Notes under the pieces: generated by a model | Told to the model about the DNA's origin: nothing | Database searches by the model: none | Seen by the model: only the letters and a program-made list of their open reading frames with translations | Made by a program: the position numbers and the translations under genes | From: Acidimicrobiia bacterium | Lineage (GTDB): Bacteria; Actinomycetota; Acidimicrobiia; Spongiisociales; Spongiisociaceae | NCBI GenBank assembly: GCA_009841105.1 | Contig: VXMM01000002.1 | Coordinates: 62,001-126,000 of the forward strand | Length of the DNA stretch: 64,000 nucleotides | Direction of reading: 5' to 3' | Part shown: positions 1 through 64,000 of the stretch, one piece after another | How the letters are laid out: the number at the start of each line of letters is the position of its first letter | Position numbering within the stretch: position 1 is the stretch's first letter

Positions 1-1095
1 GCCGACGCCGCCGTCGAAGATCAGCTCCATCCGGTTCTCCACCCCCGGCATTCCGTTGGGGATGGCTGCGAAGTTGTCCCGACCGAGCTGTTTCTGAGTG
101 CCGAACGTGTGGTGATTGCCCATGCAGAACGGACAGTGGTCGGTCGACACCACTTGGAGATCATTGGTCTGCAGACCCCGCCACAGCCGTCTCTGGTGAC
201 CGGCCGCACGGTCTCGTAGTGGCGGCGAACACACGTACTTGGCGCCCTCGAAGCCGTTACCGAGATCCTCGAGATCGAGGAACAGGTATTGCGGGCAGGT
301 CTCGGCAAACACCTTCCGCCCTTCGTCCCGAGCCCGGATCACCTCGTCCAGGGCCTCGACAGCGGAGAGATGGACGATGTACAGGGTTGCGCCCGTGACC
401 TCCGCCAGCCGTATGGACCGATGGGTGGCCTCGCCCTCCAGCACCGACTTGCGGGCCAGCCCGTGGTAGATGGGATCGGTCTCCCCCCGCGCCAGAGCCT
501 GGTTCACGAACACGTCGATGGCGATGCCGTTCTCGGCGTGCATGGCGATGACCGAACCGTTCTCGGCGGCCTTCTGCATAGCCAACACGATCTCGCCGTC
601 GTCGGAGTAGAACAGGCCCGGGTACGCCATGAACATCTTGAACGAGGTGACGCCCTCGTCCACCAGCATGTCCATCTCCTTGAGGGTCTGCTCGTTGATG
701 TCGCCCGTGATCATGTGGAAGCCATAGTCGATGGCGCACTCGCCCTCCGCCTTGGCCATCCACCTCTCGTAGCCGTCCATCGCCGACTCCCCCTTGGTCT
801 GGACGGCGAAGTCGACGATTGTGGTGGTACCTCCCCAGGCGGCGGCCCGTGTACCGGTCTCGAAAGTGTCGGCGGCGAAGGTACCCCCGAAAGGAAGCTC
901 CATGTGGGTGTGCACGTCGACGCCGCCCGGAATGACCAGCCTGCCCGCGGCGTCGACGGTGCGGTCCGCGGTAAGCCCCAGGTCGTCGGCGGACGCCACG
1001 ATGGCGACCACTCTCGATCCCCGGACCAGCACATCGGCCGCCGTGGTACCGGTGGCGGTGACCACGATGCCGTTCTTGATCAGTAGAGAACCCAT
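1..1095 (-). CDS. hydA: D-hydantoinase / dihydropyrimidinase (3' end outside window)
   Basis: Cyclic amidohydrolase that opens dihydropyrimidines or hydantoins to N-carbamoyl amino acids. Reading from the ATG at 1095, 365 codons are visible and the frame is still open at the window edge, so about 100 C-terminal residues are missing. Visible binuclear-metal features are HTH at residues 62-64, the carbamylated-lysine motif SFKMFMAY with K153, H186 in MHAEN, and an HLS triplet; a distal STDHCPF supplies the last Asp ligand. An AGGGAGG ribosome site lies just before the start. It is the last visible gene of a minus-strand run with an aminotransferase and beta-ureidopropionase, which favours uracil/thymine catabolism over D-amino-acid hydantoin use. 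The family is secure; the substrate is inferred. Confidence 0.93.
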   Translation of the reverse strand, partial: MGSLLIKNGIVVTATGTTAADVLVRGSRVVAIVASADDLGLTADRTVDAAGRLVIPGGVDVHTHMELPFGGTFAADTFETGTRAAAWGGTTTIVDFAVQTKGESAMDGYERWMAKAEGECAIDYGFHMITGDINEQTLKEMDMLVDEGVTSFKMFMAYPGLFYSDDGEIVLAMQKAAENGSVIAMHAENGIAIDVFVNQALARGETDPIYHGLARKSVLEGEATHRSIRLAEVTGATLYIVHLSAVEALDEVIRARDEGRKVFAETCPQYLFLDLEDLGNGFEGAKYVCSPPLRDRAAGHQRRLWRGLQTNDLQVVSTDHCPFCMGNHHTFGTQKQLGRDNFAAIPNGMPGVENRMELIFDGGVG

Positions 1096-1138
1096 CGGTC
1101 CCTCCCTTCGAGTCTCTAAACGTGTCCGTCCATCATGC

Positions 1139-2152
1139 TCACCCGCCTCGGAGCACGGCAGGGATGACCCGGTCGCCGTAGGCCTCGATAGTGGCTTCCC
1201 GATCGTCGTGCATCAGGTAAAGGCCGAAGTGGTCCATCCCGAGCCCCCGGAGCAGGCGGAGCTTGGCGATATGATCCTCCGCAGTGCCGAGGACGCAGAA
1301 CCGGTCCACGATCGAGTCCGGCACGAAGTCGGTGGAAGGGTTGCCGGCCCGACCGTGGTGGGAGTAGTCGTAGCCCTCCCGGGCAGCGATGTACTCGGCC
1401 AGGACATCGGGAACCATTTCCGGATTGTCCGAGCCGTAGCGCCTGACCAGGTCGTGGACGTGGTTGCCGACCATTCCGCCGAACCACCGCAGCTGCTCGC
1501 GCTGGTGGTCGATGTCGTCACCCACGTATGCGGGGGCGACCACGCATACCTTGATCTCCCCAGGGTCACGTCCCGCCTCGGAGGCCGCCGCCCGCACCGC
1601 CCCCAACGTCCATTCGAGGATCTGAGGATCGGCCAGCTGGAGTATGAATCCGTCGGCGTGGCGGCCGACCGTGGCCAAGGCCTTGGGACCGTACCCGGCC
1701 GCCCACATAGGCAGGTTCCAACCCTCGGAGATCCAGGGGATCCGGAGTGGAGTCCCTCCGTAGTCGACCTCCTCCCCGGCCACCAGTCCTTTGATGACCT
1801 CCATCGACTCGACCATCTTGGCCAGTGTGCGGGGCTTGCGGCCGATGTATCTCAGCGCCGAGTCGCCGCGGCCCATGCCGCAGATGGTCCGATCCCCGTA
1901 CATGTCGTTGAGGGTGGCGAACAGGGACGCCAGCACCGTCCAATCCCTGGTCCCGGGATTGGTCACCATCGGTCCCACCACGAGGCGCTCGGTCTCGGCG
2001 AGCATCCGCGAGTAGATCACGAACGGTTCCTGCCAGAGAACGTGCGAGTCGAACGTCCAGGCGTGGGTGAACCCGTTGGCCTCCGCCAGACGCGTCAACT
2101 CGACGACTCGCGAAGCCGGCGGGTCGGTCTGGAGCACGACTCCGAATTCCAT
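1139..2152 (-). CDS. LLM-class flavin/F420-dependent oxidoreductase
   Basis: Luciferase-like monooxygenase-fold protein of about 337 residues. The N-terminus MEFGVVLQ, the GDSALRYIGRKP segment and the GGTPLRIPW region resemble the F420-associated subgroup often encoded beside hydantoinases. The ATG at 2152 is preferred over upstream in-frame starts because GGAGGT lies nine bases before it and the fold's first beta strand begins there. It sits 43 bases upstream of the hydantoinase gene and 44 bases downstream of the aminotransferase gene, so it is probably co-transcribed. A role as dihydropyrimidine-pathway or side-product oxidoreductase is inference; whether it uses FMN or F420 cannot be read from sequence alone. 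Confidence 0.85.
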   Translation of the reverse strand: MEFGVVLQTDPPASRVVELTRLAEANGFTHAWTFDSHVLWQEPFVIYSRMLAETERLVVGPMVTNPGTRDWTVLASLFATLNDMYGDRTICGMGRGDSALRYIGRKPRTLAKMVESMEVIKGLVAGEEVDYGGTPLRIPWISEGWNLPMWAAGYGPKALATVGRHADGFILQLADPQILEWTLGAVRAAASEAGRDPGEIKVCVVAPAYVGDDIDHQREQLRWFGGMVGNHVHDLVRRYGSDNPEMVPDVLAEYIAAREGYDYSHHGRAGNPSTDFVPDSIVDRFCVLGTAEDHIAKLRLLRGLGMDHFGLYLMHDDREATIEAYGDRVIPAVLRGG

Positions 2153-2196
2153 GGCGCCTGCACCTCCGTCCATATGATCCCCGGAGCGCTCGCCGG

Positions 2197-3492
2197 TCAG
2201 GAGCCCGTAGCCCGACCGAAAGCGGTATCCAGCATCGCCAATCCCTCCTCGCATTCCTCCTCGGTTAGCGAGAGGGGCGGGGCGATACGAAGTACGTTCC
2301 CGTAGAGCCCGCCTTTGCCGATCAGTAGTCCCTCGGCCTTGGCCTCCTCCATGATGGCTCCGGTCAGCGCGGGATCGGGCTTCCCGGTGCGGGGCTCGGA
2401 GAGTTCCACGCCCAGCATCAGACCCTTGCCCCGTACCTCGGTGATCTGCTCGGTCTCCAGGGCCAGGCGGTCGAGCCCGTTCCTCAGTTGGGCGCCCACC
2501 TTGTAGGCGTTCGACTGGAGGTCATCCTCCAGCAGGACCTCAAGCGTGGCGAGGCCGGCCATGGTCGCCATCGGGTTGCCGCCGAAGGTCGAGATCGCGT
2601 TGGCGGGGTAGCAGTCCATGATCTCACTCCGCCCGACCACGCCTCCGATGGCCATGCCGTTGCCCAGACCCTTGGCGAAGGTGAGCAGGTCCGGCACGAT
2701 GCCGTGTGCCTCGTATCCCCAGAAGTTCTCGCCGGTACGACCCCAGCCGGTCTGGACCTCGTCGGAGATGAACAGGATGCCGTGTTGGTCCAGCACCTCC
2801 TTCATGGCCCCGAACAACCCATCCGGTGGGGTTATGAATCCCCCCACGCCCTGGATGGGCTCGGCGATCATGGCGGCCACGTTGCCGGCCGTGGCGATGT
2901 CGAGCAGGTCACGGAGGTCGTCAACGCAGCTGGCGATGAACCGGTCGTCCGGCAGGTGCCCGAACGGGGAGCGGATCTTGTAGCCGCCGTGGACGTAGGT
3001 CACCTGGAAGGGGCTGAAGGTGGTGCCCGACCAGGCGGCGTTCCCGGTGACAGCGATGGCGCTGTGGGACTTGCCGTGGTAGCTGCCCCTCACGGCAAGG
3101 ACTTGGTTGGAGCGGCGGTACTGGGTGGCCAGCATCAGGGCGGTGTCGTTGGCTTCGGTCCCCGAGTTGGCGAAGAACACCTTGGCGTCCGGAATGCCCG
3201 ACAGCTCGGCGATCTGCTCGGCCAGAGCGATGTGGGACTCCATCAGGTACAGGGTGGAGGTGTGGAGCACCCGGTCCGCCTGCGCTTTGATCGCCTCGAC
3301 CACCCGCGGGACGCGGTGCCCCGCGATCGTCACCAGGATCCCCCCGAAGAAGTCGAGGTAGCGGTTCCCCTCGGCGTCGACCACATGCCGGCCCTCCCCG
3401 TCCACCAGCGAGATCGGCTCGTCGTAGTACAGACCGACCCAGGGAGGGATCACCGCCCGGTGGCGCTCTAGCAGGTCGGCATGAACTCCCAC
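2197..3492 (-). CDS. Class III PLP-dependent aminotransferase (probably beta-alanine or 3-aminoisobutyrate type)
   Basis: Fold-type I omega-aminotransferase, 431 residues. DEVQTGWGRTG carries the PLP-ring Asp, and TFAKGLGNG carries the Schiff-base Lys; FANSGTEAND and SYHGKSHSA are the phosphate and ring-stacking segments. The start is taken as GTG at 3492 because GGAGGT precedes it by five bases, whereas the frame's upstream ATG codons have no such site and would add a proline- and arginine-rich tail. In the reductive pyrimidine pathway, the beta-alanine released by the amidase at 5480-6322 would be converted to malonate semialdehyde by such an enzyme. Family is certain; the specific substrate is inferred from neighbours. 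Confidence 0.93.
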   Translation of the reverse strand: MGVHADLLERHRAVIPPWVGLYYDEPISLVDGEGRHVVDAEGNRYLDFFGGILVTIAGHRVPRVVEAIKAQADRVLHTSTLYLMESHIALAEQIAELSGIPDAKVFFANSGTEANDTALMLATQYRRSNQVLAVRGSYHGKSHSAIAVTGNAAWSGTTFSPFQVTYVHGGYKIRSPFGHLPDDRFIASCVDDLRDLLDIATAGNVAAMIAEPIQGVGGFITPPDGLFGAMKEVLDQHGILFISDEVQTGWGRTGENFWGYEAHGIVPDLLTFAKGLGNGMAIGGVVGRSEIMDCYPANAISTFGGNPMATMAGLATLEVLLEDDLQSNAYKVGAQLRNGLDRLALETEQITEVRGKGLMLGVELSEPRTGKPDPALTGAIMEEAKAEGLLIGKGGLYGNVLRIAPPLSLTEEECEEGLAMLDTAFGRATGS

Positions 3493-3659
3493 TGGTGACC
3501 TCCGTTCTCGCGTGGAACTCCCAGGATAACTTCTAGGGTCGGTGCGCTGAAGCCCTATCGGAGCCTTCTTTCCAGGCATGCCGACTCCGCTCTCGTCATT
3601 GTGGACACCTACACATTGGGCGGTTGTCGACAAGCGGCTGCCGGGGTAGGTTGGCCGGT

Positions 3660-4628
3660 ATGACCGCTGCGAACCCGCCCCAAGAGTTCAAGCTGATCGA
3701 CATCCGCGAGGTATGGCCGGGTGAAGCCAGGGACTTCACGCCCTGGCTCGCCGACAACCTGGAGGCCCTGTCGGAGCATCTCGAGATCGGCGAGATGGAG
3801 TTGGACAGCACCGAGGTCGAGGTGCCAGGAGGGCGCAGGCTCGACATCCTCGCGAAGGACGCCGACGGCCGGAACTGGGCGGTCGAGAACCAGTACGGCG
3901 AGGCCGACCACGATCACCTCACTCGCGCCCTCGCCTACGCCGTAGGCCTCGAATGCCGGGCCGTGATAGTTGTTGCCGAGTCCCACCGTGACGAGTTCGT
4001 AGCGGTGGCCGACGAGTGGAACCGCTATTCGGAGGCCTACGGCTCCAATGGAATCCGCCTGTTCCTAGTCGCCATTGAAGCGGGCCGCATCGGCGATTCT
4101 CGTCCCGGGTTCCGTTTCCGGCTCGTCGCCGGTCCGAACGAATGGAAGTCGGAGACGGCAACGGGACAACGACCACTCTCCGAGGCCGACAGGCTCCGCC
4201 GCGAACAGCGGAGGACATTCTGGATAGAACTTCGTACCATTATGGAGAACAAAGGGAACTTAGGGTGGGGTGCTGACCCGAACGTATCTGTCAATGTGAG
4301 GACCCGAGGTCCGTTCTCCTTCTACTTCACAACCGCACAGCGCTCCAGTCGAATCGGCTTGTACATAGATTCTGGTGACAAGGACGACAACGACAGTCTC
4401 TTTCAGGCTCTTGAAGAGGAACGGGAAGCAATCCATGAGTCCCTCGAAGACACGCTCGAGTGGACGAACAACCCTCGGTATCGAGCGAACAAGGTCACCT
4501 GGAAACCGGACGAAGCATGTGGCTACAGGTCACCAGTGAATGAACGCCAGACCGGACACCAAGTCCTGGCCGATGCCATGTACCGATTCCACAACACGCT
4601 AATGCCCTACGTGGAGCGCCTCATCTAG
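3660..4628 (+). CDS. DUF4268-type, PD-(D/E)XK nuclease-like protein
   Basis: 322-residue protein whose first half has the restriction-nuclease-like core seen in DUF4268 proteins: RRLDILAKD supplies the Asp strand and VENQYG replaces the usual E-x-K with E-N-Q, followed by the DHDHLTRAL helix. The C-terminal half (from about residue 155) is the DUF4268 region. The ATG at 3660 is chosen because the frame-compatible ATG at 3624 would extend into non-conserved sequence. It is on the plus strand against the surrounding minus-strand catabolic genes and is directly followed by a toxin-antitoxin pair. Such proteins occur in defence or mobile contexts, but the function is not established. Confidence 0.75.
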   Translation: MTAANPPQEFKLIDIREVWPGEARDFTPWLADNLEALSEHLEIGEMELDSTEVEVPGGRRLDILAKDADGRNWAVENQYGEADHDHLTRALAYAVGLECRAVIVVAESHRDEFVAVADEWNRYSEAYGSNGIRLFLVAIEAGRIGDSRPGFRFRLVAGPNEWKSETATGQRPLSEADRLRREQRRTFWIELRTIMENKGNLGWGADPNVSVNVRTRGPFSFYFTTAQRSSRIGLYIDSGDKDDNDSLFQALEEEREAIHESLEDTLEWTNNPRYRANKVTWKPDEACGYRSPVNERQTGHQVLADAMYRFHNTLMPYVERLI

Positions 4629-4654
4629 GAGCTAGTGCCACCCGGCCGGGGTTG

Positions 4655-4666
4655 ATGTAGTTACAT
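4655..4666. promoter_or_regulatory. Palindrome upstream of toxin-antitoxin pair
   Basis: ATGTA-GT-TACAT is an almost perfect 12-base inverted repeat lying 20 bases before the antitoxin start. It is embedded in two direct copies of TTGATGT (4652-4658 and 4666-4672). Phd/VapB antitoxins usually repress their own operon by binding short palindromes at this place. The repeats are visible; the operator role is inferred. Confidence 0.5.
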
Positions 4667-4686
4667 TGATGTTCTAAAGTGACCAC

Positions 4687-4941
4687 ATGAATGTCGGCAT
4701 CCGTGAACTCAAGGCCCGTCTATCGGAGTATGTGAGGAAGGCTGCGGGAGGCGAGCAAATCCTCGTGACCGACCGGGGCAGGCCGGTCGCAAGACTCGAA
4801 GGCCTAGGTGGCTCATCGATGGTGGAGAGGGGCATCGCTGAGGGCTGGATAACGCCCCCGTCGCGCTCCGGTCTCACGCCCGCTGTCTACTACAAGGCTT
4901 CTCTGAGCACCATGGAGGTGTTGGACGAGGATCGGGGATGA
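4687..4941 (+). CDS. Type II antitoxin, Phd/YefM-VapB family
   Basis: 84-residue antitoxin. The N-terminal part (MNVGIRELKARLSEYVRKAA, then ILVTDRGRPVARL) is the Phd/YefM DNA-binding and dimerisation fold, and the C-terminal 35 residues would be the toxin-neutralising tail. It overlaps the toxin gene by ATGA (4938-4941), the usual coupled arrangement. It should neutralise the PIN-domain toxin and repress the pair through the palindrome just upstream. No integrase or transposase is seen next to the pair. Confidence 0.88.
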   Translation: MNVGIRELKARLSEYVRKAAGGEQILVTDRGRPVARLEGLGGSSMVERGIAEGWITPPSRSGLTPAVYYKASLSTMEVLDEDRG

Positions 4942-5339
4942 CGCTCTATGTGGACACGAGTGCCCTGATGAAGCGGTATGTGCACGAGCGTGATTCCGAC
5001 GTCGCCGAACAGCTGATGCTGACCGATCCCGTGCTCGTGACCTCGCGGCTCACCGAAGTCGAGCTGCGTCGCAACCTCACTCGCCTTCTAGAGGGTGAAG
5101 ACCTTGTACGCGCCCGCCGGCGCGCACAAGCAGATCTGGACGCCCTTGCCCTGGTCAACCTCGATGCGGCTACCTGCAACGAGGCTGCCCGCATTGCGGA
5201 ACAGGCTTTGTGCCGTTCGCTCGACGCGTTGCATTTGGCCGCTGCCCTCCGCACAGGTCAGTCAACGACTCTGCTCACTTTTGATGTACGTCAAGCCCAG
5301 GCAGCACGATCGGTCGGCCTCTCGGTTGTCGGGGTATGA
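4938..5339 (+). CDS. vapC: Type II toxin, PIN-domain ribonuclease VapC
   Basis: 133-residue PIN-domain protein. The acidic metal-binding residues are in place: D6 in YVDTSAL, E40/E42 in TEVELRR, D96 in SLDALHLAAAL and D116 in LLTFDVRQ. VapC toxins cut tRNA or rRNA when the antitoxin is lost. The start overlaps the antitoxin stop. The pair together with the DUF4268 gene forms a 1.7-kb plus-strand unit within minus-strand pyrimidine genes, which suggests later insertion. Confidence 0.92.
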   Translation: MTLYVDTSALMKRYVHERDSDVAEQLMLTDPVLVTSRLTEVELRRNLTRLLEGEDLVRARRRAQADLDALALVNLDAATCNEAARIAEQALCRSLDALHLAAALRTGQSTTLLTFDVRQAQAARSVGLSVVGV

Positions 5340-5479
5340 ACATGGGCCGCTGCCGAGCTCCTTGTCGGCGGGCGCCCACCGGCTCAACCCAGATCCTTGT
5401 GCCCCACGTGGAGGGCGTCATCGAGGCCGGCACTCCCAACAGCCCAGAGGCATAGGTGCCGGACCGTCGGTAGCCTCGT

Positions 5480-6322
5480 TCAGGGAGCGACTAGGGGATC
5501 GTAGGCGTCGGGGCGGCGGTCCCGGTAGAAGGCCCAGATCTTGCGCACATCGTCGATCAGGTCCATCTCTAGGTCCCTGATCACGAGTTCCTCCTCGGTG
5601 TCGGAGCCGGCTTCGCCGACCAACTGCCCTCTGGGGTCCACGAAGTACGAGGAGCCGTAGAAGTCGTTGTCACCGTACGGCTCCTTGCCAACCCGGTTGA
5701 TAGCGCCGACGAAGTATTCGTTGGCCACTGCCGAGGCGGGCTGCTCGAGGTTCCAGAGGTACATGGACAGGCCGCGGCTGGTCGCAGACGGGTTGAATAC
5801 GATCTTGGCGCCGGCCAGACCCAGGGCCCTCCAGCCCTCCGGGAAGTGGCGGTCGTAACAGATGTACACGCCGATCCGGCCGACCGCGGTGTCGAACACC
5901 GGGTAACCCAGGTTGCCGGGCCGGAAGTAGAACTTCTCCCAGAACCCGTTGACGTGCGGGATGTGGGTCTTGCGGTACTTGCCCAGATAGGTGCCGTCCG
6001 CGTCGATCACCGCCGCCGTGTTGTACAGGAAGCCGTCGTCCTCCTTCTCGTAGAGGGGGACGACCAGCACCATTCCAGTTTCCTTGGCCACCTCGATCAT
6101 CCGCTGCGTGCTCGGCCCGTCGGGGACGGGCTCGGCGGTGTCCTTGTGGTCGTCGTCCTGGACCTGGCAGAAGTAGGGACCGTTGAACAGTTCCTGGAAG
6201 CACATCACCTGGGCGCCCCGGTCGGACGCCTCGTATGCGTGATGGGCGCCCTTCTCGACCATGGACTCCCGGTCACCGGTCCATGCAGCCTGAAGGAGCG
6301 CTGCCCGAACGATGTTCGACAT
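5480..6322 (-). CDS. Beta-ureidopropionase (N-carbamoyl-beta-alanine amidase)
   Basis: Nitrilase-superfamily amidase, 280 residues. The catalytic triad is E44 in FQELF, K118 in YRKTHIP and C155 in YICYDRHFPE; PHVNGFWEKFYFRPG matches the N-carbamoyl-amino-acid branch. It would hydrolyse N-carbamoyl-beta-alanine to beta-alanine, CO2 and ammonia, the step after the hydantoinase at the window start. It lies between the importer genes and the aminotransferase on the same strand, but the nuclease and toxin-antitoxin genes separate it from the downstream pathway genes. A strong hairpin lies upstream of its start. Nitrilase/cyanide hydratase alternatives are less likely given the motif context. Confidence 0.93.
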   Translation of the reverse strand: MSNIVRAALLQAAWTGDRESMVEKGAHHAYEASDRGAQVMCFQELFNGPYFCQVQDDDHKDTAEPVPDGPSTQRMIEVAKETGMVLVVPLYEKEDDGFLYNTAAVIDADGTYLGKYRKTHIPHVNGFWEKFYFRPGNLGYPVFDTAVGRIGVYICYDRHFPEGWRALGLAGAKIVFNPSATSRGLSMYLWNLEQPASAVANEYFVGAINRVGKEPYGDNDFYGSSYFVDPRGQLVGEAGSDTEEELVIRDLEMDLIDDVRKIWAFYRDRRPDAYDPLVAP

Positions 6323-6394
6323 AACTTCCTCTCCGATCCTAGGGGTTCGTCTTCATTGGGACATCGCAACTCACCTGCCCGCCCTTGGGGGTAG

Positions 6395-6427
6395 AGAGCG
6401 GGACCGTGCCGATCACGGTCCCGCTCT
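6395..6427 (-). terminator. Strong hairpin between substrate-binding protein and amidase genes
   Basis: A perfect 14-base-pair stem (AGAGCGGGACCGTG against CACGGTCCCGCTCT) closes a five-base loop. It lies just after the stop of the substrate-binding-protein gene in the direction of transcription. There is no T-run after it on the minus strand, so it may terminate transcription or protect the 3' end of the upstream message rather than act as a classical intrinsic terminator. Confidence 0.65.
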
Positions 6428-6485
6428 TCCGGACACCGCTTGTGAGGTTCGCTGCCCTTGGTTGTCTGCCGGGTCGGCGCGAGAT

Positions 6486-7568
6486 CTACTCGCCGCCCGG
6501 GTTCAACTCCACGGTGACCCGCTGCCAGCTGTTGCCGACCGTGTCGAGTCCGTCGTCCTCGAGCGCGTCCACCGCGTTCTGGGCGAAGTCCGTGCGGTAT
6601 GAACCGGCCGGCGGGACGCCCTGGATGACCCCCTGGCTGGTGGCCACATCGACGGTCTGCTGCCACAGAGCTCCGTCCATGACCCCGATGCCCAGGGGCG
6701 ACGGCCAGATAAGGCCGTTGATCTCGTTCATCTGCCATGTCTGGTGACTGCGTCCCAGGGTCGGTCCGGCCGCCAACACGATGTCGACGCAACTGTCGGG
6801 GTTGTCACGGCAGTAGATCCATCCCCTGAAGCTGGCCCGCAGGAACGCCTCGACGGTGTCGGCATTGTCCTCCGCATATGCCTCGGTGACCCAGATCGCG
6901 TCCTGGAGCATGGCCGTGGCAATCGACGGATCGTTGAAGTCGATCACAGTGAGGTCGGACGGCTGGTACAGCTCGCCTGTGGCCGGGTTGGTCGCCTCCA
7001 GCACCTGGGCGTACTCGTTGTAGATCATCGCCTCGGCGGCGTCGATCTCCCGGTTGAGCAGGGCCTCCATGTCGAAGCTCTGGGCGACCAACTCGCCCAC
7101 GTTCACCCCGAACTTCTCGATGGCGGCAGTCAACTCGTACTCGTTACCGAAACCCCAGTTGCCGACGATCTTGCCTTCCCAATCGCTCGGCGAAGTGATA
7201 CCGGAATCGGCCCATGACACCATCAGCGTCCCCGAACGCTGGAATACCTGGCCGACGTTCACCAGCCCGGCGTCCTCTTCGTTGGACACCAGGGCCTTGG
7301 GAACCCACGCCAGACCGAACTCGGCGCCTCCGGTCGCCACGACCTGCTGGGGGACGATCTCGACCGCGCCTTCGAGGATGGTCACGTCCAGTCCTTCGTC
7401 GGCGTAGAACCCCTGATCCACAGCCGCGTAGTAGCCGGCGAACTGCGCCTGCGCCACCCATTGCAGCTGCAGGTTGATCGGGGTCAGCTCATCGTCCTCA
7501 GCGGCGCAGGCACCGGTGATCAACACCAGAACCGCCAGCGTCGCGGTGAGTGCTCCTAGCCTCCTCAT
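6486..7568 (-). CDS. NMT1/THI5-type ABC substrate-binding lipoprotein
   Basis: Extracytoplasmic binding protein of about 360 residues. It opens with a signal peptide ending in a lipobox (LITGAC), then the family segments LQLQWVAQAQFAGYYAA and DQGFYADEGLDVTI typical of the NMT1/THI5-like domain that binds pyrimidine-type ligands. The ATG at 7568 is preferred over the TTG at 7583, because that upstream codon falls in the AGGGAG ribosome site. Downstream are the pyrimidine catabolic genes, so uracil, a hydantoin or a hydroxymethylpyrimidine-like compound is a plausible ligand. It is separated from the permease genes by 220 bases and a hairpin, suggesting separate expression levels. Confidence 0.9.
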   Translation of the reverse strand: MRRLGALTATLAVLVLITGACAAEDDELTPINLQLQWVAQAQFAGYYAAVDQGFYADEGLDVTILEGAVEIVPQQVVATGGAEFGLAWVPKALVSNEEDAGLVNVGQVFQRSGTLMVSWADSGITSPSDWEGKIVGNWGFGNEYELTAAIEKFGVNVGELVAQSFDMEALLNREIDAAEAMIYNEYAQVLEATNPATGELYQPSDLTVIDFNDPSIATAMLQDAIWVTEAYAEDNADTVEAFLRASFRGWIYCRDNPDSCVDIVLAAGPTLGRSHQTWQMNEINGLIWPSPLGIGVMDGALWQQTVDVATSQGVIQGVPPAGSYRTDFAQNAVDALEDDGLDTVGNSWQRVTVELNPGGE

Positions 7569-7740
7569 TGTGGCTCCCTTCAAGTTGCTCGTGTACCCCG
7601 TATCGCAAACTGCCGTCGCCTGTGCAACAAGCCCGCTCCCTTCCCTCGGGTGGGCCGATGCGCTGCAACTCGGCTACGGGAGTTCCGAATAATCGTCCTT
7701 TGGGGAAACAATGGAGGATAGATGGTACGGCCGGCGCGCT

Positions 7741-7769
7741 AGCCGCAGAGGAGGATTTATCTGGCGGCT
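7741..7769 (-). terminator. Imperfect hairpin between permease and binding-protein genes
   Basis: AGCCGCAGA pairs with TCTGGCGGCT, leaving one bulged base and a ten-base A/T- and G-rich loop. It sits in the 220-base gap between the downstream permease stop and the binding-protein start. It could partly terminate the permease/ATPase message ahead of the separately expressed binding protein. Confidence 0.4.
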
Positions 7770-7790
7770 ACCGGCCCGGCTGCCCGTGGA

Positions 7791-8579
7791 TCAAGCATTG
7801 CGCACCGACACGTGCCAGGGGATGACCCGCCGCTCGATCAACACCACGATGTTGTAGAGAGCTATGCCGAACAGGGAAGCCAGGACGATGGCGGCCCAGG
7901 CCTCCTCGAACTGCAGCAGGCCCGCCTTGGTGGTGATGTACTGGCCGAGCCGTTCCTGGGAGCCCCCGAAGAACTCCTTGACGATGGCGCCGATGAGGCT
8001 GAGCGCGGCGGCGACCTTCAGCGCGGAGAAAAGATACGGGGTTGAATGCGGGAATTGCAGCTTCCACAGGGTCGTGCGCCGGCCGGCTGCATAGGAGTCC
8101 ATCAACTCGATCTCCGAGGCGTCCACCGAAAGGAGCCCGCGGACGAGGTTGATCATGACCGGGAAGAACACCAGGATCGCGACCACGAAGATCGAGCCGA
8201 ACGGGCTCCGGAGCCCGAACCAGGAATTGGCGATCGGCGCCAGCACGATGATCGGTGTGGAGTTGGCTGCGATCGCGAAGGGAAGGGCACCGTCACGGAC
8301 GAAGCGCCACCGGGCAGCCGCCAAGGCCGTGAGCACCGCCAGAAGGCCGCCGAGCAGCAGGCCTGCCAGCGCGGTGGAGAACGTCCCGACCCCGGCCGTG
8401 AGCAGATCGGCGGTCTCGGTGGCGAATGTCGTGGCTATCGCGGTGGGTGCCGGGAGGATGAAACCCTTGATGTCGAAGGCCCTGACCAGGCCTTCCCATA
8501 CGATCAGCCCGCCCACGAATATCCCGATGGCGGGAAGCCGGAAGTAGAGCCTCCTGAGGAACTCCGCCCGGTAGGTCAA
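7791..8579 (-). CDS. ABC transporter permease (pyrimidine-type importer)
   Basis: BPD-type inner-membrane permease of 262 residues with about six hydrophobic segments. The cytoplasmic EAA-like loop reads around MDSYAAGRRTTLWKLQFPHSTPYLF, the ATPase-contact site of the SsuC/TauC/ThiX class. Its start overlaps the ATPase gene stop by four bases (ATGA), so the two are translationally coupled. Together with the second permease at 9346 it would form a heterodimeric channel. Substrate is inferred from the NMT1-like binding protein and adjacent catabolic genes. Confidence 0.92.
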   Translation of the reverse strand: MTYRAEFLRRLYFRLPAIGIFVGGLIVWEGLVRAFDIKGFILPAPTAIATTFATETADLLTAGVGTFSTALAGLLLGGLLAVLTALAAARWRFVRDGALPFAIAANSTPIIVLAPIANSWFGLRSPFGSIFVVAILVFFPVMINLVRGLLSVDASEIELMDSYAAGRRTTLWKLQFPHSTPYLFSALKVAAALSLIGAIVKEFFGGSQERLGQYITTKAGLLQFEEAWAAIVLASLFGIALYNIVVLIERRVIPWHVSVRNA

Positions 8580-9349
8580 GAGTCCTCCACCGCTCTCAGC
8601 CCCTCGCGAACACCGGTGAGCAACTCGAAGAAATGCTGGTCCTCACGGGTCTCGTCGGACCGCGGCTCCGGGAGGTCTATATCCACCACCTCCGTGATGG
8701 TCCCGGGACGCGGCGACATGATGACAACGCGCGTTGACAGGAAGACCGCCTCGGGAATGGAGTGGGTTACGAACACCACCGTCGTCCCCGTCTCGGCGCG
8801 GATCCGGAGCAACTCCGATTGCATCCGCTCGCGGGTCATCTCGTCCAGGGCTCCGAACGGCTCGTCCATCAGGAGGATGGAGGGCTTGAAGACCAGAGCC
8901 CTCGCGATAGCTACCCGCTGCTGCATCCCGCCGGACAGCTGCCACGGGTAATGGTTGGCGAACCGGTCGAGTTGGACCAGTTCCAGCATGGCGGCTGCTT
9001 GCCGGGAACGCTCGGCTGCGTCCATCCCCATGATCTCCAGGGGCAGTTCCACGTTGGCCTGCACCCTCCGCCACTCCAGAAGCGTGGCGGATTGGAACAC
9101 CATCCCGTAGTCACGGTCGAGCCGCGCCTTGGCGGGTGTCTTGCCGTTGACCAACACGGTCCCGGAGGAGGGCGGGGTGAGATCTCCGATCAGGCGCAGG
9201 AGAGTCGACTTCCCGCACCCGGAAGGTCCGATGACGGAGATGAATTCTCCTCGCTCCACTGACAGATCGACCCCATGGACGGCCCGGACCTCCTGGTCGG
9301 AGCCGGGGTTGAACACCTTTTCGACCCCGCGTAGCGAGAGCGCGCTCAT
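8576..9349 (-). CDS. ABC transporter ATP-binding protein
   Basis: 257-residue nucleotide-binding subunit of the SsuB/TauB/ThiZ class. Walker A GPSGCGKST lies at residues 41-49, the signature LSGGMQQR follows, Walker B is ILLMDEPFGALDE and the switch His is in FVTHSIPEA. It overlaps both neighbouring permease genes by four bases, so the three form one coupled unit. It powers import through the two permeases at 7791 and 9346. All catalytic motifs are intact. Confidence 0.95.
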   Translation of the reverse strand: MSALSLRGVEKVFNPGSDQEVRAVHGVDLSVERGEFISVIGPSGCGKSTLLRLIGDLTPPSSGTVLVNGKTPAKARLDRDYGMVFQSATLLEWRRVQANVELPLEIMGMDAAERSRQAAAMLELVQLDRFANHYPWQLSGGMQQRVAIARALVFKPSILLMDEPFGALDEMTRERMQSELLRIRAETGTTVVFVTHSIPEAVFLSTRVVIMSPRPGTITEVVDIDLPEPRSDETREDQHFFELLTGVREGLRAVEDS

Positions 9350-10251
9350 GCGACCACCTCCTTCAAAGCCCGGCCTCGCGGGCCTGCCGCCTCACCTACG
9401 TCCTCCAATCGCCGGGATGGCGGTATCAGGATTCTCTCGGCGAGGACCACGATGCCCACGAATCCGATACCTACCAGCGACGCGACGAGTATGGAGGCGA
9501 AGAGCTTCTCAGGGGCCGCCGAGAAGGCGGCGGCGAAGTTGAGTATGGCGCGGCCCAGCCCGTCGGGCATGCTGGCGGGGAGTTCGCCGACGATGGCGCC
9601 GATGATCGATGCGGTGGCCGCGATCTTGAGGGCAGGGAACAGGTAGGGGAGGGCCGCGGGCACCTGGAGTTTCCACAGCACCTGGTTCGGGGTGGCCGCG
9701 TAGGACCGCATCAACTCCGAAGCGGTCGCATCCGGGCTGCGCAGACCCCGCAGCGTGTTGATGGCGACCGGGAAGAAGGCCAGGTAAGCCGAGACCACCG
9801 CCACGACGAGCCACCGGGTGACGTTCAGGCGACCGGCCCAGACCACGAGGATCGGAGCGATGGCGAGGATGGGAACCGTCTGGGAGGCAACCACATGGGG
9901 CATGAGACCGCGCTCGGCAAGAGCGGATCGCACGAAGAGCACCCCCAGACCGAAGCCCACCGCGCTCCCCAGCACGAACCCGAGAAGAGCGGAACGCCAG
10001 GTGAAGAGAGCGGCCTTGAGCAGGACCAGCAGCAGCATGTCGCCTCCCCGTCGCGCCGGACGGAGGAGGGCGATGATGATGTCCCACGTGTGGGGCATCG
10101 AACGCTCGTTGGTGCGTACCGGTAAGTCGATACCGGTACCTGGCCAGACACCGCCCGTCGCGGTTCCCATCCACTTGTAGCCTTCCCACACGGCCACGAG
10201 CACCGCCAGGATCCCGAGAAAGGACAGGAGCCGGCGGGCGTTAGGGCTCAT
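9346..10251 (-). CDS. ABC transporter permease (pyrimidine-type importer)
   Basis: Second BPD-type permease, about 300 residues, with five to six membrane segments and the loop MRSYAATPNQVLWKLQVPAALPYLFPALK that contacts the ATPase. It is the first gene of the minus-strand importer unit. The start could be ATG at 10251 or GTG at 10269; neither has a clear ribosome site, and ATG is chosen. Two non-identical permeases suggest a heteromeric channel, unlike the single permease in many SsuABC systems. A hydrophilic segment near residues 30-65 is longer than in the partner. Confidence 0.9.
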   Translation of the reverse strand: MSPNARRLLSFLGILAVLVAVWEGYKWMGTATGGVWPGTGIDLPVRTNERSMPHTWDIIIALLRPARRGGDMLLLVLLKAALFTWRSALLGFVLGSAVGFGLGVLFVRSALAERGLMPHVVASQTVPILAIAPILVVWAGRLNVTRWLVVAVVSAYLAFFPVAINTLRGLRSPDATASELMRSYAATPNQVLWKLQVPAALPYLFPALKIAATASIIGAIVGELPASMPDGLGRAILNFAAAFSAAPEKLFASILVASLVGIGFVGIVVLAERILIPPSRRLEDVGEAAGPRGRALKEVVA

Positions 10252-10336
10252 TGCGCCGAACGATCGCACCGTCGTGGCGGGCGGTGCAGGGCTGCGCCAT
10301 CTCCTGCGCCCAGTCAGCGCTTCAGCCCGGCGCCGG

Positions 10337-11143
10337 TCATGTCACCCGCTGCCGGGCTCTCAGTGCCCACAGCGTCACGGCGCCGGCTATGGCGGTGGCA
10401 ACGACGGTACCGGACACCAATGGCGCCGGCCGTGCCAGGGTCTGGAGACGGCTCCTCAGGTTTACCGGACTGTCGAACTCTTCCACCGGCCATCCACGCT
10501 CGGACGCGACCTCCCGCAGGGCGCGGTCCGGGTTGACGACCACCGGATGGCCCACAGCCTCCAGCATGGGGAGGTCGGTGACGCTGTCCGAGTAGGCGTA
10601 GCATCGGTCAAGGTCTATACGCCATTCCCCGGCTAGCCGCCGGATCGCCTCGGCCTTGGCCGTTCCGCTGGCGTAGAAGGCCAACTCGCCGGCATAGCAA
10701 CCCTCATCGTCGACGGCTGACCGGGTGGCGATTACATGGTCAACTCCGAGGTGGGCGGCCAGTGGTCGGGCCACCTCCTCGGGCGAGATGGACATGATGA
10801 CGATCTCCCGGCCCGCCTGGCGGTGCTCCTCCATCAGGTCGAGCGCCTCCTCGTAGACCAGCGGCGCAACGACCTCGTCGATGGTCTCTTCGACCAGTTC
10901 CCGGATCCGGGAGGCCTCCATGCCTTTGGTCAGGCTCACCAGCCGGTCACGGAGCTGGTCAAGCTTCTCCTGATCCGCTCCGGCCATCCGGTAGACGACC
11001 TGGGCTGTCGCCGCCCTGAGCAGTGTCCGTCTCCTGAGCAGACCGGCCTTATGAAGGGGCCGGGCGAAGGCCAGAGTGGACGACTTGGCAATGATCGTCT
11101 TGTCGAGATCGAAGAAGGCGACACCCGTTCTCACGGCGCCCAT
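10337..11143 (-). CDS. HAD-IB family hydrolase (SerB-like phosphatase)
   Basis: HAD-superfamily protein of 268 residues. Motif I FFDLDKT carries D12 and D14, motif II is IMSIS, motif III is a Lys in SGTAKAEA, and motif IV is YSDSVTDLPML. The HAD-IB cap is similar to phosphoserine-phosphatase-like proteins encoded next to Tad loci in Actinobacteria. A hydrophobic stretch near the C-terminus (LVSGTVVATAIAGAVTLWAL) may anchor it in the membrane. The ATG at 11143 is used because upstream in-frame codons lie in the A/T-rich divergent promoter region. The true substrate, perhaps a phospholipid or phosphoserine, is unknown. Confidence 0.88.
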   Translation of the reverse strand: MGAVRTGVAFFDLDKTIIAKSSTLAFARPLHKAGLLRRRTLLRAATAQVVYRMAGADQEKLDQLRDRLVSLTKGMEASRIRELVEETIDEVVAPLVYEEALDLMEEHRQAGREIVIMSISPEEVARPLAAHLGVDHVIATRSAVDDEGCYAGELAFYASGTAKAEAIRRLAGEWRIDLDRCYAYSDSVTDLPMLEAVGHPVVVNPDRALREVASERGWPVEEFDSPVNLRSRLQTLARPAPLVSGTVVATAIAGAVTLWALRARQRVT

Positions 11144-11243
11144 CTTACGGGAGAGCGAGGCGATCCGGGAGCCTTGAGGTCTATTGCGACCCGGATCGGG
11201 CCGTGAGAACGCGAAAAGAAAAGGGTTACCAGTCTGCCCAAAG

Positions 11244-11290
11244 TTGGATACGTTAGCCATATGTTCACTAATGCTAACCAATATTCACTA
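11244..11290. promoter_or_regulatory. Divergent promoter region with repeats before the Tad locus
   Basis: An A/T-rich island between the HAD gene and the Tad genes. TTGGAT (11244-11249) and ACTAAT (11267-11272) are spaced 17 bases apart and resemble a housekeeping promoter for the plus strand. It also carries an inverted repeat GTTAGC/GCTAAC (11252-11257 and 11273-11278) and a direct repeat TTCACTA (11264-11270 and 11284-11290). A regulator could bind here; this is inference from the repeats. Confidence 0.45.
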
Positions 11291-11325
11291 CCGCATAGGG
11301 CGGGGCCGCAGCAGGGACCACGGGC

Positions 11326-11856
11326 ATGGTAGCCCTGGCTGTCCATACCCTTCACGACGATGTGCTCGGGATGCTGACGCCGCTCGCGCTGGCATCCTTC
11401 CACCCGACCGCACTCGTGATCGACCTCGACCCGGAGGGTCTTCCCCTGCCGGGTCACCGCACCCTGGCCGACCTGGTGGAGGACGGCCCCACGCTGGCCG
11501 AGCTGGTTCCCTCCCGTAGGGGTCTAGCCGTACTCCCGCACGGAGGTGCGCGTATCGAGGCGGGCATGGAGGTGGTCAACGCCCTGGTCGAGTCATGGCC
11601 GTGCGTGGTGGTGCGGACCCGTACCCCCCTGGACGGCATGCCGTTCGTCCGGGTCGCGCCCCTAATCACCGGCGTAGACACGCGGGTACCGCCCCGGGTA
11701 TGGGTGCGTACCGGAATCGGCCGTGTGGAGCCCGGTCCAGGGCCCGTTGTGGATGCTCCTTCCCGCTCCGCATTCAACGCTGTGCCAGCCCGCCAGACCC
11801 CTACCGGAAGGTGGCTGCGGTCGTGGGCGCCGGTCTGGAGATGGCGATGGCAGTAG
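11326..11856 (+). CDS. Short CpaE-like protein of the helicase/secretion neighborhood, degenerate P-loop
   Basis: 176-residue protein in the place where actinobacterial Tad loci carry a CpaE/Ssd-like ParA-type ATPase of roughly 300 or more residues. TALVIDLDPEGLPLPG resembles the second strand of ParA folds (VLLVDADP), followed by LADLVEDGPTLAELV. However, the expected N-terminal glycine-rich Walker A is absent: the equivalent strand reads MVALAVHTLHDDV. It overlaps the TadA gene by 16 bases. It is either a shortened, non-ATP-binding scaffold or a decaying gene; the C-terminal 40 residues are low-complexity and Arg/Trp-rich. Identification rests mainly on position plus this weak similarity. 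Confidence 0.55.
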   Translation: MVALAVHTLHDDVLGMLTPLALASFHPTALVIDLDPEGLPLPGHRTLADLVEDGPTLAELVPSRRGLAVLPHGGARIEAGMEVVNALVESWPCVVVRTRTPLDGMPFVRVAPLITGVDTRVPPRVWVRTGIGRVEPGPGPVVDAPSRSAFNAVPARQTPTGRWLRSWAPVWRWRWQ

Positions 11857-12905
11857 TCGAACGCGTACTCCGGCGCGTGCTCGAGTCGGATGTCGAGTTG
11901 AGCCGGGACCAGGCCGAGGCCGAAGTGCGGAGGATCATGTCCGTCGAGTCGCCGCTGGCATCCCCCGGGATAGTGGATGTGGTGGTGGACACCCTCGTGG
12001 GGATGGGACCGATCGAGCCGCTCTTCCGGGACCCCGCCGTTTCGGACGTCTTCGTCAACGGTCCCGACGAGGTATGGGTGGAGCGTCTAGGGGTCCTGGA
12101 ACACACGGATGTCACCTTCGCCGACGACGCGGCGGTCCTGGCTGCCGTCGAACGCACCATCGCCCCGTTGGGCCTGCGCCTGGACCGGGCCAGTCCTCTG
12201 GTGAGCGCCCGCCTCCCCGACGGGAGCCGCCTGCACGCCATCGTCCCGCCGGTTTCGGTCGGGGGGCCGATTGTTGCCATCCGCCGCTTTACCGCCGTGG
12301 CTCCCAACCTGGACACGTTCGTCGACTGGGGCTCGATGACCGATACCCAACGCGTGGTGCTCGAACGGGCCGTGATCGATAGAAAGAACATCGTGGTCAG
12401 CGGCGGAACCGGCACCGGAAAGACGACCTTGCTGAACGCCCTGGCGGCGACCGTGCCGGTCGGCGAACGGATCGTGACCATCGAGGACGCCGCTGAGTTG
12501 AACTTCGCCGGTCATGTGGTCCGGCTCGAAGCCCGCCCTCCTAACGCCGAGGGCCGCGGACGGGTCACCCTGGCCGACCTGGTACGTACCGCTCTCCGCC
12601 TCCGACCGGACCGCATCATCGTGGGGGAGGTACGAGGCGCCGAAGCCCTGGACATGATCTCGGCCATGAACACCGGCCACGACGGGAGCCTGTCGACCGT
12701 CCACGCCAACGGACCCGAGGACGCCCTCTGGCGGATCGAGACGTTGGCTCTGACCGGGAGCGAGGGGGTGGGAGAGACCGCCATCCGGCGCCAACTCCGC
12801 TCCGCGGTCGACTTGGTGGTGCACCTGAGCCGCAGGAACGCCAGCCGCCGGGTGGAGACGATCGCCGAGGTCGGACTCGACGGGTGCCGGGAGACGGCAT
12901 GCTGA
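11841..12905 (+). CDS. tadA: TadA/CpaF-type secretion ATPase
   Basis: 354-residue hexameric secretion ATPase. Walker A GGTGTGKTT lies near residues 187-195, an Asp box is IEDAAELNF, the Walker B region is PDRIIVGEVRGAEALD, and a His box is GSLSTVHANGP. The N-terminal domain (VDTLVGMGPIEPLF, then DVFVNGPDEVWVER) is typical of CpaF. The ATG at 11841 is taken; ATG at 11847 or GTG at 11811 are possible. It would power assembly of the Flp-like pilin encoded at 14277 with the TadB and TadC platform proteins. Confidence 0.93.
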   Translation: MAMAVVERVLRRVLESDVELSRDQAEAEVRRIMSVESPLASPGIVDVVVDTLVGMGPIEPLFRDPAVSDVFVNGPDEVWVERLGVLEHTDVTFADDAAVLAAVERTIAPLGLRLDRASPLVSARLPDGSRLHAIVPPVSVGGPIVAIRRFTAVAPNLDTFVDWGSMTDTQRVVLERAVIDRKNIVVSGGTGTGKTTLLNALAATVPVGERIVTIEDAAELNFAGHVVRLEARPPNAEGRGRVTLADLVRTALRLRPDRIIVGEVRGAEALDMISAMNTGHDGSLSTVHANGPEDALWRIETLALTGSEGVGETAIRRQLRSAVDLVVHLSRRNASRRVETIAEVGLDGCRETAC

Positions 12906-13570
12906 TCCTCGGACTGGTGGCGATCGGCGTGGCGCTCCGGCCCCGGCGCTGGTGGGAGCCACTGGCCTTGGGAGCCGCGGCGGTGTTGCCGTGGTGGGCC
13001 GGCCTGGCGGGGATCGCCGCCGGTATCTGGTTGGCCCTCCGACAGAGCCGACCCGACCCCTACCAGGAGGTCGCCTACCTGCAGGCTGTGAGCGCCGAGC
13101 TACGGGCGGGAAGGAGCCTCCGCCAGGCGCTAGTCGATGCCGGCACTCGTGCGCCCGACCTCGACCTGGCCCGGATGGCCCGCCTCTGCCGGTCCGGGCG
13201 CCCCATGCTCGAAGTGGCAGCAGCGGCGTCCGAGGCGCTGCGGGGAACCGGTCGCCTGGTCGGAGCCGCGGTGCGGATCGGCGCCGAGAGCGGGGGCCGG
13301 GTGTCGGCGGCCTTCGCCACTCTGGCCGGCATCCAAGCCGACCGTATCGAACTCCAGCGCGAGATGAGGGCGGCGGGCTCGGCCGCCCGGGCATCTGTTG
13401 CGGTGCTGACCGTGCTCCCCGTCGGAGGGTTGCTGGCCGCGGCAGCCTCCGGAACGCTTTCGGACCTGATGTCGATGGGGAGTGTCGGCCCCATCCTGGT
13501 CGGCATCGGGGTTGTGCTTCTCGTCGGCGGCGCTTCCGTGACCCTGCTTCTGGGGAGGAAGCTGTCATGA
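12899..13570 (+). CDS. tadB: TadB-like pilus platform membrane protein
   Basis: About 223 residues with two membrane segments at each end and a cytoplasmic GspF-like domain (LQAVSAELRAGRSLRQALVDAG, then AVRIGAESGGRVSAAFATLAG). GGGAG five bases upstream supports ATG at 12899, overlapping the TadA stop. It should form the inner-membrane platform with the product of the next gene. It is shorter than proteobacterial TadB, as is usual for actinobacterial versions. Confidence 0.87.
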   Translation: MLILGLVAIGVALRPRRWWEPLALGAAAVLPWWAGLAGIAAGIWLALRQSRPDPYQEVAYLQAVSAELRAGRSLRQALVDAGTRAPDLDLARMARLCRSGRPMLEVAAAASEALRGTGRLVGAAVRIGAESGGRVSAAFATLAGIQADRIELQREMRAAGSAARASVAVLTVLPVGGLLAAAASGTLSDLMSMGSVGPILVGIGVVLLVGGASVTLLLGRKLS

Positions 13571-14208
13571 GCCCCTTCACGATGGTCTCCGCCGCAGTCG
13601 TGGTGTACGTCATGACCGCCATGCGGCCGGTCGGCGTACGCCTCATCGCTGCGAGCGGCGTCGCCATCGGGCTGGCCAACCCGCTGGCCGGTGCCAGCCT
13701 CGGCCTGGTCTGGTACTCGCTCCGCCGGCGCCGGTCACTCCGTTCCGAGCGCCTAGCCCGCCGCCGGGCGGATGGAGAGTTGGAGCTGCTGACCCACTCC
13801 ATGCTGATCGGTCTCTCGGGGGGCCTGTCGCCGGCCGGGGCGCTGGCGCTGGCCCGCGAGAGCCTCGCCTCGTCGCTGGGTCAGGAGGTCGACAGTGTCC
13901 TCCGTCATGCCGTGAAGGGCGGCCTCACCCCATCGCTGATGAATGCCACCGGCACCGGCGGCCGGCTGTTCCGCCAGATAGGCGCGGCGCATCTGTCGGG
14001 TTCGCCGCTCGAGCTCACCCTGACCGCGCTTGTCACCGAATACCGGGAGGCGGCCCGTTCCTCGGCCGTCGAAAAGGCACGCCGGCTACCGGTGAGGATG
14101 ATGCTGCCGCTCACCCTCCTGATGCTTCCCGGCCTGCTCATCCTGATGATCGGTCCGCTGGTGCTGCCCTCGCTGGCGCGGCTCCTCGACCCCATCATGT
14201 CGCTCTGA
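13567..14208 (+). CDS. tadC: TadC-like pilus platform membrane protein
   Basis: 213-residue GspF-domain membrane protein. ELLTHSMLIGLSGGLSPAGALALARE is the platform-domain helix pair, and the C-terminus MMLPLTLLMLPGLLILMIGPLVLP is a membrane hairpin. ATG at 13567 overlaps the preceding stop (ATGA), showing translational coupling. It pairs with TadB to form the assembly platform. Confidence 0.87.
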   Translation: MSPFTMVSAAVVVYVMTAMRPVGVRLIAASGVAIGLANPLAGASLGLVWYSLRRRRSLRSERLARRRADGELELLTHSMLIGLSGGLSPAGALALARESLASSLGQEVDSVLRHAVKGGLTPSLMNATGTGGRLFRQIGAAHLSGSPLELTLTALVTEYREAARSSAVEKARRLPVRMMLPLTLLMLPGLLILMIGPLVLPSLARLLDPIMSL

Positions 14209-14276
14209 AATGTCACTTCCCCCCGGACCGGCCGGACGCCGGCAGACCCGCCAACGCGGGAGAAAGGAGACTCATC

Positions 14277-14477
14277 ATGAGTTCAATCATCAACCTCGTC
14301 CGTCGGGCGACCCGGGCCGTCGGCGGCGAGGAAGGTCAGGCCACCGTCGAGTACACCCTGGTGGGGATGTGCGCGGCCGGTATGGCTTCGTTGCTCCTGA
14401 ACTGGATCAACAAGACCAGCCTCATCGGCAAGTTCTTCGGCTCCGTGACCAAGCACATCATCGGGCTGCTGGGCTGA
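14277..14477 (+). CDS. flp: Flp-type pilin
   Basis: 66-residue major pilin precursor. The processing region GGEEGQATVEYTLVG has the Flp-type Gly/Glu arrangement, followed by a 20-residue hydrophobic helix (MCAAGMASLLLNWIN). AGAAAGGAG precedes the ATG by nine bases, the strongest ribosome site in the locus, which fits high pilin expression. No prepilin peptidase (TadV/CpaA) gene is in the visible locus. It would be polymerised by TadA/B/C. Confidence 0.9.
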   Translation: MSSIINLVRRATRAVGGEEGQATVEYTLVGMCAAGMASLLLNWINKTSLIGKFFGSVTKHIIGLLG

Positions 14478-14836
14478 GGCGCGAACGGGGCTCTTCCACT
14501 GTGGAGTTCGCCCTGGTCATCCCGCTGATCCTCTTGCTGGTCCTGGCGATCGCCGAGGTGACCGTGGTGGCGAAGACGGCGCTCCAACTGACCGCCGCGG
14601 GGCGGGAGGGGGCGAGGGTGGCTGCCACCTCGCCCGATCCCGCCCGCGCGATCGAGGCAACCCGCCGTGCGCTCGGCCCGGAGTTGGCGGGCCGGGCCCG
14701 GATCACCGTCCGACGCCCGCCGGTGGTGGGCCGGCCCGCCCGGGTGACCGTGGCGGTCGACCATGTGCTGCTGGCGGCGCTCGGCGGGTTACGAATACCG
14801 CTCGAATCTACCAACGAGATGCGTGTCGAGGCCTGA
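14474..14836 (+). CDS. tadE: TadE-like minor pilin, non-canonical start
   Basis: About 120 residues beginning with RRERGSSTVEFALVIPLILL, the TadE prepilin-like leader and hydrophobic helix, followed by a short periplasmic domain. No ATG, GTG or TTG in frame lies before the GSSTVEF leader outside the overlapping pilin gene. The nearest candidate is CTG at 14474, overlapping the pilin stop as CTGA. The GTG at 14501 would delete the processing site. The start coordinate is therefore uncertain. Confidence 0.8.
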   Translation: MRRERGSSTVEFALVIPLILLLVLAIAEVTVVAKTALQLTAAGREGARVAATSPDPARAIEATRRALGPELAGRARITVRRPPVVGRPARVTVAVDHVLLAALGGLRIPLESTNEMRVEA

Positions 14837-14840
14837 GGTC

Positions 14841-15239
14841 ATGCGTCTGGGTAGCGACCGCGGCTCGGTGACCGTGCTCACGGTCGGGGCACTGGTACTG
14901 GCCTTGGTCCTGGTGGTTGGGGTGACCGCTATCGGTCAGGTCTTGATTGCCAGGAACCGGGTGATCGCCGCGGCGGAAGCCGGTGCTCTCGCCGCGGCGC
15001 CGGTCACCTTCCGGCCGTTCGGCGCCACCGGATCAGCTATGGAGGAGGCGTCCCGGCTTGTCCGTTCCAACGGCGCCACGCTGGTCCGGTGCGACTGCCG
15101 TCCCGACAGTAGATACGCCCCCAGGACGGTGGTGGTTACCGCCATGGTCAATGTGGACGTCCTGGGACTCCGGGAAACGAGCATCGAAGCCACCGCGGCG
15201 GCCGAGTTCCGGCCGGTGGCCTTGCTGGTCGGACCGTAG
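14841..15239 (+). CDS. TadG/TadE-like secretion-neighborhood protein
   Basis: 132-residue single-span protein. RGSVTVLTVGALVLALVLVVGVTAIGQ is the N-terminal membrane segment with a TadE-like Gly-Ser leader, followed by a small extracytoplasmic domain containing two close cysteines (RCDCRPDS). It matches the 'helicase/secretion neighborhood TadE-like' proteins that sit between TadE and the DECH helicase in Actinobacteria. It starts four bases after the TadE stop. Its role in the pilus is presumed structural. Confidence 0.78.
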   Translation: MRLGSDRGSVTVLTVGALVLALVLVVGVTAIGQVLIARNRVIAAAEAGALAAAPVTFRPFGATGSAMEEASRLVRSNGATLVRCDCRPDSRYAPRTVVVTAMVNVDVLGLRETSIEATAAAEFRPVALLVGP

Positions 15240-15328
15240 GCAGGGCAGGTTGCCTGGTGCTGCCTTGCTGCCCTTCGGCCGAGTGACCTCCGGCTGCCAA
15301 TGCTGGCGGTAAAGCTTCTGTCCGGCAA

Positions 15329-17608
15329 TTACCGCTCGGCGTCGAGGGCAGCCATCAGGAGACGATGTGCTCCGCCCTTGGAGAGGGGCTCGTTGAAGTT
15401 GCCGCACTTGGGCGACTGGACGCAGGACGGGCACCCGGAGACGCACCGGCACCGCGCGAGGGCCGCCACCGTGGCCTTCACCAATTCCTCGCCGGCCGGG
15501 TACGCCGCCGAAGCAATGCCGGAGCCACCCTGATAGCCCTCGTGGATGAAGATGGTGGCGTCGCCCGTCTGCGGGTGGTGGGTGATCGAGAGGCCGCCGA
15601 TGTCGGAACGGTCACAGATCGCGAAGAGCGGGAGCATGGCGATCATCGTGTGCTCCGCAGCGTGAAGCGCCCCGGGCGCCTCACGCCGGTCGACGCCCGC
15701 CTTATCCAGGAGGGATCCGGGCACGGTGAACCAGAAGGCTTCGGTCTCAATCTGTGTCGGAGGCAGTTCCAACGGGATAGTTCGCCGATCATTTCTCTTA
15801 TCTCTTATCCAATACTTGCGGCGGTAGCCCAGCACATGAGCTGACACCCTCACCGGACCGAGGAAGCTCCCCATCGACCCCACCCGATCCCGTTCCGAGA
15901 CCCCCATCACGTGGAGATCCTTATGGACGTGTGGCTCTGTGTAGTAATTCACCCGGGCGCTCCGGGCCCGGACCTCCAGGCCGGGCACGTCCAACTCCTC
16001 CACCAGGTAGGTCCGGCCCTTGTGCAGGTAGACGGCGCCCTCATGCGCGTCCGAGAAGGCCCGTTCCCAGTCCACCTCGCCGATCACCCGGCGGGCGCCG
16101 ATGTCGTAGATCGAGAACGATCGCGCGTCGGATGACCGGATGCTCCTGCCGTGGGCCGGCGACCGGCGGCCTGTCGAGATCAGCCGGCGATCCTCGAGTC
16201 TCAGGTCGCCCTCCCCCACCAGACGGGCCCCCGACTCCCAGAGGTCTTCTCCGAACACAGGGCCATCCGGCCAGTCGAGAGGTAGCTCGTGGGCGGCGCA
16301 GCTCAGGTGATAGTCCATGACGTGCCGGTTGGTCGGGTTGATTACGGCAGCTTCCGGCGTCCGGCCGAAGAGTTCGTCCGGATGTTGGACGAAGTACTGA
16401 TCCAGGGCGTCCTCGCCGGCCACCAGGACCACGAGCGCCATGTCCTGCTCCCGGCCGGCCCGGCCGGATTGCTGCCGGAACGACGAGATGGTGCCGGGGA
16501 ACGTGCAAAGCAGGGCCGCGTCCAACCCCCCGATGTCGACGCCCAGCTCGAGAGCATTGGTGGCGGAGATCCCGACCAGTTCTCCCGAGAAGAGCCGAGC
16601 CTCGATGTCCCGCCTGTCCTGGGCCGTGTAGCCGGCTCGATACGGAGAAATCCGGTCGGCGGCGGCGCCGAGACGGCCGGAGGCGTTGACGTGGATCAAC
16701 TCCGTGGCACGCCGGCTTCGCCCGAAGGCGATGGTGTGTATACCGCGGCGCACCAGGTCCACGTACAGGTCGGTCGTCTCGGCGATGGAAGACCGGCGGC
16801 TGCTCGAATCCTCCTCCTTGAGCGGCGGGTTCCATACCGCCACCATCCGTTCTCCGGCAGGCGAGTCGTCGCCGTCCACCAGCGACACGTCCACCCCGCA
16901 CAGGCGCTCTGCCAGATCCACCGGGTTGCCGATGGTGGCGGAGGTCAACACGAAGGTCGGATCGGCGCCGTAGTGAGCCGCGAGGCGCCGCAGACGCCGG
17001 ATGATGTTGGCGGTGTGGCTGCCGAACATACCCCGCATGTAGTGCATTTCGTCGATCACCACGTGGCCCAAGCGGGACAGGAAGCCCTTCCACAAACCGT
17101 GATTGGGGAGGATCCCGTAATGCAGCATGTCGGGATTGGTCAGGATGACGTTGGCTCGCCTCCGGACCCGGGAGCGCAGTTCGCGTGGAAGATCGCCGTC
17201 GTAGGTGGACACCACCATCTGCGGGAGGCTCAGGGCCCGGATGGAACCAAGCTGGTCCTGGGCAAGGGCCTTGGTCGGGAAGACGAGCACAGAGGTGCTG
17301 GTGCGATCCTCGAGCAATCGTTCCGCAATCGGGATCTGGTAGCACAACGTCTTTCCCGATGCCGTGCCGGAGACAACCACTGTGTGGGTCCCGGCCCTGA
17401 TCGAGCGGATCGCCCGAGCCTGGTGACCGTAGAGGCGATCGATGCCCTTGCCGGCGAGCCGCTCGGTGAGAGTCGGATCGAGAGGCGGGTCCAGGTCCTC
17501 GAAGCGGGCCGAACGAGCGGGGAAGATCCGGGCATGAACCAGGTCCCCGGGAAAGCGGTTGCTCCGCTCCCAACCCGAGACCAGTTCCCGGAAGTCGGTG
17601 CTCGCCAT
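15329..17608 (-). CDS. DECH-box helicase of the helicase/secretion neighborhood (DUF1998 C-terminus)
   Basis: 759-residue superfamily 2 helicase. GTASGKT (81-87) is Walker A, DEMH (186-189) is the DExH box, TSATIGNP is motif III, ATNALELGVDIGGLD and QQSGRAGRE are motifs V and VI. The C-terminal region has a cysteine cluster (CRCVSGCPSCVQSPKC), the presumptive zinc site of DUF1998 proteins. It is transcribed towards the Tad genes. This helicase type co-occurs with actinobacterial Tad loci, but its link to pili is unexplained; nucleic-acid repair is the usual guess. Confidence 0.93.
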   Translation of the reverse strand: MASTDFRELVSGWERSNRFPGDLVHARIFPARSARFEDLDPPLDPTLTERLAGKGIDRLYGHQARAIRSIRAGTHTVVVSGTASGKTLCYQIPIAERLLEDRTSTSVLVFPTKALAQDQLGSIRALSLPQMVVSTYDGDLPRELRSRVRRRANVILTNPDMLHYGILPNHGLWKGFLSRLGHVVIDEMHYMRGMFGSHTANIIRRLRRLAAHYGADPTFVLTSATIGNPVDLAERLCGVDVSLVDGDDSPAGERMVAVWNPPLKEEDSSSRRSSIAETTDLYVDLVRRGIHTIAFGRSRRATELIHVNASGRLGAAADRISPYRAGYTAQDRRDIEARLFSGELVGISATNALELGVDIGGLDAALLCTFPGTISSFRQQSGRAGREQDMALVVLVAGEDALDQYFVQHPDELFGRTPEAAVINPTNRHVMDYHLSCAAHELPLDWPDGPVFGEDLWESGARLVGEGDLRLEDRRLISTGRRSPAHGRSIRSSDARSFSIYDIGARRVIGEVDWERAFSDAHEGAVYLHKGRTYLVEELDVPGLEVRARSARVNYYTEPHVHKDLHVMGVSERDRVGSMGSFLGPVRVSAHVLGYRRKYWIRDKRNDRRTIPLELPPTQIETEAFWFTVPGSLLDKAGVDRREAPGALHAAEHTMIAMLPLFAICDRSDIGGLSITHHPQTGDATIFIHEGYQGGSGIASAAYPAGEELVKATVAALARCRCVSGCPSCVQSPKCGNFNEPLSKGGAHRLLMAALDAER

Positions 17609-17717
17609 GGTTCGGTCCTTGGTTGCCGCCGGCGATGAGGCCGGCTACGCGATTGCCGTCTACAACCCGAACTATCGGCTCGGGCCTCCGAAGTTTCAAC
17701 CCCCTTGAAAAGGGACG

Positions 17718-18392
17718 CTACGCCAGGGCGGGGAGCCTCTCTGGGAGCATCAGGCTGAGATCCTCCTCGGTGAGCTCGAGTATCTCGTCGGCGAGGTCGT
17801 TCATCTCTCGCGAGATGCTGTGCCGATCAGGCGTGGCGACTACCACTCGGGCGCCCAACTCTTGGGCTGATCGCATCGCTTCCGCCAGGTCGCGATCACC
17901 GGAGAAAACGACCGCCGTGTCGAACGTCCCGCGACCGGCCAGCCGGACTATGTCGGAGCACAGCATGGTATCGACCCCGCGCTGGCGGCGTTCGGGCCGG
18001 AAGGTCCACTGCTGGTCGAACTCGTCCATCACCCGGTCCGGATCGAGGTTGAGCGCCACCGCGGTGCGGGTTAGCGCATCACGGATTCCCTGCTCGAACC
18101 ACGGCCGGTACTCCACGATGTGACCCAGGCGGAGCTGGATGCCAGGGGTCTGCCCGAGGGCGGAGAAGAAACGGCGCTGGCCCTCTGCCAACTCGTGGCC
18201 GCTCTCGAACCGGGCGTCGTACCAGTAGGCCCGCAGGAACCGCGCCCCGCGTTCGAAGGTCAGTTCTTGAAACCACGATACGACGGCTCCGCTGTCCATC
18301 CGGACGTTACGGGGATTCTCATCCAGGGCCCGGGCGCCCTCCGCTCTCAGGAAGCCGGCGTTCACGAACCCGGCATAAGTAGGCAACGTCAT
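17718..18392 (-). CDS. NYN-domain protein (PIN-like ribonuclease fold)
   Basis: 224-residue LabA/DUF88-type NYN protein. The core has DTAVVFSGDRDLAEAMRSAQ and ARVVVATPDRHSISREMNDLAD; D-x-x-L-C-S-D (DTMLCSDIVRLA) gives further acidic residues. The first strand reads YAGFVNAGFL, with Asn at residue 11 where many family members have the first metal-binding Asp. It lies upstream of the helicase in the same direction with a 109-base gap. RNA cleavage is the family expectation, but activity is uncertain because of that Asn. Confidence 0.82.
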   Translation of the reverse strand: MTLPTYAGFVNAGFLRAEGARALDENPRNVRMDSGAVVSWFQELTFERGARFLRAYWYDARFESGHELAEGQRRFFSALGQTPGIQLRLGHIVEYRPWFEQGIRDALTRTAVALNLDPDRVMDEFDQQWTFRPERRQRGVDTMLCSDIVRLAGRGTFDTAVVFSGDRDLAEAMRSAQELGARVVVATPDRHSISREMNDLADEILELTEEDLSLMLPERLPALA

Positions 18393-18538
18393 TGAAGCCC
18401 CCTCTCAATCGCTAACAGATACCAGAACAACGGTGATCGATGTAGTTCGAGCGCCAGCGGCCACACGCCGTGCCGCGGGCCAGGCGGCCCCGGTGGATTG
18501 CTCGACACCCTCCTCAACAATAGCTTGATGTCCCTCCA

Positions 18539-19336
18539 ATGCTTAACCTTGAAGGGATGCCTTCGATCCTCACCGGCCGCCTCCGGCGCTTCAACCTCAC
18601 CGGAGACCGGCGCCAGGTGGTGGTGGTGCTGGTCGTATCGGCGCTCAGCCTCACCTTCCTCAACTTCGGAGCGACCAACCCGGCGTGGTTTGTGTCCCTG
18701 CTGGAGATGCTGGGGGCAGGCGGGTGGGCCGAGCGTGCTCGGGACGCCTTCGAGGGGTCGGACTCCGCGCAGCTCAACCGGTTGCTCTTCTGGGGTGGTG
18801 GCCAGATCCTGGCTTACACCCTTCTCCCCGTTGTCGCCATCAAGCTGGTCCTCAGGGACAGGATCGGGAACTACGGGCTCCGGGTGAAGGGCATCGGATC
18901 GCATGGCGGCACCTACGCCGTGCTGCTGGCACTCTCGATCCCGTTCGTGGTGCTCGCCTCCTTCACCCCGGCCTTTCTGGCCAAGTACCCGTTCTACGAC
19001 CTGGCCTCCGGCGAAGGGCTGTGGCCCGGCATGGCGCTCTGGTGGGTGATCTACGGGTTGCAGTTCGTAGCGCTGGAGTTCTTTTTCCGCGGCTTCATGG
19101 TGCACGGTCTCAGCCCGCGCTTCGGCTACCTATCGGTCTTCGTGATGATGGTCCCGTACAACATGCTTCACTACGGCAAGCCGGTTGCCGAAGCCCTGGC
19201 CGCCATCGTGGGGGGAATCGTCCTCGGATCGCTGTCGTTACGAAGCCGCTCCATCTGGTGGGGGGTCGGGGTGCATGTGGGGGTGGCAGCCACCATGGAT
19301 GTGGCCGCTCTTGCCCACAAGGGCTTCCTGTGGTGA
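18539..19336 (+). CDS. CPBP-family intramembrane protein
   Basis: 265-residue polytopic membrane protein. ALEFFFRGFMVHG resembles the conserved Glu-Arg motif of CPBP/ABI proteases (usually EExxxR), NMLHYGKP supplies the second-motif His, and GVHVGVAATMD the last motif. About seven hydrophobic segments are visible. ATG at 18557 is an alternative, but its ribosome site would touch the start codon. The next gene starts within its stop codon (GTGA). CPBP proteins include CAAX prenyl-protein-processing enzymes and bacteriocin-immunity proteins; the exact role is unknown. Confidence 0.82.
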   Translation: MLNLEGMPSILTGRLRRFNLTGDRRQVVVVLVVSALSLTFLNFGATNPAWFVSLLEMLGAGGWAERARDAFEGSDSAQLNRLLFWGGGQILAYTLLPVVAIKLVLRDRIGNYGLRVKGIGSHGGTYAVLLALSIPFVVLASFTPAFLAKYPFYDLASGEGLWPGMALWWVIYGLQFVALEFFFRGFMVHGLSPRFGYLSVFVMMVPYNMLHYGKPVAEALAAIVGGIVLGSLSLRSRSIWWGVGVHVGVAATMDVAALAHKGFLW

Positions 19337-20055
19337 GCGACGCCGATGGTCGGCGGGTTCTGGTCTCGGCCTTGGAAGCAGTCGTGGTCGGGGTTGCGGG
19401 GGCCGGTCTAGCCTGGCTGTTCATCGCGGCCCTCCGATGGGTGCCGGCCACGCTAGCGGGTGCCGCCGTGGTGGCAGCCGGGCTGAACGGGGCGATCAGC
19501 GGAGCGAAGGGCATCTACCAATGGCGCCGGCCGCACGGCTGGGTGTGCTGGGCACTGGACTCGACCTGGGGGTTGATCGGCGTGGCGGGCGGGGTGGTGC
19601 TCCATCTGGTCAACACCGCCTATCCCTCCTCGTACTTCGACGGTATGAGCCGCCGTACCAACCGGCACGTATATGAGGGCGGGTTCACCTTCCGGTCCCG
19701 GTTCGCCATCACCTTCGGCAATGTGGTCTCGGCCGGCGGGGGCGACACCGGCCTGCGCGGGGACTCACCTCGGGTGATGCGACGAAGGCGGCTAATCGAG
19801 GTGCACGAGGGGACGCATGTATTCCAGAACCGATCGTTCGGTCCCCTGTACGTTCTCGGATACGGCGCCTGGCTGATCCTGGCGGGCGCGGCAGGCCTCG
19901 TCGTGGGACTTGTGCTGGACCGGAGTAACTGGCGATCGGTGGTGGAGACCTTCGCCTACTACAACAACCCCTTCGAATATTGGGCCTACCGCAAGGACCG
20001 CTACTGGCCGCCCCGCGGCGCCCATCCCCGCTTCGTCTGGACTGCCGGCAGCTAG
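19333..20055 (+). CDS. Membrane protein with HExxH motif
   Basis: 240-residue protein of unrecognised family, starting at GTG 19333 overlapping the preceding stop. Two or three hydrophobic segments occupy residues 10-85, a further one lies near 175-195. Between them is IEVHEGTHVFQNRSF, which contains HEGTH, the zincin HExxH pattern, and downstream is NPFEYWAYRKDRYWPP with a candidate third-ligand Glu. The coupled CPBP gene suggests a joint membrane role. A metalloprotease function is inference from five residues only. Confidence 0.7.
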   Translation: MSDADGRRVLVSALEAVVVGVAGAGLAWLFIAALRWVPATLAGAAVVAAGLNGAISGAKGIYQWRRPHGWVCWALDSTWGLIGVAGGVVLHLVNTAYPSSYFDGMSRRTNRHVYEGGFTFRSRFAITFGNVVSAGGGDTGLRGDSPRVMRRRRLIEVHEGTHVFQNRSFGPLYVLGYGAWLILAGAAGLVVGLVLDRSNWRSVVETFAYYNNPFEYWAYRKDRYWPPRGAHPRFVWTAGS

Positions 20056-20195
20056 GGCCTGTTCACGCTATGCGCGCTCGTTTGCTATTGCGGGTCCCGT
20101 GGTCGGCCGGCAAGAGGGCGAAGATAGCGGCCGATGAGCGTGGCAAGCGGCAGCGAGGACGACATTGGCCTGCGATGGATGGTCAGGGGAGACCG

Positions 20196-21443
20196 GTGAC
20201 GGACGGTAGCGAGCCGAGCGGCCGCGACGCCGGATCCGGATCCACAACGTTCAACCCCGAACGGGGCTCGGTGATCGAGATACTCTGGGTGGCCCTACGC
20301 TTGGGGCTCACGTCCTTCGGCGGTCCCATCGCCCACATCGGTTACTTCCAGGACGAGTACGTCCAGCGGCGCCGCTGGGTGGACGAGGAGACGTTCGCCG
20401 ATCTTGTCGCCCTGTCGCAAGCGTTCCCGGGGGCCGGGAGCAGCAAGCTCGGCATGGCGATCGGCATGGCGCGGGGTGGATTGTGGGGTGGCTTCGCGGC
20501 CTGGCTGGGGTTCACCCTCCCTTCGGCCGTGATCATGACCGTGCTCGGCGTTACGGCTTCCCATCTCACCGAGGAGGCGGCCGGTTGGATACACGGGCTG
20601 GTAGTGGTGGCGGTCCCGGTGGTCGGCCTCGCGGTATGGAAGCTGTGGCGGCAACTGGCCCCGGACCGGTCCCGCAGCTCGATCGCGGTACTGGCCACGC
20701 TGGCCGTAATCGCCTTCCCCTCGCCGGCCCGCACCACGATCGTGTTCGTGTTTGTCCTGGGGGGGATCGCGGGCTGGATCCTCCTGCGCCGGGAAGCCAC
20801 CGCTCCCCGCTCGTACCGACACGGGTCAGGACGCCGGGCCACGGCGGTGAGCGCGGCCCTGTTCTTCGTACTGCTGGGTCTGCTGCCGGTAGCGCGGGCC
20901 ACCTTCGATGCGCCGGCCATCGCGACGGCGGACGCTTTCTACGGTTCCGGGGCGCTGGTGTTCGGCGGCGGCTCCGTCGTGCTCCCACTCCTCGAAAGCG
21001 AGACCGTCGGGCCCGGTTGGGTCGACGAGAACACGTTCATCGCTGGTTTCGGCGCGGCCCAGGCCGTGCCGGGGCCGATCTTCACGTTCTCGGCCTATCT
21101 CGGCGCTTCCATGGGAACGGAGCCGAACGGGACAGGGGGCGCGCTGCTCGCTCTCGTGGCTATCTTCCTGCCCTCCTTCCTCATCGTCGTCGCCACCCTC
21201 CCATCGTTCGGTTCTCTTCGCTCCCGAGTCGAGGTCCAGGCGGTGCTGCGTGGGGTCAACGCGGCGGTGGTGGGGATCCTGCTGGCCGCTCTGTACGACC
21301 CTCTCTGGTCGAGCGCCATCCTCAGCCCGGAAGACTTCGGGCTGGCCCTGGCCGCGCTGGGACTCCTGGCGTTCTGGAAACTTCCCCCATGGCTGGTAGT
21401 CATCCTGACCGCAGCCGCCGGCGGCCTGCTCGCGACCCTATGA
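20196..21443 (+). CDS. chrA: Chromate transporter, two-domain ChrA type
   Basis: About 415-residue CHR-family protein with two homologous halves: LTSFGGPIAHIGYFQDEYV in the first and VFGGGSVVLPLLESETVG in the second are the conserved signatures. FPGAGSSKLGMAIG and VPGPIFTFSAYLG are the paired substrate motifs. GGGGAG before GTG at 20196 supports that start; ATG at 20175 would add seven residues. Such carriers export chromate or related oxyanions; some act on other anions. No ChrB regulator is nearby. Confidence 0.9.
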   Translation: MTDGSEPSGRDAGSGSTTFNPERGSVIEILWVALRLGLTSFGGPIAHIGYFQDEYVQRRRWVDEETFADLVALSQAFPGAGSSKLGMAIGMARGGLWGGFAAWLGFTLPSAVIMTVLGVTASHLTEEAAGWIHGLVVVAVPVVGLAVWKLWRQLAPDRSRSSIAVLATLAVIAFPSPARTTIVFVFVLGGIAGWILLRREATAPRSYRHGSGRRATAVSAALFFVLLGLLPVARATFDAPAIATADAFYGSGALVFGGGSVVLPLLESETVGPGWVDENTFIAGFGAAQAVPGPIFTFSAYLGASMGTEPNGTGGALLALVAIFLPSFLIVVATLPSFGSLRSRVEVQAVLRGVNAAVVGILLAALYDPLWSSAILSPEDFGLALAALGLLAFWKLPPWLVVILTAAAGGLLATL

Positions 21444-21753
21444 CGCGCTCCGAATCCTGGAAGCGATCCCTGGCGGTCGGGCAGGCCGGGCCAGTCCGTC
21501 CATGGCAACGCTGACCGCTAGATTGCAACGGGAGTGGAAGAGAAGGAACGGGCTGATGGCGGTTGACGACCGGGTGGTCACGAGGGTCGCGATCGATAAG
21601 GAGGGGCAGGTCGCCCGCCTCGCGCTCTACGATGTCCGCCATTTGACTCTCCGGTGACCGTGGCGGGGAACGGCTCGGCACAGACCGGCCATCCGGCCAA
21701 CGGCATCGATATCCGACATCGTGATCCGTTATCGACCTCGTAACCTTCCCCGA
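21444..21753. other. Intergenic stretch, no convincing gene
   Basis: The 310 bases between the chromate transporter and the E1 alpha gene hold no clear gene. A 33-codon open frame at 21556-21657 begins ATG but has no recognisable motif or ribosome site. TTATCG and TAACCT near 21728-21744 might belong to a promoter of the dehydrogenase operon, but spacing is not convincing. Confidence 0.5.
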
Positions 21754-22794
21754 ATGAACCTCGAGCCTCACCAGGTACTCACGCCCGAGGGCGTCCACAC
21801 AGGCCCGGCGGCACCCGATGTCGGCACCGTCAGGGCCAGATACGAGGCGCTCGTGGAGGCACGCCTCTACGACCGGAAGGCGTCGGCGCTCCAGCGCCAG
21901 GGTCGGCTCGCCACCTACGCACCCTACGAGGGCCAGGAGGCTGCCCAGGTCGGAGCGGTGGCGCCGCTCGCGTCCCGGGACTGGTTAGTGGCCAGCTATC
22001 GGGATGCGGCGGCGATGCGTTTCCACGGCTACCCGTGGAAGAACCTGCTTCTCACCAGGATGGGTGACGAGCGGGGAGGGCACCCCCCGGAGGGTGTCAA
22101 AGCGCTTCCGCCCTCGGTAACGGTGGGTGGGCACATGATCCACGCGGTGGGTATCGCCTGGGCCGACAAGCTGTTGGGAACCGACGCCGTCGCCCTCACG
22201 ATGTTCGGGGATGGCGCCACCTCGGTAGGAGACTTCCACGAGGCGATGAACTTCGCCGGGGTCTACCGCACCCCGACGGTGTTCCTGTGCCAGAACAACG
22301 GGTGGGCCATCTCCATGCCCCGCTCCCGCCAGACGGCGTCCGAGACCATCGCCCAGAAAGCCGTGGCTTACGGCTTCCCGGGGAAGGTGGTCGACGGCAA
22401 CGACGTCTTGGCCGTCGAGGAGGCCGTTACCGAGGCGGTCACAAGGGCTCGCGCCGGCGAGGGCCCGATGCTGATTGAAGCGCTCACCTACCGGATCCAC
22501 GGCCACACCACCGCCGATGACCATGGGCGCTACCGGGTGGAGGAGGAGGTCGAAATCTGGCGCGCCAGGGACCCCCTCGAGCGGGTCCGACTCTGGCTGG
22601 ATGGACAGGACGCCTGGGATGACGGGTGGCAGGCCGAACTGGAGGATCGGGCGTCGCGGCGGATCGAGGCCGCGGTGGCCGAGGCCGAGTCCCTCGTTTC
22701 GTTCACCGCCGGCGAGATATTCGATGCCACCTACCGGGAGCCCACGGCGCCGCTGCGCCTCCAGCGGTCCAGGGCCGAGAGGGCCTCGGAATGA
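21754..22794 (+). CDS. 2-oxoacid dehydrogenase E1 component, alpha subunit
   Basis: 346-residue thiamine-diphosphate subunit. The TPP motif runs GDGATSVGDFHEAMN to QNNGWAIS; YRIHGHTTADD is the phosphorylation-loop-like segment of the pyruvate/branched-chain class. ATG at 21754 is preferred to GTG at 21721 because LEPHQVLTPEG matches the usual N-terminus of branched-chain-type subunits. It is the first gene of an E1 alpha-E1 beta-E2 operon with ATGA overlap to the next gene. Pyruvate and branched-chain 2-oxoacids are both possible substrates. Confidence 0.93.
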   Translation: MNLEPHQVLTPEGVHTGPAAPDVGTVRARYEALVEARLYDRKASALQRQGRLATYAPYEGQEAAQVGAVAPLASRDWLVASYRDAAAMRFHGYPWKNLLLTRMGDERGGHPPEGVKALPPSVTVGGHMIHAVGIAWADKLLGTDAVALTMFGDGATSVGDFHEAMNFAGVYRTPTVFLCQNNGWAISMPRSRQTASETIAQKAVAYGFPGKVVDGNDVLAVEEAVTEAVTRARAGEGPMLIEALTYRIHGHTTADDHGRYRVEEEVEIWRARDPLERVRLWLDGQDAWDDGWQAELEDRASRRIEAAVAEAESLVSFTAGEIFDATYREPTAPLRLQRSRAERASE

Positions 22795-23765
22795 GCGTGA
22801 TGACCATGGCGCAGGCTCTCAACTCGGCGCTCGACGTCGCTCTCTCGGATCCGCGGGTGGTGGTGATCGGCGAGGACATCGGGACGACGGGCGGCGTCTT
22901 CCGGATCACCGACGGCCTGGCGGAGAAGCACGGGGCGGAACGAGTGATCGATACCCCGGTCGCCGAGTCGGGGATAGTCGGAGCCGCGTTCGGGATGGCG
23001 GTTGCCGGCATGCGCCCCATCGTCGAGATGCAGTTCATGGGGTTCTCCTACCCGGCCTACGACCAGGTGATCAGCCACGTCGCCCGGATCCGGAACCGGT
23101 CCCGGAACCGCTTCACCGCCCCCATGGTGATCCGCTTGCCCTACGGGGCGGGGATCGGAGCGGCCGAGCATCACAGCGAGTCCACCGAGGCCATCTACAC
23201 CCACATACCCGGCTTGAAGGTGGTGGTCGCCTCCACTCCCGAGAACGCCAAGGGCCTTCTCCTCGCAGCGCTCGACGATCCGGACCCGGTGATATACATG
23301 GAGCCCATCCGCCTGTACCGGGCCGCGCGCGGCGAGGTACCGGGCGGCCGGTACATGACGCCCATCGGCTCGGCCGTGGTCGAGCAGGGGGGTACCGACG
23401 TTTCGCTCGTGTCCTACGGTGCGATGATGCGCGAGACGAGGGAGGCCGCCGGCCGGCTTGCCGACGAAGGCGTGAGCGCCGAGATCATCGACGTGAGAAC
23501 GCTGGTCCCGCTCGATGCCGACACGATCGTCGCGTCGGTGGCAAAGACCGGGCGGGCTGTCATCATCCACGAGGCGCCCCTCACCGGCGGGTACGGCGCC
23601 GAGATCGTGGCCATAGTACAGGAACGGGCCCTGTACTCGCTGCGTGCGCCCGTGCAGAGGGTCACCGGATGGGACGTCGTGGTTCCCCTGCGGCTCGCCG
23701 AACGTCACTACATGCCATCGGCAACCCGGATCGTCTCGGCCGCCAGGCGCACCTTGGAGGGCTGA
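22791..23765 (+). CDS. 2-oxoacid dehydrogenase E1 component, beta subunit
   Basis: 324-residue transketolase-fold partner. Conserved segments are VVVIGEDIGTTGGVF, DTPVAESGIVGAAFGMA, QFMGFSYPAYDQV and GAGIGAAEHHSES with the paired active-site histidines. ATG at 22791 overlaps the alpha-subunit stop. It forms the heterotetrameric E1 that decarboxylates the 2-oxoacid and passes the acyl group to lipoyl-E2, encoded one base after its stop. Confidence 0.95.
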   Translation: MSVMTMAQALNSALDVALSDPRVVVIGEDIGTTGGVFRITDGLAEKHGAERVIDTPVAESGIVGAAFGMAVAGMRPIVEMQFMGFSYPAYDQVISHVARIRNRSRNRFTAPMVIRLPYGAGIGAAEHHSESTEAIYTHIPGLKVVVASTPENAKGLLLAALDDPDPVIYMEPIRLYRAARGEVPGGRYMTPIGSAVVEQGGTDVSLVSYGAMMRETREAAGRLADEGVSAEIIDVRTLVPLDADTIVASVAKTGRAVIIHEAPLTGGYGAEIVAIVQERALYSLRAPVQRVTGWDVVVPLRLAERHYMPSATRIVSAARRTLEG

Positions 23766-23766
23766 C

Positions 23767-24882
23767 ATGGCACGCGAGTTCCACCTCCCCGATGTTGGAG
23801 AGGGCCTCGTAGAGGCGGTCATCGTGTCCTGGCACGTCGAGGTCGGCGAGACGGTGGGACTCGACGAGCCCTTAGTCGAGGTGGAGACCGACAAGGCGAT
23901 CATCGACATCCCCTCCCCCTTCGAGGGCGTGCTCCTGCACCGCGGGGGAGAGGACGGCGAGACAGTCGAGGTCGACTCTCTGCTAGCGGTGATCGGGAAC
24001 CCTGGCGAGAGATGGGGGGAGCCGCGCGAAGAGCCCGCTCAAGTGGTCGAGGAGCCGTCAGCGCCTGTGGTCGGTGTCCTCCCGGAGGCGGATTCTGGTA
24101 CGACCGGCGCGCCGCTCGCGCTTCCCTTGGTGCGCAAACTCGCCGACGAGCTGGGCGTGGACCTCGCCGGTATCCGGGGCACCGGCCCCCTCGGACGCAT
24201 CACCGAAGCAGACGTACGGGCAGCCGCTTCCGAACGTCCCTCGGTCCGGGTACCGATGTCCCGCCTCCGCAGGACCATCTCGGAGAGCCTTTCCCGGTCG
24301 TGGAGGGAGATACCTCACGTGACCGCATATGGGCACGCTGACTCGGACAAGCTTCTGAGCGAGCGGGAAGACCTGGGCAAGCCGCCCGTCGAGGCGCTCC
24401 TCATCGCCCGCCTCGTCCCGGTGCTCGTCCGGTTCCCCTCCTTCAACGCGGTCGTCGACGGTGGTGACGTCATCGAACGACGGTTCTACGACATCGGCTT
24501 CGCGGTGGACACCCCCGCGGGCCTTATGGTCGCGGTGGTCCATGACGCCGACACCCTCTCGAAAGACCAGCTGGCTCGGGAGGTTCGCAGGCTCGCGTCG
24601 GGCGCCAGGGAGCGGAGCTTGCAGATCGATGAGCTACGCGGCCAGACCTTCACCGTATCGAACATCGGTGCAGTCGGAGGGGGGATGGGAACTCCAATCA
24701 TCCCCTACGGAACCTCCGCGATTCTATCGGTGGGCCGGACCGGACCGCGACCCGTCGTGAGGAGAGACGCGGTGGTGATCGCCCGGCAGTTCCCTCTAAG
24801 CCTCTCCTACGATCACCGCATCGTCGACGGCGCCGAGGGTCGCCGCTTCATGGCGGCGGTCATCGAAGCGCTAGAGGGATGA
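23767..24882 (+). CDS. 2-oxoacid dehydrogenase E2, dihydrolipoamide acyltransferase
   Basis: 371 residues in the order lipoyl domain (1-75, lipoyl K43 in ETDKAIID), Ala/Pro/Glu-rich linker, peripheral-subunit-binding domain (about 118-151, VRKLADELGVDLAGIRGTG) and catalytic domain. The active-site motif SYDHRIVDGAEG places H350 and D354. Only one lipoyl domain is present. The expected E3 (dihydrolipoamide dehydrogenase) gene is not in the window, so a shared E3 elsewhere is implied. Confidence 0.95.
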   Translation: MAREFHLPDVGEGLVEAVIVSWHVEVGETVGLDEPLVEVETDKAIIDIPSPFEGVLLHRGGEDGETVEVDSLLAVIGNPGERWGEPREEPAQVVEEPSAPVVGVLPEADSGTTGAPLALPLVRKLADELGVDLAGIRGTGPLGRITEADVRAAASERPSVRVPMSRLRRTISESLSRSWREIPHVTAYGHADSDKLLSEREDLGKPPVEALLIARLVPVLVRFPSFNAVVDGGDVIERRFYDIGFAVDTPAGLMVAVVHDADTLSKDQLAREVRRLASGARERSLQIDELRGQTFTVSNIGAVGGGMGTPIIPYGTSAILSVGRTGPRPVVRRDAVVIARQFPLSLSYDHRIVDGAEGRRFMAAVIEALEG

Positions 24883-24919
24883 ATTAGTTGTTGGTTGCTG
24901 GTTGCGTTGAGTGATAACT

Positions 24920-24950
24920 ACTAACTGCTGCCAGCAGTCCTAGAGTTAGT
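24920..24950 (+). terminator. Hairpin in A/T-rich gap after the dehydrogenase operon
   Basis: ACTGCTG and CAGCAGT (24924-24938) make a compact stem, and an overlapping outer pair ACTAACT/AGTTAGT (24920-24926 and 24944-24950) gives an alternative fold. The gap is rich in TTAGTTG-like repeats and lower in G+C than its surroundings. It probably ends the E1-E2 message, but there is no clean T-run. Confidence 0.45.
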
Positions 24951-25034
24951 TGTCTAGCTGGCCGACCCCTCGCCCGCCATCCTGGCGATAGCGTCGTACC
25001 GGCTCGATTGCGTGACCCGCTAGCCTTCCATCCC

Positions 25035-26255
25035 ATGGGCATGTTCAGGACCATCAGGTCGGTAGCCCGCTTCCGAGCCTTCGAGAGTGACCCTGACCTG
25101 CGGCGCATGCAATCCGCGGCCAACGTCGCCGACCTGCGCCTCATCGCCCGCCGCCGCCTGCCCCGAGGGGTGTTCGACTACGTGGACGGCGCTGCCGAGG
25201 ACGAGATCACCTACCAGCGCAATAGCTCCGACTATCACAACTGGGAGTTCGTTCCTTCCGTGCTCCGGGACGTGTCGCATATCGACACCTCCACCACCCT
25301 CCTGGGCCGGCCCCTCCCTTTGCCGGTGATTCTCGCCCCGACCGGGTTCACCCGGATCGTCGACCCCGGGGGCGAGCTGCCGGTGGCTCGTTCCGCGGCC
25401 CGCCACGACATCCCCTATTCCCTGTCCACACTGGGAACCCGCTCCATCGAGGAAGTGGCCGAGGCGGGCGCCGGAGGTCGGAACTGGTTCCAGGTATACG
25501 TCTGGAAGGACCGCGAGTTGGTTCGCAATATGATCGAGCGGGCGGCCGACTGCGGCTACGAAGCGCTGGTCATCACGGTCGACCTAGCGGTGCCCGGCCG
25601 GCGGGAACGCGATGTGCGCAACGGGATGACGCTGCCCCCCAAGCTGGGGATCGACATGCTTCTCGACGGGATGCGGAGGCCGTCCTGGACGTGGCGTTTC
25701 ATCACCGCCGAACCGATCAGCTTCTCCAACGTGGTGGGCCTCACCGACCATGACGGCAGCTCGGCCGTGGCCCTCGCCAGCCTGATCACCGACCAGTTCG
25801 ACGCCAGCCTGTCGTGGTCGGACATCGAATGGTTCCGTTCGGTCTGGGATGGCCCGATCGTCATCAAGGGAATCCAGTCCGTGGCGGACGCTCGCCGGGC
25901 GGTCGAGCACGGCGTGGACGCCATTGCCGTTTCGAACCACGGCGGTCGCCAGCTGGAAGGCTCCCCGACACCCATCGAACTCATCGAGCCTATTGCCCAG
26001 GAGGTAGGCGACGAGGCGGAGGTCATCTGCGACGGCGGCGTCCGGCGGGGGTCCGACATCCTGAAGGCGCTCGCCCTCGGCGCTCGAGCGGTAATGGTGG
26101 GCCGCGCCTACCTGTACGGGCTGGGCGCCGGTGGCGAGAAGGGAGTCGACTGGGTCCTCGACTTCTTGGCCGGGACGATGCGCTCTACCATGGCGCTGGC
26201 CGGAGTGCGGTCGGTTGGCGAGGTGGGCCGGGACCTCGTGCGGCGCCGACCCTGA
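25035..26255 (+). CDS. FMN-dependent 2-hydroxyacid oxidase/dehydrogenase (LldD/glycolate-oxidase family)
   Basis: About 406 residues, (beta/alpha)8 FMN enzyme. Conserved pieces are FDYVDGAAEDE, PVILAPTGFTRIVDPGGE, the FMN/substrate Tyr in WFQVYVWKD, IKGIQSVADA with the catalytic-region Lys, and SNHGGRQLEG with the base His and Arg. The start may be ATG 25035 or 25041. The malate synthase gene follows after 36 bases, so oxidation of glycolate to glyoxylate is an attractive role; lactate is the alternative, and the sequence is close to actinobacterial LldD2-type proteins. Confidence 0.9.
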   Translation: MGMFRTIRSVARFRAFESDPDLRRMQSAANVADLRLIARRRLPRGVFDYVDGAAEDEITYQRNSSDYHNWEFVPSVLRDVSHIDTSTTLLGRPLPLPVILAPTGFTRIVDPGGELPVARSAARHDIPYSLSTLGTRSIEEVAEAGAGGRNWFQVYVWKDRELVRNMIERAADCGYEALVITVDLAVPGRRERDVRNGMTLPPKLGIDMLLDGMRRPSWTWRFITAEPISFSNVVGLTDHDGSSAVALASLITDQFDASLSWSDIEWFRSVWDGPIVIKGIQSVADARRAVEHGVDAIAVSNHGGRQLEGSPTPIELIEPIAQEVGDEAEVICDGGVRRGSDILKALALGARAVMVGRAYLYGLGAGGEKGVDWVLDFLAGTMRSTMALAGVRSVGEVGRDLVRRRP

Positions 26256-26291
26256 CTGGTCTGTAGTCGGCAGACGCCGAGGAGAAACACC

Positions 26292-28448
26292 ATGAACACC
26301 GAGGGCCTGGTAGTCGCCGACGCCCTTTACCGCTTCATCACCGACGAGGCACTCCCCGGCAGCGGCGTGGACGGCGCCGTCTTCTGGAAGGGTTTCTCCG
26401 ACCTGATCCACAACTTCGGCCCGCGGAACCGGGGCCTGCTCGAGCGGCGCGCCGAGCTACAGGCCGCCATCGACAGTTGGCATCGGGCCCACCGGGGCCG
26501 GGCCTTCGATAGGGCGGCGTACCAGGTCTTCCTGGAGGAGATCGGCTACATCGAGCCCCGGGGCCCGGAGTTCTCCATTATCACATCCGACGTGGACCCC
26601 GAGATGGCCGAAGTGGCCGGCCCCCAGTTGGTGGTCCCGATCATGAACGCCCGGTTCGCCCTCAACGCTCTGAACGCCCGATGGGGATCCCTCTACGACG
26701 CCCTGTACGGCACCGATGCGCTGGGTGACCCGCCCCCTACGGGTCCTTACGACCCGGCTCGCGGTCGCCGGGTGGTGGCCTGGTGCCGGGACTTCTTGGA
26801 CGACGTGGTCCCGCTCTCCGATGGCTCCCACGGCGACGCCGCCCGGTACTCCGTGGCGGACGGCGAGTTGCGGGTGCGGCTGTCCTCGGGGGTCGCCACC
26901 GGTCTGGCCCGACCGGACCGGCTAGCCGGTTACCGTGGAACCCCCGACTCCCCCGGCACAGTGCTGCTCCGGAACAACGGCCTTCACATCGCCATCGAGA
27001 TCGACGCCGAACGCTCCATCGGCGCCGCCGATCCGGCCGGGGTGTCCGACGTAGTGTTGGAGGCGGCGGTCACCACCATCCTCGACCTCGAGGACTCTAT
27101 CGCCGCCGTAGACGCGGAGGACAAGGCGCTCGCCTACCGCAACCTGCTGGGCCTGACCAGGGGTGATCTCACCGCCGAGGTGACCAAGAACGGCCGTGCA
27201 TTCACCCGGCGGCTGGCGCGGGACCGGTCCTACAGCGCGCCCGACGGATCGGACTTCGATCTCCCCGGTCTCTCCCTGTTCCTGGCCCGGAACGTGGGCC
27301 ACCTGATGACCACCCCGGCCGTCCTCGATCGAGACGGGCACGAGGCCTACGAGGGGCTGGTGGACGCCATGGTCACCACCCTGGTGGCATGTCACGACCT
27401 GCGGGGACAGGGGGCCCGGCGTAACTCTCGGACCGGGTCCTTCTACGTGGTCAAGCCCAAGATGCACGGATCCGCCGAGGCGGCCTTCACGTCCGAGGTG
27501 TTCGACCATGTGGAGGACGTGCTCGGCCTACCCCGCGACACGGTCAAGATCGGTCTGATGGACGAGGAACGGCGCACCACCATCAACCTGGCCGAGTGCA
27601 TCCGGGCCGCTCGGTCGAGGATCGTCTTCATCAACACCGGCTTCCTCGACCGCACGGGCGACGAGATCCACACCTCCATGGAAGCCGGTCCGATGGTGCC
27701 CAAGACCATGATGAAGGCCCAGGGCTGGATCCAGGCCTACGAGAACTGGAACGTGGATGTGGGTATCGCCTGCGGTCTCCGTGGGCGGGCCCAGATCGGC
27801 AAGGGGATGTGGGCCGCTCCCGACCTCATGGCAGCAATGCTCGAGGATAAGGTCGGCCATCCGATGGCGGGCGCCGACTGCGCGTGGGTTCCCTCCCCGA
27901 CCGCCGCCACCCTCCACGCCACCCACTACCACCGGGTCGACGTGGCCGCCCGCCAGGACGAGATCGCCGGCCGCCCACCCCGTGACCTGGCCGAACTGCT
28001 CGAGATACCGCTGGCCCCGAGCACCGACTGGGCATCCGAGGAGATCGCTGCCGAACTCCGCAACAACGCCCAGGGAATACTGGGCTACGTGGTGCGATGG
28101 GTCGATCAGGGGATCGGCTGCTCCAAGGTTCCTGACATCAACGACATCGGGCTCATGGAGGACCGCGCCACCTGTCGCATCTCGTCCCAGCACATCGCCA
28201 ACTGGCTTCACCACGGAGTGGTGGACCGCGACCAGGTCATGGAGACGATGAAGAGAATGGCGGAGGTGGTGGATCGCCAGAACGCCGGAGATCCCGCCTA
28301 CCGGCCCATGGCGCCCGCCTTCGACGGCCCGGCCTTCAGGGCCGCATGCGACCTGGTGTTCCTCGGGACGCAACAGCCCTCGGGCTACACCGAGCCCATC
28401 CTCCACGCCCGCCGCGCGGAACTCAAGCGGCGCCGGACCGCCGGCTGA
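26292..28448 (+). CDS. glcB: Malate synthase G
   Basis: 718 residues, the full length of isoform [18 protein letters not shown] holds active-site acidic residues, [16 protein letters not shown] and [17 protein letters not shown] are conserved core segments, and SCKVPDI-like sequence ([26 protein letters not shown], residues split here) marks the C-terminal plug. GAGGAG precedes the ATG. It condenses glyoxylate with acetyl-CoA to malate. Placement after a 2-hydroxyacid oxidase supports a glycolate/glyoxylate use rather than only the glyoxylate shunt; no isocitrate lyase gene is visible. Confidence 0.97.
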
Positions 28449-28466
28449 CCGGCCGGCCGCGCGTCG

Positions 28467-30041
28467 TTAGTCCACTGCAAGCTCTCGTAGCTGCCTCTTC
28501 AGCACCTTGCCCTGTGAATCCCTCGGAAGCGCCCGCAGGTAGTGAATGCGTTTCGGCACCTTGAATGCCGCGAGTTCCCGTCGCGCCGCCGCCATCAACT
28601 CCGCCCCATCCGTGGGCTTGCCGTCCTCTCGCACGATGAACGCGGTGACGGCTTCCGACCACACCGGGTCGGAAGTGCCCACCACTGCCACTTCCCGGAC
28701 GCCCGGAAACCTTGACAGAACACCCTCGACCTCCAGCGAGGAGACGTTCAATCCGCCGGACTTGATGACGTCCTTCTTGCGGTCATAGAAGAAGAGGTTC
28801 ATGTCCTGGTCGATCCGGACGATGTCTCCGGTTCGCAGCCAACCCCCTCTCGTGACCTCAGCAGTCAGGTCAGGCCGGCGGTGGTAGCCCTCCATTACGG
28901 CCGGGGACCGGCAGATCAACTCGCCGACCTCGGTCGGCTGGTCTGCTTCGTCGACCACTCGGACCTCCACCTGTGGCACAGCGCGCCCGATCCAGCGCGG
29001 ATCACGCCCGGGAATCTCAGTTTGGCTGCGGTAGTAACCGATCGCGCCGAGTTGGCTCAACTCTGTTTGCCCCCAGTACGTCGCCCAGCTCAGTCTCGGG
29101 ACACGGGATGACATCGCGTCGGTTACGCGTACAGGGATTACACCCCCATAGGTGTGGGCTTGCCGAAGGGATGAGATGTCGGCTCGGTCGAAGTCTCCGT
29201 ACTCGGTCAGCCGGACATAGAAGGTCGGCGTTTGCGACATGTTGGTGATCCGCTCCGACCCGATCAGTTCCACGCAGTGCGCTGCCTGCGTACTCGCGGA
29301 GAGCACGATGGTGGCGCCCACCGAGATCAGGTTGGTGACGGTGCCAACACCGGCCATCGTGTGCATCGGGGCCAGAAGCAGGAACCGATCATCAGGCTCG
29401 ACATAGCGCTCTCCGGTCCACGCTGGAGACGTCGCTATCAAGAAGTTCCGATGGGGTATACGAACGCCCTTCGGCTCGGTTTCCGTTCCTGATGTGTAGA
29501 TGATCATTGCGAGATCGTGCTCGCTGACGCGCCAATCGTCCGCGAGCGGGTCCTCTTCCTCCAGCATGGCCGCCAGTTCGCTCCCGGGAGTCATGCTGTC
29601 ACTCGCCGTCCTCGTGGCGATGACCGACTCGACAGAGCGGGCGACCATCTGCATCAATCGGTTTTCCGCGACGATCAAGCGCGGTCGAGCGCTCTCAAGC
29701 TGTCGCGCCGTCTCGAACTCGGTCAGATTCGGGTTGAGGGTTGTGAAGACAGCGCCGATCTTGAGAGCGGCGTAGTAGGTCACGATGTGGTCGAGTCCGT
29801 TGCCGGCCATCATCGCGACCACGTCTCGAGTCCCGATGCCCTGCCGCCGGAGCGCGCGACCCATCCGGTTGGCTAGAACGTCCAACTGGCCATAGGTGAG
29901 GTTGAGGCGCCGCTGATCACCCGTATGGACGACGACCGCCGGGGTGTCTCTGTCGCGAAGAGCCCTGCGTTCCAGGACATCACCGAGCGTTGCGCGTCTC
30001 AGGCGACTGGCGAAGTAATCGGCAGGCGGGCCGTCCGACAT
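28467..30041 (-). CDS. AMP-forming acyl-CoA ligase (ligase 1)
   Basis: About 524-residue ANL-superfamily ligase. The P-loop is YTSGTETEPKGV, the adenine motif ATYWGQTELSQLG, the hinge Asp is in GGWLRTGDIVRID, DRKKDVIKSGG follows, and the C-terminal catalytic Lys is in DSQGKVLKRQL. It may start at ATG 30041 or at GTG 30053, which overlaps the stop of the B12-binding gene as GTGA. It lies last in the minus-strand unit with the unusual mutase, so it probably loads the mutase substrate or a pathway acid onto CoA. Substrate unknown. Confidence 0.92.
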   Translation of the reverse strand: MSDGPPADYFASRLRRATLGDVLERRALRDRDTPAVVVHTGDQRRLNLTYGQLDVLANRMGRALRRQGIGTRDVVAMMAGNGLDHIVTYYAALKIGAVFTTLNPNLTEFETARQLESARPRLIVAENRLMQMVARSVESVIATRTASDSMTPGSELAAMLEEEDPLADDWRVSEHDLAMIIYTSGTETEPKGVRIPHRNFLIATSPAWTGERYVEPDDRFLLLAPMHTMAGVGTVTNLISVGATIVLSASTQAAHCVELIGSERITNMSQTPTFYVRLTEYGDFDRADISSLRQAHTYGGVIPVRVTDAMSSRVPRLSWATYWGQTELSQLGAIGYYRSQTEIPGRDPRWIGRAVPQVEVRVVDEADQPTEVGELICRSPAVMEGYHRRPDLTAEVTRGGWLRTGDIVRIDQDMNLFFYDRKKDVIKSGGLNVSSLEVEGVLSRFPGVREVAVVGTSDPVWSEAVTAFIVREDGKPTDGAELMAAARRELAAFKVPKRIHYLRALPRDSQGKVLKRQLRELAVD

Positions 30042-30049
30042 CCGGGCGG

Positions 30050-30436
30050 TCACCCGACCCTGCCCGCAAGCCGGGTCGCCGCATCGACGATCTCGGCCAG
30101 CGGGCTTCCAGGGGGATGAACGGAGACCCCGCGGGAGACGAGACCGTCGATCGCTTGTGGCGGAATGGTTCCTCCCACCAGGACCGGGATGTCCGCCAGC
30201 CCGGCATCGTCCAGCGTGTCGAGGATCCGATGCACCACTTCGATCCTTCCTCCAACGTTCAGACCGATGATCTGTACGTCCTCGTCGCCGGCCATCTGCG
30301 CGATATCGCTGGCTCGAAGCATTCCCCCGAGCACCACATCGAAACCGGCGTCCCTCAATGCTCGGGCGACGACCATGACTCCTCGCCAATGCCCATCGAG
30401 GCTCGTCTTTGCGATCAAGATCCTGGTGTGCTTCAT
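30050..30436 (-). CDS. B12-binding small subunit of an acyl-CoA mutase
   Basis: 128-residue stand-alone cobalamin-binding domain. The motif SLDGHWRGV contains D-x-H-x-x-G with the cobalt-coordinating His, GLNVGGRIEVV and VLVGGTIPP are the nucleotide-tail segments. Length and form match the separate small subunits of isobutyryl-CoA and 2-hydroxyisobutyryl-CoA mutases. It begins five bases after the stop of the large-subunit gene at 30442 and is the only B12-binding subunit in the window, although two large subunits exist. Confidence 0.92.
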   Translation of the reverse strand: MKHTRILIAKTSLDGHWRGVMVVARALRDAGFDVVLGGMLRASDIAQMAGDEDVQIIGLNVGGRIEVVHRILDTLDDAGLADIPVLVGGTIPPQAIDGLVSRGVSVHPPGSPLAEIVDAATRLAGRVG

Positions 30437-30441
30437 ATCGC

Positions 30442-32088
30442 TCAGAACCGCATCGGAACTTCCCAGACGCCGAAAGCGCTCCGGAATACGTCCCCTATCT
30501 CTCCGATGGTTGCATCGGCTTGCACCGCCTCCATGACCCTGGGGATGACGTTCTCGGTTGTCCGGCATGCCGCTTCGAGATCCCGGAGTCTCCGGGTCGC
30601 CTCCCGCCCGTGTCGCTCCCGTCGCAACGAGGTGAGGCGTCGCATGGCCCTCTCCCAGGTCTCCTCACCAGAGCGCCCCTCGAAGCCTTGTATCGGCATC
30701 AGTTCTTCGGGGGAGCGATGGACGTTGGTGCCGACGATGCGCTTGTCGCCGTTCTCGATTGCAGCCACTTCCTCCATCTGGCCGCGAGCGGCCTGGTCGA
30801 GGAGCCAGCCACTGTCGATCGCCGAGAGAAAACCCCCCTCCTTCTCGATCTCGCTCATAAACGCAAGCGCCTTACGTTCGAGTTCTTGGCCGAGGTGCTC
30901 GATGTAGTAGGAACCCCCGAGCGGATCGGCTACCGCGGTGATGTTCGTCTCCTCCTGGAGGATCTGCTGGATCCGGATCGACATCAGGTGCGCATGGTCA
31001 GAGGGGATGGACATGGCCTCGTCATAGCCCGATACCCCGAGCGATTGGGTGCCGCCCAGCGCGGCCGCCAGAGCCATCACCGTCCCTCTGACGATGTTGT
31101 TGAGTGGTTCCTGGTAGGCCATGTTGCTGCCGGCCGTGACCACATGGATGCGGAGGCGGAGAGACCGTTCGTCCGTCACGCCGTACCGATTGGTCAGCAG
31201 GTCATGCCACATCTTCCGCGCCGTTCTCAGCTTCGCCGCATCCTCGAAGAGATCCATGGAGGTGCGGAAGTTCACGCCGCCGATCATCCGGGCAAAGTTG
31301 TCATAGTTGCTGTCCACTCGATCAGCAACCGCCTCCAGGTATTCGATTGCATTGGCGAAGACGGCTCCGAGTTCCTGCCAGGCGTTGAGCCCCGAGTCCG
31401 CTCCGTTGTATCCGGCGATCGAGACCGGCACCCAATGAGGCATCCGTTCCATACACCAGTCGATGATGTCCAGGTTGAGCCGCATCGCAGCACCTGGGGG
31501 TATCTGTTCTTTGGGCGGGCATCCGATGTACGTGAGGAAGAAGTCGCTCTGGCCGGTGCCTCGCAACTTCTCGAGCGGAATCCCACGACGGCTGGCTGCG
31601 GACCAGTAGCACGCCAGCGTGTACGGAGCGCTCTGCGGGACCCCTCCGCCCGGCTTGACGTAGATGGATTCGAGCGGGATTCCATCCATGATGGTCTCGT
31701 AGTCCCGGAGCCCGACCGTGACCGTGCCCGTCAAGCCGACGTCCTCTCGACGCTCGACGATGTCCGGATGGTCGACGTCATAGAGGTGGTCGTCCGTCAT
31801 CCGATCGTGCTTGACGATGACGCCCGTCTCCCCGGCGTCTAGGAGGAACCGGATTCGCTCGTTCATGTCGGACGGGTTGCCGAATCCGCTCAGCTGGAAG
31901 ATCCGCCAATCTTTGGCGCGGTACATCTCGGGGTACGCGCCCCGCAGAAAGGGCGCCGCGCCGGGCAGGGACCCGGCAGCGAGGCGCTGCCCGTCAGCAA
32001 CATGATGCGAGTGATAGACCGGTTCCAGCTCGACCCCGGACGCCGATACCCACATCCGATCTCGCTCGTTCTCCTGTTGGCTTCCCAC
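30442..32088 (-). CDS. Divergent B12-dependent acyl-CoA mutase large subunit (mutase 1)
   Basis: 548-residue TIM-barrel subunit of the methylmalonyl-CoA mutase family, recognisable by RGAYPEMYRAKDWRIFQ, the CoA-tunnel and radical-site region YNGADSGLNAWQELG, SGYDEAMSIPSD and ADPLGGSYYIE. Substrate-contact residues differ from known mutases: L66 replaces the Tyr of methylmalonyl-CoA mutase, C190 replaces the carboxylate-binding Arg, N228 replaces the catalytic His in the GYH motif, and K93 stands at the Asp of 2-hydroxyisobutyryl-CoA mutase. It is paired with the small subunit five bases downstream. Substrate unknown; methylmalonyl-CoA is unlikely. Confidence 0.9.
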   Translation of the reverse strand: MGSQQENERDRMWVSASGVELEPVYHSHHVADGQRLAAGSLPGAAPFLRGAYPEMYRAKDWRIFQLSGFGNPSDMNERIRFLLDAGETGVIVKHDRMTDDHLYDVDHPDIVERREDVGLTGTVTVGLRDYETIMDGIPLESIYVKPGGGVPQSAPYTLACYWSAASRRGIPLEKLRGTGQSDFFLTYIGCPPKEQIPPGAAMRLNLDIIDWCMERMPHWVPVSIAGYNGADSGLNAWQELGAVFANAIEYLEAVADRVDSNYDNFARMIGGVNFRTSMDLFEDAAKLRTARKMWHDLLTNRYGVTDERSLRLRIHVVTAGSNMAYQEPLNNIVRGTVMALAAALGGTQSLGVSGYDEAMSIPSDHAHLMSIRIQQILQEETNITAVADPLGGSYYIEHLGQELERKALAFMSEIEKEGGFLSAIDSGWLLDQAARGQMEEVAAIENGDKRIVGTNVHRSPEELMPIQGFEGRSGEETWERAMRRLTSLRRERHGREATRRLRDLEAACRTTENVIPRVMEAVQADATIGEIGDVFRSAFGVWEVPMRF

Positions 32089-32125
32089 AGTCTCGCTTAC
32101 TGGTCCAGTTGGTCTCTCGGCAGGA

Positions 32126-33247
32126 TCAACCCGGCGTAGGATCCGTCAGCCACTCGTGCGGAGATGCCACGAACCGCTCGACCATCCTCGTCAATACACC
32201 GGCGGCCCGATGCATCGACTCGTATGCGTCTTCTGAACCGGCGGCGTCATGCAGGTCGCGCGAGTGCCATGTTGCAGGTGACCAACCGACCTCGGTGACG
32301 CACACCGTCGGAATCGCCTGGCTGATGTCACCGAGATCGCTGGAGCCTGAAATGTCGTAGGTGGTGCCGTTGGGAACTCCCAGAACATCCCAGGCGAGTC
32401 GCGCGAGCCCCTCATGCATCAGATAGGGGCGGGCTTTACTCAGAAGGCTCACGGTGACCGCTGTAGCGGTGGCATGGGCCGATCCCTCGGCAATACGCTG
32501 CACGCTCTCGATGAGCCCTTGGAGGAGATCGTCCTCCGGAGCTCGAACGTTCACCCTGAGGCTCGCCGTGTCCGGCAGGACATTGTGGCTCCCGGACACG
32601 GACTCCACCGTTGCGTGGATCCGGCAGCCGTCACGTTGATACTGGCGTTCCATCGCCAGAGCATGCATTGCGAGAGTCGCTGCATCGAGAGCGCTCCGGC
32701 CGTCCCACGGTCGGCTGGCCGCGTGTGACGCCAGTCCTTGAAAGGACAGTTCGAACAGGGCGGCGCCGTTCAGCGTCCCGAAGACGGCGACAACGTCGGA
32801 CGGGTGATAGGTGAATGCAGCGTCGACGCCGTCGAAGGCGCCCGCCTCGAGCATGGGCGCCTTGCCGGCGAAGAGTTCCTCGGCCGGAGTGCCGATCACC
32901 CTCAAGGTGCCCGGCATATCAGAACGGTCGGCCAGTTCCAGCGCCGCTTCCATGACCCCGCCGCAGATCAGATTGTGTCCACAACCGTGTCCGACTTCGG
33001 GTAGAGCGTCGTACTCGACTACAAGCCCGACCGTCGGACCGTCCCCACCGAGGGGCTTTTCGGCGACGAAGGAAGTATCGAGCGAAGCTATGCCGCGCTG
33101 GACGCCGAATCCACTTTCACTCAATAGGCGTACGCAGCGCTCTGATGCATCGAACTCGGCGAGCCCCGTCTCGGGGTTGGCATGGAGGTGACGAGCCAGC
33201 TGCTCGCTTCGTTCGGCTGCGGTCGAGCGTTTTTCCATCTCACGCAT
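32126..33247 (-). CDS. M20-family amidohydrolase/peptidase
   Basis: 373 residues of the M20D aminoacylase-type group. GLVVEYDALPEVGHGCGHNL holds metal ligands, GTPAEE has the catalytic Glu pair, and SFQGLASHAASRPWDGRSALDA marks the dimerisation/lid domain. ATG at 33247 or 33238 could start it. These enzymes hydrolyse N-acyl amino acids, aminobenzoyl-glutamate or indole-acid conjugates. Position 37 bases upstream of mutase 1 suggests that it releases an acid from an amide conjugate before CoA activation; that link is inferred. Confidence 0.88.
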   Translation of the reverse strand: MREMEKRSTAAERSEQLARHLHANPETGLAEFDASERCVRLLSESGFGVQRGIASLDTSFVAEKPLGGDGPTVGLVVEYDALPEVGHGCGHNLICGGVMEAALELADRSDMPGTLRVIGTPAEELFAGKAPMLEAGAFDGVDAAFTYHPSDVVAVFGTLNGAALFELSFQGLASHAASRPWDGRSALDAATLAMHALAMERQYQRDGCRIHATVESVSGSHNVLPDTASLRVNVRAPEDDLLQGLIESVQRIAEGSAHATATAVTVSLLSKARPYLMHEGLARLAWDVLGVPNGTTYDISGSSDLGDISQAIPTVCVTEVGWSPATWHSRDLHDAAGSEDAYESMHRAAGVLTRMVERFVASPHEWLTDPTPG

Positions 33248-33319
33248 GATATCGGCCGATGTGGATGATCGCGCTATGTTGTAGCTGTTGGTAAGTGATG
33301 GGAACCATCTGGACTTGCA

Positions 33320-34021
33320 TCACGTCATCACCCATCCGCCGTTCATATCGATGGTTGCGCCGGTGATGAATCCAGCGTCGTCTCCGGCGAGATAAGCGAC
33401 GAGCGCCGCAAATTCCTCGGGTGTCGAGAACCGACCAACCGGCAACTGATCAATGATCCGCTGGCGCCCTGCTTCGTCGAGGAAAGCGTTGAGTTCGGTG
33501 TCGATGGCTGCGGGCGCCACGGCGTTGCAGGTGACGCCCCTCCCCGAGTACGCCGTCGCGAACGACTTCGTGAGCGCGATGACACCCGCCTTCGCTGCGG
33601 CGTAGGGCGCGGACGAAAACCCCCCGGTCCGGGCGACGACGCTGGAGAAGTTGATGATACGACCCCATCCCTCAACTGCCATGGATGGTGCGCTTCCTTG
33701 ACACAGAAGAAACACGGAACGAAGGTTCACGCTCACTGCTCGATCAAAGTCCTCGACGGTTGTGGACTCGATTGTCCGCGGCTCGAGCAAGCCGTGAGCG
33801 GTCACGAGCACGTCGATCCTCCCGGCCTCGGTGATTACCCGGTCGCATTCCGATGGATCGCTCAGGTCGGCGCTAATCGTGGTCGTGGCTCCGTTCGAAC
33901 GCTGCTCGCGGATATCGACGCCTACCACCTCGTAGCCCCGGTCGGCCAGTGACAGAGAGGTCGCGTGTCCTACGCCTCGCGCGGCGCCGGTGACGAGGGC
34001 GCGCCGAACATTGCTCCTCAT
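33320..34021 (-). CDS. Short-chain dehydrogenase/reductase
   Basis: 233-residue classical SDR. TGAARGVG is the cofactor-binding motif, VTAHG replaces NNAG, the catalytic residues are Ser in NFSSVVA, Tyr and Lys in PYAAAKAG, and the C-terminus INMNGG-like GATIDMNGGW is typical. D-I-R after the second strand favours NAD+. It is the first minus-strand gene facing the acyl-CoA dehydrogenase operon. A 3-hydroxyacyl or alcohol oxidation step in the CoA pathway is likely but unproved. Confidence 0.92.
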   Translation of the reverse strand: MRSNVRRALVTGAARGVGHATSLSLADRGYEVVGVDIREQRSNGATTTISADLSDPSECDRVITEAGRIDVLVTAHGLLEPRTIESTTVEDFDRAVSVNLRSVFLLCQGSAPSMAVEGWGRIINFSSVVARTGGFSSAPYAAAKAGVIALTKSFATAYSGRGVTCNAVAPAAIDTELNAFLDEAGRQRIIDQLPVGRFSTPEEFAALVAYLAGDDAGFITGATIDMNGGWVMT

Positions 34022-34068
34022 GACAGGTCGACCTTCCCTCGTGCTTCGCGTTGTTGGTAGTGGGGCTG

Positions 34069-34076
34069 GTTATAAC
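34069..34076. promoter_or_regulatory. Palindromic octamer in shared divergent promoter
   Basis: GTTATAAC is a perfect palindrome lying between the divergent SDR and acyl-CoA dehydrogenase genes, with TATAAC readable as a -10 hexamer on both strands. The surrounding 77-base gap is A/T-rich compared with its neighbours. A common promoter or operator for both arms is inferred; no clear -35 with standard spacing was found. Confidence 0.4.
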
Positions 34077-34098
34077 ATATGGGATATCATTTGGAACA

Positions 34099-35256
34099 AT
34101 GCAAGCCCCCTTCAGCAGCATTGTCCCCGGCAGCGTCCTGCCGCCGACTTTGGGAGTCGAGAGCGAGTTACAGGACCTCAGGCTGGACCTTCGCCAATGG
34201 CTCGAGAAGAACGACCCCGGCCCGCAGCCATTCGAATACGAAGCTCGCATGGCGGCCCTCACTCGATGGCAGCGTCAAATCCACGGGGCGGGCTTCATCG
34301 GGCTCTCATGGCCAACCGAATTCGGTGGTGCAGGAATGGGTCTGGCCGCGGAGGCCGTGCTCTGCCAGGAACTCGCCGCAACCAGCATGCCGCAGCTCAT
34401 CAACCGCCTTGCTCTCTATACCTGGGGGCCCACGATTCTCAGCCGCGGCACCCCGGCACAAAAGGCTCGGTTTCTCCCCGGCATGCTCGACGCCAGCGAG
34501 ATGTGGTGTCAGGGTTTCTCTGAACCGGACGCCGGTTCGGACCTGGCCGCGGTCCGCACGAGGGCACAGGTCTCCGGCGACGTTCTCGTGGTCGACGGCC
34601 AGAAGGTCTGGACGAGTCGCGCCGAGCTGTCCAAGTGGAATGCCTTGCTCGTGCGGACCGACCCCGAAGGGGCGCGACACTCCGGTCTCTCCGTCCTGAT
34701 CGTCGACATGGGATCGCCCGGCGTGACGGTCCGGCCCTTGTTGCAGATGCTCGGCGAGCCCCACTTCAGCGAGGTCTTCTTCGACGGCGTCGAGGTGCCT
34801 CTGGAGAACGTACTGGGCGGGCTGGGAAACGGCTGGGACGTGTCCATGGAAGCGATGGCCTACGAGCGCGGCCTGTTCGTACTGGAACGGACCACCGGCC
34901 TTCGACGCCGGCTCGCCGATCTTGTCGACCGGCTCGATGCGCTCGGCAAGATCGACGGCGCCCTCGCGTCGCTCGGGGTTCTGGTATCGAAGCTCGACCT
35001 GCTCGACGCGCAGGTGTTCAGGACCTTGGGTCATCAGGAGAACGGAACGCTGGTTCCGGGTTCGAGTTCGGTGGACAAGCTGTTCCTGGCTGACGTATAC
35101 CAGGAAATCTTCGCCACAGCCTTCGACCATCTGTCCGACGAAGGCCTCGACGAAGGGTGGATCCACGACCTCTTGGAATCCCGGTCGGTCAGCATCTACT
35201 CCGGCACGTCGGAGATCCAGCGCAACGTGATCGCCCGCCAACTCCTGGGCCTCTGA
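34099..35256 (+). CDS. Acyl-CoA dehydrogenase (FadE-like, subunit 1)
   Basis: 385-residue flavin dehydrogenase. WCQGFSEPDAGSDLAAVRTRA is the FAD/substrate motif, GQKVWTSRAELSKW the second, and YSGTSEIQRNVIARQLLGL the C-terminal signature. ATG at 34099 is used since upstream in-frame sequence is hydrophobic and overlaps the promoter. The next gene encodes a second, shorter dehydrogenase starting inside its stop codon, the pattern of heteromeric alpha2beta2 dehydrogenases known for bulky (steroid, branched) substrates. Confidence 0.93.
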   Translation: MQAPFSSIVPGSVLPPTLGVESELQDLRLDLRQWLEKNDPGPQPFEYEARMAALTRWQRQIHGAGFIGLSWPTEFGGAGMGLAAEAVLCQELAATSMPQLINRLALYTWGPTILSRGTPAQKARFLPGMLDASEMWCQGFSEPDAGSDLAAVRTRAQVSGDVLVVDGQKVWTSRAELSKWNALLVRTDPEGARHSGLSVLIVDMGSPGVTVRPLLQMLGEPHFSEVFFDGVEVPLENVLGGLGNGWDVSMEAMAYERGLFVLERTTGLRRRLADLVDRLDALGKIDGALASLGVLVSKLDLLDAQVFRTLGHQENGTLVPGSSSVDKLFLADVYQEIFATAFDHLSDEGLDEGWIHDLLESRSVSIYSGTSEIQRNVIARQLLGL

Positions 35257-36254
35257 TGAATGGCACCATGGGTGCGGAAGTAGCGTCCACACTGGATCGC
35301 CTACTCGCAGATCATGCGTCGACCGATCGACTGCTCGATGCGGCTGCTTCAGAGGCCCCGGACTCGACCCTGCTCGCAGCGCTGGACGAGGTCGGCCTCA
35401 CCGAGTTGGCCGTTCCCGAAAAGATGGGAGGTCTGGGACTCGACCTCGACCAACTCTGCCTGGTGGGCTGGGTGGGAGGCCGCCGTTTGATGCCGACACT
35501 ATCGCGCCTCAAGATGACCCTCGTGGGCCCGCTGGTGACGAACGGACCATCCGGCGAACCCCCGGCCGGTGCTCGCTGGGGATGTGGGTTCCCTGCAATC
35601 GGCTCCGCTCCTGCTGATGGGGGGCCGGCGGAGGTCTGGATCGAAGAGGGGGCGAGCGTTGCGCTGGTGGTGGGAGAGAGATCGTCACGAGTCGTCGACC
35701 TCGGCCGTGCGGACAGTGTGGTCGAACCGGAGCCCGGAGTGGACCCCGGGCAGGGTCGCAGCCGGCTCAGTTTCGACCCAGACGCTTCGACTGTTCTGGC
35801 CGGCGCCGATCATGCTCGGATAGTGGATCGCTCCCGGGTCCTCGTCCTCGCCGAGCTCTCCGGAGTAGCGGACCGAGTCACGGAAGTGTCGGTGGACTAC
35901 GCCCGCCAACGGTCCCAGTTCGGGCGGCCGCTGGCCGCTTTCCAGGCGATCCAACACAAGCTCGCCGATATGCGCGCGGGATGCGAACTCATTCGCTCCG
36001 CGGTCAGCCGGCTGGCATGGCTCGAGGAACCGCGCCCGGAACTCACCGCGAGCCTCGCCGCGGCGACTGTATCTGTGGCCCGGCAGGTGGCGGAGGACGC
36101 CATCCAGGTTCACGGCGGGATGGGCTTTGCATGGGAGTATGGAATCCACCTGTACTACCGGCGGTGTCTGGCGCTGCAGCAACAACTTGGGGGCGCGGAG
36201 AGCCTTCGCCGTTTCGTCGGGCACTCGATAGTCGCACGGAGGAAGACCCAATGA
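35256..36254 (+). CDS. Acyl-CoA dehydrogenase (FadE-like, subunit 2)
   Basis: 332 residues. It keeps the C-terminal four-helix region (VDYARQRSQFGRPLAAFQAIQHKLADM, then AIQVHGGMGFAWEYGIHLYYRR) but its N-terminal and middle domains are short, and the usual FAD motif around the middle barrel is not evident. This fits the non-catalytic or half-site partner of an alpha2beta2 acyl-CoA dehydrogenase. ATG at 35256 overlaps the previous stop (TGATG), and the crotonase gene overlaps its own stop. Confidence 0.9.
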   Translation: MNGTMGAEVASTLDRLLADHASTDRLLDAAASEAPDSTLLAALDEVGLTELAVPEKMGGLGLDLDQLCLVGWVGGRRLMPTLSRLKMTLVGPLVTNGPSGEPPAGARWGCGFPAIGSAPADGGPAEVWIEEGASVALVVGERSSRVVDLGRADSVVEPEPGVDPGQGRSRLSFDPDASTVLAGADHARIVDRSRVLVLAELSGVADRVTEVSVDYARQRSQFGRPLAAFQAIQHKLADMRAGCELIRSAVSRLAWLEEPRPELTASLAAATVSVARQVAEDAIQVHGGMGFAWEYGIHLYYRRCLALQQQLGGAESLRRFVGHSIVARRKTQ

Positions 36255-37060
36255 ACGACAACGCACCGTTGCTGGTGGAAGACCGTGGGCCGGCGAGGTG
36301 GATCTGGTTCAACCGACCTCGCGTGCACAACGCCCAGAACACCGAAATGCTCGAGGCCCTGGACGATGCGCTCAAGCTGGCCGGCCAGGATGCCGGTGTA
36401 CGTGTCGTCGTGCTCGCAGGCAAGGGGAGATCGTTCTGTTCAGGGCATGATCTCAAAGAGATTGTGGCGCATGCCGACTACGCCCGAGCGGTCGAGTCGG
36501 TAGAGGGCCGGATGCAATGGGAGCAACGACTGTTCGTAGAACCGGTGAACCGCTTTCGCGAGCTTCCCGTGCCGACGGTGGTGCTCGCCCATGGCCACTG
36601 CCTCGCGGCCGGCCTGATGTTCGTCTCCGTCGCGGATTTCGTGTACGCGACGCCGGACGCCGTCTTCGGTTCGCCCATAATCCCGGCCATGAGCATCAAT
36701 GACGCCGAGGTTCCTGCATTCGCCTGGGCCGTGGGTTCGCGGCGCGCCAAGCAGACCCTCTGGCTCGACCAGCGAATGGACGCTCAGACCGCCCGCGAGG
36801 TGGGTCTGGTGTCCGAAGTAGTGCCAGCCGATGAGATAGAGGAGTGGATCGAGTCGGTCGTCCAATCCCTGGCAGCCATTCCGGCCGAGACGCTCATGCT
36901 GTCGAAACTCTCGCTACGGCAGATGGACGATCAGGCCGGCTACCTAGCGATCAGTGGCTTCCACTTCCTATCCCACTCGCTGAGCCACCACACGACGGGT
37001 GCGCTGGCCGCACTCGCGGAACGGCAGCAGCGCCTTTCCGGTTCGGATGAGTCGGATTGA
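36251..37060 (+). CDS. Crotonase-superfamily protein lacking both hydratase glutamates
   Basis: 269-residue enoyl-CoA hydratase/isomerase-fold protein. The oxyanion-hole segments SFCSGHDLKE and HGHCLAAG are present. However, at the two catalytic Glu positions of enoyl-CoA hydratase (in GGGCELA and FGxPE segments) it has M123 and I143 (GLMFVSVAD and FGSPII). A simple hydration is therefore unlikely; isomerisation, C-C hydrolysis, decarboxylation or dehalogenation, all known in crotonases, are possible. It overlaps the dehydrogenase gene by ATGA and is followed by an unknown gene by TTGA overlap. Confidence 0.88.
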   Translation: MNDNAPLLVEDRGPARWIWFNRPRVHNAQNTEMLEALDDALKLAGQDAGVRVVVLAGKGRSFCSGHDLKEIVAHADYARAVESVEGRMQWEQRLFVEPVNRFRELPVPTVVLAHGHCLAAGLMFVSVADFVYATPDAVFGSPIIPAMSINDAEVPAFAWAVGSRRAKQTLWLDQRMDAQTAREVGLVSEVVPADEIEEWIESVVQSLAAIPAETLMLSKLSLRQMDDQAGYLAISGFHFLSHSLSHHTTGALAALAERQQRLSGSDESD

Positions 37061-37788
37061 CCGATCCGCTACGCCTCGAGGGAGGAATCATCGACCTGCT
37101 TCCGAACATATACATGGCACGGATGGACGTCGCCCCGGAGGGGTTGCCGGCATTCATGAACTGGTACGAACACAAGCATGCACCCGACCTGATCTCAGTC
37201 GGGTTCCACAGCGCTCACGGATACCAATGCCGGGCCGGTTCGCCGTTCATCCTCAATGTGTACGAGATTGACAGTTCGGAGATCTTCTACTCGGAGGCTT
37301 ACAACACGAAGCGGACTCCGGCATCGGACCCGGAACGCCCGGCGATCCTCGCCGGCGTCACGAATCGATCGAATACCGTCTACCGTCAGATCCACACGCT
37401 CGGTGTCGAGATGCCTGACCGGCCGTGGTCGGAAGGTTGCCGGTCCGGCGCGGTGGACGCCCCGGTCGTGACTTCGGTCCGCTTCGACCTGGAACGGGGC
37501 TCGAGCCGGGATGCCCTGGTGGGCTGGTTCCGCGATGTCGAGTTCCCCGAGACTGCGTGCCGGTCCGGATTCCTGGCTGCTCGACTCCTGAACCGGACCG
37601 AGCGCCAGCACCACGCCAACCCGTGGCTGTCCTCATGGGCGACGCTCATCGAATGGGAGGACCAGGCCGCCGCGGAATCCGCCGGAGGCGAGGCGGACAC
37701 GCTGGAGCGGCTCGCCGGGTCCGGCCTTGGAGCCAACGGCGCCGCTTTCCACCTGGCTGTCCGCGTCTTGTCCGCAACCACCGGTTGA
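37057..37788 (+). CDS. Unknown protein, probable tandem dimeric alpha/beta barrel
   Basis: 243 residues starting at TTG 37057 inside the crotonase stop. Two weakly similar halves are visible: NIYMARMDVAPEGLPAFMNWY in the first and VVTSVRFDLERGSSRDALVGWF in the second, each with the strand-helix pattern of EthD/ferredoxin-like barrels. His-rich EHKHAPDL could bind a ligand. No family was recognised with confidence. Tight coupling to the crotonase and dehydrogenases says it belongs to the CoA pathway. Confidence 0.7.
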   Translation: MTDPLRLEGGIIDLLPNIYMARMDVAPEGLPAFMNWYEHKHAPDLISVGFHSAHGYQCRAGSPFILNVYEIDSSEIFYSEAYNTKRTPASDPERPAILAGVTNRSNTVYRQIHTLGVEMPDRPWSEGCRSGAVDAPVVTSVRFDLERGSSRDALVGWFRDVEFPETACRSGFLAARLLNRTERQHHANPWLSSWATLIEWEDQAAAESAGGEADTLERLAGSGLGANGAAFHLAVRVLSATTG

Positions 37789-37823
37789 AGCCACCGTCAA
37801 TGAGGGGTCTCTCCCAGACCTCC

Positions 37824-38864
37824 CTAGACCGCGAAGTGGGGCATTACCTCGGAGGCGACCATCTGCTGACCCTCAAGTGCGGTGTCGAGTCCGGGGCCGT
37901 GGAAATATCGGAGGCGGACGATGATCTCTTCCGGATCGAGGATCTCTCTCCACTCCTCCAGCATCTCGATCCACGTGGCCGGAGAGCCGACCAAGGCTCT
38001 ATTGCGGAGCACGTGGTCGAGGGTGATGTCGTCCGCTGAACCCACATCCTCGATCCAGGGCTCCCACTTCGGCTTGTAGTAAGCGTTGCCGCGCCGGTAG
38101 TAGATCCGATGGTATTCCAGGATGTACTGGCCGAGGAGATCTCGGGCAGCTTCGTCGGTGGTGGCAATCGCCGCTTCACGGAGGATGGCGATCCGGGGAG
38201 TCTTTCCCAGCTTCGCGCACTCCTCCCTGTACAGCCCGGCGAGGTGTGAGAGGTGCGCTGTCGAGCTGATCGGCCCGGTCTCCCAACCATCGCCAAGCGC
38301 AGCGATCTTGACACCCACATCACTCCAGGCACCGACCCAAACCTCTGGAACGAGATCACCCATCGCCGGGTCGCGAGGAGGAACCGTCCCCCGCCACGGA
38401 TCATCCTCGGCGAAGCGGAAGGGCTCACCGGAGCGGAATGCGTTGATGGCCTCCAGGCCTCTGCGCATCCTCTGGGGCCGCTCCGACAGGTCCACTCCAT
38501 AGACGTCGAAGTCGTCTTGCAGGTAGCCGGCGCCGACGGTCAGCCGGTACCGGCCCGGATACATGGCGTTGATCATCGCCGCATCCTGGATCACGGTCAC
38601 CGGGTGATAGAGGGGGAGGAGCACCACACCGCTTGCGAACTTGAGGCGCTTCGTTTCCGCCAGCCCGAACTGAGCGATGAGTTGCGCGTTGTTCACGACT
38701 CCGTGTGTCCCGGAGTGAGGGCCGTGCCCGCGCCGCTCACCCTTGTACGCATACTCGAATCCGAGCGCGTCGGCCGATTCACACTCCGCTAGGTAGCCGT
38801 CAAGGTCCCACCGGCGCTCTCCATCCCGTACACCGACAACGGTCGTGGAGATAGAGAACTTCAT
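37824..38864 (-). CDS. LLM-class flavin/F420-dependent oxidoreductase
   Basis: 346-residue luciferase-like protein. KFASGVVLLPLYHPVTVIQDAAMI, RYRLTVGAGYLQDDFDVYGVDL and the C-terminal RNRALVGSPATWIEMLEEW are typical of the bacterial luciferase-like family. It overlaps the aspartoacylase-like gene upstream by ATGA and converges with the plus-strand dehydrogenase unit. In this group, members oxidise alcohols, hydroxylate or cleave C-C/C-N bonds; which applies here is not visible. Confidence 0.88.
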   Translation of the reverse strand: MKFSISTTVVGVRDGERRWDLDGYLAECESADALGFEYAYKGERRGHGPHSGTHGVVNNAQLIAQFGLAETKRLKFASGVVLLPLYHPVTVIQDAAMINAMYPGRYRLTVGAGYLQDDFDVYGVDLSERPQRMRRGLEAINAFRSGEPFRFAEDDPWRGTVPPRDPAMGDLVPEVWVGAWSDVGVKIAALGDGWETGPISSTAHLSHLAGLYREECAKLGKTPRIAILREAAIATTDEAARDLLGQYILEYHRIYYRRGNAYYKPKWEPWIEDVGSADDITLDHVLRNRALVGSPATWIEMLEEWREILDPEEIIVRLRYFHGPGLDTALEGQQMVASEVMPHFAV

Positions 38865-39796
38865 CGAGGAGCTCCCGGCACCTCGACCTCGTCATGGGGA
38901 AACCCGACCATGAAGGCGAAGTCGCCGGGGTTGACGATCTTCGGCGTGGTCACCGCCATTAGTAGGATGCCTGGCCGGTCGATCTCGAACTCCTCCCAGA
39001 CCTCCCCCGTGGCGGGGCTGGTGATCCATCCGAGACGGCCCTCCGGGATCTCACTACCGACCGCATCGGTGGACACGCCGCTCTGGAGGATGCCGCTCGT
39101 GGAAGCGAGGAACAGCGGCCGCTCGCGGATGACGGGCAATCGCGGCGGGCCGGTGGGACTACCGCCGAGGTGGCCCCGGTAACGCAGCGTGTTCAGGCTG
39201 CCTTCGACGCCGGCGGCCGGGGAGGGCAGACTCGCCCCCCCGAACTCGGGAAGGAAGCCTGACAGGCCGCGCTCGACGGCTGTCGCGCTGACCTGGCCTC
39301 CCGGCCGGAAGTCGACGACGACCGGCAGGTAGCCGAACGAGGATGTGAGCTCGAGGTCTCCGGCATCATAGGAATACCAAAGTGCCATCTCGGGCGTCCC
39401 CGAGTGCAGGTCGATGATGCACTCCGCATGCTCGTAGACGACGGTCGCGACGGCGTGAGCAACCTGGTCGGTGAGAAAGCCGCTCGGCGTCCCTGGAAAG
39501 CGCCGGTTCAGGTACAGATGGTCGGGCGAGACTCGGGTGCCCACCTGGAGCGCAGGGAGGTTCACGGCTGCAGCCAGGAGAACCGTGCCCTTCAGTTGCT
39601 CCTGAATCAGGTGTCGCTCGAGATCGTGCACCGCGATCGACCCGAGCGGCTTGTCACCGTACAGCCCCGAGACTATGGCCGTCGCCGGTCCCGGGGTGGC
39701 GCCGCGGAGTTCGACGAATCGGACCTGCCACGGTGCGCCGTCGATCCGGCGTCCGACGGGCACCCTCCACTCTCGACGTGTCGTGGACGACTTCAT
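38861..39796 (-). CDS. Aspartoacylase/succinylglutamate-desuccinylase-like protein, altered metal site
   Basis: 311-residue M14-type fold. DLHSG (H131), the LNRRFPG substrate loop and the late Glu in PEFGG (E184) are conserved, but the first metal motif, normally G-x-H-G-x-E, reads SGLYGDKPLG with Y46 and K49 in place of His and Glu. Two of the residues that bind zinc are therefore missing. It may bind another metal, act as a lyase or binding protein, or be inactive. It overlaps the luciferase-like gene by four bases. Confidence 0.75.
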   Translation of the reverse strand: MKSSTTRREWRVPVGRRIDGAPWQVRFVELRGATPGPATAIVSGLYGDKPLGSIAVHDLERHLIQEQLKGTVLLAAAVNLPALQVGTRVSPDHLYLNRRFPGTPSGFLTDQVAHAVATVVYEHAECIIDLHSGTPEMALWYSYDAGDLELTSSFGYLPVVVDFRPGGQVSATAVERGLSGFLPEFGGASLPSPAAGVEGSLNTLRYRGHLGGSPTGPPRLPVIRERPLFLASTSGILQSGVSTDAVGSEIPEGRLGWITSPATGEVWEEFEIDRPGILLMAVTTPKIVNPGDFAFMVGFPHDEVEVPGAPR

Positions 39797-40022
39797 GCGA
39801 TTCTCGAGTCAATTGTGGTCATACGTCGGGTGGACCTCTGCGGGCACTTGGTTCGTCAGGTTGGGAGCCTTCAGATGCTAGGAGGGTGCCCAAAAAAGTC
39901 CAGTTGGCCCGGCAGACGGTAACCAGAGCCCGGCTGGGGGCATCGCAGGCCAACCCATCTCCGCCTTCTTCAGCACCCTGCTAAGCGAGATCTCCCCCGG
40001 TCGGAAAGTCGGGTTGACCGGA

Positions 40023-40775
40023 TCAAGGTCGAGCAGCTTGGGACGAGCCCGAACGGGTGTCCTCCCAGATCCGGTCGGCGATCGGATGCGACGCTTCCTC
40101 CATGACGTGTGCGAGAAGGCCCGCCGAGCGAGCGACGATCGAGAGGCCCCGAGCGAACCGCGGAGGCAGCCCCAGGTCGGACACGATGGCGCCGATCGCT
40201 CCGGCGGCGTTCATCGGTACGGTCCTGCCCTTGGCTTCGCTCAGAGCCGTCTCCACCAGGACCGCGGTGAGGAAGTGCTCCTCCGGGAGCTCCTGATCGA
40301 CCTGGACGCGTCTGAGCGCCGCAACCCGGTCATCGCCGTCTCGATGAATCGGGTGGCCGAAGCCGGGGATCACCGTCCCCTCCCTCAACCAGGCGTCCAC
40401 GCTCGCCGACACGACTTGTGTTCGCGTCTCGGGTGTGGAGTCGTTTACCAACCGCGCCAGCATTCCGGCAGCCTGCTCCGCGGTACCGAGCAGCGCAGGA
40501 CCGGCCCCGAGAAGGCCGGCGGCAACCGCTCCCTGGAGGCTGTCCGGCGCACCGCGATACGTGAGACGCGCCGTGATGGCGGATGGCGTGAGGCCGTGCT
40601 CAGCCACCGTCACCAGCATGGCGTCGATCATCGACTCGACGGATTGCTCGGGCATCGTTCCGATCGTGAGCAGGTAGAGCATCGCGGCGAAGCTGGTGTC
40701 GCCGATCAACTCCTCGGAAAGATCGAACCCGTGGATGATGATCCGGTCACCACTCGCATCGGCCAGGCCTGGCAT
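40023..40775 (-). CDS. Citrate-synthase-family protein, citryl-CoA-lyase-like
   Basis: 250-residue short citrate-synthase-fold protein. PGFGHPIHRDGDDRVAAL has the second catalytic His, and GLLAHVMEE the C-terminal CoA/substrate Arg-Glu region. The first catalytic His position reads GPALLGTAEQA without His, and the late Asp position reads PMNAAGAIG. Proteins like this are labelled citryl-CoA lyase and occur in CoA catabolic clusters, where they may cleave or form C-C bonds in branched hydroxy-acyl-CoA. It is downstream of acyl-CoA ligase 2 by 31 bases. Confidence 0.8.
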   Translation of the reverse strand: MPGLADASGDRIIIHGFDLSEELIGDTSFAAMLYLLTIGTMPEQSVESMIDAMLVTVAEHGLTPSAITARLTYRGAPDSLQGAVAAGLLGAGPALLGTAEQAAGMLARLVNDSTPETRTQVVSASVDAWLREGTVIPGFGHPIHRDGDDRVAALRRVQVDQELPEEHFLTAVLVETALSEAKGRTVPMNAAGAIGAIVSDLGLPPRFARGLSIVARSAGLLAHVMEEASHPIADRIWEDTRSGSSQAARP

Positions 40776-40806
40776 TCAGATCTCTTCTCGGGTCGTCACG
40801 GGCACC

Positions 40807-42348
40807 TCAGTTCACCTGGCGGGATTGTTGATCCCAGTGCCGGCTTCTGAGCGCCGATTTGAGAATCTTGCCGGTCGAGCCCTTCGCCAACTCCTTCACG
40901 ATCCACACGTCTCGCGGCTTCTTGTAGCCGGCCAGCCGGTTGGCCACCTCGGCAGTGACCTCCTCGGGCCTGACGGTGTGCCCGGGCCTCTCAACCACAT
41001 AGGCAACCACGCGTTCCCCCCATCGCTCGTCAGGCACTCCGATCACGGCCGACTCGAGAACGCCGGCGTGGTTGGCGATCGCCGCCTCGACTTCCGCCGG
41101 GTATACGTTCAGCCCGCCGCTGATGACCATGTCCTTCTGCCGGTCGATGATTGTCAGGTAACCCTCGTCATCAAGGTACCCGATGTCCCCGGTTCGGTAG
41201 AACCCGTCTACATAAGCCTCTCGAGTCGACTCTTCGTCCTCCCAGTATCCGACTGTCACGCTCTCCGCTCGGACCTGGATCTCGCCCACCCGCGAGTCGA
41301 GAGCACCCGTCGGGACGAGCCGGAGCTCGACCGATCGCGTCGGCCTGCCCGCCGACGCGAGCCGTTGATCGGACGCATCGACGTGCTCGGAACGGGACAG
41401 CACGGTGAGCGGATGGGGCGCCTCCGCCGTCCCGTACACCTGCACGAATACCGGGCCGAAGACATCGATGGCTCGCCTGATCGTGTTCGGAGCGATCGGG
41501 GAGCCTCCGTACGACACGTGTCGTAGGTTGAGCGTCGGCCGCTTCCGTGCCTCGGCTTCCTCGATGAGCATCGTGATCATCGTGGGCACTACGAACGAGG
41601 CGGTCGCCCGCCGGCGCAGGGCCTCATCCAGGAAGCGGCCGGGGTCGAAGGAGGGGACCACGATGTTGCGCGCTCCGCCGAGGGCATACGCAATCACCTT
41701 CGAGCCGCTGCCGTGCGACAGCGGCCCGGCGTGCAGCATGGCGTCTGCAGGCGTGACGTCTATCAACTCATCGAGCAACATGTTCCAGGTTGCGGCCATC
41801 CGACTCCGAAAGGTGGCTGTTGCGCCCTTCGGGTGGCCGGTCGTGCCCGAGGTATAGAGGATCGCGCTCGGGTCATCTGGTCGCCACGCGCGGTCGGGAG
41901 GGCGGTTGGCGGCTCCGAGAACCTCTTCGTAGTCGTGGGTTCCACCGCCGCCGATGGACACGACGGTATCGAGTGCTTCAGCCTCGTCGACCAAGCTCAG
42001 GGCAGAGTCGGCCGAAGTAGATTCGGTGATCAGTATGGAGGCCCCCGAGTCCCTCACCACATGCAGGCGTTCGGACTGGCTCAGGCGTGGGTTGATCGGA
42101 ACCTTGGGATGGCCCGCCTTCAACAGGGCAATGTCGGCCTCGATGTACTCCATACGGTTGGAAGCGAGGATGGCGACCGGTCGCCTCCCGGGATTCAACT
42201 CGAGAAGAGCCGACGCGAGGCGGTCGGACCGGTTGGCAAGCTGAGCGAATGTCTCCGATCGGTCCCCGTCCTCTACGGCGACCCGTGACGCGTGCTGCCG
42301 GAATGACCGGTCCAGCAGGGCGCCTAGGTCAGCCGTTGTGAATGTCAC
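40807..42348 (-). CDS. AMP-forming acyl-CoA ligase (ligase 2)
   Basis: 513-residue ANL ligase. P-loop YTSGTTGHPKGAT, VQVYGTAEAPHPLT adenine motif, FYRTGDIGYLD hinge Asp, DRQKDMVISGGLNVYPAEVE and catalytic Lys in GSTGKILK are all in place. GTG at 42348, with GGGGGA six bases upstream, overlaps mutase 2 by 20 bases, so the two are coupled. The presence of a second ligase next to the second mutase mirrors the ligase 1/mutase 1 arrangement. Confidence 0.94.
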   Translation of the reverse strand: MTFTTADLGALLDRSFRQHASRVAVEDGDRSETFAQLANRSDRLASALLELNPGRRPVAILASNRMEYIEADIALLKAGHPKVPINPRLSQSERLHVVRDSGASILITESTSADSALSLVDEAEALDTVVSIGGGGTHDYEEVLGAANRPPDRAWRPDDPSAILYTSGTTGHPKGATATFRSRMAATWNMLLDELIDVTPADAMLHAGPLSHGSGSKVIAYALGGARNIVVPSFDPGRFLDEALRRRATASFVVPTMITMLIEEAEARKRPTLNLRHVSYGGSPIAPNTIRRAIDVFGPVFVQVYGTAEAPHPLTVLSRSEHVDASDQRLASAGRPTRSVELRLVPTGALDSRVGEIQVRAESVTVGYWEDEESTREAYVDGFYRTGDIGYLDDEGYLTIIDRQKDMVISGGLNVYPAEVEAAIANHAGVLESAVIGVPDERWGERVVAYVVERPGHTVRPEEVTAEVANRLAGYKKPRDVWIVKELAKGSTGKILKSALRSRHWDQQSRQVN

Positions 42349-43960
42349 CGTAGGTCCCCCACTCGTCCCGCAGTACCGAGCTGATCTCGCCGACGGTCGC
42401 GTAGGACTTGACTGCTCGGAGGATCGACTGCATGGTGTTGCAGCCTGCGGCCGCCGCTTCCCTGACCTCGGCGAGCGCGGCATCCACGGCCGGGTTGTTG
42501 CGATCGGCTCGAAGTCTCCGCAGTTTCTCGACCTGCTCGTCCTCACCGTCATTTGAGATCGCAAAGGCGGTCGTGGGCGCAGGAGCGCCATCGGCAAAAC
42601 GGTTCACGCCGATACGTGGCCGCGTGCCATCGTCGATGCCGCGCTGGAGCGCATAGGCCTCCCGCTCGATCTCCGCCCCGATCCAGCCACTCTCGAGGGC
42701 CGCGAGCGCTCCGCCCCGATCCGCGATCCGGCTCATGTACTCGAGGATCCTGCCGTGGAGTTGGTCGGTCAGCCATTCGATGAAATAGGACCCGCCCAGG
42801 GGATCGGCGGTACGCGGGACGCCCGTCTCCAAGGCAATGATCTGCTGGGCGCGGAGGGACACGTTGGCTGCCTCCGCCGAAGGCAGGCCGATCGCCTCGT
42901 CGTACGAGGATGTAGCCAGGGTCTGGACACCACCCAGTACCGCGGCCAGCGCCTCGAACGCGACCCGTGAGATGTTGTTCAGATGCTCCTGCGCCGTTAG
43001 AGATCCGCCGAGCGTGTATACGAAGATGTTGAGGGCGTGGCTCCTCGGGTCTGCAGCTCCGTAGCGGTCGCGCATCAGATGAGCCCACATCCGGCGGGTC
43101 GCCCGATACTTCGCCACCTCCTCGAAGATGTCGAGGTCGGCAGAGAGGAACATGAAGAGATTGGGAGCGAAGTCGTCCACTGAGAGCCCTCTTCTGAGGG
43201 CGGCTTCGATGTACTCGATGCCGTTGGCAGCGGCGATGGCCACCTCCTGGATGGCATTGGCGCCCGAATCTCGAATGTGATAGCCGCAGAACTCGATCGG
43301 TTCCCAGTGGGGGAGATACCTCGCGCAGTACTCGACGAGATCAATCGAGAATTCCAGGCCGCGCCGCGGTGGGAAGATTTGCGTGCCACGTGCCACGTAC
43401 TCCTTCAACACGTCGTTCTGGAACATCACACGGAAGCTGTCGGGTGTGCCTCCCAGCCTCTCCGATGCAGCGATGATGAGTGAGGCTGCGATCGGGCCGA
43501 TCGAGTTCGCGGTCGTGCGGATCTGGTGGAGTTGATGGAGCGGTATCCCGTCGAGCAACTCTTCCATGTCGGACAGGGAGTCAATCGGTACGCCGACTTT
43601 TCCTACTTCGCCCGTGGCCAACGGGTCGTCGGAGTCGAGGCCATTCTGGGTTGGCAGGTCGAGAGCGATGGAGAAGCCCTTCTGACCCTGGGCTAGGAGC
43701 GACTTGATCCGTGCGTTCGTCTCCCGGGGGGTCGCGTAGCCGGAGTACTGGCCCATGATCCAGAGCCCTTCGCGGTACATATCCTGCCGGATCCCTCTGG
43801 TGAACGGGAACCGGCCGGGCGCACCGACGGCGTCCTTGGGCTCGATCTCCTCGAGCGCCTCCGGCCCATACCAAGACGCAAGTGGTATGCCAGACTGGGT
43901 GACGGTCGGGAATCCTGGCGGTGGGTGGGGAGACTTTTCCTCTGGGCTTTCGTTCCTCAC
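42329..43960 (-). CDS. Methylmalonyl-CoA-mutase-type large subunit (mutase 2)
   Basis: 543 residues from GTG 43960. Unlike mutase 1, it keeps the methylmalonyl-CoA mutase triad: Y72 in GQYSGY, R191 in YVARGTQIF and H228 in CGYHIRDSG, with A99 at the position that is Asp in 2-hydroxyisobutyryl-CoA mutase. ADPLGGSYFIE and VNRFAD are conserved C-terminal marks. No B12-binding domain is attached and none is adjacent. The start is uncertain because upstream codons would overlap the divergent MeaB gene; only 23 bases separate the two starts. Confidence 0.9.
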   Translation of the reverse strand: MRNESPEEKSPHPPPGFPTVTQSGIPLASWYGPEALEEIEPKDAVGAPGRFPFTRGIRQDMYREGLWIMGQYSGYATPRETNARIKSLLAQGQKGFSIALDLPTQNGLDSDDPLATGEVGKVGVPIDSLSDMEELLDGIPLHQLHQIRTTANSIGPIAASLIIAASERLGGTPDSFRVMFQNDVLKEYVARGTQIFPPRRGLEFSIDLVEYCARYLPHWEPIEFCGYHIRDSGANAIQEVAIAAANGIEYIEAALRRGLSVDDFAPNLFMFLSADLDIFEEVAKYRATRRMWAHLMRDRYGAADPRSHALNIFVYTLGGSLTAQEHLNNISRVAFEALAAVLGGVQTLATSSYDEAIGLPSAEAANVSLRAQQIIALETGVPRTADPLGGSYFIEWLTDQLHGRILEYMSRIADRGGALAALESGWIGAEIEREAYALQRGIDDGTRPRIGVNRFADGAPAPTTAFAISNDGEDEQVEKLRRLRADRNNPAVDAALAEVREAAAAGCNTMQSILRAVKSYATVGEISSVLRDEWGTYGDIHNG

Positions 43961-43983
43961 TTCTTGGAAGCATAATCCGCGGC

Positions 43984-44958
43984 ATGGATGCCGGTCAGCC
44001 AGCCTCGGACCCCGGAACGGCAGCCCGGGCAACCCTATTCGGAGGGGATCGACGAGCGCTCGCGAGGGCGATCAGCCGCTGCGAACGTGAGCCTGATTCG
44101 GTGGGTCAGCTGCTTGAGCGCGCCCACGCCCGCGCCACCGGCGCGCTCCGAATCGGGATCACCGGCCCGCCGGGATCAGGTAAGAGCACGCTCACCGACA
44201 GGTTGCTCGGCGCCTACCGGCGGGACGGACGCAGGGTGGCCGTTGTCGCCACAGACCCGTCCAGCCCCTACTCCGGTGGTTCTCTCCTGGGGGATCGTGT
44301 CCGGATGGGATCTCACGCGGGCGACCCGGGTGTGTTCATCCGTTCGATGTCCACGCGTGGCCGGCTCGGAGGGTTGAACGCGTCGGCCGAGATGGTGGCG
44401 GTCCTTCTCGACGCGGAGGGCTACCGGCCGATCATCTTCGAGACGGTCGGCGTCGGCCAATCCGAGGTAGAGGTGATCGACCGTACCGACACCGTGGTCG
44501 TTGTCGTCGCCCCGGGCTTCGGCGATGACATCCAGGCGGAGAAGGCAGGCCTCATGGAAGTCGGTGATGTCTTCGTCGTGAACAAGGCTGACAACCCCGG
44601 AGCGACCAGAGCAGCGAGAACGCTGGAGAACATGGTTTCGATGGGCCCTAGCCACGGCTGGCGACCACCGGTGCTGCTCACCGTGGCCAAGACCGGTGAG
44701 GGAGTCGATGAGGTGGTCGACGCCATCCGGTTGCACAACGAGAGCATGGCCGAGTCGGGCGCGCTGCGATCCAGGCGTCGGGCGCGGGCCGAGGCGGAGA
44801 TATCGCGAATGATCGAGAGGCTGGCGGCACAGGTTACCGAGCCTGCGGTCGCCCGGTACTCGGAGGCTGTGATGGCGGGCGCCACCGATCCGTGGAGTGC
44901 CGCCGAGGAGATCTTCAACTCGTTCCGGACCGGAGGACACCGACCGCGAGGACAGTGA
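43984..44958 (+). CDS. meaB: MeaB/ArgK-type mutase-chaperone GTPase
   Basis: 324-residue G3E-family GTPase. GPPGSGKST is Walker A, VVATDPSSPYSGGSLLGDR the Mg2+/switch segment, FETVGVGQSEVEV switch III/Walker B region, and VNKAD the guanine motif. It loads and protects adenosylcobalamin on acyl-CoA mutases. It is divergent from mutase 2 with 23 bases between starts, which ties it to the mutases of this island. Confidence 0.95.
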   Translation: MDAGQPASDPGTAARATLFGGDRRALARAISRCEREPDSVGQLLERAHARATGALRIGITGPPGSGKSTLTDRLLGAYRRDGRRVAVVATDPSSPYSGGSLLGDRVRMGSHAGDPGVFIRSMSTRGRLGGLNASAEMVAVLLDAEGYRPIIFETVGVGQSEVEVIDRTDTVVVVVAPGFGDDIQAEKAGLMEVGDVFVVNKADNPGATRAARTLENMVSMGPSHGWRPPVLLTVAKTGEGVDEVVDAIRLHNESMAESGALRSRRRARAEAEISRMIERLAAQVTEPAVARYSEAVMAGATDPWSAAEEIFNSFRTGGHRPRGQ

Positions 44959-45036
44959 TCACGAGACTAGGCCCAGCACGGCCATGCGGGAGACCTCAGA
45001 GGATCCTGTCCCATGCTCGAACCGGTCGCCTTGCAG

Positions 45037-45735
45037 TCAGGCCAGGTACGCGTCGATTATCTCTTGGGAGTTCCGTAGCGTCGCCGACGGACCCTCGATT
45101 GAGATCGAGCCTCTGTGGAGCAGGTACGTGTGGTCGGAGATGGCCAGTGCGAGCTCGGCGTTCTGTTCGATGAATAGGATCGACAGTCCTTCTGCGTGCA
45201 GCCGGGTTATCGAGGCGTAGACCTCGTCCACGATGGCCGGAGCGAGTCCTATCGTCGGACTGTCTATGAGCAGCAGTTCCGGGTCTGTGATCAGGACCCG
45301 ACCGATAGCGACCATCTGCTGCTCGCCCCCGCTAAGAGTCCCCGCATATTGCCTGCGCCGCTCCTTGAGGCGTGGGAACAGCTCGAAGATGCGGGCGAGC
45401 ATCTCGGGGACGTTGGAACGTCTCGCGGCGGAACCCAGTGCCAGGTTCTCCTCCACGGTGAGCGGGGCAACGACAGAGGTCGGTCGTTCCATCAGGAAGG
45501 CGAGTCCGTGGTGGGCGAGTTGGTGAGTCGGCCATCCGGTGATGTCACGATCGCCGAACGTCACGGTCCCGCTGTCCGGACTATGCATGCCCGCGATCGT
45601 CTTCAGGGTCGTGGACTTGCCCGACCCGTTCGAGCCGATGAGGGATACCATCGCCCCCCGGTCGACTTGTAGGTCAACGTTGTTGACCGCCCGAATGTTG
45701 CCGTAGCTTGACGAGAGATTCGATACGCGCAGCAT
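45037..45735 (-). CDS. livF: Branched-chain-type ABC transporter ATPase LivF, altered Walker B
   Basis: 232-residue ATPase of LivF class. Walker A GSNGSGKST (34-42) and signature LSGGEQQ are intact, but Walker B reads LLLIDSPTIGLAP, with S159 replacing the catalytic Glu. The AFLMERPTSVVA segment also replaces the usual PEGRRVF motif. The site may be a degenerate half of an asymmetric ATPase pair with LivG fused at 45674. Its start overlaps that gene by 62 bases. Role: import of a carboxylate or amino-acid-like compound. Confidence 0.9.
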   Translation of the reverse strand: MLRVSNLSSSYGNIRAVNNVDLQVDRGAMVSLIGSNGSGKSTTLKTIAGMHSPDSGTVTFGDRDITGWPTHQLAHHGLAFLMERPTSVVAPLTVEENLALGSAARRSNVPEMLARIFELFPRLKERRRQYAGTLSGGEQQMVAIGRVLITDPELLLIDSPTIGLAPAIVDEVYASITRLHAEGLSILFIEQNAELALAISDHTYLLHRGSISIEGPSATLRNSQEIIDAYLA

Positions 45736-47461
45736 CAGCTTTCCTTCCGAAGTAAGCCTCGATCACCGTGGGGTCGGACAGGCAGTCGGCCGGCGCGCCC
45801 TGTGCCAGCAGCCTGCCGAAGTCCATCACGATCGCCTGTTCGCAGTAGTTGAGCACGAGCTCGAGGTTGTGCTCGATGACGACCACTGTGAGGCCTCGGT
45901 CCGTCAGGCTGAGCATCAGCTCGCCGATCGCCTGCGAGCCGAGCTTGTGCATGCCCGCTGTCGGCTCATCCAGCAGCAGGACGGATGGCTCCATCGCCAG
46001 AGCTCGAGCGATCTCGACCCTACGCTGGTTGGCGTAGGACAGGGTGGCGGCATACTGGTCGGGTTGGCCTATCACGCCAACCAGATCCATCAGTGCTCTC
46101 GCCCGCTCGGCTAGGTCCGCCCGTTCGCGCCGGTCGCGAGGTGTCATGAACACGGGATCCCAGAAGTTGGTCCTGCGCTCGCGATCGAAGCCGACCATGA
46201 TGTTCTCCACGACCGTCAGATCGTCGAACAGCTGCACGGTCTGGTAGGTACGGGCCACTCCCTCGCGGGCGATGTCGGTCTGTTTCCATCCCGTCATGTC
46301 CTGCCCGAGAATCCGGATCTTCCCGCGATCCGACTCGTCTCCCCCGCTCATGACCGAGAGCAAGGTCGACTTCCCGGCCCCGTTCGGTCCTACGATCCCG
46401 AAGACGGAGCCTTCGGGAACGGTGAAGGTGAGATCGCTGATCGCCACCAGACCGCCGTATGTCTTGCGTATGCCCTCGACGCTCAGAGCAGCCGGCCGAT
46501 CCCGGGTCGGCTCGGCCTCAGGCGCCGTCCGGCCCGTCAGGTTGAGACTCCACAGGTCGGCCTCTCCCTCCTGCTCTCCGCCGGCCGACGGCTCACCATG
46601 GCCGGAGTGGATGTTGGTCGCCTGTTTCTTGAGTTCCCTTCGTACCTTGCGCGTGGGGTCGACCAGGCCGCGCGGGAGGTAGATCATGATCAGGATCAGG
46701 AGCACACCGTTCACGATGGTCTCGCCCTGGGTGAGGAACCGGCGGAGTATCTCGGGAAGGATCGTGAAGACGAACGCTCCGACAATCCCCCCGAACCAGT
46801 GGCGGTTCCCTCCCAGAACCACCGCGGCGAGCATCACGAAGGCGATGTTCACGTAGAACGTGTCGGGCGACAGGAATTGCACGAGACTTGCGTAGACGAC
46901 CCCTGCCAATCCAGCGATCGCGCCACTCAACATCCACAAGGATCGACGTGTGCCGTAAACATCGATTGCAAGCGATGCGGCCACGTCAGGGTGGCTGCGA
47001 ACGGCTTCGGCGGCAAGCCCGAGCCGGGACCTGCTGTGGCGAGCCATGACCCACATCACCGCGCCCAGGGCGGTGAAGAGATGCCACTGCTCGACCATCC
47101 GGGTAATCGGGGCGCCGTCCACGCCGCCGGTGACGGAGTCGAGATTCAGCACGACCACCCGCGCCATCAACACGAGGGCGATCGTTGCCAGCGCCACCCA
47201 ATGGCTCTCGAGCCTCGCCAAGGGAATGCTGACCAGGAGGCCCGACAGAAGCCCGACCACGACTCCCGCAACGAGTACGAGTTCGATAGGGACGTTGTGG
47301 TCCTCCACGAGGGCGAGGCTTACGAATCCCGTGACCGCCGCCATCGGTGTGCCGGCGAGACTCAGGATGCCGCCCCGGAGCGCTGAATAGGTTGCGATGG
47401 CGAAGAGCGCGAACGCGATGGAGAACTCGACCGTGGACGCGTAATGGCCCAGGAACGCCAT
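45674..47461 (-). CDS. Fused LivM permease-LivG ATPase
   Basis: 595 residues in two parts. Residues 1-270 are a LivM-type permease with eight or so hydrophobic segments and the EAA-like loop around GLAAEAVRSHPDVAASLAIDVYGTR. A charged linker (275-325) leads to a LivG ATPase with Walker A GPNGAGKST (358-366), signature LSYANQRR, intact Walker B VLLLDEPTAGM and switch His in VIEHNLE. Such fusions are known in Actinobacteria. It would pair with LivH and LivF. Confidence 0.94.
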   Translation of the reverse strand: MAFLGHYASTVEFSIAFALFAIATYSALRGGILSLAGTPMAAVTGFVSLALVEDHNVPIELVLVAGVVVGLLSGLLVSIPLARLESHWVALATIALVLMARVVVLNLDSVTGGVDGAPITRMVEQWHLFTALGAVMWVMARHSRSRLGLAAEAVRSHPDVAASLAIDVYGTRRSLWMLSGAIAGLAGVVYASLVQFLSPDTFYVNIAFVMLAAVVLGGNRHWFGGIVGAFVFTILPEILRRFLTQGETIVNGVLLILIMIYLPRGLVDPTRKVRRELKKQATNIHSGHGEPSAGGEQEGEADLWSLNLTGRTAPEAEPTRDRPAALSVEGIRKTYGGLVAISDLTFTVPEGSVFGIVGPNGAGKSTLLSVMSGGDESDRGKIRILGQDMTGWKQTDIAREGVARTYQTVQLFDDLTVVENIMVGFDRERRTNFWDPVFMTPRDRRERADLAERARALMDLVGVIGQPDQYAATLSYANQRRVEIARALAMEPSVLLLDEPTAGMHKLGSQAIGELMLSLTDRGLTVVVIEHNLELVLNYCEQAIVMDFGRLLAQGAPADCLSDPTVIEAYFGRKADAARIESLVKLRQHSGGQQR

Positions 47462-48351
47462 CAGGCCCGGAGGCCCACGATGCGGTCGCCCATCAGGCCC
47501 TTGGGTCGAGCCAGGAGGACGACGATAAGCAACCCGAAGGTAATGAAGTCGCGAAACGAGTTACTGATGTACTGGGCCCCGAGGACCTCGGCCAGCCCGA
47601 TGAGGATCCCACCCACGTATGCGCCTCTCAGGTCCCCGAAGCCTCCGATGATCACCGCCGCGAATCCTTTGAGAAGAAGCCCTTCTCCCACCGTGAAGCT
47701 CACGTTGTTGGTGGAAATCGAGCTCAGGATCCCGGCAACCGAGGCAGTCGCGGCGGCGATGAAGGATATGACGATCACCACACGTCGCGGATTCACACCG
47801 GAGATCTTCGCCGAGTCGGGATCCCAGCCGACCGCCCGCATTTGCGCCCCGATGTTCGTCCTCATCATGAACAGGTAGAGGATCAGCAGTAGTAGCAGGG
47901 CGACTGCGAAGGTGATTATCTGATGATACGGGATCACCAGGTCACCGATCCTCACGAAGCCGCGGGGAAGTGCTTCCCGGGGAAAGGTCTTGATCCGGGC
48001 GCCGGTAGCGATGATCGCGAGCTGACCGAGGATGATCCAGAAGCCGATGCTGGTGATGATCGGGCCGAGCAGACCGCCTCCCCGCCGTCGGATCGGCTCG
48101 AATCCCAGTTGATCCACGAGGACGCCTAGCAGGCCACCGCCCGCCATCCCGATGGCGAGCGCGGGTACGAGCGGGACCCCAAGGCTGTCGAACGCGGCGA
48201 GCGCCAGGATCGCTCCCCATGTCGCGTAGGTCCCGTGAGCGACATTGAGTATTCCCATGGTGGCGAAGACCAAGCCGAAGCCCATGGCGAAGATGGCATA
48301 GGAGGAACCTACCGCGAGACCGTTGATCGTCTGTTGCAGGAACAGTGTCAT
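47461..48351 (-). CDS. livH: Branched-chain-type ABC transporter permease LivH
   Basis: 296-residue LivH permease. INGLAVGSSYAIFAMGFGLVFATMGILNVAHGTYA is the family N-terminus, split here only by length, and the EAA-like loop is IGAQMRAVGWDPDSAKISGVNPRRV. Stop and next start overlap by one base. It forms the channel with the LivM half of the fused protein. Located after a strong hairpin that may lower its level relative to the binding protein. Confidence 0.94.
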   Translation of the reverse strand: MTLFLQQTINGLAVGSSYAIFAMGFGLVFATMGILNVAHGTYATWGAILALAAFDSLGVPLVPALAIGMAGGGLLGVLVDQLGFEPIRRRGGGLLGPIITSIGFWIILGQLAIIATGARIKTFPREALPRGFVRIGDLVIPYHQIITFAVALLLLLILYLFMMRTNIGAQMRAVGWDPDSAKISGVNPRRVVIVISFIAAATASVAGILSSISTNNVSFTVGEGLLLKGFAAVIIGGFGDLRGAYVGGILIGLAEVLGAQYISNSFRDFITFGLLIVVLLARPKGLMGDRIVGLRA

Positions 48352-48379
48352 CTCGTGGAAACACTACTGACTCAAGCAA

Positions 48380-48416
48380 GATCCGGCGCCGCCCGAGCGT
48401 GTGACGGCGCCGGATC
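48380..48416 (-). terminator. Perfect hairpin between livK and livH
   Basis: GATCCGGCGCCG and CGGCGCCGGATC form a perfect 12-base-pair stem with a 13-base loop, in the 91-base gap between the binding-protein stop and the permease start. No T-run follows on the minus strand. Such hairpins after binding-protein genes commonly stabilise the upstream message or partially terminate, giving excess binding protein. Confidence 0.7.
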
Positions 48417-48442
48417 CCAGGGTCTGGTGGCCCGCGTCGCTC

Positions 48443-49750
48443 CTACTGGTTGATGTTCGGGAGCAATCCCTCCGCTGAGCCATCCCAGATGACGAGCTCG
48501 CCATCAGGACTCCACTGCACGAACGTCCAAGCGTCAATGGTGGCTTCGCCGCGGGCATCCCAAGTGAGGGTGCCGAAGACGGTCTCCATCGTCTGGATCT
48601 GCCGGACGCCTTCCAACACGGCCTCTCGAGTGCCTTCGCCGCCGTTCTTGAGCGCTTGCGCCATGAACCACGCGACCTGCCAACCCTGCGCGGCGAAGAT
48701 GTCCGGCACTGTGTCGTACGCGGCTTCGTACTTGGCTGCGAAGTCCTGCACCATCGGATCGCCCTTCCCGGCGAAGAATGCGATCGGCAGCACGGTACCC
48801 AGCAGAGTGTCCCCGGCCTGCTCCCATGTCTCCGCCGTCGCGATCGCGAGGTTCCCGACTATCGGACCGGCGTAACCGCGATCCCGGAGTTCCTGCACCA
48901 TGAGGACCTCGGTATTGCCCAACTGCGCCAGGAAGATGACATCGGCACCCATTGAGATCGCCTCGGTCGCGGGACCGCTCATGTCCGTGTCATCAGCGAA
49001 GGTGTCGATCACGCCCAGGACTTCGATTCCGGAACTATCCAGCACACCAAGGGTCGCGTCCCTGTCGCTCACGAGTCCGTCATTGTCCGCAGTCACGACT
49101 ACCACCGCGTTATCAGGAGCGAAAGCGGCCACCGCGGCCTCTGCGATCGCGGCCGTGCTCGGCTGGGACAGCGGGAATGACCTGAAGGCATTGTCCGGAT
49201 CCGTGATCGTCGGGGCAATCGCAGCGTGATCCACCCAGGCGAGGCCGGCTTCCACGATGTTGGGCTGGATGGCGCCGGCAACACTCGACAGGGCACAGCA
49301 GACCAGTGCGAGTACGTCGTCGTTGGCGATGTACGCGTCGTTGATGGCGATGGCCGCCGCCTGATCTCCGCCTGCATCCTCAACCAGGAACTCAATGGTC
49401 ACGCCATCGCCCAGGTATCCGGTCTCGTTGATCTCTCGCTCGGCGAGTTGCAGACCCTGGAGATGGGGAACGCCCGCGAACGCGACCGCGCCTGAGACAA
49501 CAGCCGTGAATCCGAACTGGTAGTTCCCCGGAGCCAGGCCGGCCACAGGTTCCTCCATAGCCTCGGTGGTGGTCGTGGTCTGCGCCGCCGTCGTCGTGGT
49601 CTGCGCCGCCGTGGTGGTGGTCGGAGCAGCCGTCGTCGTGGTTGCCGGAGCTGCAGTCGTCGCGGTCGTCGCCTCGCTGTCGCCATCGCCGCATGCAGCC
49701 GCGACCAGCGCCAGGGCGAGAGCGAGCACCAGGAGTCTTATTCTGGTCAT
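48443..49750 (-). CDS. livK: Branched-chain-type ABC substrate-binding lipoprotein LivK
   Basis: 435-residue lipoprotein. The signal peptide ends in a lipobox (LVAAACGD), then a Thr/Ala-rich tether (residues 27-64), then the periplasmic-binding-protein type 1 domain (AFAGVPHLQGLQLAEREINETG, VEDAGGDQAAAI, ADNDGLVSDRDA). GAGGGAAAGG precedes the ATG at 49750. It delivers a small carboxylate, amide or amino-acid-like ligand to LivH/LivM. Position at the end of the CoA island suggests it recognises the pathway substrate. Confidence 0.93.
   Translation of the reverse strand: MTRIRLLVLALALALVAAACGDGDSEATTATTAAPATTTTAAPTTTTAAQTTTTAAQTTTTTEAMEEPVAGLAPGNYQFGFTAVVSGAVAFAGVPHLQGLQLAEREINETGYLGDGVTIEFLVEDAGGDQAAAIAINDAYIANDDVLALVCCALSSVAGAIQPNIVEAGLAWVDHAAIAPTITDPDNAFRSFPLSQPSTAAIAEAAVAAFAPDNAVVVVTADNDGLVSDRDATLGVLDSSGIEVLGVIDTFADDTDMSGPATEAISMGADVIFLAQLGNTEVLMVQELRDRGYAGPIVGNLAIATAETWEQAGDTLLGTVLPIAFFAGKGDPMVQDFAAKYEAAYDTVPDIFAAQGWQVAWFMAQALKNGGEGTREAVLEGVRQIQTMETVFGTLTWDARGEATIDAWTFVQWSPDGELVIWDGSAEGLLPNINQ
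49559..49672 (-). repeat. Low-complexity Thr/Ala coding repeat in livK
   Basis: A stretch of about 114 bases codes for Thr-rich blocks alternating with Ala-Ala-Pro or Ala-Ala-Gln. It is a surface tether between lipid anchor and binding domain, probably extended by replication slippage. Tethers of this kind are frequent in actinobacterial lipoproteins. Confidence 0.8.
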
Positions 49751-49872
49751 ACGTGCCTTTCCCTCGGTGGCCTTCAGGGTCTTGAGAGGTGCTGCAAGCA
49801 GACCCGTTGCCGGGTCCCAGGTCAGCAGCCCGGGTGACGATAACAGACACACCTGGAAGCAGGCACATCCAT

Positions 49873-49896
49873 ATAGTTACGCACCGGCATAGTTAC
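49873..49896. promoter_or_regulatory. Direct repeats between livK and the Gfo/Idh gene
   Basis: Two copies of ATAGTTAC (49873-49880 and 49889-49896) start 16 bases apart in the 170-base divergent gap. Their A/T-rich character stands out from the surroundings. They could be an operator for a regulator controlling both the importer and the oxidoreductase; this is inference. Confidence 0.4.
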
Positions 49897-49920
49897 AACA
49901 TCGGCTGGGAGGGGATTCGT

Positions 49921-51015
49921 ATGGCATATCGAGTAGGGACGATTGGTGGGGGCATCTTCGGCGAGATGCATGTCCGGGCACTGACTCAGCGGGCCAGGCT
50001 CGGAGACATCGAGTATGTAGGTCTCGCGGATATCAACAGCGAGTTACGCAGTGCTCGAGCGGCCGAATACGACATAGACGTCTTCGCCGAATTCCATGAG
50101 TTGCTCGACGTGACATCGCCGGACGCCGTGACGATCGCCACCCCCGACCACCTCCATAGAGACATCGTCGTGGCATGTGTTGAGCGAGGCGTTCATGTAC
50201 TGGTCGAGAAGCCGATGGACACGGATGTCGATGGATGCAGGGAGATGGTCGCCGCCGCCGATGAATCCGGCGTGCTGCTCCAGGTGGACTTCATGAAACG
50301 CCATGACCTGTATCACGCTGAACTCAAACGGATCGTGGAGTCCGGGGGTATCGGCGACATCCAGTACGGATATGCCTGGATGGAAGACCGCATCGAAGTT
50401 CCTACAGACTGGCTTCCGTCTTGGGCGTCCAACTCGTCGCCGGCATGGTTCGTCGGGGTTCACTACTTCGACCTCGTCCGCTGGCTGGTCGGCCAGGACG
50501 CGGTAGCCGTCTCCGCCACCGGAGTCGCTCAGCGGCTGAGGTCGATCGGGATCGACACGTACGACTCGATCCAGGCGAAGATCATGTTTCCCGGTGGTGT
50601 GAGCTTTACGGTCGATTCCGCTTGGCACCTGCCCGCCGGCAACGAGGCGATCGTCAACCAGGGGATCAAGGTGGTCGGATCCGACGGATGGATGACGGTC
50701 GACAGTCAGGATCGTGGAACTCGCGGTCTCGTGAGCAGCACTCCCGGTGCGCCTGCCGCGATGCTGACTCCCAACCTGGGTCTCTACAAGGAAAGCACCG
50801 AGGCCGGTGTCCCGCGCTATTCGGGATATGCCATCGACTCGATCGAGAGTTTCGTCACCAACGTGGCGATGCTCGAACGCGGAGTCGCCGACCTGGAGTC
50901 ATTGAAGGGCACCTACCCATCCGGTAAAGACGGTCTAGAGGTGACCAAGATCGCCGTAGCAGCGCACCGGAGCGTGGAGAGAGGCGGGGATCTTGTCTCT
51001 CTCAGCTCGCTATGA
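49921..51015 (+). CDS. Gfo/Idh/MocA-family oxidoreductase
   Basis: 364-residue NAD(P)-dependent oxidoreductase. GTIGGGIFGEMHVRAL is the Rossmann motif, TPDHLHRDIVVACVERGVHVLVEKP holds the catalytic-region EKP, and WFVGVHYFDLVRWLVGQ the substrate His region. GGGAGGGG precedes ATG 49921. It is divergent from livK. The family acts mostly on sugars or inositols, and its place beside the CoA island is not explained; heterocycle or alcohol oxidation are other options. Confidence 0.92.
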   Translation: MAYRVGTIGGGIFGEMHVRALTQRARLGDIEYVGLADINSELRSARAAEYDIDVFAEFHELLDVTSPDAVTIATPDHLHRDIVVACVERGVHVLVEKPMDTDVDGCREMVAAADESGVLLQVDFMKRHDLYHAELKRIVESGGIGDIQYGYAWMEDRIEVPTDWLPSWASNSSPAWFVGVHYFDLVRWLVGQDAVAVSATGVAQRLRSIGIDTYDSIQAKIMFPGGVSFTVDSAWHLPAGNEAIVNQGIKVVGSDGWMTVDSQDRGTRGLVSSTPGAPAAMLTPNLGLYKESTEAGVPRYSGYAIDSIESFVTNVAMLERGVADLESLKGTYPSGKDGLEVTKIAVAAHRSVERGGDLVSLSSL

Positions 51016-51137
51016 GCCACTACCGGCCGCGGCGTCGGGGGCAGCGATTCGGTTGACAGCGATCCTCACTGCCTAGGAGTCGTCGCGAATTCTCGGCATC
51101 CTGCTCGGCAATCGGCAGTTCCCAGCCGGCAGCAAGG

Positions 51138-51166
51138 TTAAGGGCCGCTTGAGAAGGCCATATACT
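51138..51166 (+). promoter_or_regulatory. Probable promoter of the pyrophosphatase gene
   Basis: TATACT (51161-51166) lies 17 bases after TTAAGG (51138-51143). The -10 is close to consensus, the -35 is weak. It would start transcription near 51173, 27 bases before the ATG, and AAGAGG serves as ribosome site. Confidence 0.5.
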
Positions 51167-51199
51167 CCGGCATCCCGAGTCGAAGAAGAGGTCTGACGT

Positions 51200-53263
<2,064 letters not shown>

Positions 53264-53282
53264 TCTGTTACCACCCAGTTCC

Positions 53283-54524
53283 GTGGTGAAACGGGTACTG
53301 CTGGTCCGGCACGGGGAGTCCGAAGCCAACGCCGGCGAGATCTGGCAGGGTGCCACCTCCTCCCCGCTGACCGCCCAAGGGCGGTACCAGGCCGGATCGG
53401 CCGCCGAGCGGTTGGCCGGTCGGCGGTTCGACCTGGTGGAGAGCTCCGATCTCGAGCGGTCCCTTCACACCGCCGAGATAGCAGGCTTCCGGCCAAGGGT
53501 GCTGGCCGGATGGCGGGAGGGCAACATCGGCGTCTGGGAGGGCCGGTCCGGTGAGTGGGTCGAAACCCACTACAGCCAGGATCTGGCCCGGCTTCACGGG
53601 GACTACGACATGCAGATGGGCGAGACGGGTGAGACACCCCGCCAGGTGTCCGAGCGGGGCTGGCAGGCGCTGGCCGCCCTGGTGGGCCGGCTCGAGGAGG
53701 GGCAGAACGGCCTGGTGTTCACCCACGGCGGCCTGATCGAGTTGGTCCTGTGGCGGCTACTCGACCTTCCGATCGGGCGCCGCCGGCTCGGGTTTCTGTC
53801 CAACACCTCCTTCTGCGAGCTGGCGTTCGATGGTGAGGATGCGGCCATCCTGCGTTACAACGACGCCGCCCACCTCGGCCCGGTGTCCTTCTGGGCCGGC
53901 TTCACCCGAGCCGGCGGCGGCATCGTGATCGATCTGATCCGTCACGGTGTCACACAGGCCAACCTGGAACGGCGGGCACAGGGTCGGGTCGACAGCGACC
54001 TGCATCCCGAGGGACGGGCGCAGGCTCGGCGGCTGGCGTCATGGATCGGGACGACCGACGAGGTCTTCTCCTCCCCGCTTAGACGGGCGGCGGCCACGGC
54101 GGAGATCGCCTTCGGGCGGCCACCGGTGCTAGTGGACGAACTCATGGAGATGAGCTTCGGTGAGTGGGAAGGCGAACTGTGGGAGGAGCTGGAGGCGTCG
54201 GGCCGGCTCGGTGGCTATCCCCGGGACGGGCAGGACATCCGGCGCGGCGGCACGGGCGAGACCTGGGAGGAGGTCCAGGATCGGGTAACAGGCTTCATCG
54301 GCGGCCTCACCGATACCTACGCCGGGCGCCGGGTGGTGGCCGCGTCGCATGGCGGGGCGATCAAGGCCTACGCCACCGCGACACTGGGATTCCGCTACGG
54401 CAAGGCCCAGCTCCTGGGTCCCCTGGAGAACACTTCTGTCACCCAGGTGGCGATCGGTCCGGACGGACACCCGACGCTCGCCACCTACAACATCACCCAC
54501 CATTTGGAGGGCTTGGACGACTAG
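53283..54524 (+). CDS. Two-domain histidine phosphatase (phosphoglycerate-mutase-like)
   Basis: 413 residues made of two complete histidine-phosphatase domains. The first has LLVRHGESEAN with FTHGG later (about 1-200), the second has DLIRHGVTQAN with ASHGG (about 215-405). Each keeps the RHG phosphoacceptor and the second His. The start is GTG 53283. Substrate is unknown; such proteins act on sugar phosphates, nucleotides or cobalamin precursors. The duplication is the unusual point. Confidence 0.88.
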   Translation: MVKRVLLVRHGESEANAGEIWQGATSSPLTAQGRYQAGSAAERLAGRRFDLVESSDLERSLHTAEIAGFRPRVLAGWREGNIGVWEGRSGEWVETHYSQDLARLHGDYDMQMGETGETPRQVSERGWQALAALVGRLEEGQNGLVFTHGGLIELVLWRLLDLPIGRRRLGFLSNTSFCELAFDGEDAAILRYNDAAHLGPVSFWAGFTRAGGGIVIDLIRHGVTQANLERRAQGRVDSDLHPEGRAQARRLASWIGTTDEVFSSPLRRAAATAEIAFGRPPVLVDELMEMSFGEWEGELWEELEASGRLGGYPRDGQDIRRGGTGETWEEVQDRVTGFIGGLTDTYAGRRVVAASHGGAIKAYATATLGFRYGKAQLLGPLENTSVTQVAIGPDGHPTLATYNITHHLEGLDD

Positions 54525-54582
54525 AGGGGTCCCTCTTCATCCGTGCGCCCTCTTAGAGGTTTGCTCATAATCCTATGGGAGC

Positions 54583-55004
54583 ATGGAGGGCGTGAGGGGA
54601 GTCGACGAACCGCCGTCCTGCTGGTGGAGGACGACCCCAATGTCGCGAACCTGGTCGACCGGTACCTGCGACGGGGCGGCTAGCACGTGTACCGGGCGTT
54701 CGCCGATTCCATGGTCCGTGTAGAGTCTCGAACCGAGGACCGGGGCGGAGACGACTGGGCCATCATCACGGGTGGACGACGATGGTCCCGGCATCAGCGA
54801 GACAGACCGTCCCCATGTGTTCGAACGCCTCTACGTGGCTCGGCACAGGCCCTGGATAAAGAGGCGGGCTCGGGTCTGGGCCTGACAATCGTGGCCGAGC
54901 TGGCCGAAGTCATGGGAGGCAAGGTGAGCGTGACCGCCCGTCAACCTACCGGCACCCGATTCACCGTGCAGTTCCCTGCGATGGACGACAGGCTTGCTCC
55001 ATGA
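54583..55004 (+). pseudogene. Two-component system remnant (receiver start fused to kinase ATPase end)
   Basis: Decayed DNA. One frame starts with VLLVEDDPNVANLVDRYLRRGG, a receiver-domain N-terminus, and runs into TAG at 54681. After about 90 bases, another frame (from 54772) reads VDDDGPGISETDRPHVFERLYVARH, the histidine-kinase G1/F boxes, and then a frameshift leads to GSGLGLTIVAELAEVMGG, the G2 box. The middle of the regulator and most of the kinase are missing. The end overlaps the YceI start. The pieces are clear; the loss of function is inferred from them. Confidence 0.85.
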
Positions 55005-55807
55005 CCACGCTCACCAAGATCATCACAGGCGTTGGGGTCGCGATCGTGTGTGTGGCCATCGCCGCGGTCGGGTGGTGGAGCCTGCGGCCCGAGGGACCCG
55101 AGCCGGTCGATCTGGAGGCGGCGGTGGCCCGGCTGGAGTCCACAGGCCGTGAAGGGAGCGACGGCTCCTCGGCCTCCGAACTCGACGACCGTGGGTCGGA
55201 CTCGACGCCGGCCACCGAGACGACATCTTTGGACACCGAAGCGGCCGGCTTGTCAGGGGTATGGACCGTAGTCACCCGCGAAGGTACCGATGTGCCGACC
55301 GGCGAGGCCGCGGTCAGCTTTGCCGGCTACCGGGTGGTGGAGGTGCTGGCGGGCGGAGTCGACGAATCCACGGTGGTCGGCCGTACCGCCGAGGTGGCCG
55401 GCGCGATCGAGCTGAGCGGAACCGCCCTGGTTGCCGCCAAGGTGGAGATCGAGATGGCCACCCTGCGGACCGACGACAGCCACCGTGACAGCCACGCACG
55501 GGAAGCCCTTAACACCAAGGAGTTTCCGCTGGCCGTATTCACGCTCGTAGAACCCGTGGAACTCCCCGTCCGGCTACTCGAGGGCGAGAGTCTCTCAGGG
55601 TCGGCCATAGGAGACCTCACGATCAAGGGGGTCACCAACCGCGTCGTGTTCGATCTCGAGGCTCAACTCGCCGGGAACACAATCGTGGTCGTAGGGTCGG
55701 CTGCGGTGATCTTCAGCGACTACGGAGTGGACGCCCCGACGTCTGCCGCCGTCATCTCGGTCGAAGACCACGGCATCATGGAGTTCCAACTCTTCCTCAC
55801 CCGGTGA
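55001..55807 (+). CDS. YceI-family protein with N-terminal anchor
   Basis: 268 residues: a hydrophobic N-terminal segment (residues 7-28), a Ser/Asp-rich spacer, and a YceI lipocalin-like domain (about 85-268: GVWTVVTREG, SHRDSHAREALNTKEFP, GDLTIKGVTNRVVFDL, SDYGVDAP). YceI domains bind isoprenoid or amide lipids in a beta barrel. It overlaps the preceding pseudogene by ATGA, so it may once have been co-regulated with it. Exported or membrane-anchored. Confidence 0.9.
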   Translation: MTTLTKIITGVGVAIVCVAIAAVGWWSLRPEGPEPVDLEAAVARLESTGREGSDGSSASELDDRGSDSTPATETTSLDTEAAGLSGVWTVVTREGTDVPTGEAAVSFAGYRVVEVLAGGVDESTVVGRTAEVAGAIELSGTALVAAKVEIEMATLRTDDSHRDSHAREALNTKEFPLAVFTLVEPVELPVRLLEGESLSGSAIGDLTIKGVTNRVVFDLEAQLAGNTIVVVGSAAVIFSDYGVDAPTSAAVISVEDHGIMEFQLFLTR

Positions 55808-55833
55808 GCGTCCACCGGTAATCGTGCACGTCC

Positions 55834-55852
55834 GGCGCTAACCCAAAGCGCC
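55834..55852 (+). terminator. Short hairpin after the YceI gene
   Basis: GGCGCT pairs with AGCGCC around a seven-base loop 27 bases after the YceI stop. There is no T-run. It may be the 3' end structure of this message. Confidence 0.4.
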
Positions 55853-55988
55853 ACGCTGGTCTAGGCCGGTCATCCGGACGGGCGGAACCAGCCCCGAATC
55901 CCTTAGCGCGACCCTGATCCCGCGCAAACAGTCTGCTGACAGCCGTCCCGGACACTGGCGGAACTGCTGGTATGGCGCAGCCGGTGAC

Positions 55989-56612
55989 CTAGCGGGTCTC
56001 CCACACGATCAGCGAGGCCCAGTTGTCGACTTCGGGGTCCTCCATGTAGTTCTCCAGCACTCCGCGCGCCTCGAAGCCGTTCTCGATCTGGAAGCTAAGG
56101 GTCCGGTCGTACAACTCGCCGGCGGCCACCCTCTCCACGTATTCGGCGGCGGACATGCGGTCCTTGTACTCGGCGTATCCGGGGATCACCCCGCCGGCGA
56201 TGATGCCCCGCAGGCCGAGGGTCCGGCACACCTCCTTGCGCAGGTCGTACAGGCGGCTGCCGATCCCGCGGCGGCGGTAGCGGGGGTCCACGGCGATGTC
56301 GGTGCCGTAGTACCACTCACCGGTGGGATCGTGCCCGGCCTTGTGCTGTCCGGACATGAGGTCCTTCATCCGGTGCTGGGGGCGGGACAGGTCGAAGTGG
56401 ACCCTCACCCCCAGGCCCATGGCTATCGGCGTCTCGCCATCCAGAACCACGAAGCCTCCCTCGGGAAAGACTTCTGCCAGCTCGAGCAACTCTCCGGCAC
56501 TGTAGAGGTCGGCGGGGTTCACGCTGGGAAATGACCGGAGCTCGAGCGCCTCCAACTCCCCGGCCCATCGGGCCTCCAGGTGGACGTAGCGGAGGTCGTC
56601 GCTCACCCCCAA
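55989..56612 (-). CDS. GNAT-family N-acetyltransferase
   Basis: 207-residue GNAT-fold protein. DIAVDPRYRRRGIGSRLYDLRKEV is the acetyl-CoA motif A (R/Q-x-x-G-x-G/A), preceded by GFVVLDGETPIAMGLG and followed by an aromatic C-terminal strand. TTG at 56612 or GTG at 56606 may be the start; both follow GGAAG. Substrate is unknown. Confidence 0.87.
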   Translation of the reverse strand: MGVSDDLRYVHLEARWAGELEALELRSFPSVNPADLYSAGELLELAEVFPEGGFVVLDGETPIAMGLGVRVHFDLSRPQHRMKDLMSGQHKAGHDPTGEWYYGTDIAVDPRYRRRGIGSRLYDLRKEVCRTLGLRGIIAGGVIPGYAEYKDRMSAAEYVERVAAGELYDRTLSFQIENGFEARGVLENYMEDPEVDNWASLIVWETR

Positions 56613-56651
56613 AATACTTCCGGTGGTGCCTGACTACTCGGACCTGTCGCT

Positions 56652-56873
56652 ATGGAGGGCCGCACCCTGGCCGATCTGATCACCGGCGCCGATTCCGAGC
56701 TGGCCGAGCTCGCCTGGGTGGGAGTCGGGTCCCGTCCGTGGAAACCCGAGCCTCTGCGCTGGCTGGGCATCCGGGGCACCCGGGCCGTGATGGGCTGGGC
56801 CGACCGCGTCGAGTTCGGCACCGGACGGTCCTCCCGCCTCGGCCGCCTGGCCTACGGAATGCTCGGTCGCTGA
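56652..56873 (+). CDS. Hypothetical small protein
   Basis: 73 codons from ATG 56652 with codon use like real genes (G/C-rich third positions). The product has an acidic N-terminus, then WVGVGSRPWKPEPLRWLG and a basic C-terminus. No domain recognised and no strong ribosome site. It is divergent from the acetyltransferase gene. It could be non-coding. Confidence 0.35.
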   Translation: MEGRTLADLITGADSELAELAWVGVGSRPWKPEPLRWLGIRGTRAVMGWADRVEFGTGRSSRLGRLAYGMLGR

Positions 56874-56983
56874 ACCGGTGATCTCCCTCCACCGGAGGGG
56901 TTGTCAGTCGTACCCACGGGGGTAACGATGCCCTATAGGAGAACGGACGACAGCCGGAAGGCCGTCGCCCGTCACCCCGAACC

Positions 56984-57077
56984 GGCGGGTATATTGCCTG
57001 TGGGTACAGGACGGGCCTGAGAAACTCGGAGCCGGGAGCCAACTCTCCGGGTTGCGGTTCGACTCCGCTGCCCGCCG
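56984..57077 (+). ncRNA. tRNA-like element with 8/4 acceptor/T-stem and GAG triplet
   Basis: GGCGGGTA (56984-56991) pairs with TGCCCGCC (57069-57076), giving an eight-base-pair acceptor stem, followed by G as discriminator. A T-arm GCGG-TTCGACT-CCGC (57054-57068) has a canonical loop and four pairs. A five-pair D-like stem CCTGT/ACAGG has a four-base loop (56997-57010). The anticodon-like loop CTGAGAA (57017-57023) puts GAG at 34-36, on a weak stem with one G-T and one C-A. The variable arm pairs CCGGGAG with CTC(T)CCGG. Five bases, instead of two, precede the D stem. It resembles selenocysteine-tRNA architecture or 'allo-tRNA', but lacks a TCA anticodon. Confidence 0.5.
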
Positions 57078-57285
57078 CCGCTTTACCGCACCTGCTCGAA
57101 TCGTAGCACTGCTGCGCCCCGAAGATAACCCCCCGCCAGGCTAACGTCTTGATCCTCATGGAACGGGCAGGACCTCATGATGACCTTTCGGACCTTCGGC
57201 GTCGGGATGGCCCGTTCTCGAATCGGTCGAAACAGGGGAGGGCTCTCACGCCGTGTGCTCATAGATGTGAGCAGGAGGCACCCGC

Positions 57286-58458
57286 GTGGCATCTGATCCG
57301 GACCGCCGCCGTGTGAGATCGCCGATGGCTGCTTCCCAAGTCCAGGTTGAGGCAGTCCTCGACATCGGCCGGCGGGCTGGGCTGGCCGCGGTGGGGGTGT
57401 GCCGGGCGGAGCCGTTCACTGAGATGGCCGAGACGTTGCACCAGCGCAAGGAAGATGGGCTCCATGGCGGGATGCAGTTCACCTACCGCAATCCGGAACG
57501 ATCCACCGACCCGTCGCGCATCCTGCCGGGCGCCGCATCCCTGGTGGTGGGCGCTCTCGACTTCTGGCGTGGCGAACCGGCCCGCCCGGACGACGGCCTC
57601 CCCTACGGCCGGGTGGCGGCCTACGCCCGGGAGGATCACTACGCCGCCCTCCGTTCCGCTCTCGATCAGGTGGCGGAGGCGATACGCGCGGCGGGCCACC
57701 GGGCGGTGGTGGTCGCCGACGCGAACAGCCTGGTCGATCGGGCTGCCGCCCACCGGGCCGCCATCGGCTGGTGGGGGAAGAGCTCCAACATCCTGGTGCC
57801 AGGAGCGGGGAGCCTGGTGGTGCTCGGCGCGGTGGTGACCGACGCCCCTCTGTGCGATACGGATCCGGCGCCGGTGGCCGACGGCTGCGGGTCGTGCCGC
57901 CAATGCCTCGACGGGTGTCCCACCGGCGCCATAGTCGCTCCCGGGGTGGTCGACGCCCGCCGCTGCCTGGCCTGGCTGGTCCAGGAATCGGGGGTGTTCC
58001 GTCCCGAGTTCCGGGTGGCCCTGGGGGACCGGATCTACGGCTGTGACGACTGCGCCGAGGTGTGCCCTCCCAACCGGGTCCGGGTCCGCCTCGACAACCG
58101 GATGACAAGGAGACCGAACGAAGCCTGGGTGTCCCTGGTCGATCTGCTCGATGCCTCCGACGAGGACCTGATGGCCCGGTTCGGACGCTGGTACATCCCG
58201 CGGCGCCAACCCCGTTACCTGCGGCGCAACGCGCTGGTGGCGCTGGGCAACGTCGGGGATCCGTCCGAGCCCCGGGTCCGCTCCGCTGTCGAGCAGGCTC
58301 TAGCCCATCCCGACCCGCTGGTGCGCGCCCACGCCGTCTGGTGTGCTCGCCGCCTCGGGCTGGGCCTCACCGCTCTACAGGGCCGCGAGGACCCCCTGGT
58401 CCGGGACGAACTGGATCGCCCGGTCCCGGTCCGTGAACCCCTCGCGACCGGGCCCTAG
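57286..58458 (+). CDS. queG: Epoxyqueuosine reductase QueG
   Basis: 390-residue cobalamin- and iron-sulfur-dependent enzyme that makes queuosine from epoxyqueuosine in tRNA wobble positions. DRAAAHRAAIGWWGKSSN and the GSLVVLGAVVTD segment are family marks. Cys201, 204, 207 and 211 (CGSCRQCLDGCPTGA) bind one 4Fe-4S cluster and Cys253, 256, 260 (CDDCAEVCP) the other. The C-terminal 100 residues are HEAT-like. AGGAGG precedes GTG 57286 by eight bases. Other queuosine genes are not in the window. Confidence 0.94.
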   Translation: MASDPDRRRVRSPMAASQVQVEAVLDIGRRAGLAAVGVCRAEPFTEMAETLHQRKEDGLHGGMQFTYRNPERSTDPSRILPGAASLVVGALDFWRGEPARPDDGLPYGRVAAYAREDHYAALRSALDQVAEAIRAAGHRAVVVADANSLVDRAAAHRAAIGWWGKSSNILVPGAGSLVVLGAVVTDAPLCDTDPAPVADGCGSCRQCLDGCPTGAIVAPGVVDARRCLAWLVQESGVFRPEFRVALGDRIYGCDDCAEVCPPNRVRVRLDNRMTRRPNEAWVSLVDLLDASDEDLMARFGRWYIPRRQPRYLRRNALVALGNVGDPSEPRVRSAVEQALAHPDPLVRAHAVWCARRLGLGLTALQGREDPLVRDELDRPVPVREPLATGP

Positions 58459-59060
58459 CCAACCGCCTCGATGAACGCGTCGGTGTAGTTGATCTCGAAG
58501 TCGCCGGTGTCCTGGATCTCCTCCAGCGAACCCACCCCGCCTGGGATCACCGCGGGATCGGCCACGAAGTCCAGCAACTCCTGCTCCAGGCCGTCAAGGG
58601 CCGCCGCGTTGGGGGTGGAGTAGTAGTTGTAGTTCGACACGGCCGCACCGTTCTCGGCACCGAGAATCCAGTTGTTGAAGGTGTGGGCCGTGCAGGGGTT
58701 AGGGGCATCGTGCGGGATCGCCATGTTGTCGATCCAGCGCGTCCCGCCCTCCTCCGGCACGAAGTACACGTAGCGAGACGGGTCGTCGGTCTCCAGGAAC
58801 TGCGTGAACATGTCACCCGAGTAGCCGTGGGCTATCGCCGTCTCACCGGTCGTCAGCAACTCGTCCGCCCGATCGGTGTCGAAGGCCGCCACCCGGCCCC
58901 GCGCCTCGGCGACCAGCTGCTTGGCCTCCTCCAACTCACCGGTGTCGGTGGTGTTGAGTGAGTATCCGAGGTAATTCAGCGCCGCGCCCAGGGTCTCCCG
59001 CGGGTCGTTGAGCAGCGAGATCCGGCCTGCGTACTGATCCGCGAAGCTCGGGTCGAAGAC
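58455..59060 (-). pseudogene. 5'-truncated PotD-like substrate-binding protein
   Basis: About 200 codons of a polyamine-type (PotD/PotF) binding protein: VFDPSFADQYAGRISLLNDPRETLGAALNYLGY, split in meaning between the domain hinge and second lobe, then WIDNMAIPHDAPNP and NYNYYSTPN. The signal peptide and first lobe are absent: homology begins within three bases of the stop codon of the neighbouring C45 gene, and the frame upstream lies inside that gene. No start codon with ribosome site exists. It looks like a deletion joined the two genes. Confidence 0.8.
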
Positions 59061-59062
59061 GA

Positions 59063-60157
59063 TCAGAGGAACTCGATGGGTACGTAGTCGTTCATGCTGG
59101 GGAGCCCCCAAACCGCCCAGAAGTCCCTGGTCCTGGGTCGCATAACGGTAGCCCCCGAGGTCTCTATCTCGTAGGGTGGCTCGGGCACCTGGCACACCCC
59201 GTGGCGGGTGAGGTCCATCAGGTCTCCCTCGTCGAGGTCGTCCCGGTCGAGGTGGTCGATGGCGACCGACCGCCGCCGGTGCGAGCTGTCCTGGAGATCG
59301 GGAGGCCGCTCGACCTCGACGGCCCGGGTGGATCCGTGGGTGGTGTGGTTGGTATAGGTCAGCGGCTCGGAGGACAGGGTCGTTACCGGCCGGACACTGG
59401 GCATGGCTTCGATGTTGAATCCGACCCCGTCGGCGTCGAAGATCATGTAGTTGTGGCCTCCGGCCAGGTCCGCGTCCAGGATCACGTCTCTGGCCTCGGT
59501 CGCGGTCTCGGCGAGCAAAGCGTGGCGGACCACGGTCGGCCAGGTGACCCCGATCTTCCCGTCGGAGGCCGCCAGGTTGGTGATGCCCACGCACACCCCG
59601 TGCTCGTTCATACCGATCTGTCCCAGGCATCCCACTGTCGTGAAGATCAGCGCCCGCGGCCCGTCTTCAGGCCTGGTCCGCACCAGGATCACATGGTCGG
59701 TGGCTGAGGCATGCATGTCCCAGGTCTGCCCGAAGAATCCGGCGCCTCCGGCCCGGTCGTCAGGGACGATGAAGGCAGTGCAGTCATCCTCCACCCGTAG
59801 GGGAGTCGCTGCCTCGTCCCCGAGGTGTGCCCGCACCGTGTCCACGAAGTCGGTAAAGCCGCCCACCACCACCGCTTCGGCCAAGCTGATCCCGGCGCCG
59901 CCGGCCATGGCGGACATCTCCTCGTACAGGACGGCCGACTGTTGCTCATGGGCTTCGAGACAAGCCTCCGCCAGTTCGAGGACCATCCCCCTGGACACAG
60001 ACACCCCCGTCCACAGGCCGGCCATCACAAGGCCGATCCGCTCCTCGGAGTACTCCCGGATCTCCGCCGCATAGGTACCACCATGGACGTACCCCATCTC
60101 GGCAGGAGATCCGCCCACGTCCAGCATGCGAATAGGAGGCCGTCGCATCTGCCCCAA
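59063..60157 (-). CDS. C45-type autoproteolytic acyltransferase/hydrolase
   Basis: 364-residue NTN-hydrolase of the isopenicillin-N acyltransferase-like C45 family. The expected N-terminal nucleophile after self-cleavage is Cys126 in EDDCTAFI; FFGQTWDMH, NEHGVCVGITNL and THGST-like TNHTTHGST follow. ATG 60148 is an alternative start. It may cleave amide or thioester bonds of acylated amines. The last codons abut the PotD remnant. Confidence 0.85.
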   Translation of the reverse strand: MGQMRRPPIRMLDVGGSPAEMGYVHGGTYAAEIREYSEERIGLVMAGLWTGVSVSRGMVLELAEACLEAHEQQSAVLYEEMSAMAGGAGISLAEAVVVGGFTDFVDTVRAHLGDEAATPLRVEDDCTAFIVPDDRAGGAGFFGQTWDMHASATDHVILVRTRPEDGPRALIFTTVGCLGQIGMNEHGVCVGITNLAASDGKIGVTWPTVVRHALLAETATEARDVILDADLAGGHNYMIFDADGVGFNIEAMPSVRPVTTLSSEPLTYTNHTTHGSTRAVEVERPPDLQDSSHRRRSVAIDHLDRDDLDEGDLMDLTRHGVCQVPEPPYEIETSGATVMRPRTRDFWAVWGLPSMNDYVPIEFL

Positions 60158-60201
60158 GCGTAATGGGCCCGAACTACACGTCTAGCTGGACTCGAATCGG
60201 T

Positions 60202-61914
60202 CTACTCGCTGCTGTACTTGGCGTACTTCTCCAACAGCCGGACCGGCTTCTGCAGGGCGTCCCGGCGGAAGGGCTCGCCGAGCTCCCGGCTCACCTGGAT
60301 CTCGAGCACGGTGGGCCGCTCAGACTCGACAGCCGCTCTAAGGGCGTCGCCGACCTCCTGTGGCTTCTCTACGACCTCGCCCTCAGCGCCCATGGCGCGG
60401 GCTATGGCCGCGAAGCTGGGGTTCTCCAGCATGGTCGCCACGTAGCGGTCGTCATAGAAGTCGATCTGGTTGCGCTTCTCGGCGCCCCACTGCCCGTTGT
60501 TGAACACGCAGGCCACCACCGGGATGTTCTCCCGCACGCAGGTCATGACCTCGGCCAGGCTCATCCCCCAGGCGCCGTCCCCTACGTAGGCGATGGCGGG
60601 CCGCTCCGGCGCGGCCACCTTCGCCCCCATCGCGGTGGGGAATGCGTAGCCGCAGTTCCCGAACATCATCGCGGCGAACATGCTGTTGGGCCGGTCGAAG
60701 CTCAGGTACGAGTTGGCCACCGAGCAGATATTCCCTATGTCGGTGGTGACCATCGAGTCGGCCGGCATGGCAAGTTCCAGCTCCCGTAGGGCGGTGCGGG
60801 GTGCGATGGGGACATCCTGCGAGGAGGAGAGCGAATCCAGTTCCCGCCGCCAGGCCTCCTTCTCCGCCTGGATCCGGGCCATCCGATCGTCGCGCGTAGC
60901 CGAGCATGCCAGATCCATGGTCGCCAGCCTCCTCGCCAGCTCGGCGGCCACCGCCCCGGCGTCACCGTGGATCGCCACCTCGGCCGGCTTGACCAGGCCC
61001 AGCATCCGGTGGTCGGCATCGACCTGGATGATGCGGGCGTCCTCCGGCCAGTACTCGATGCCGTACTGGGGCAACGTGCCGAAGGGCCCCAACCGGGTGC
61101 CCAGCGCCAGGATCACGTCGGCCCGGGCCACGATGCGCATCGCCGCCTTGGAGCCCTGGTAGCCGATCGGCCCGCAGGCCAGGTCATGGCCAGCGGGGAA
61201 GGCGTCGTTGTGGAGGTACGAACAGATCGCGGGTGCGCCGAGCAACTCGGCCAGGCCCACGGCCTCGGCTTGCCCGCCTCCCATCACCACGCCCCCGCCC
61301 ACCATCAACACCGGGAAGCGGGCCTCGGCCAGCAACCGCGCGGCGGCTGCCAGGCCGGCCGACCCGCCGGACGAGCGCTCGACCACGAGGGGGTCTCTGA
61401 TGTCGTAGTCGGCTTCCCCGTAGAAGTAGTCCCGCGGGATGTTGATCTGCACAGGACCCCGCTCCGCCATCGCCAGCGTGAAGGCCCGGTGGGTGAGCTC
61501 CGCGATCCGCTCGAACCTCTTGACCTCGACCTGGTACTTGGTGATCTTCGAGAAGATCGGCATCTGGTCGGTCTCCTGGAAGCCTCCCAAACCCTCCCCC
61601 ATCGAACCGGCCTGCGGGGTTACGGCGACCACGGGCGAGTGCGCCCAGTACGCGGCCGCGATGGCTGTGACGAAGTTGGTGATGCCCGGACCGTTCTGGC
61701 CGATGCACACCCCGTGCCGGTTCGAGACCCGGCTGTATCCGTCTGCCATATGGGCGGCGTTCTGCTCGTGGGCCACGGGCCAGAACCTGATCCCGGCCGG
61801 CTCGAAGATATCGAGAGCTTCCATGAAAGCCGACCCCACAATGCCGAACACGTCGGTCACTCCCTGGGCTGCGAGGCTCTCGACAAAGGCCTCGCTAGCG
61901 GTCATCCGGACCAT
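60202..61914 (-). CDS. xsc: Sulfoacetaldehyde acetyltransferase (Xsc)
   Basis: 570-residue ThDP enzyme turning sulfoacetaldehyde and phosphate into acetyl phosphate and sulfite. The N-terminus TDVFGIVGSAFMEALDIF and VAHEQNAAHMADGYSR (with the ThDP-activating Glu) are distinctive for Xsc rather than for acetolactate synthase; the ThDP site reads GDGAWGMSLAEVMTC to FNNGQWGAEK. It indicates use of taurine or other C2 sulfonates. The start may be ATG 61905. No Pta or taurine dehydrogenase gene is adjacent. Confidence 0.92.
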   Translation of the reverse strand: MVRMTASEAFVESLAAQGVTDVFGIVGSAFMEALDIFEPAGIRFWPVAHEQNAAHMADGYSRVSNRHGVCIGQNGPGITNFVTAIAAAYWAHSPVVAVTPQAGSMGEGLGGFQETDQMPIFSKITKYQVEVKRFERIAELTHRAFTLAMAERGPVQINIPRDYFYGEADYDIRDPLVVERSSGGSAGLAAAARLLAEARFPVLMVGGGVVMGGGQAEAVGLAELLGAPAICSYLHNDAFPAGHDLACGPIGYQGSKAAMRIVARADVILALGTRLGPFGTLPQYGIEYWPEDARIIQVDADHRMLGLVKPAEVAIHGDAGAVAAELARRLATMDLACSATRDDRMARIQAEKEAWRRELDSLSSSQDVPIAPRTALRELELAMPADSMVTTDIGNICSVANSYLSFDRPNSMFAAMMFGNCGYAFPTAMGAKVAAPERPAIAYVGDGAWGMSLAEVMTCVRENIPVVACVFNNGQWGAEKRNQIDFYDDRYVATMLENPSFAAIARAMGAEGEVVEKPQEVGDALRAAVESERPTVLEIQVSRELGEPFRRDALQKPVRLLEKYAKYSSE

Positions 61915-62093
61915 CTACTTCCCTCCTCCGTACGCAGCCGAGAGGCGCCGCGGTTCCCCTTCGACACGGCTTGAGGCGCCGAGGAGCCGCTATACGCCGT
62001 CCCGAACCCCGAAGGGTACTCCACCCGCCGTGATAGGCACTTCCGAAGCGTCCAGCAGCCTCGGGCGCCCGCGCGGCGGGAGGTGGCGCGCTC

Positions 62094-64000
62094 TTACTCC
62101 TCAGCCGAGGGGGCCGGGGCCATCGACGTCGCTACAGGCACCTCGATCTCGCTGCTGCGGAACCAGACCCCCACCGGCGGGTCGGCCGGCAGGTAGCGGA
62201 TGTCGGGGAAGATTGTCTCGCCATCGGTGCCGATGAATCCGAATTCGGTTCGGCCGCCAGCAACGCGCCGGGCCCGGATCCTCCCGATCGAGTCCCCCGC
62301 CACCTCGACGTCGCCGCTCACCTGCCAACTGCCGGTAGGTATGTCTTCACGCAGGAAGCGCTCCGTTGGCAGGATTTGGCGTCCACCGGCAAGCTCGACG
62401 CCATGCTCCAAGCTGCCGTCCTCGCCCAACCGGGCGATGATGCGCAGCCGGTAAGAGTCAGGGCCCGCCGGATCGGTACGTGTCCAGAAGCCGAGCATCC
62501 GTCGAAGCTCGAGACTGTGGCTGATCGAGAGGCGTTGCAGGAAACGGAGGTTCGCTTGGCCGCCAGCTTCCACCGCGCACAACGCGCCGTCGACCGACAC
62601 CCCATGGATGGGGCGGACCGCCCGCATCTCGGCGTCGAGAGCGAGCAACCCTTCAACGCCGTCAACGCCGGCCGCCTCGAGCGCGTCGCGCAGGGCGTTC
62701 GGGCCGGGGCTGCAGCCCGCCTGCTCCGCCATCATCTTCCGGACGCCGGGATCCTTCCATCCTTCTTCAGCAGCCCGGGCCGCGGTGACTATCTCTCCAG
62801 CCGTCACCGCAGCCGCCACGACGCTCTCGGCATAGGCGACCTGGGAATGGGCCTCCAGCGCTTCCTCGAACGACAGTGCCGCGCCATTCTCGATCCGCCA
62901 CAGGAGCGTGCGCCACGAGGACGCCATCCACGCGAACTCGGAAGACGCCGCATCGGCTGCCTGCAGCACCGACTCCTCGATTGCGATCGGATTGAGCGCC
63001 TCGCCAGCGGCCAGGGCATCGATCATCCCCGAAGCGTCGGCGAAGGAAGCGTATCTCTGAGCGAACGTCTCGAGGAGCGCGCTCGTCGACAGGTTGGCAA
63101 CGGCAACCGGTGTCGGGTTCCCGTCATCCGCCAGCGCCGCGATCTTGGGCCGCTCGAACACGCCGTCCAATAGCTGGGTTGCCACTCCTGCCGCATAGAT
63201 CGCTCGCAGCCGATCCTGCCGATCAACTTCGGCGTCCGGGTCGGTGGCGGACTTCACCTCCGTCGTGACCTCCCCGTCGCTATCGGCTTCCGCGGCCACC
63301 GTGTACTCGGCGCCGTCTACGCGCACGTCTAAGGGTTCGAAGGTGGGACCGTCCAGAACAAACAGGTTCTGCCACAGGCCGTGGAACCCGATCTCGTTGC
63401 CCGCTCTGTCGTAGGTGACGATTCCCACGAACACCCACGTGGGGCCGGACCGATAGAAACTGACCTCGAACGGAGCAACCTCGCTGATCGAAGCGCTGCC
63501 CTCGCTAGCGGCATCGGTCCCGGAGTGATACGAGACTCCGGCTTGCCAATGCCCCGCAACACGGCCGAGGCGCTCGAACACACGGGGGCCGACCACGTAC
63601 AGAACGGCGTAGCCGCCGGCGACGAGATCGCCCCCTACGTTCCCGGCGCGGTAGTGAACGGGGAAAGGATCGCCCGCGACTACCTCTGCCGGAACCCGCA
63701 CTTCCTCGATCTTCAACCGGGCTCGTTCCTGTTCCGCCTGCTCGTCCACCAAGCGGACCGTGAGATCGAAGTCGGCGCGCAGGGGTTGGTAATCGCGCTC
63801 GAGGTAGGTGGTCGCCTCGATGAAGTAACCACCGGCCGGCAGGAATTGGTCTATACGGGCGTTGCGGACCTCCCCACCATCGTCGTTGGCTCCGATTATG
63901 CCGCCCGCTAGCGACGCCAAGGACAAGACAGGATCGCCATCCTCCGACCTCAGGTCGATACGAACGCGACCGGCCTGTTCGAGGTTGAACGTGTAACCGT
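62094..64000 (-). CDS. Large secreted protein with PPC-type domain (5' end outside window)
   Basis: At least 635 codons, open at the window edge with no ATG near it. The visible N-terminal part is a bacterial pre-peptidase C-terminal-type domain (YTFNLEQAGRVRIDLRS, then NDDGGEVRNARIDQFLPAGGYFIEATTY). It is followed by a CARDB-like segment (LKIEEVRVPAEVVAGDPFPVHYRAGNVGG). The remaining 400 residues are helix-rich, then beta-rich, with no recognised domain. The start may carry a protease or signal peptide outside the window. Probably exported. Confidence 0.75.
   Translation of the reverse strand, partial: GYTFNLEQAGRVRIDLRSEDGDPVLSLASLAGGIIGANDDGGEVRNARIDQFLPAGGYFIEATTYLERDYQPLRADFDLTVRLVDEQAEQERARLKIEEVRVPAEVVAGDPFPVHYRAGNVGGDLVAGGYAVLYVVGPRVFERLGRVAGHWQAGVSYHSGTDAASEGSASISEVAPFEVSFYRSGPTWVFVGIVTYDRAGNEIGFHGLWQNLFVLDGPTFEPLDVRVDGAEYTVAAEADSDGEVTTEVKSATDPDAEVDRQDRLRAIYAAGVATQLLDGVFERPKIAALADDGNPTPVAVANLSTSALLETFAQRYASFADASGMIDALAAGEALNPIAIEESVLQAADAASSEFAWMASSWRTLLWRIENGAALSFEEALEAHSQVAYAESVVAAAVTAGEIVTAARAAEEGWKDPGVRKMMAEQAGCSPGPNALRDALEAAGVDGVEGLLALDAEMRAVRPIHGVSVDGALCAVEAGGQANLRFLQRLSISHSLELRRMLGFWTRTDPAGPDSYRLRIIARLGEDGSLEHGVELAGGRQILPTERFLREDIPTGSWQVSGDVEVAGDSIGRIRARRVAGGRTEFGFIGTDGETIFPDIRYLPADPPVGVWFRSSEIEVPVATSMAPAPSAEE

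Follow-up and report, generated by a model that had tools for sequence, protein, structure and literature searches.

2-Hydroxyisobutyryl-CoA mutase (HCM, HcmAB) has separate large and small subunits and an associated acyl-CoA ligase. Ethylmalonyl-CoA mutase and pivalyl-CoA mutase are enzymes of the His type. To our knowledge, every characterized acyl-CoA mutase keeps the active-site His; point mutants of methylmalonyl-CoA mutase (MCM) at this residue are badly impaired, and PDB entry 1e1c is a solved structure of the MCM H244A mutant. In human MCM, Arg-228, equivalent to position 207 in the P. shermanii literature numbering used here for MCM, forms a salt bridge with a malonyl-CoA analogue and also touches the chaperone MMAA (PMC10356863). 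The benzylmalonyl-CoA/phenylsuccinyl-CoA mutase of indoleacetate degradation, IaaGH, is a two-subunit enzyme whose operon also encodes a CoA ligase, a binding protein and an acyl-CoA dehydrogenase (PMC8360864).

Here we compare with these systems a pair of genes, mutL and mutS, from a 64,000-nucleotide stretch of an Acidimicrobiia genome (assembly GCA_009841105.1, contig VXMM01000002.1, positions 62,001 to 126,000), hereafter the window (Table 1). Alignment, family-wide invariance, fold, operon structure and purifying selection lead us to propose that MutL and MutS probably form an active two-subunit AdoCbl carbon-skeleton mutase acting on the acyl-CoA supplied by the adjacent ligase. MutL is encoded by 548 codons opening with GTG on the minus strand; the plus strand of the same interval holds no open MutL frame, a stop interrupting it. 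MutL belongs to the MM_CoA_mutase superfamily by profile cut-offs and TIM-barrel fold: PF01642 matches its full length with 464.9 bits (cut-off 22.1), and TIGR00641 scores 400.8 bits (cut-off 303.8). Identity to MCM-like proteins is about 36–38%, and the closest PDB entry by sequence is HCM (4r3u, E 2e-87), followed by human and mycobacterial MCM. An AlphaFold (AF2) model built from 15 sequences (the window and related loci) reached pLDDT 75 and pTM 0.77, being poor at residues 1–53 and in part of 362–393; an earlier model from 13 close relatives (pLDDT 43) was discarded. The model adopts the MCM/HCM fold, with Z scores of 38.2 (2xiq, human MCM), 36.2 (4r3u, HCM) and 36.1 (4req) over 460–470 aligned residues at an rmsd of about 3 Å, and its next fold neighbors are non-CoA mutases (glutamate mutase, aminomutases; Z 15–19).

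Table 1. Features of the MutL locus and its surroundings, in window coordinates
Feature	Position	Strand	Basis or remark
MutL, large (substrate-barrel) subunit, B12 acyl-CoA-mutase-like, Asn-type, 548 aa	30442-32088	-	PF01642, TIGR00641, AF2 model, 35-member family
L66 codon CTG, site of MCM Tyr89 (HCM Ile90)	31891-31893	-	Leu in 35/35
K93 codon AAG, site of MCM Ala116 / HCM Asp117	31810-31812	-	Lys or Glu across family
C190 codon TGC, site of MCM Arg207	31519-31521	-	Cys in 35/35
N228 codon AAC, site of MCM His244	31405-31407	-	Asn in 35/35
R275 codon, new invariant Arg, C-terminal end of barrel strand 6 (MCM position 289)	31264-31266	-	35/35
MutS, small B12-binding subunit, 128 aa	30050-30436	-	TIGR00640 101.2 bits; start from homologues and junction
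DGHWRG, B12-binding DxHxxG motif with axial His	30380-30397	-	MutS alignment
GLNVGG, replaces SxL	30248-30265	-	MutS alignment
VGGTIP (GG motif)	30161-30178	-	MutS alignment
AMP-forming acyl-CoA ligase, 528 aa, GTG start	28467-30053	-	PF00501 234.9 bits; junction
M20-family amidohydrolase, 37 nt upstream of MutL	32126-33247	-	TIGR01891 193.8 bits, above cut-off
Short-chain dehydrogenase (SDR)	33320-34021	-	Profile match; orthologue in L042
243-aa protein	37057-37788	+	No Pfam family
Luciferase-like monooxygenase, recurring neighbor	37824-38864	-	Profile match and locus comparison
AstE/aspartoacylase-like deacylase	38861-39796	-	Homologue adjoins MutL in L042, near MutL in L083/L084
Citrate-synthase-like ORF, 250 aa	40023-40775	-	C-terminal half of Pfam model only (151-349)
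Mutase 2	42329-44032	-	Tyr, Arg and His kept
MeaB GTPase chaperone	43921-44958	+	PF03308 295.3 bits
Branched-chain-amino-acid-type ABC transporter genes (LivF, LivMG, LivH, binding protein)	45037-49852	-	Homologous set near MutL in L042
C45-family autoproteolytic acyl hydrolase	59063-60157	-	
Xsc (sulfoacetaldehyde acetyltransferase)	60202-61914	-	862.9 bits, cut-off 676.4

A sequence-only reading of the window had placed L66, C190 and N228 (counted from the GTG) at the sites of the Tyr, the carboxylate-binding Arg and the catalytic His, and K93 at the site of the HCM Asp. In a MAFFT alignment of MCM (5req, 2xij), HCM (4r3u), 35 His-type mutases and 35 MutL-family rows, L66, K93, C190 and N228 fall in the columns of Tyr89, Ala116 (HCM Asp117), Arg207 and His244, and a profile–profile alignment gives identical columns with no gap between T178 and C190; the three replacements stand as proposed, with exact numbering. 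A single-sequence HMMER alignment opens a gap at C190 that would bring P191 opposite Arg207, the Arg being absent either way. A gap artifact at C190 was set aside because the profile alignment and all family members concur and no Arg lies close by; the MutL-family alignment contains no other invariant Arg or His near this site. Leu, Cys and Asn occupy the three sites in all 35 family rows, which include some genes present twice, whereas His is found at 244 in all 35 rows of the His-type comparison set. For K93 the proposed column is right, but the residue is not fixed (25 Lys, 10 Glu), and because part of the family carries Glu it is no fixed catalytic Lys.

These residues match the set of no characterized relative considered here. 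HCM comes closest in several respects, sharing split subunits, an acyl-CoA ligase, the best PDB match, the lack of Arg at 207, a non-Tyr residue at 89 and a charged residue at 116/117; it differs in having Ile90, Asp117, Gln208 and His245 where the MutL family has Leu, Lys or Glu, Cys and Asn, and in its CoA tunnel and small-subunit SxL region, both of which are changed in MutL and MutS. Isobutyryl-CoA mutase (IcmF; 4xc6/5cjt) shares the fold (Z 33) and what would be a non-carboxylate substrate class, but IcmF is fused to its GTPase whereas the window mutase is split, its GTPase and B12 domains being separate, and MutL scores 138.4 bits against a cut-off of 1500 for the NCBIfam IcmF equivalog. 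Ethylmalonyl-CoA and pivalyl-CoA mutases are set apart by their active-site His. IaaGH acts on a dicarboxylic acyl-CoA and is likened to MutL/MutS by its published subunit and operon description.

MCM itself (human MMUT, P. shermanii MutAB) resembles MutL/MutS in fold, in the B12-binding His motif and in the equivalents of Q197, D118, His328 and E370; its B12 domain is fused rather than separate, and its Tyr89, Arg207, His244, R87, S114, S164, N236, Q330, H364 and N366 are all replaced in MutL. That MutL is an ordinary MCM with tolerated substitutions would fit the shared fold and the level of identity, but is very improbable: every family member lacks both the His and the Arg that binds the acid (human Arg-228; PMC10356863), and elsewhere in the genome lie genes for a canonical MCM (C16) and for the small subunit that matches it (C47). 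With the defining residues absent and a canonical enzyme elsewhere in the genome, it is close to certain from sequence that MutL is not an MCM.

The remodeling reaches beyond the triad into both the CoA tunnel and the small subunit, so that the earlier focus on a changed triad was correct but too narrow. More than half of the MCM residues that we take, from the known P. shermanii structures, to contact CoA or line its tunnel are replaced in the MutL family, and the replacements have become fixed: T85R, R87F, S114I, S164G, T166G/A, N236V, S285G, F287N/S, Q330V, H364G and N366S. R283 is variable. Equivalents of T195, Q197, His328 (H315), Gln361 (Q348) and Glu370 are kept. Most strand-end residues of the barrel have been swapped for new invariant ones; R96, D231 and R275 are new family-invariant residues, R62 and F64 are also fixed, and R275 lies within strand 6 (271–276 in the AF2 model), close to the active-site end of the barrel.

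After such losses, CoA binding by MutL cannot be taken for granted. A B12 mutase acting on a free acid or another carrier rather than a CoA thioester, with a refitted tunnel and the ligase acting downstream, would explain the loss of most MCM CoA contacts while the fold and B12 site stay, and has a parallel in the non-CoA mutases that are the next fold neighbors. We nevertheless consider it unlikely: T195, Q197, H315 and Q348 remain, an Arg (R62) is gained at position 85 alongside the loss of R87, a change (T85R) that may offset the tunnel losses, the ligase is translationally coupled, and a sister Asn-type group retains its CoA-binding residues. For the proposed acyl-CoA mutase, we infer an acyl-CoA substrate with the changed tunnel as the chief counter-argument; the loss of SxL in MutS, the different ligase of one clade and the lack of an adjoining ligase in L077 and L078 also count against it.

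The listed MutS frame reaches 30568, and its start was taken as the ATG at 30436, where the homologues begin, 5 nt past the MutL stop. MutS carries the DxHxxG motif in the form DGHWRG, with Trp following the His where the canonical form is DGHDRG, and the GG motif is retained in the aligned family members. In place of SxL, the aligned family members have G[LI][NH][VI]GG, two residues shorter.

Family members outside the window were sought at several depths. Scanning 84,980 species genomes with patterns that reach fairly close relatives only gave 12 related loci, all metagenome-assembled and, where titled with a class or family, assigned to Acidimicrobiia. By profile search, MutL-family members occur in 18 of 395 Acidimicrobiia-class genomes, spanning several orders, and one further member (G630) was found among the other actinomycete genomes sampled; family members score 807–1116 bits and the next mutases at most 440. 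No family member was found on plasmids among 426 matches (best identity 36%), and the family profile found no relatives in viral contigs; for phyla beyond Actinomycetota, coverage came only from plasmids, viral contigs and the scan for close relatives. We found no literature on the family. Between the window MutL and its 93%-identical orthologues, dN/dS is about 0.11. Family-wide invariance, family depth and this ratio together indicate that the substitutions are old, fixed and under selection.

The His-to-Asn change is not specific to this protein: Asn at 244 is shared by two more sets of PF01642 large subunits, defined here as groups 2 and 3. Group 2 (L092–L103) was found in 16 of the 296 Actinomycetota genomes sampled; its large subunits retain the CoA-binding residues, its small subunit also reads DGHWRG, and its gene neighbors are an SDR, an acyl-CoA dehydrogenase, a thiolase/OB-protein and an acetoacetyl-CoA ligase. 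Group 3 comprises two IMG/VR contigs (L126 and L127) with an Arg still near position 207; one small subunit (L130) has DVHNRG and a normal SxL region. Both groups resemble the MutL family in Asn at 244, a one-residue insertion after 207 and Leu/Phe at 89, but unlike it they keep R87, S114, N236, Q330 and the length of the small-subunit SxL region. In an unrooted tree of 47 rows, a single branch (99/97) has every Asn protein on the same side, and the MutL family forms a deep clade of its own (100/100) whose stem measures about 1.0 change per site. The His-to-Asn change appears older than the MutL family and common to a whole PF01642 branch, a single origin not being proven by an unrooted tree with a small taxon sample. 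Natural enzymes with Asn at 244 since an ancient split offer a direct test of the role of that His.

Turning to the operon, the ligase start was placed at the GTG at 30053 (the listed frame reaches 30389), where it overlaps the MutS stop by 4 nt, indicating translational coupling. The SDR is probably the first gene of the MutL transcript, and MeaB is likely a shared chaperone. The order MutL–MutS–ligase is conserved across orders (window, L038, L042, L044, L045, L079–L081 and L083); in L082 and L084, where the small subunit was not called, the ligase likewise comes after MutL, and in L077 and L078 no adjacent ligase was seen. In L080 and L081 the gene immediately after the ligase is a MeaB homologue. 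Luciferase-like monooxygenases, AstE-type deacylases, the 243-aa protein (in L038, L042 and L083) and Liv-type transporters recur near MutL. A nitroreductase-family gene lies upstream of MutL in the Glu93-type loci L044, L079, L080 and L081, abutting it except in L080; its identification as BluB was set aside, with no NCBIfam match at E 1e-20.

A distinct arrangement, MutL–MutS–Xsc–class III aminotransferase–ligase–luciferase-like monooxygenase–OB protein–thiolase, is conserved in L040, L041, L043, L046 and L047. In L040 it lies at about 10–19.4 kb, with an Xsc of 791.9 bits (equivalog cut-off 676.4), and the ligase of this clade differs from the window type. A B12 mutase operon containing Xsc is unusual. 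The window has its own Xsc, 28 kb from the mutase and next to the C45 hydrolase; this pair suggests sulfonate, perhaps taurine-amide, catabolism in the genome, and a link to the mutase across 28 kb is possible.

Within the acyl-CoA mutase reading, these neighbors point to a narrower version in which the substrate would be an acyl chain freed from an amide, perhaps one conjugated to taurine or another sulfonate. Among the recurring neighbors are amide hydrolases (M20, AstE-type, amidase) and the luciferase-like monooxygenases, Xsc lies within the L040-clade operon, and the window holds Xsc and the C45 hydrolase; the Glu93-type loci L044 and L079–L082, however, showed no such genes adjoining MutL, Xsc is found in one clade's operon only, and the argument is one of neighborhood alone. 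This narrower version is doubtful, and an amide-released chain is best treated as a weak lead.

For the acyl-CoA mutase as such, the following mechanism can be envisaged. The adjacent ligase would make the acyl-CoA, and MeaB, judged by its family, would load AdoCbl into MutL/MutS via the axial His of DGHWRG. The adenosyl radical would then abstract hydrogen from the acyl chain, a 1,2 shift of the thioester group would follow, and the product would pass to β-oxidation-type enzymes. With Arg207 gone, the usual site would no longer grip a malonyl/succinyl-type carboxylate of the substrate. N228 could hydrogen-bond the thioester carbonyl but would be unable to serve as an acid like His244, and a changed radical-stabilizing site, as put forward in the sequence-only reading, is plausible with Asn at this position. 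The group that distinguishes the substrate is probably bound by the polar residue at position 93 (Lys/Glu) together with the invariant R275, and the Lys/Glu split at 93 suggests that the family has two or more substrates. The new substrate specificity proposed earlier is well supported by the deep family, purifying selection and lack of fit to the MCM, ICM and HCM residue sets, even though the His-to-Asn change is not specific, K93 is not fixed and the remodeling is wider. As the same replacements run throughout an old family, MutL and its relatives probably handle a compound that no characterized mutase of this type handles. More tentatively, the Asn-type branch may work without an acid/base His, and the MutL family, with its refitted tunnel and a new Arg/Lys-or-Glu pair, may catalyze a 1,2-rearrangement of a substrate class, possibly not a normal CoA ester, beyond those of characterized B12 mutases. 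The family hints at a new catabolic reaction in Acidimicrobiia and adds templates for engineered mutases.

Finally, mutase 2, named as the partner of MutL in the sequence-only reading, keeps Tyr, Arg and His as that reading stated. It has a MeaB gene alongside and no small subunit in its neighborhood; only two stand-alone small subunits exceed the family cut-off in the genome, C47 (SxL form, elsewhere) and MutS, and mutase 2 may borrow either. The partnership is nonetheless doubtful, and an obligate pair was set aside because a relative (G007) has an orthologue of mutase 2 and no Asn-type gene was found there. The same evidence bears on MutL being a paralogue comparable to the MCM beta chain, either catalytically dead or regulatory/structural, for instance as a partner of mutase 2. 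The lost catalytic residues and the scarcity of small subunits would suit such a role, but MutL comes with a B12 subunit of its own bearing DxHxxG, which sets it apart from an inactive beta chain, most of its strand-end residues are replaced by new invariant ones rather than by drift, and mutase 2 occurs without MutL in G007; we regard this as quite unlikely and retain the active two-subunit mutase. Mutase 2 is itself another unusual mutase, forming a long branch with R87G, T85I, T195M, N236E, H328F and Q330Y; an in-frame TGA flagged in its orthologues is just the terminal stop. The citrate-synthase-like ORF lies beside a ligase and mutase 2.
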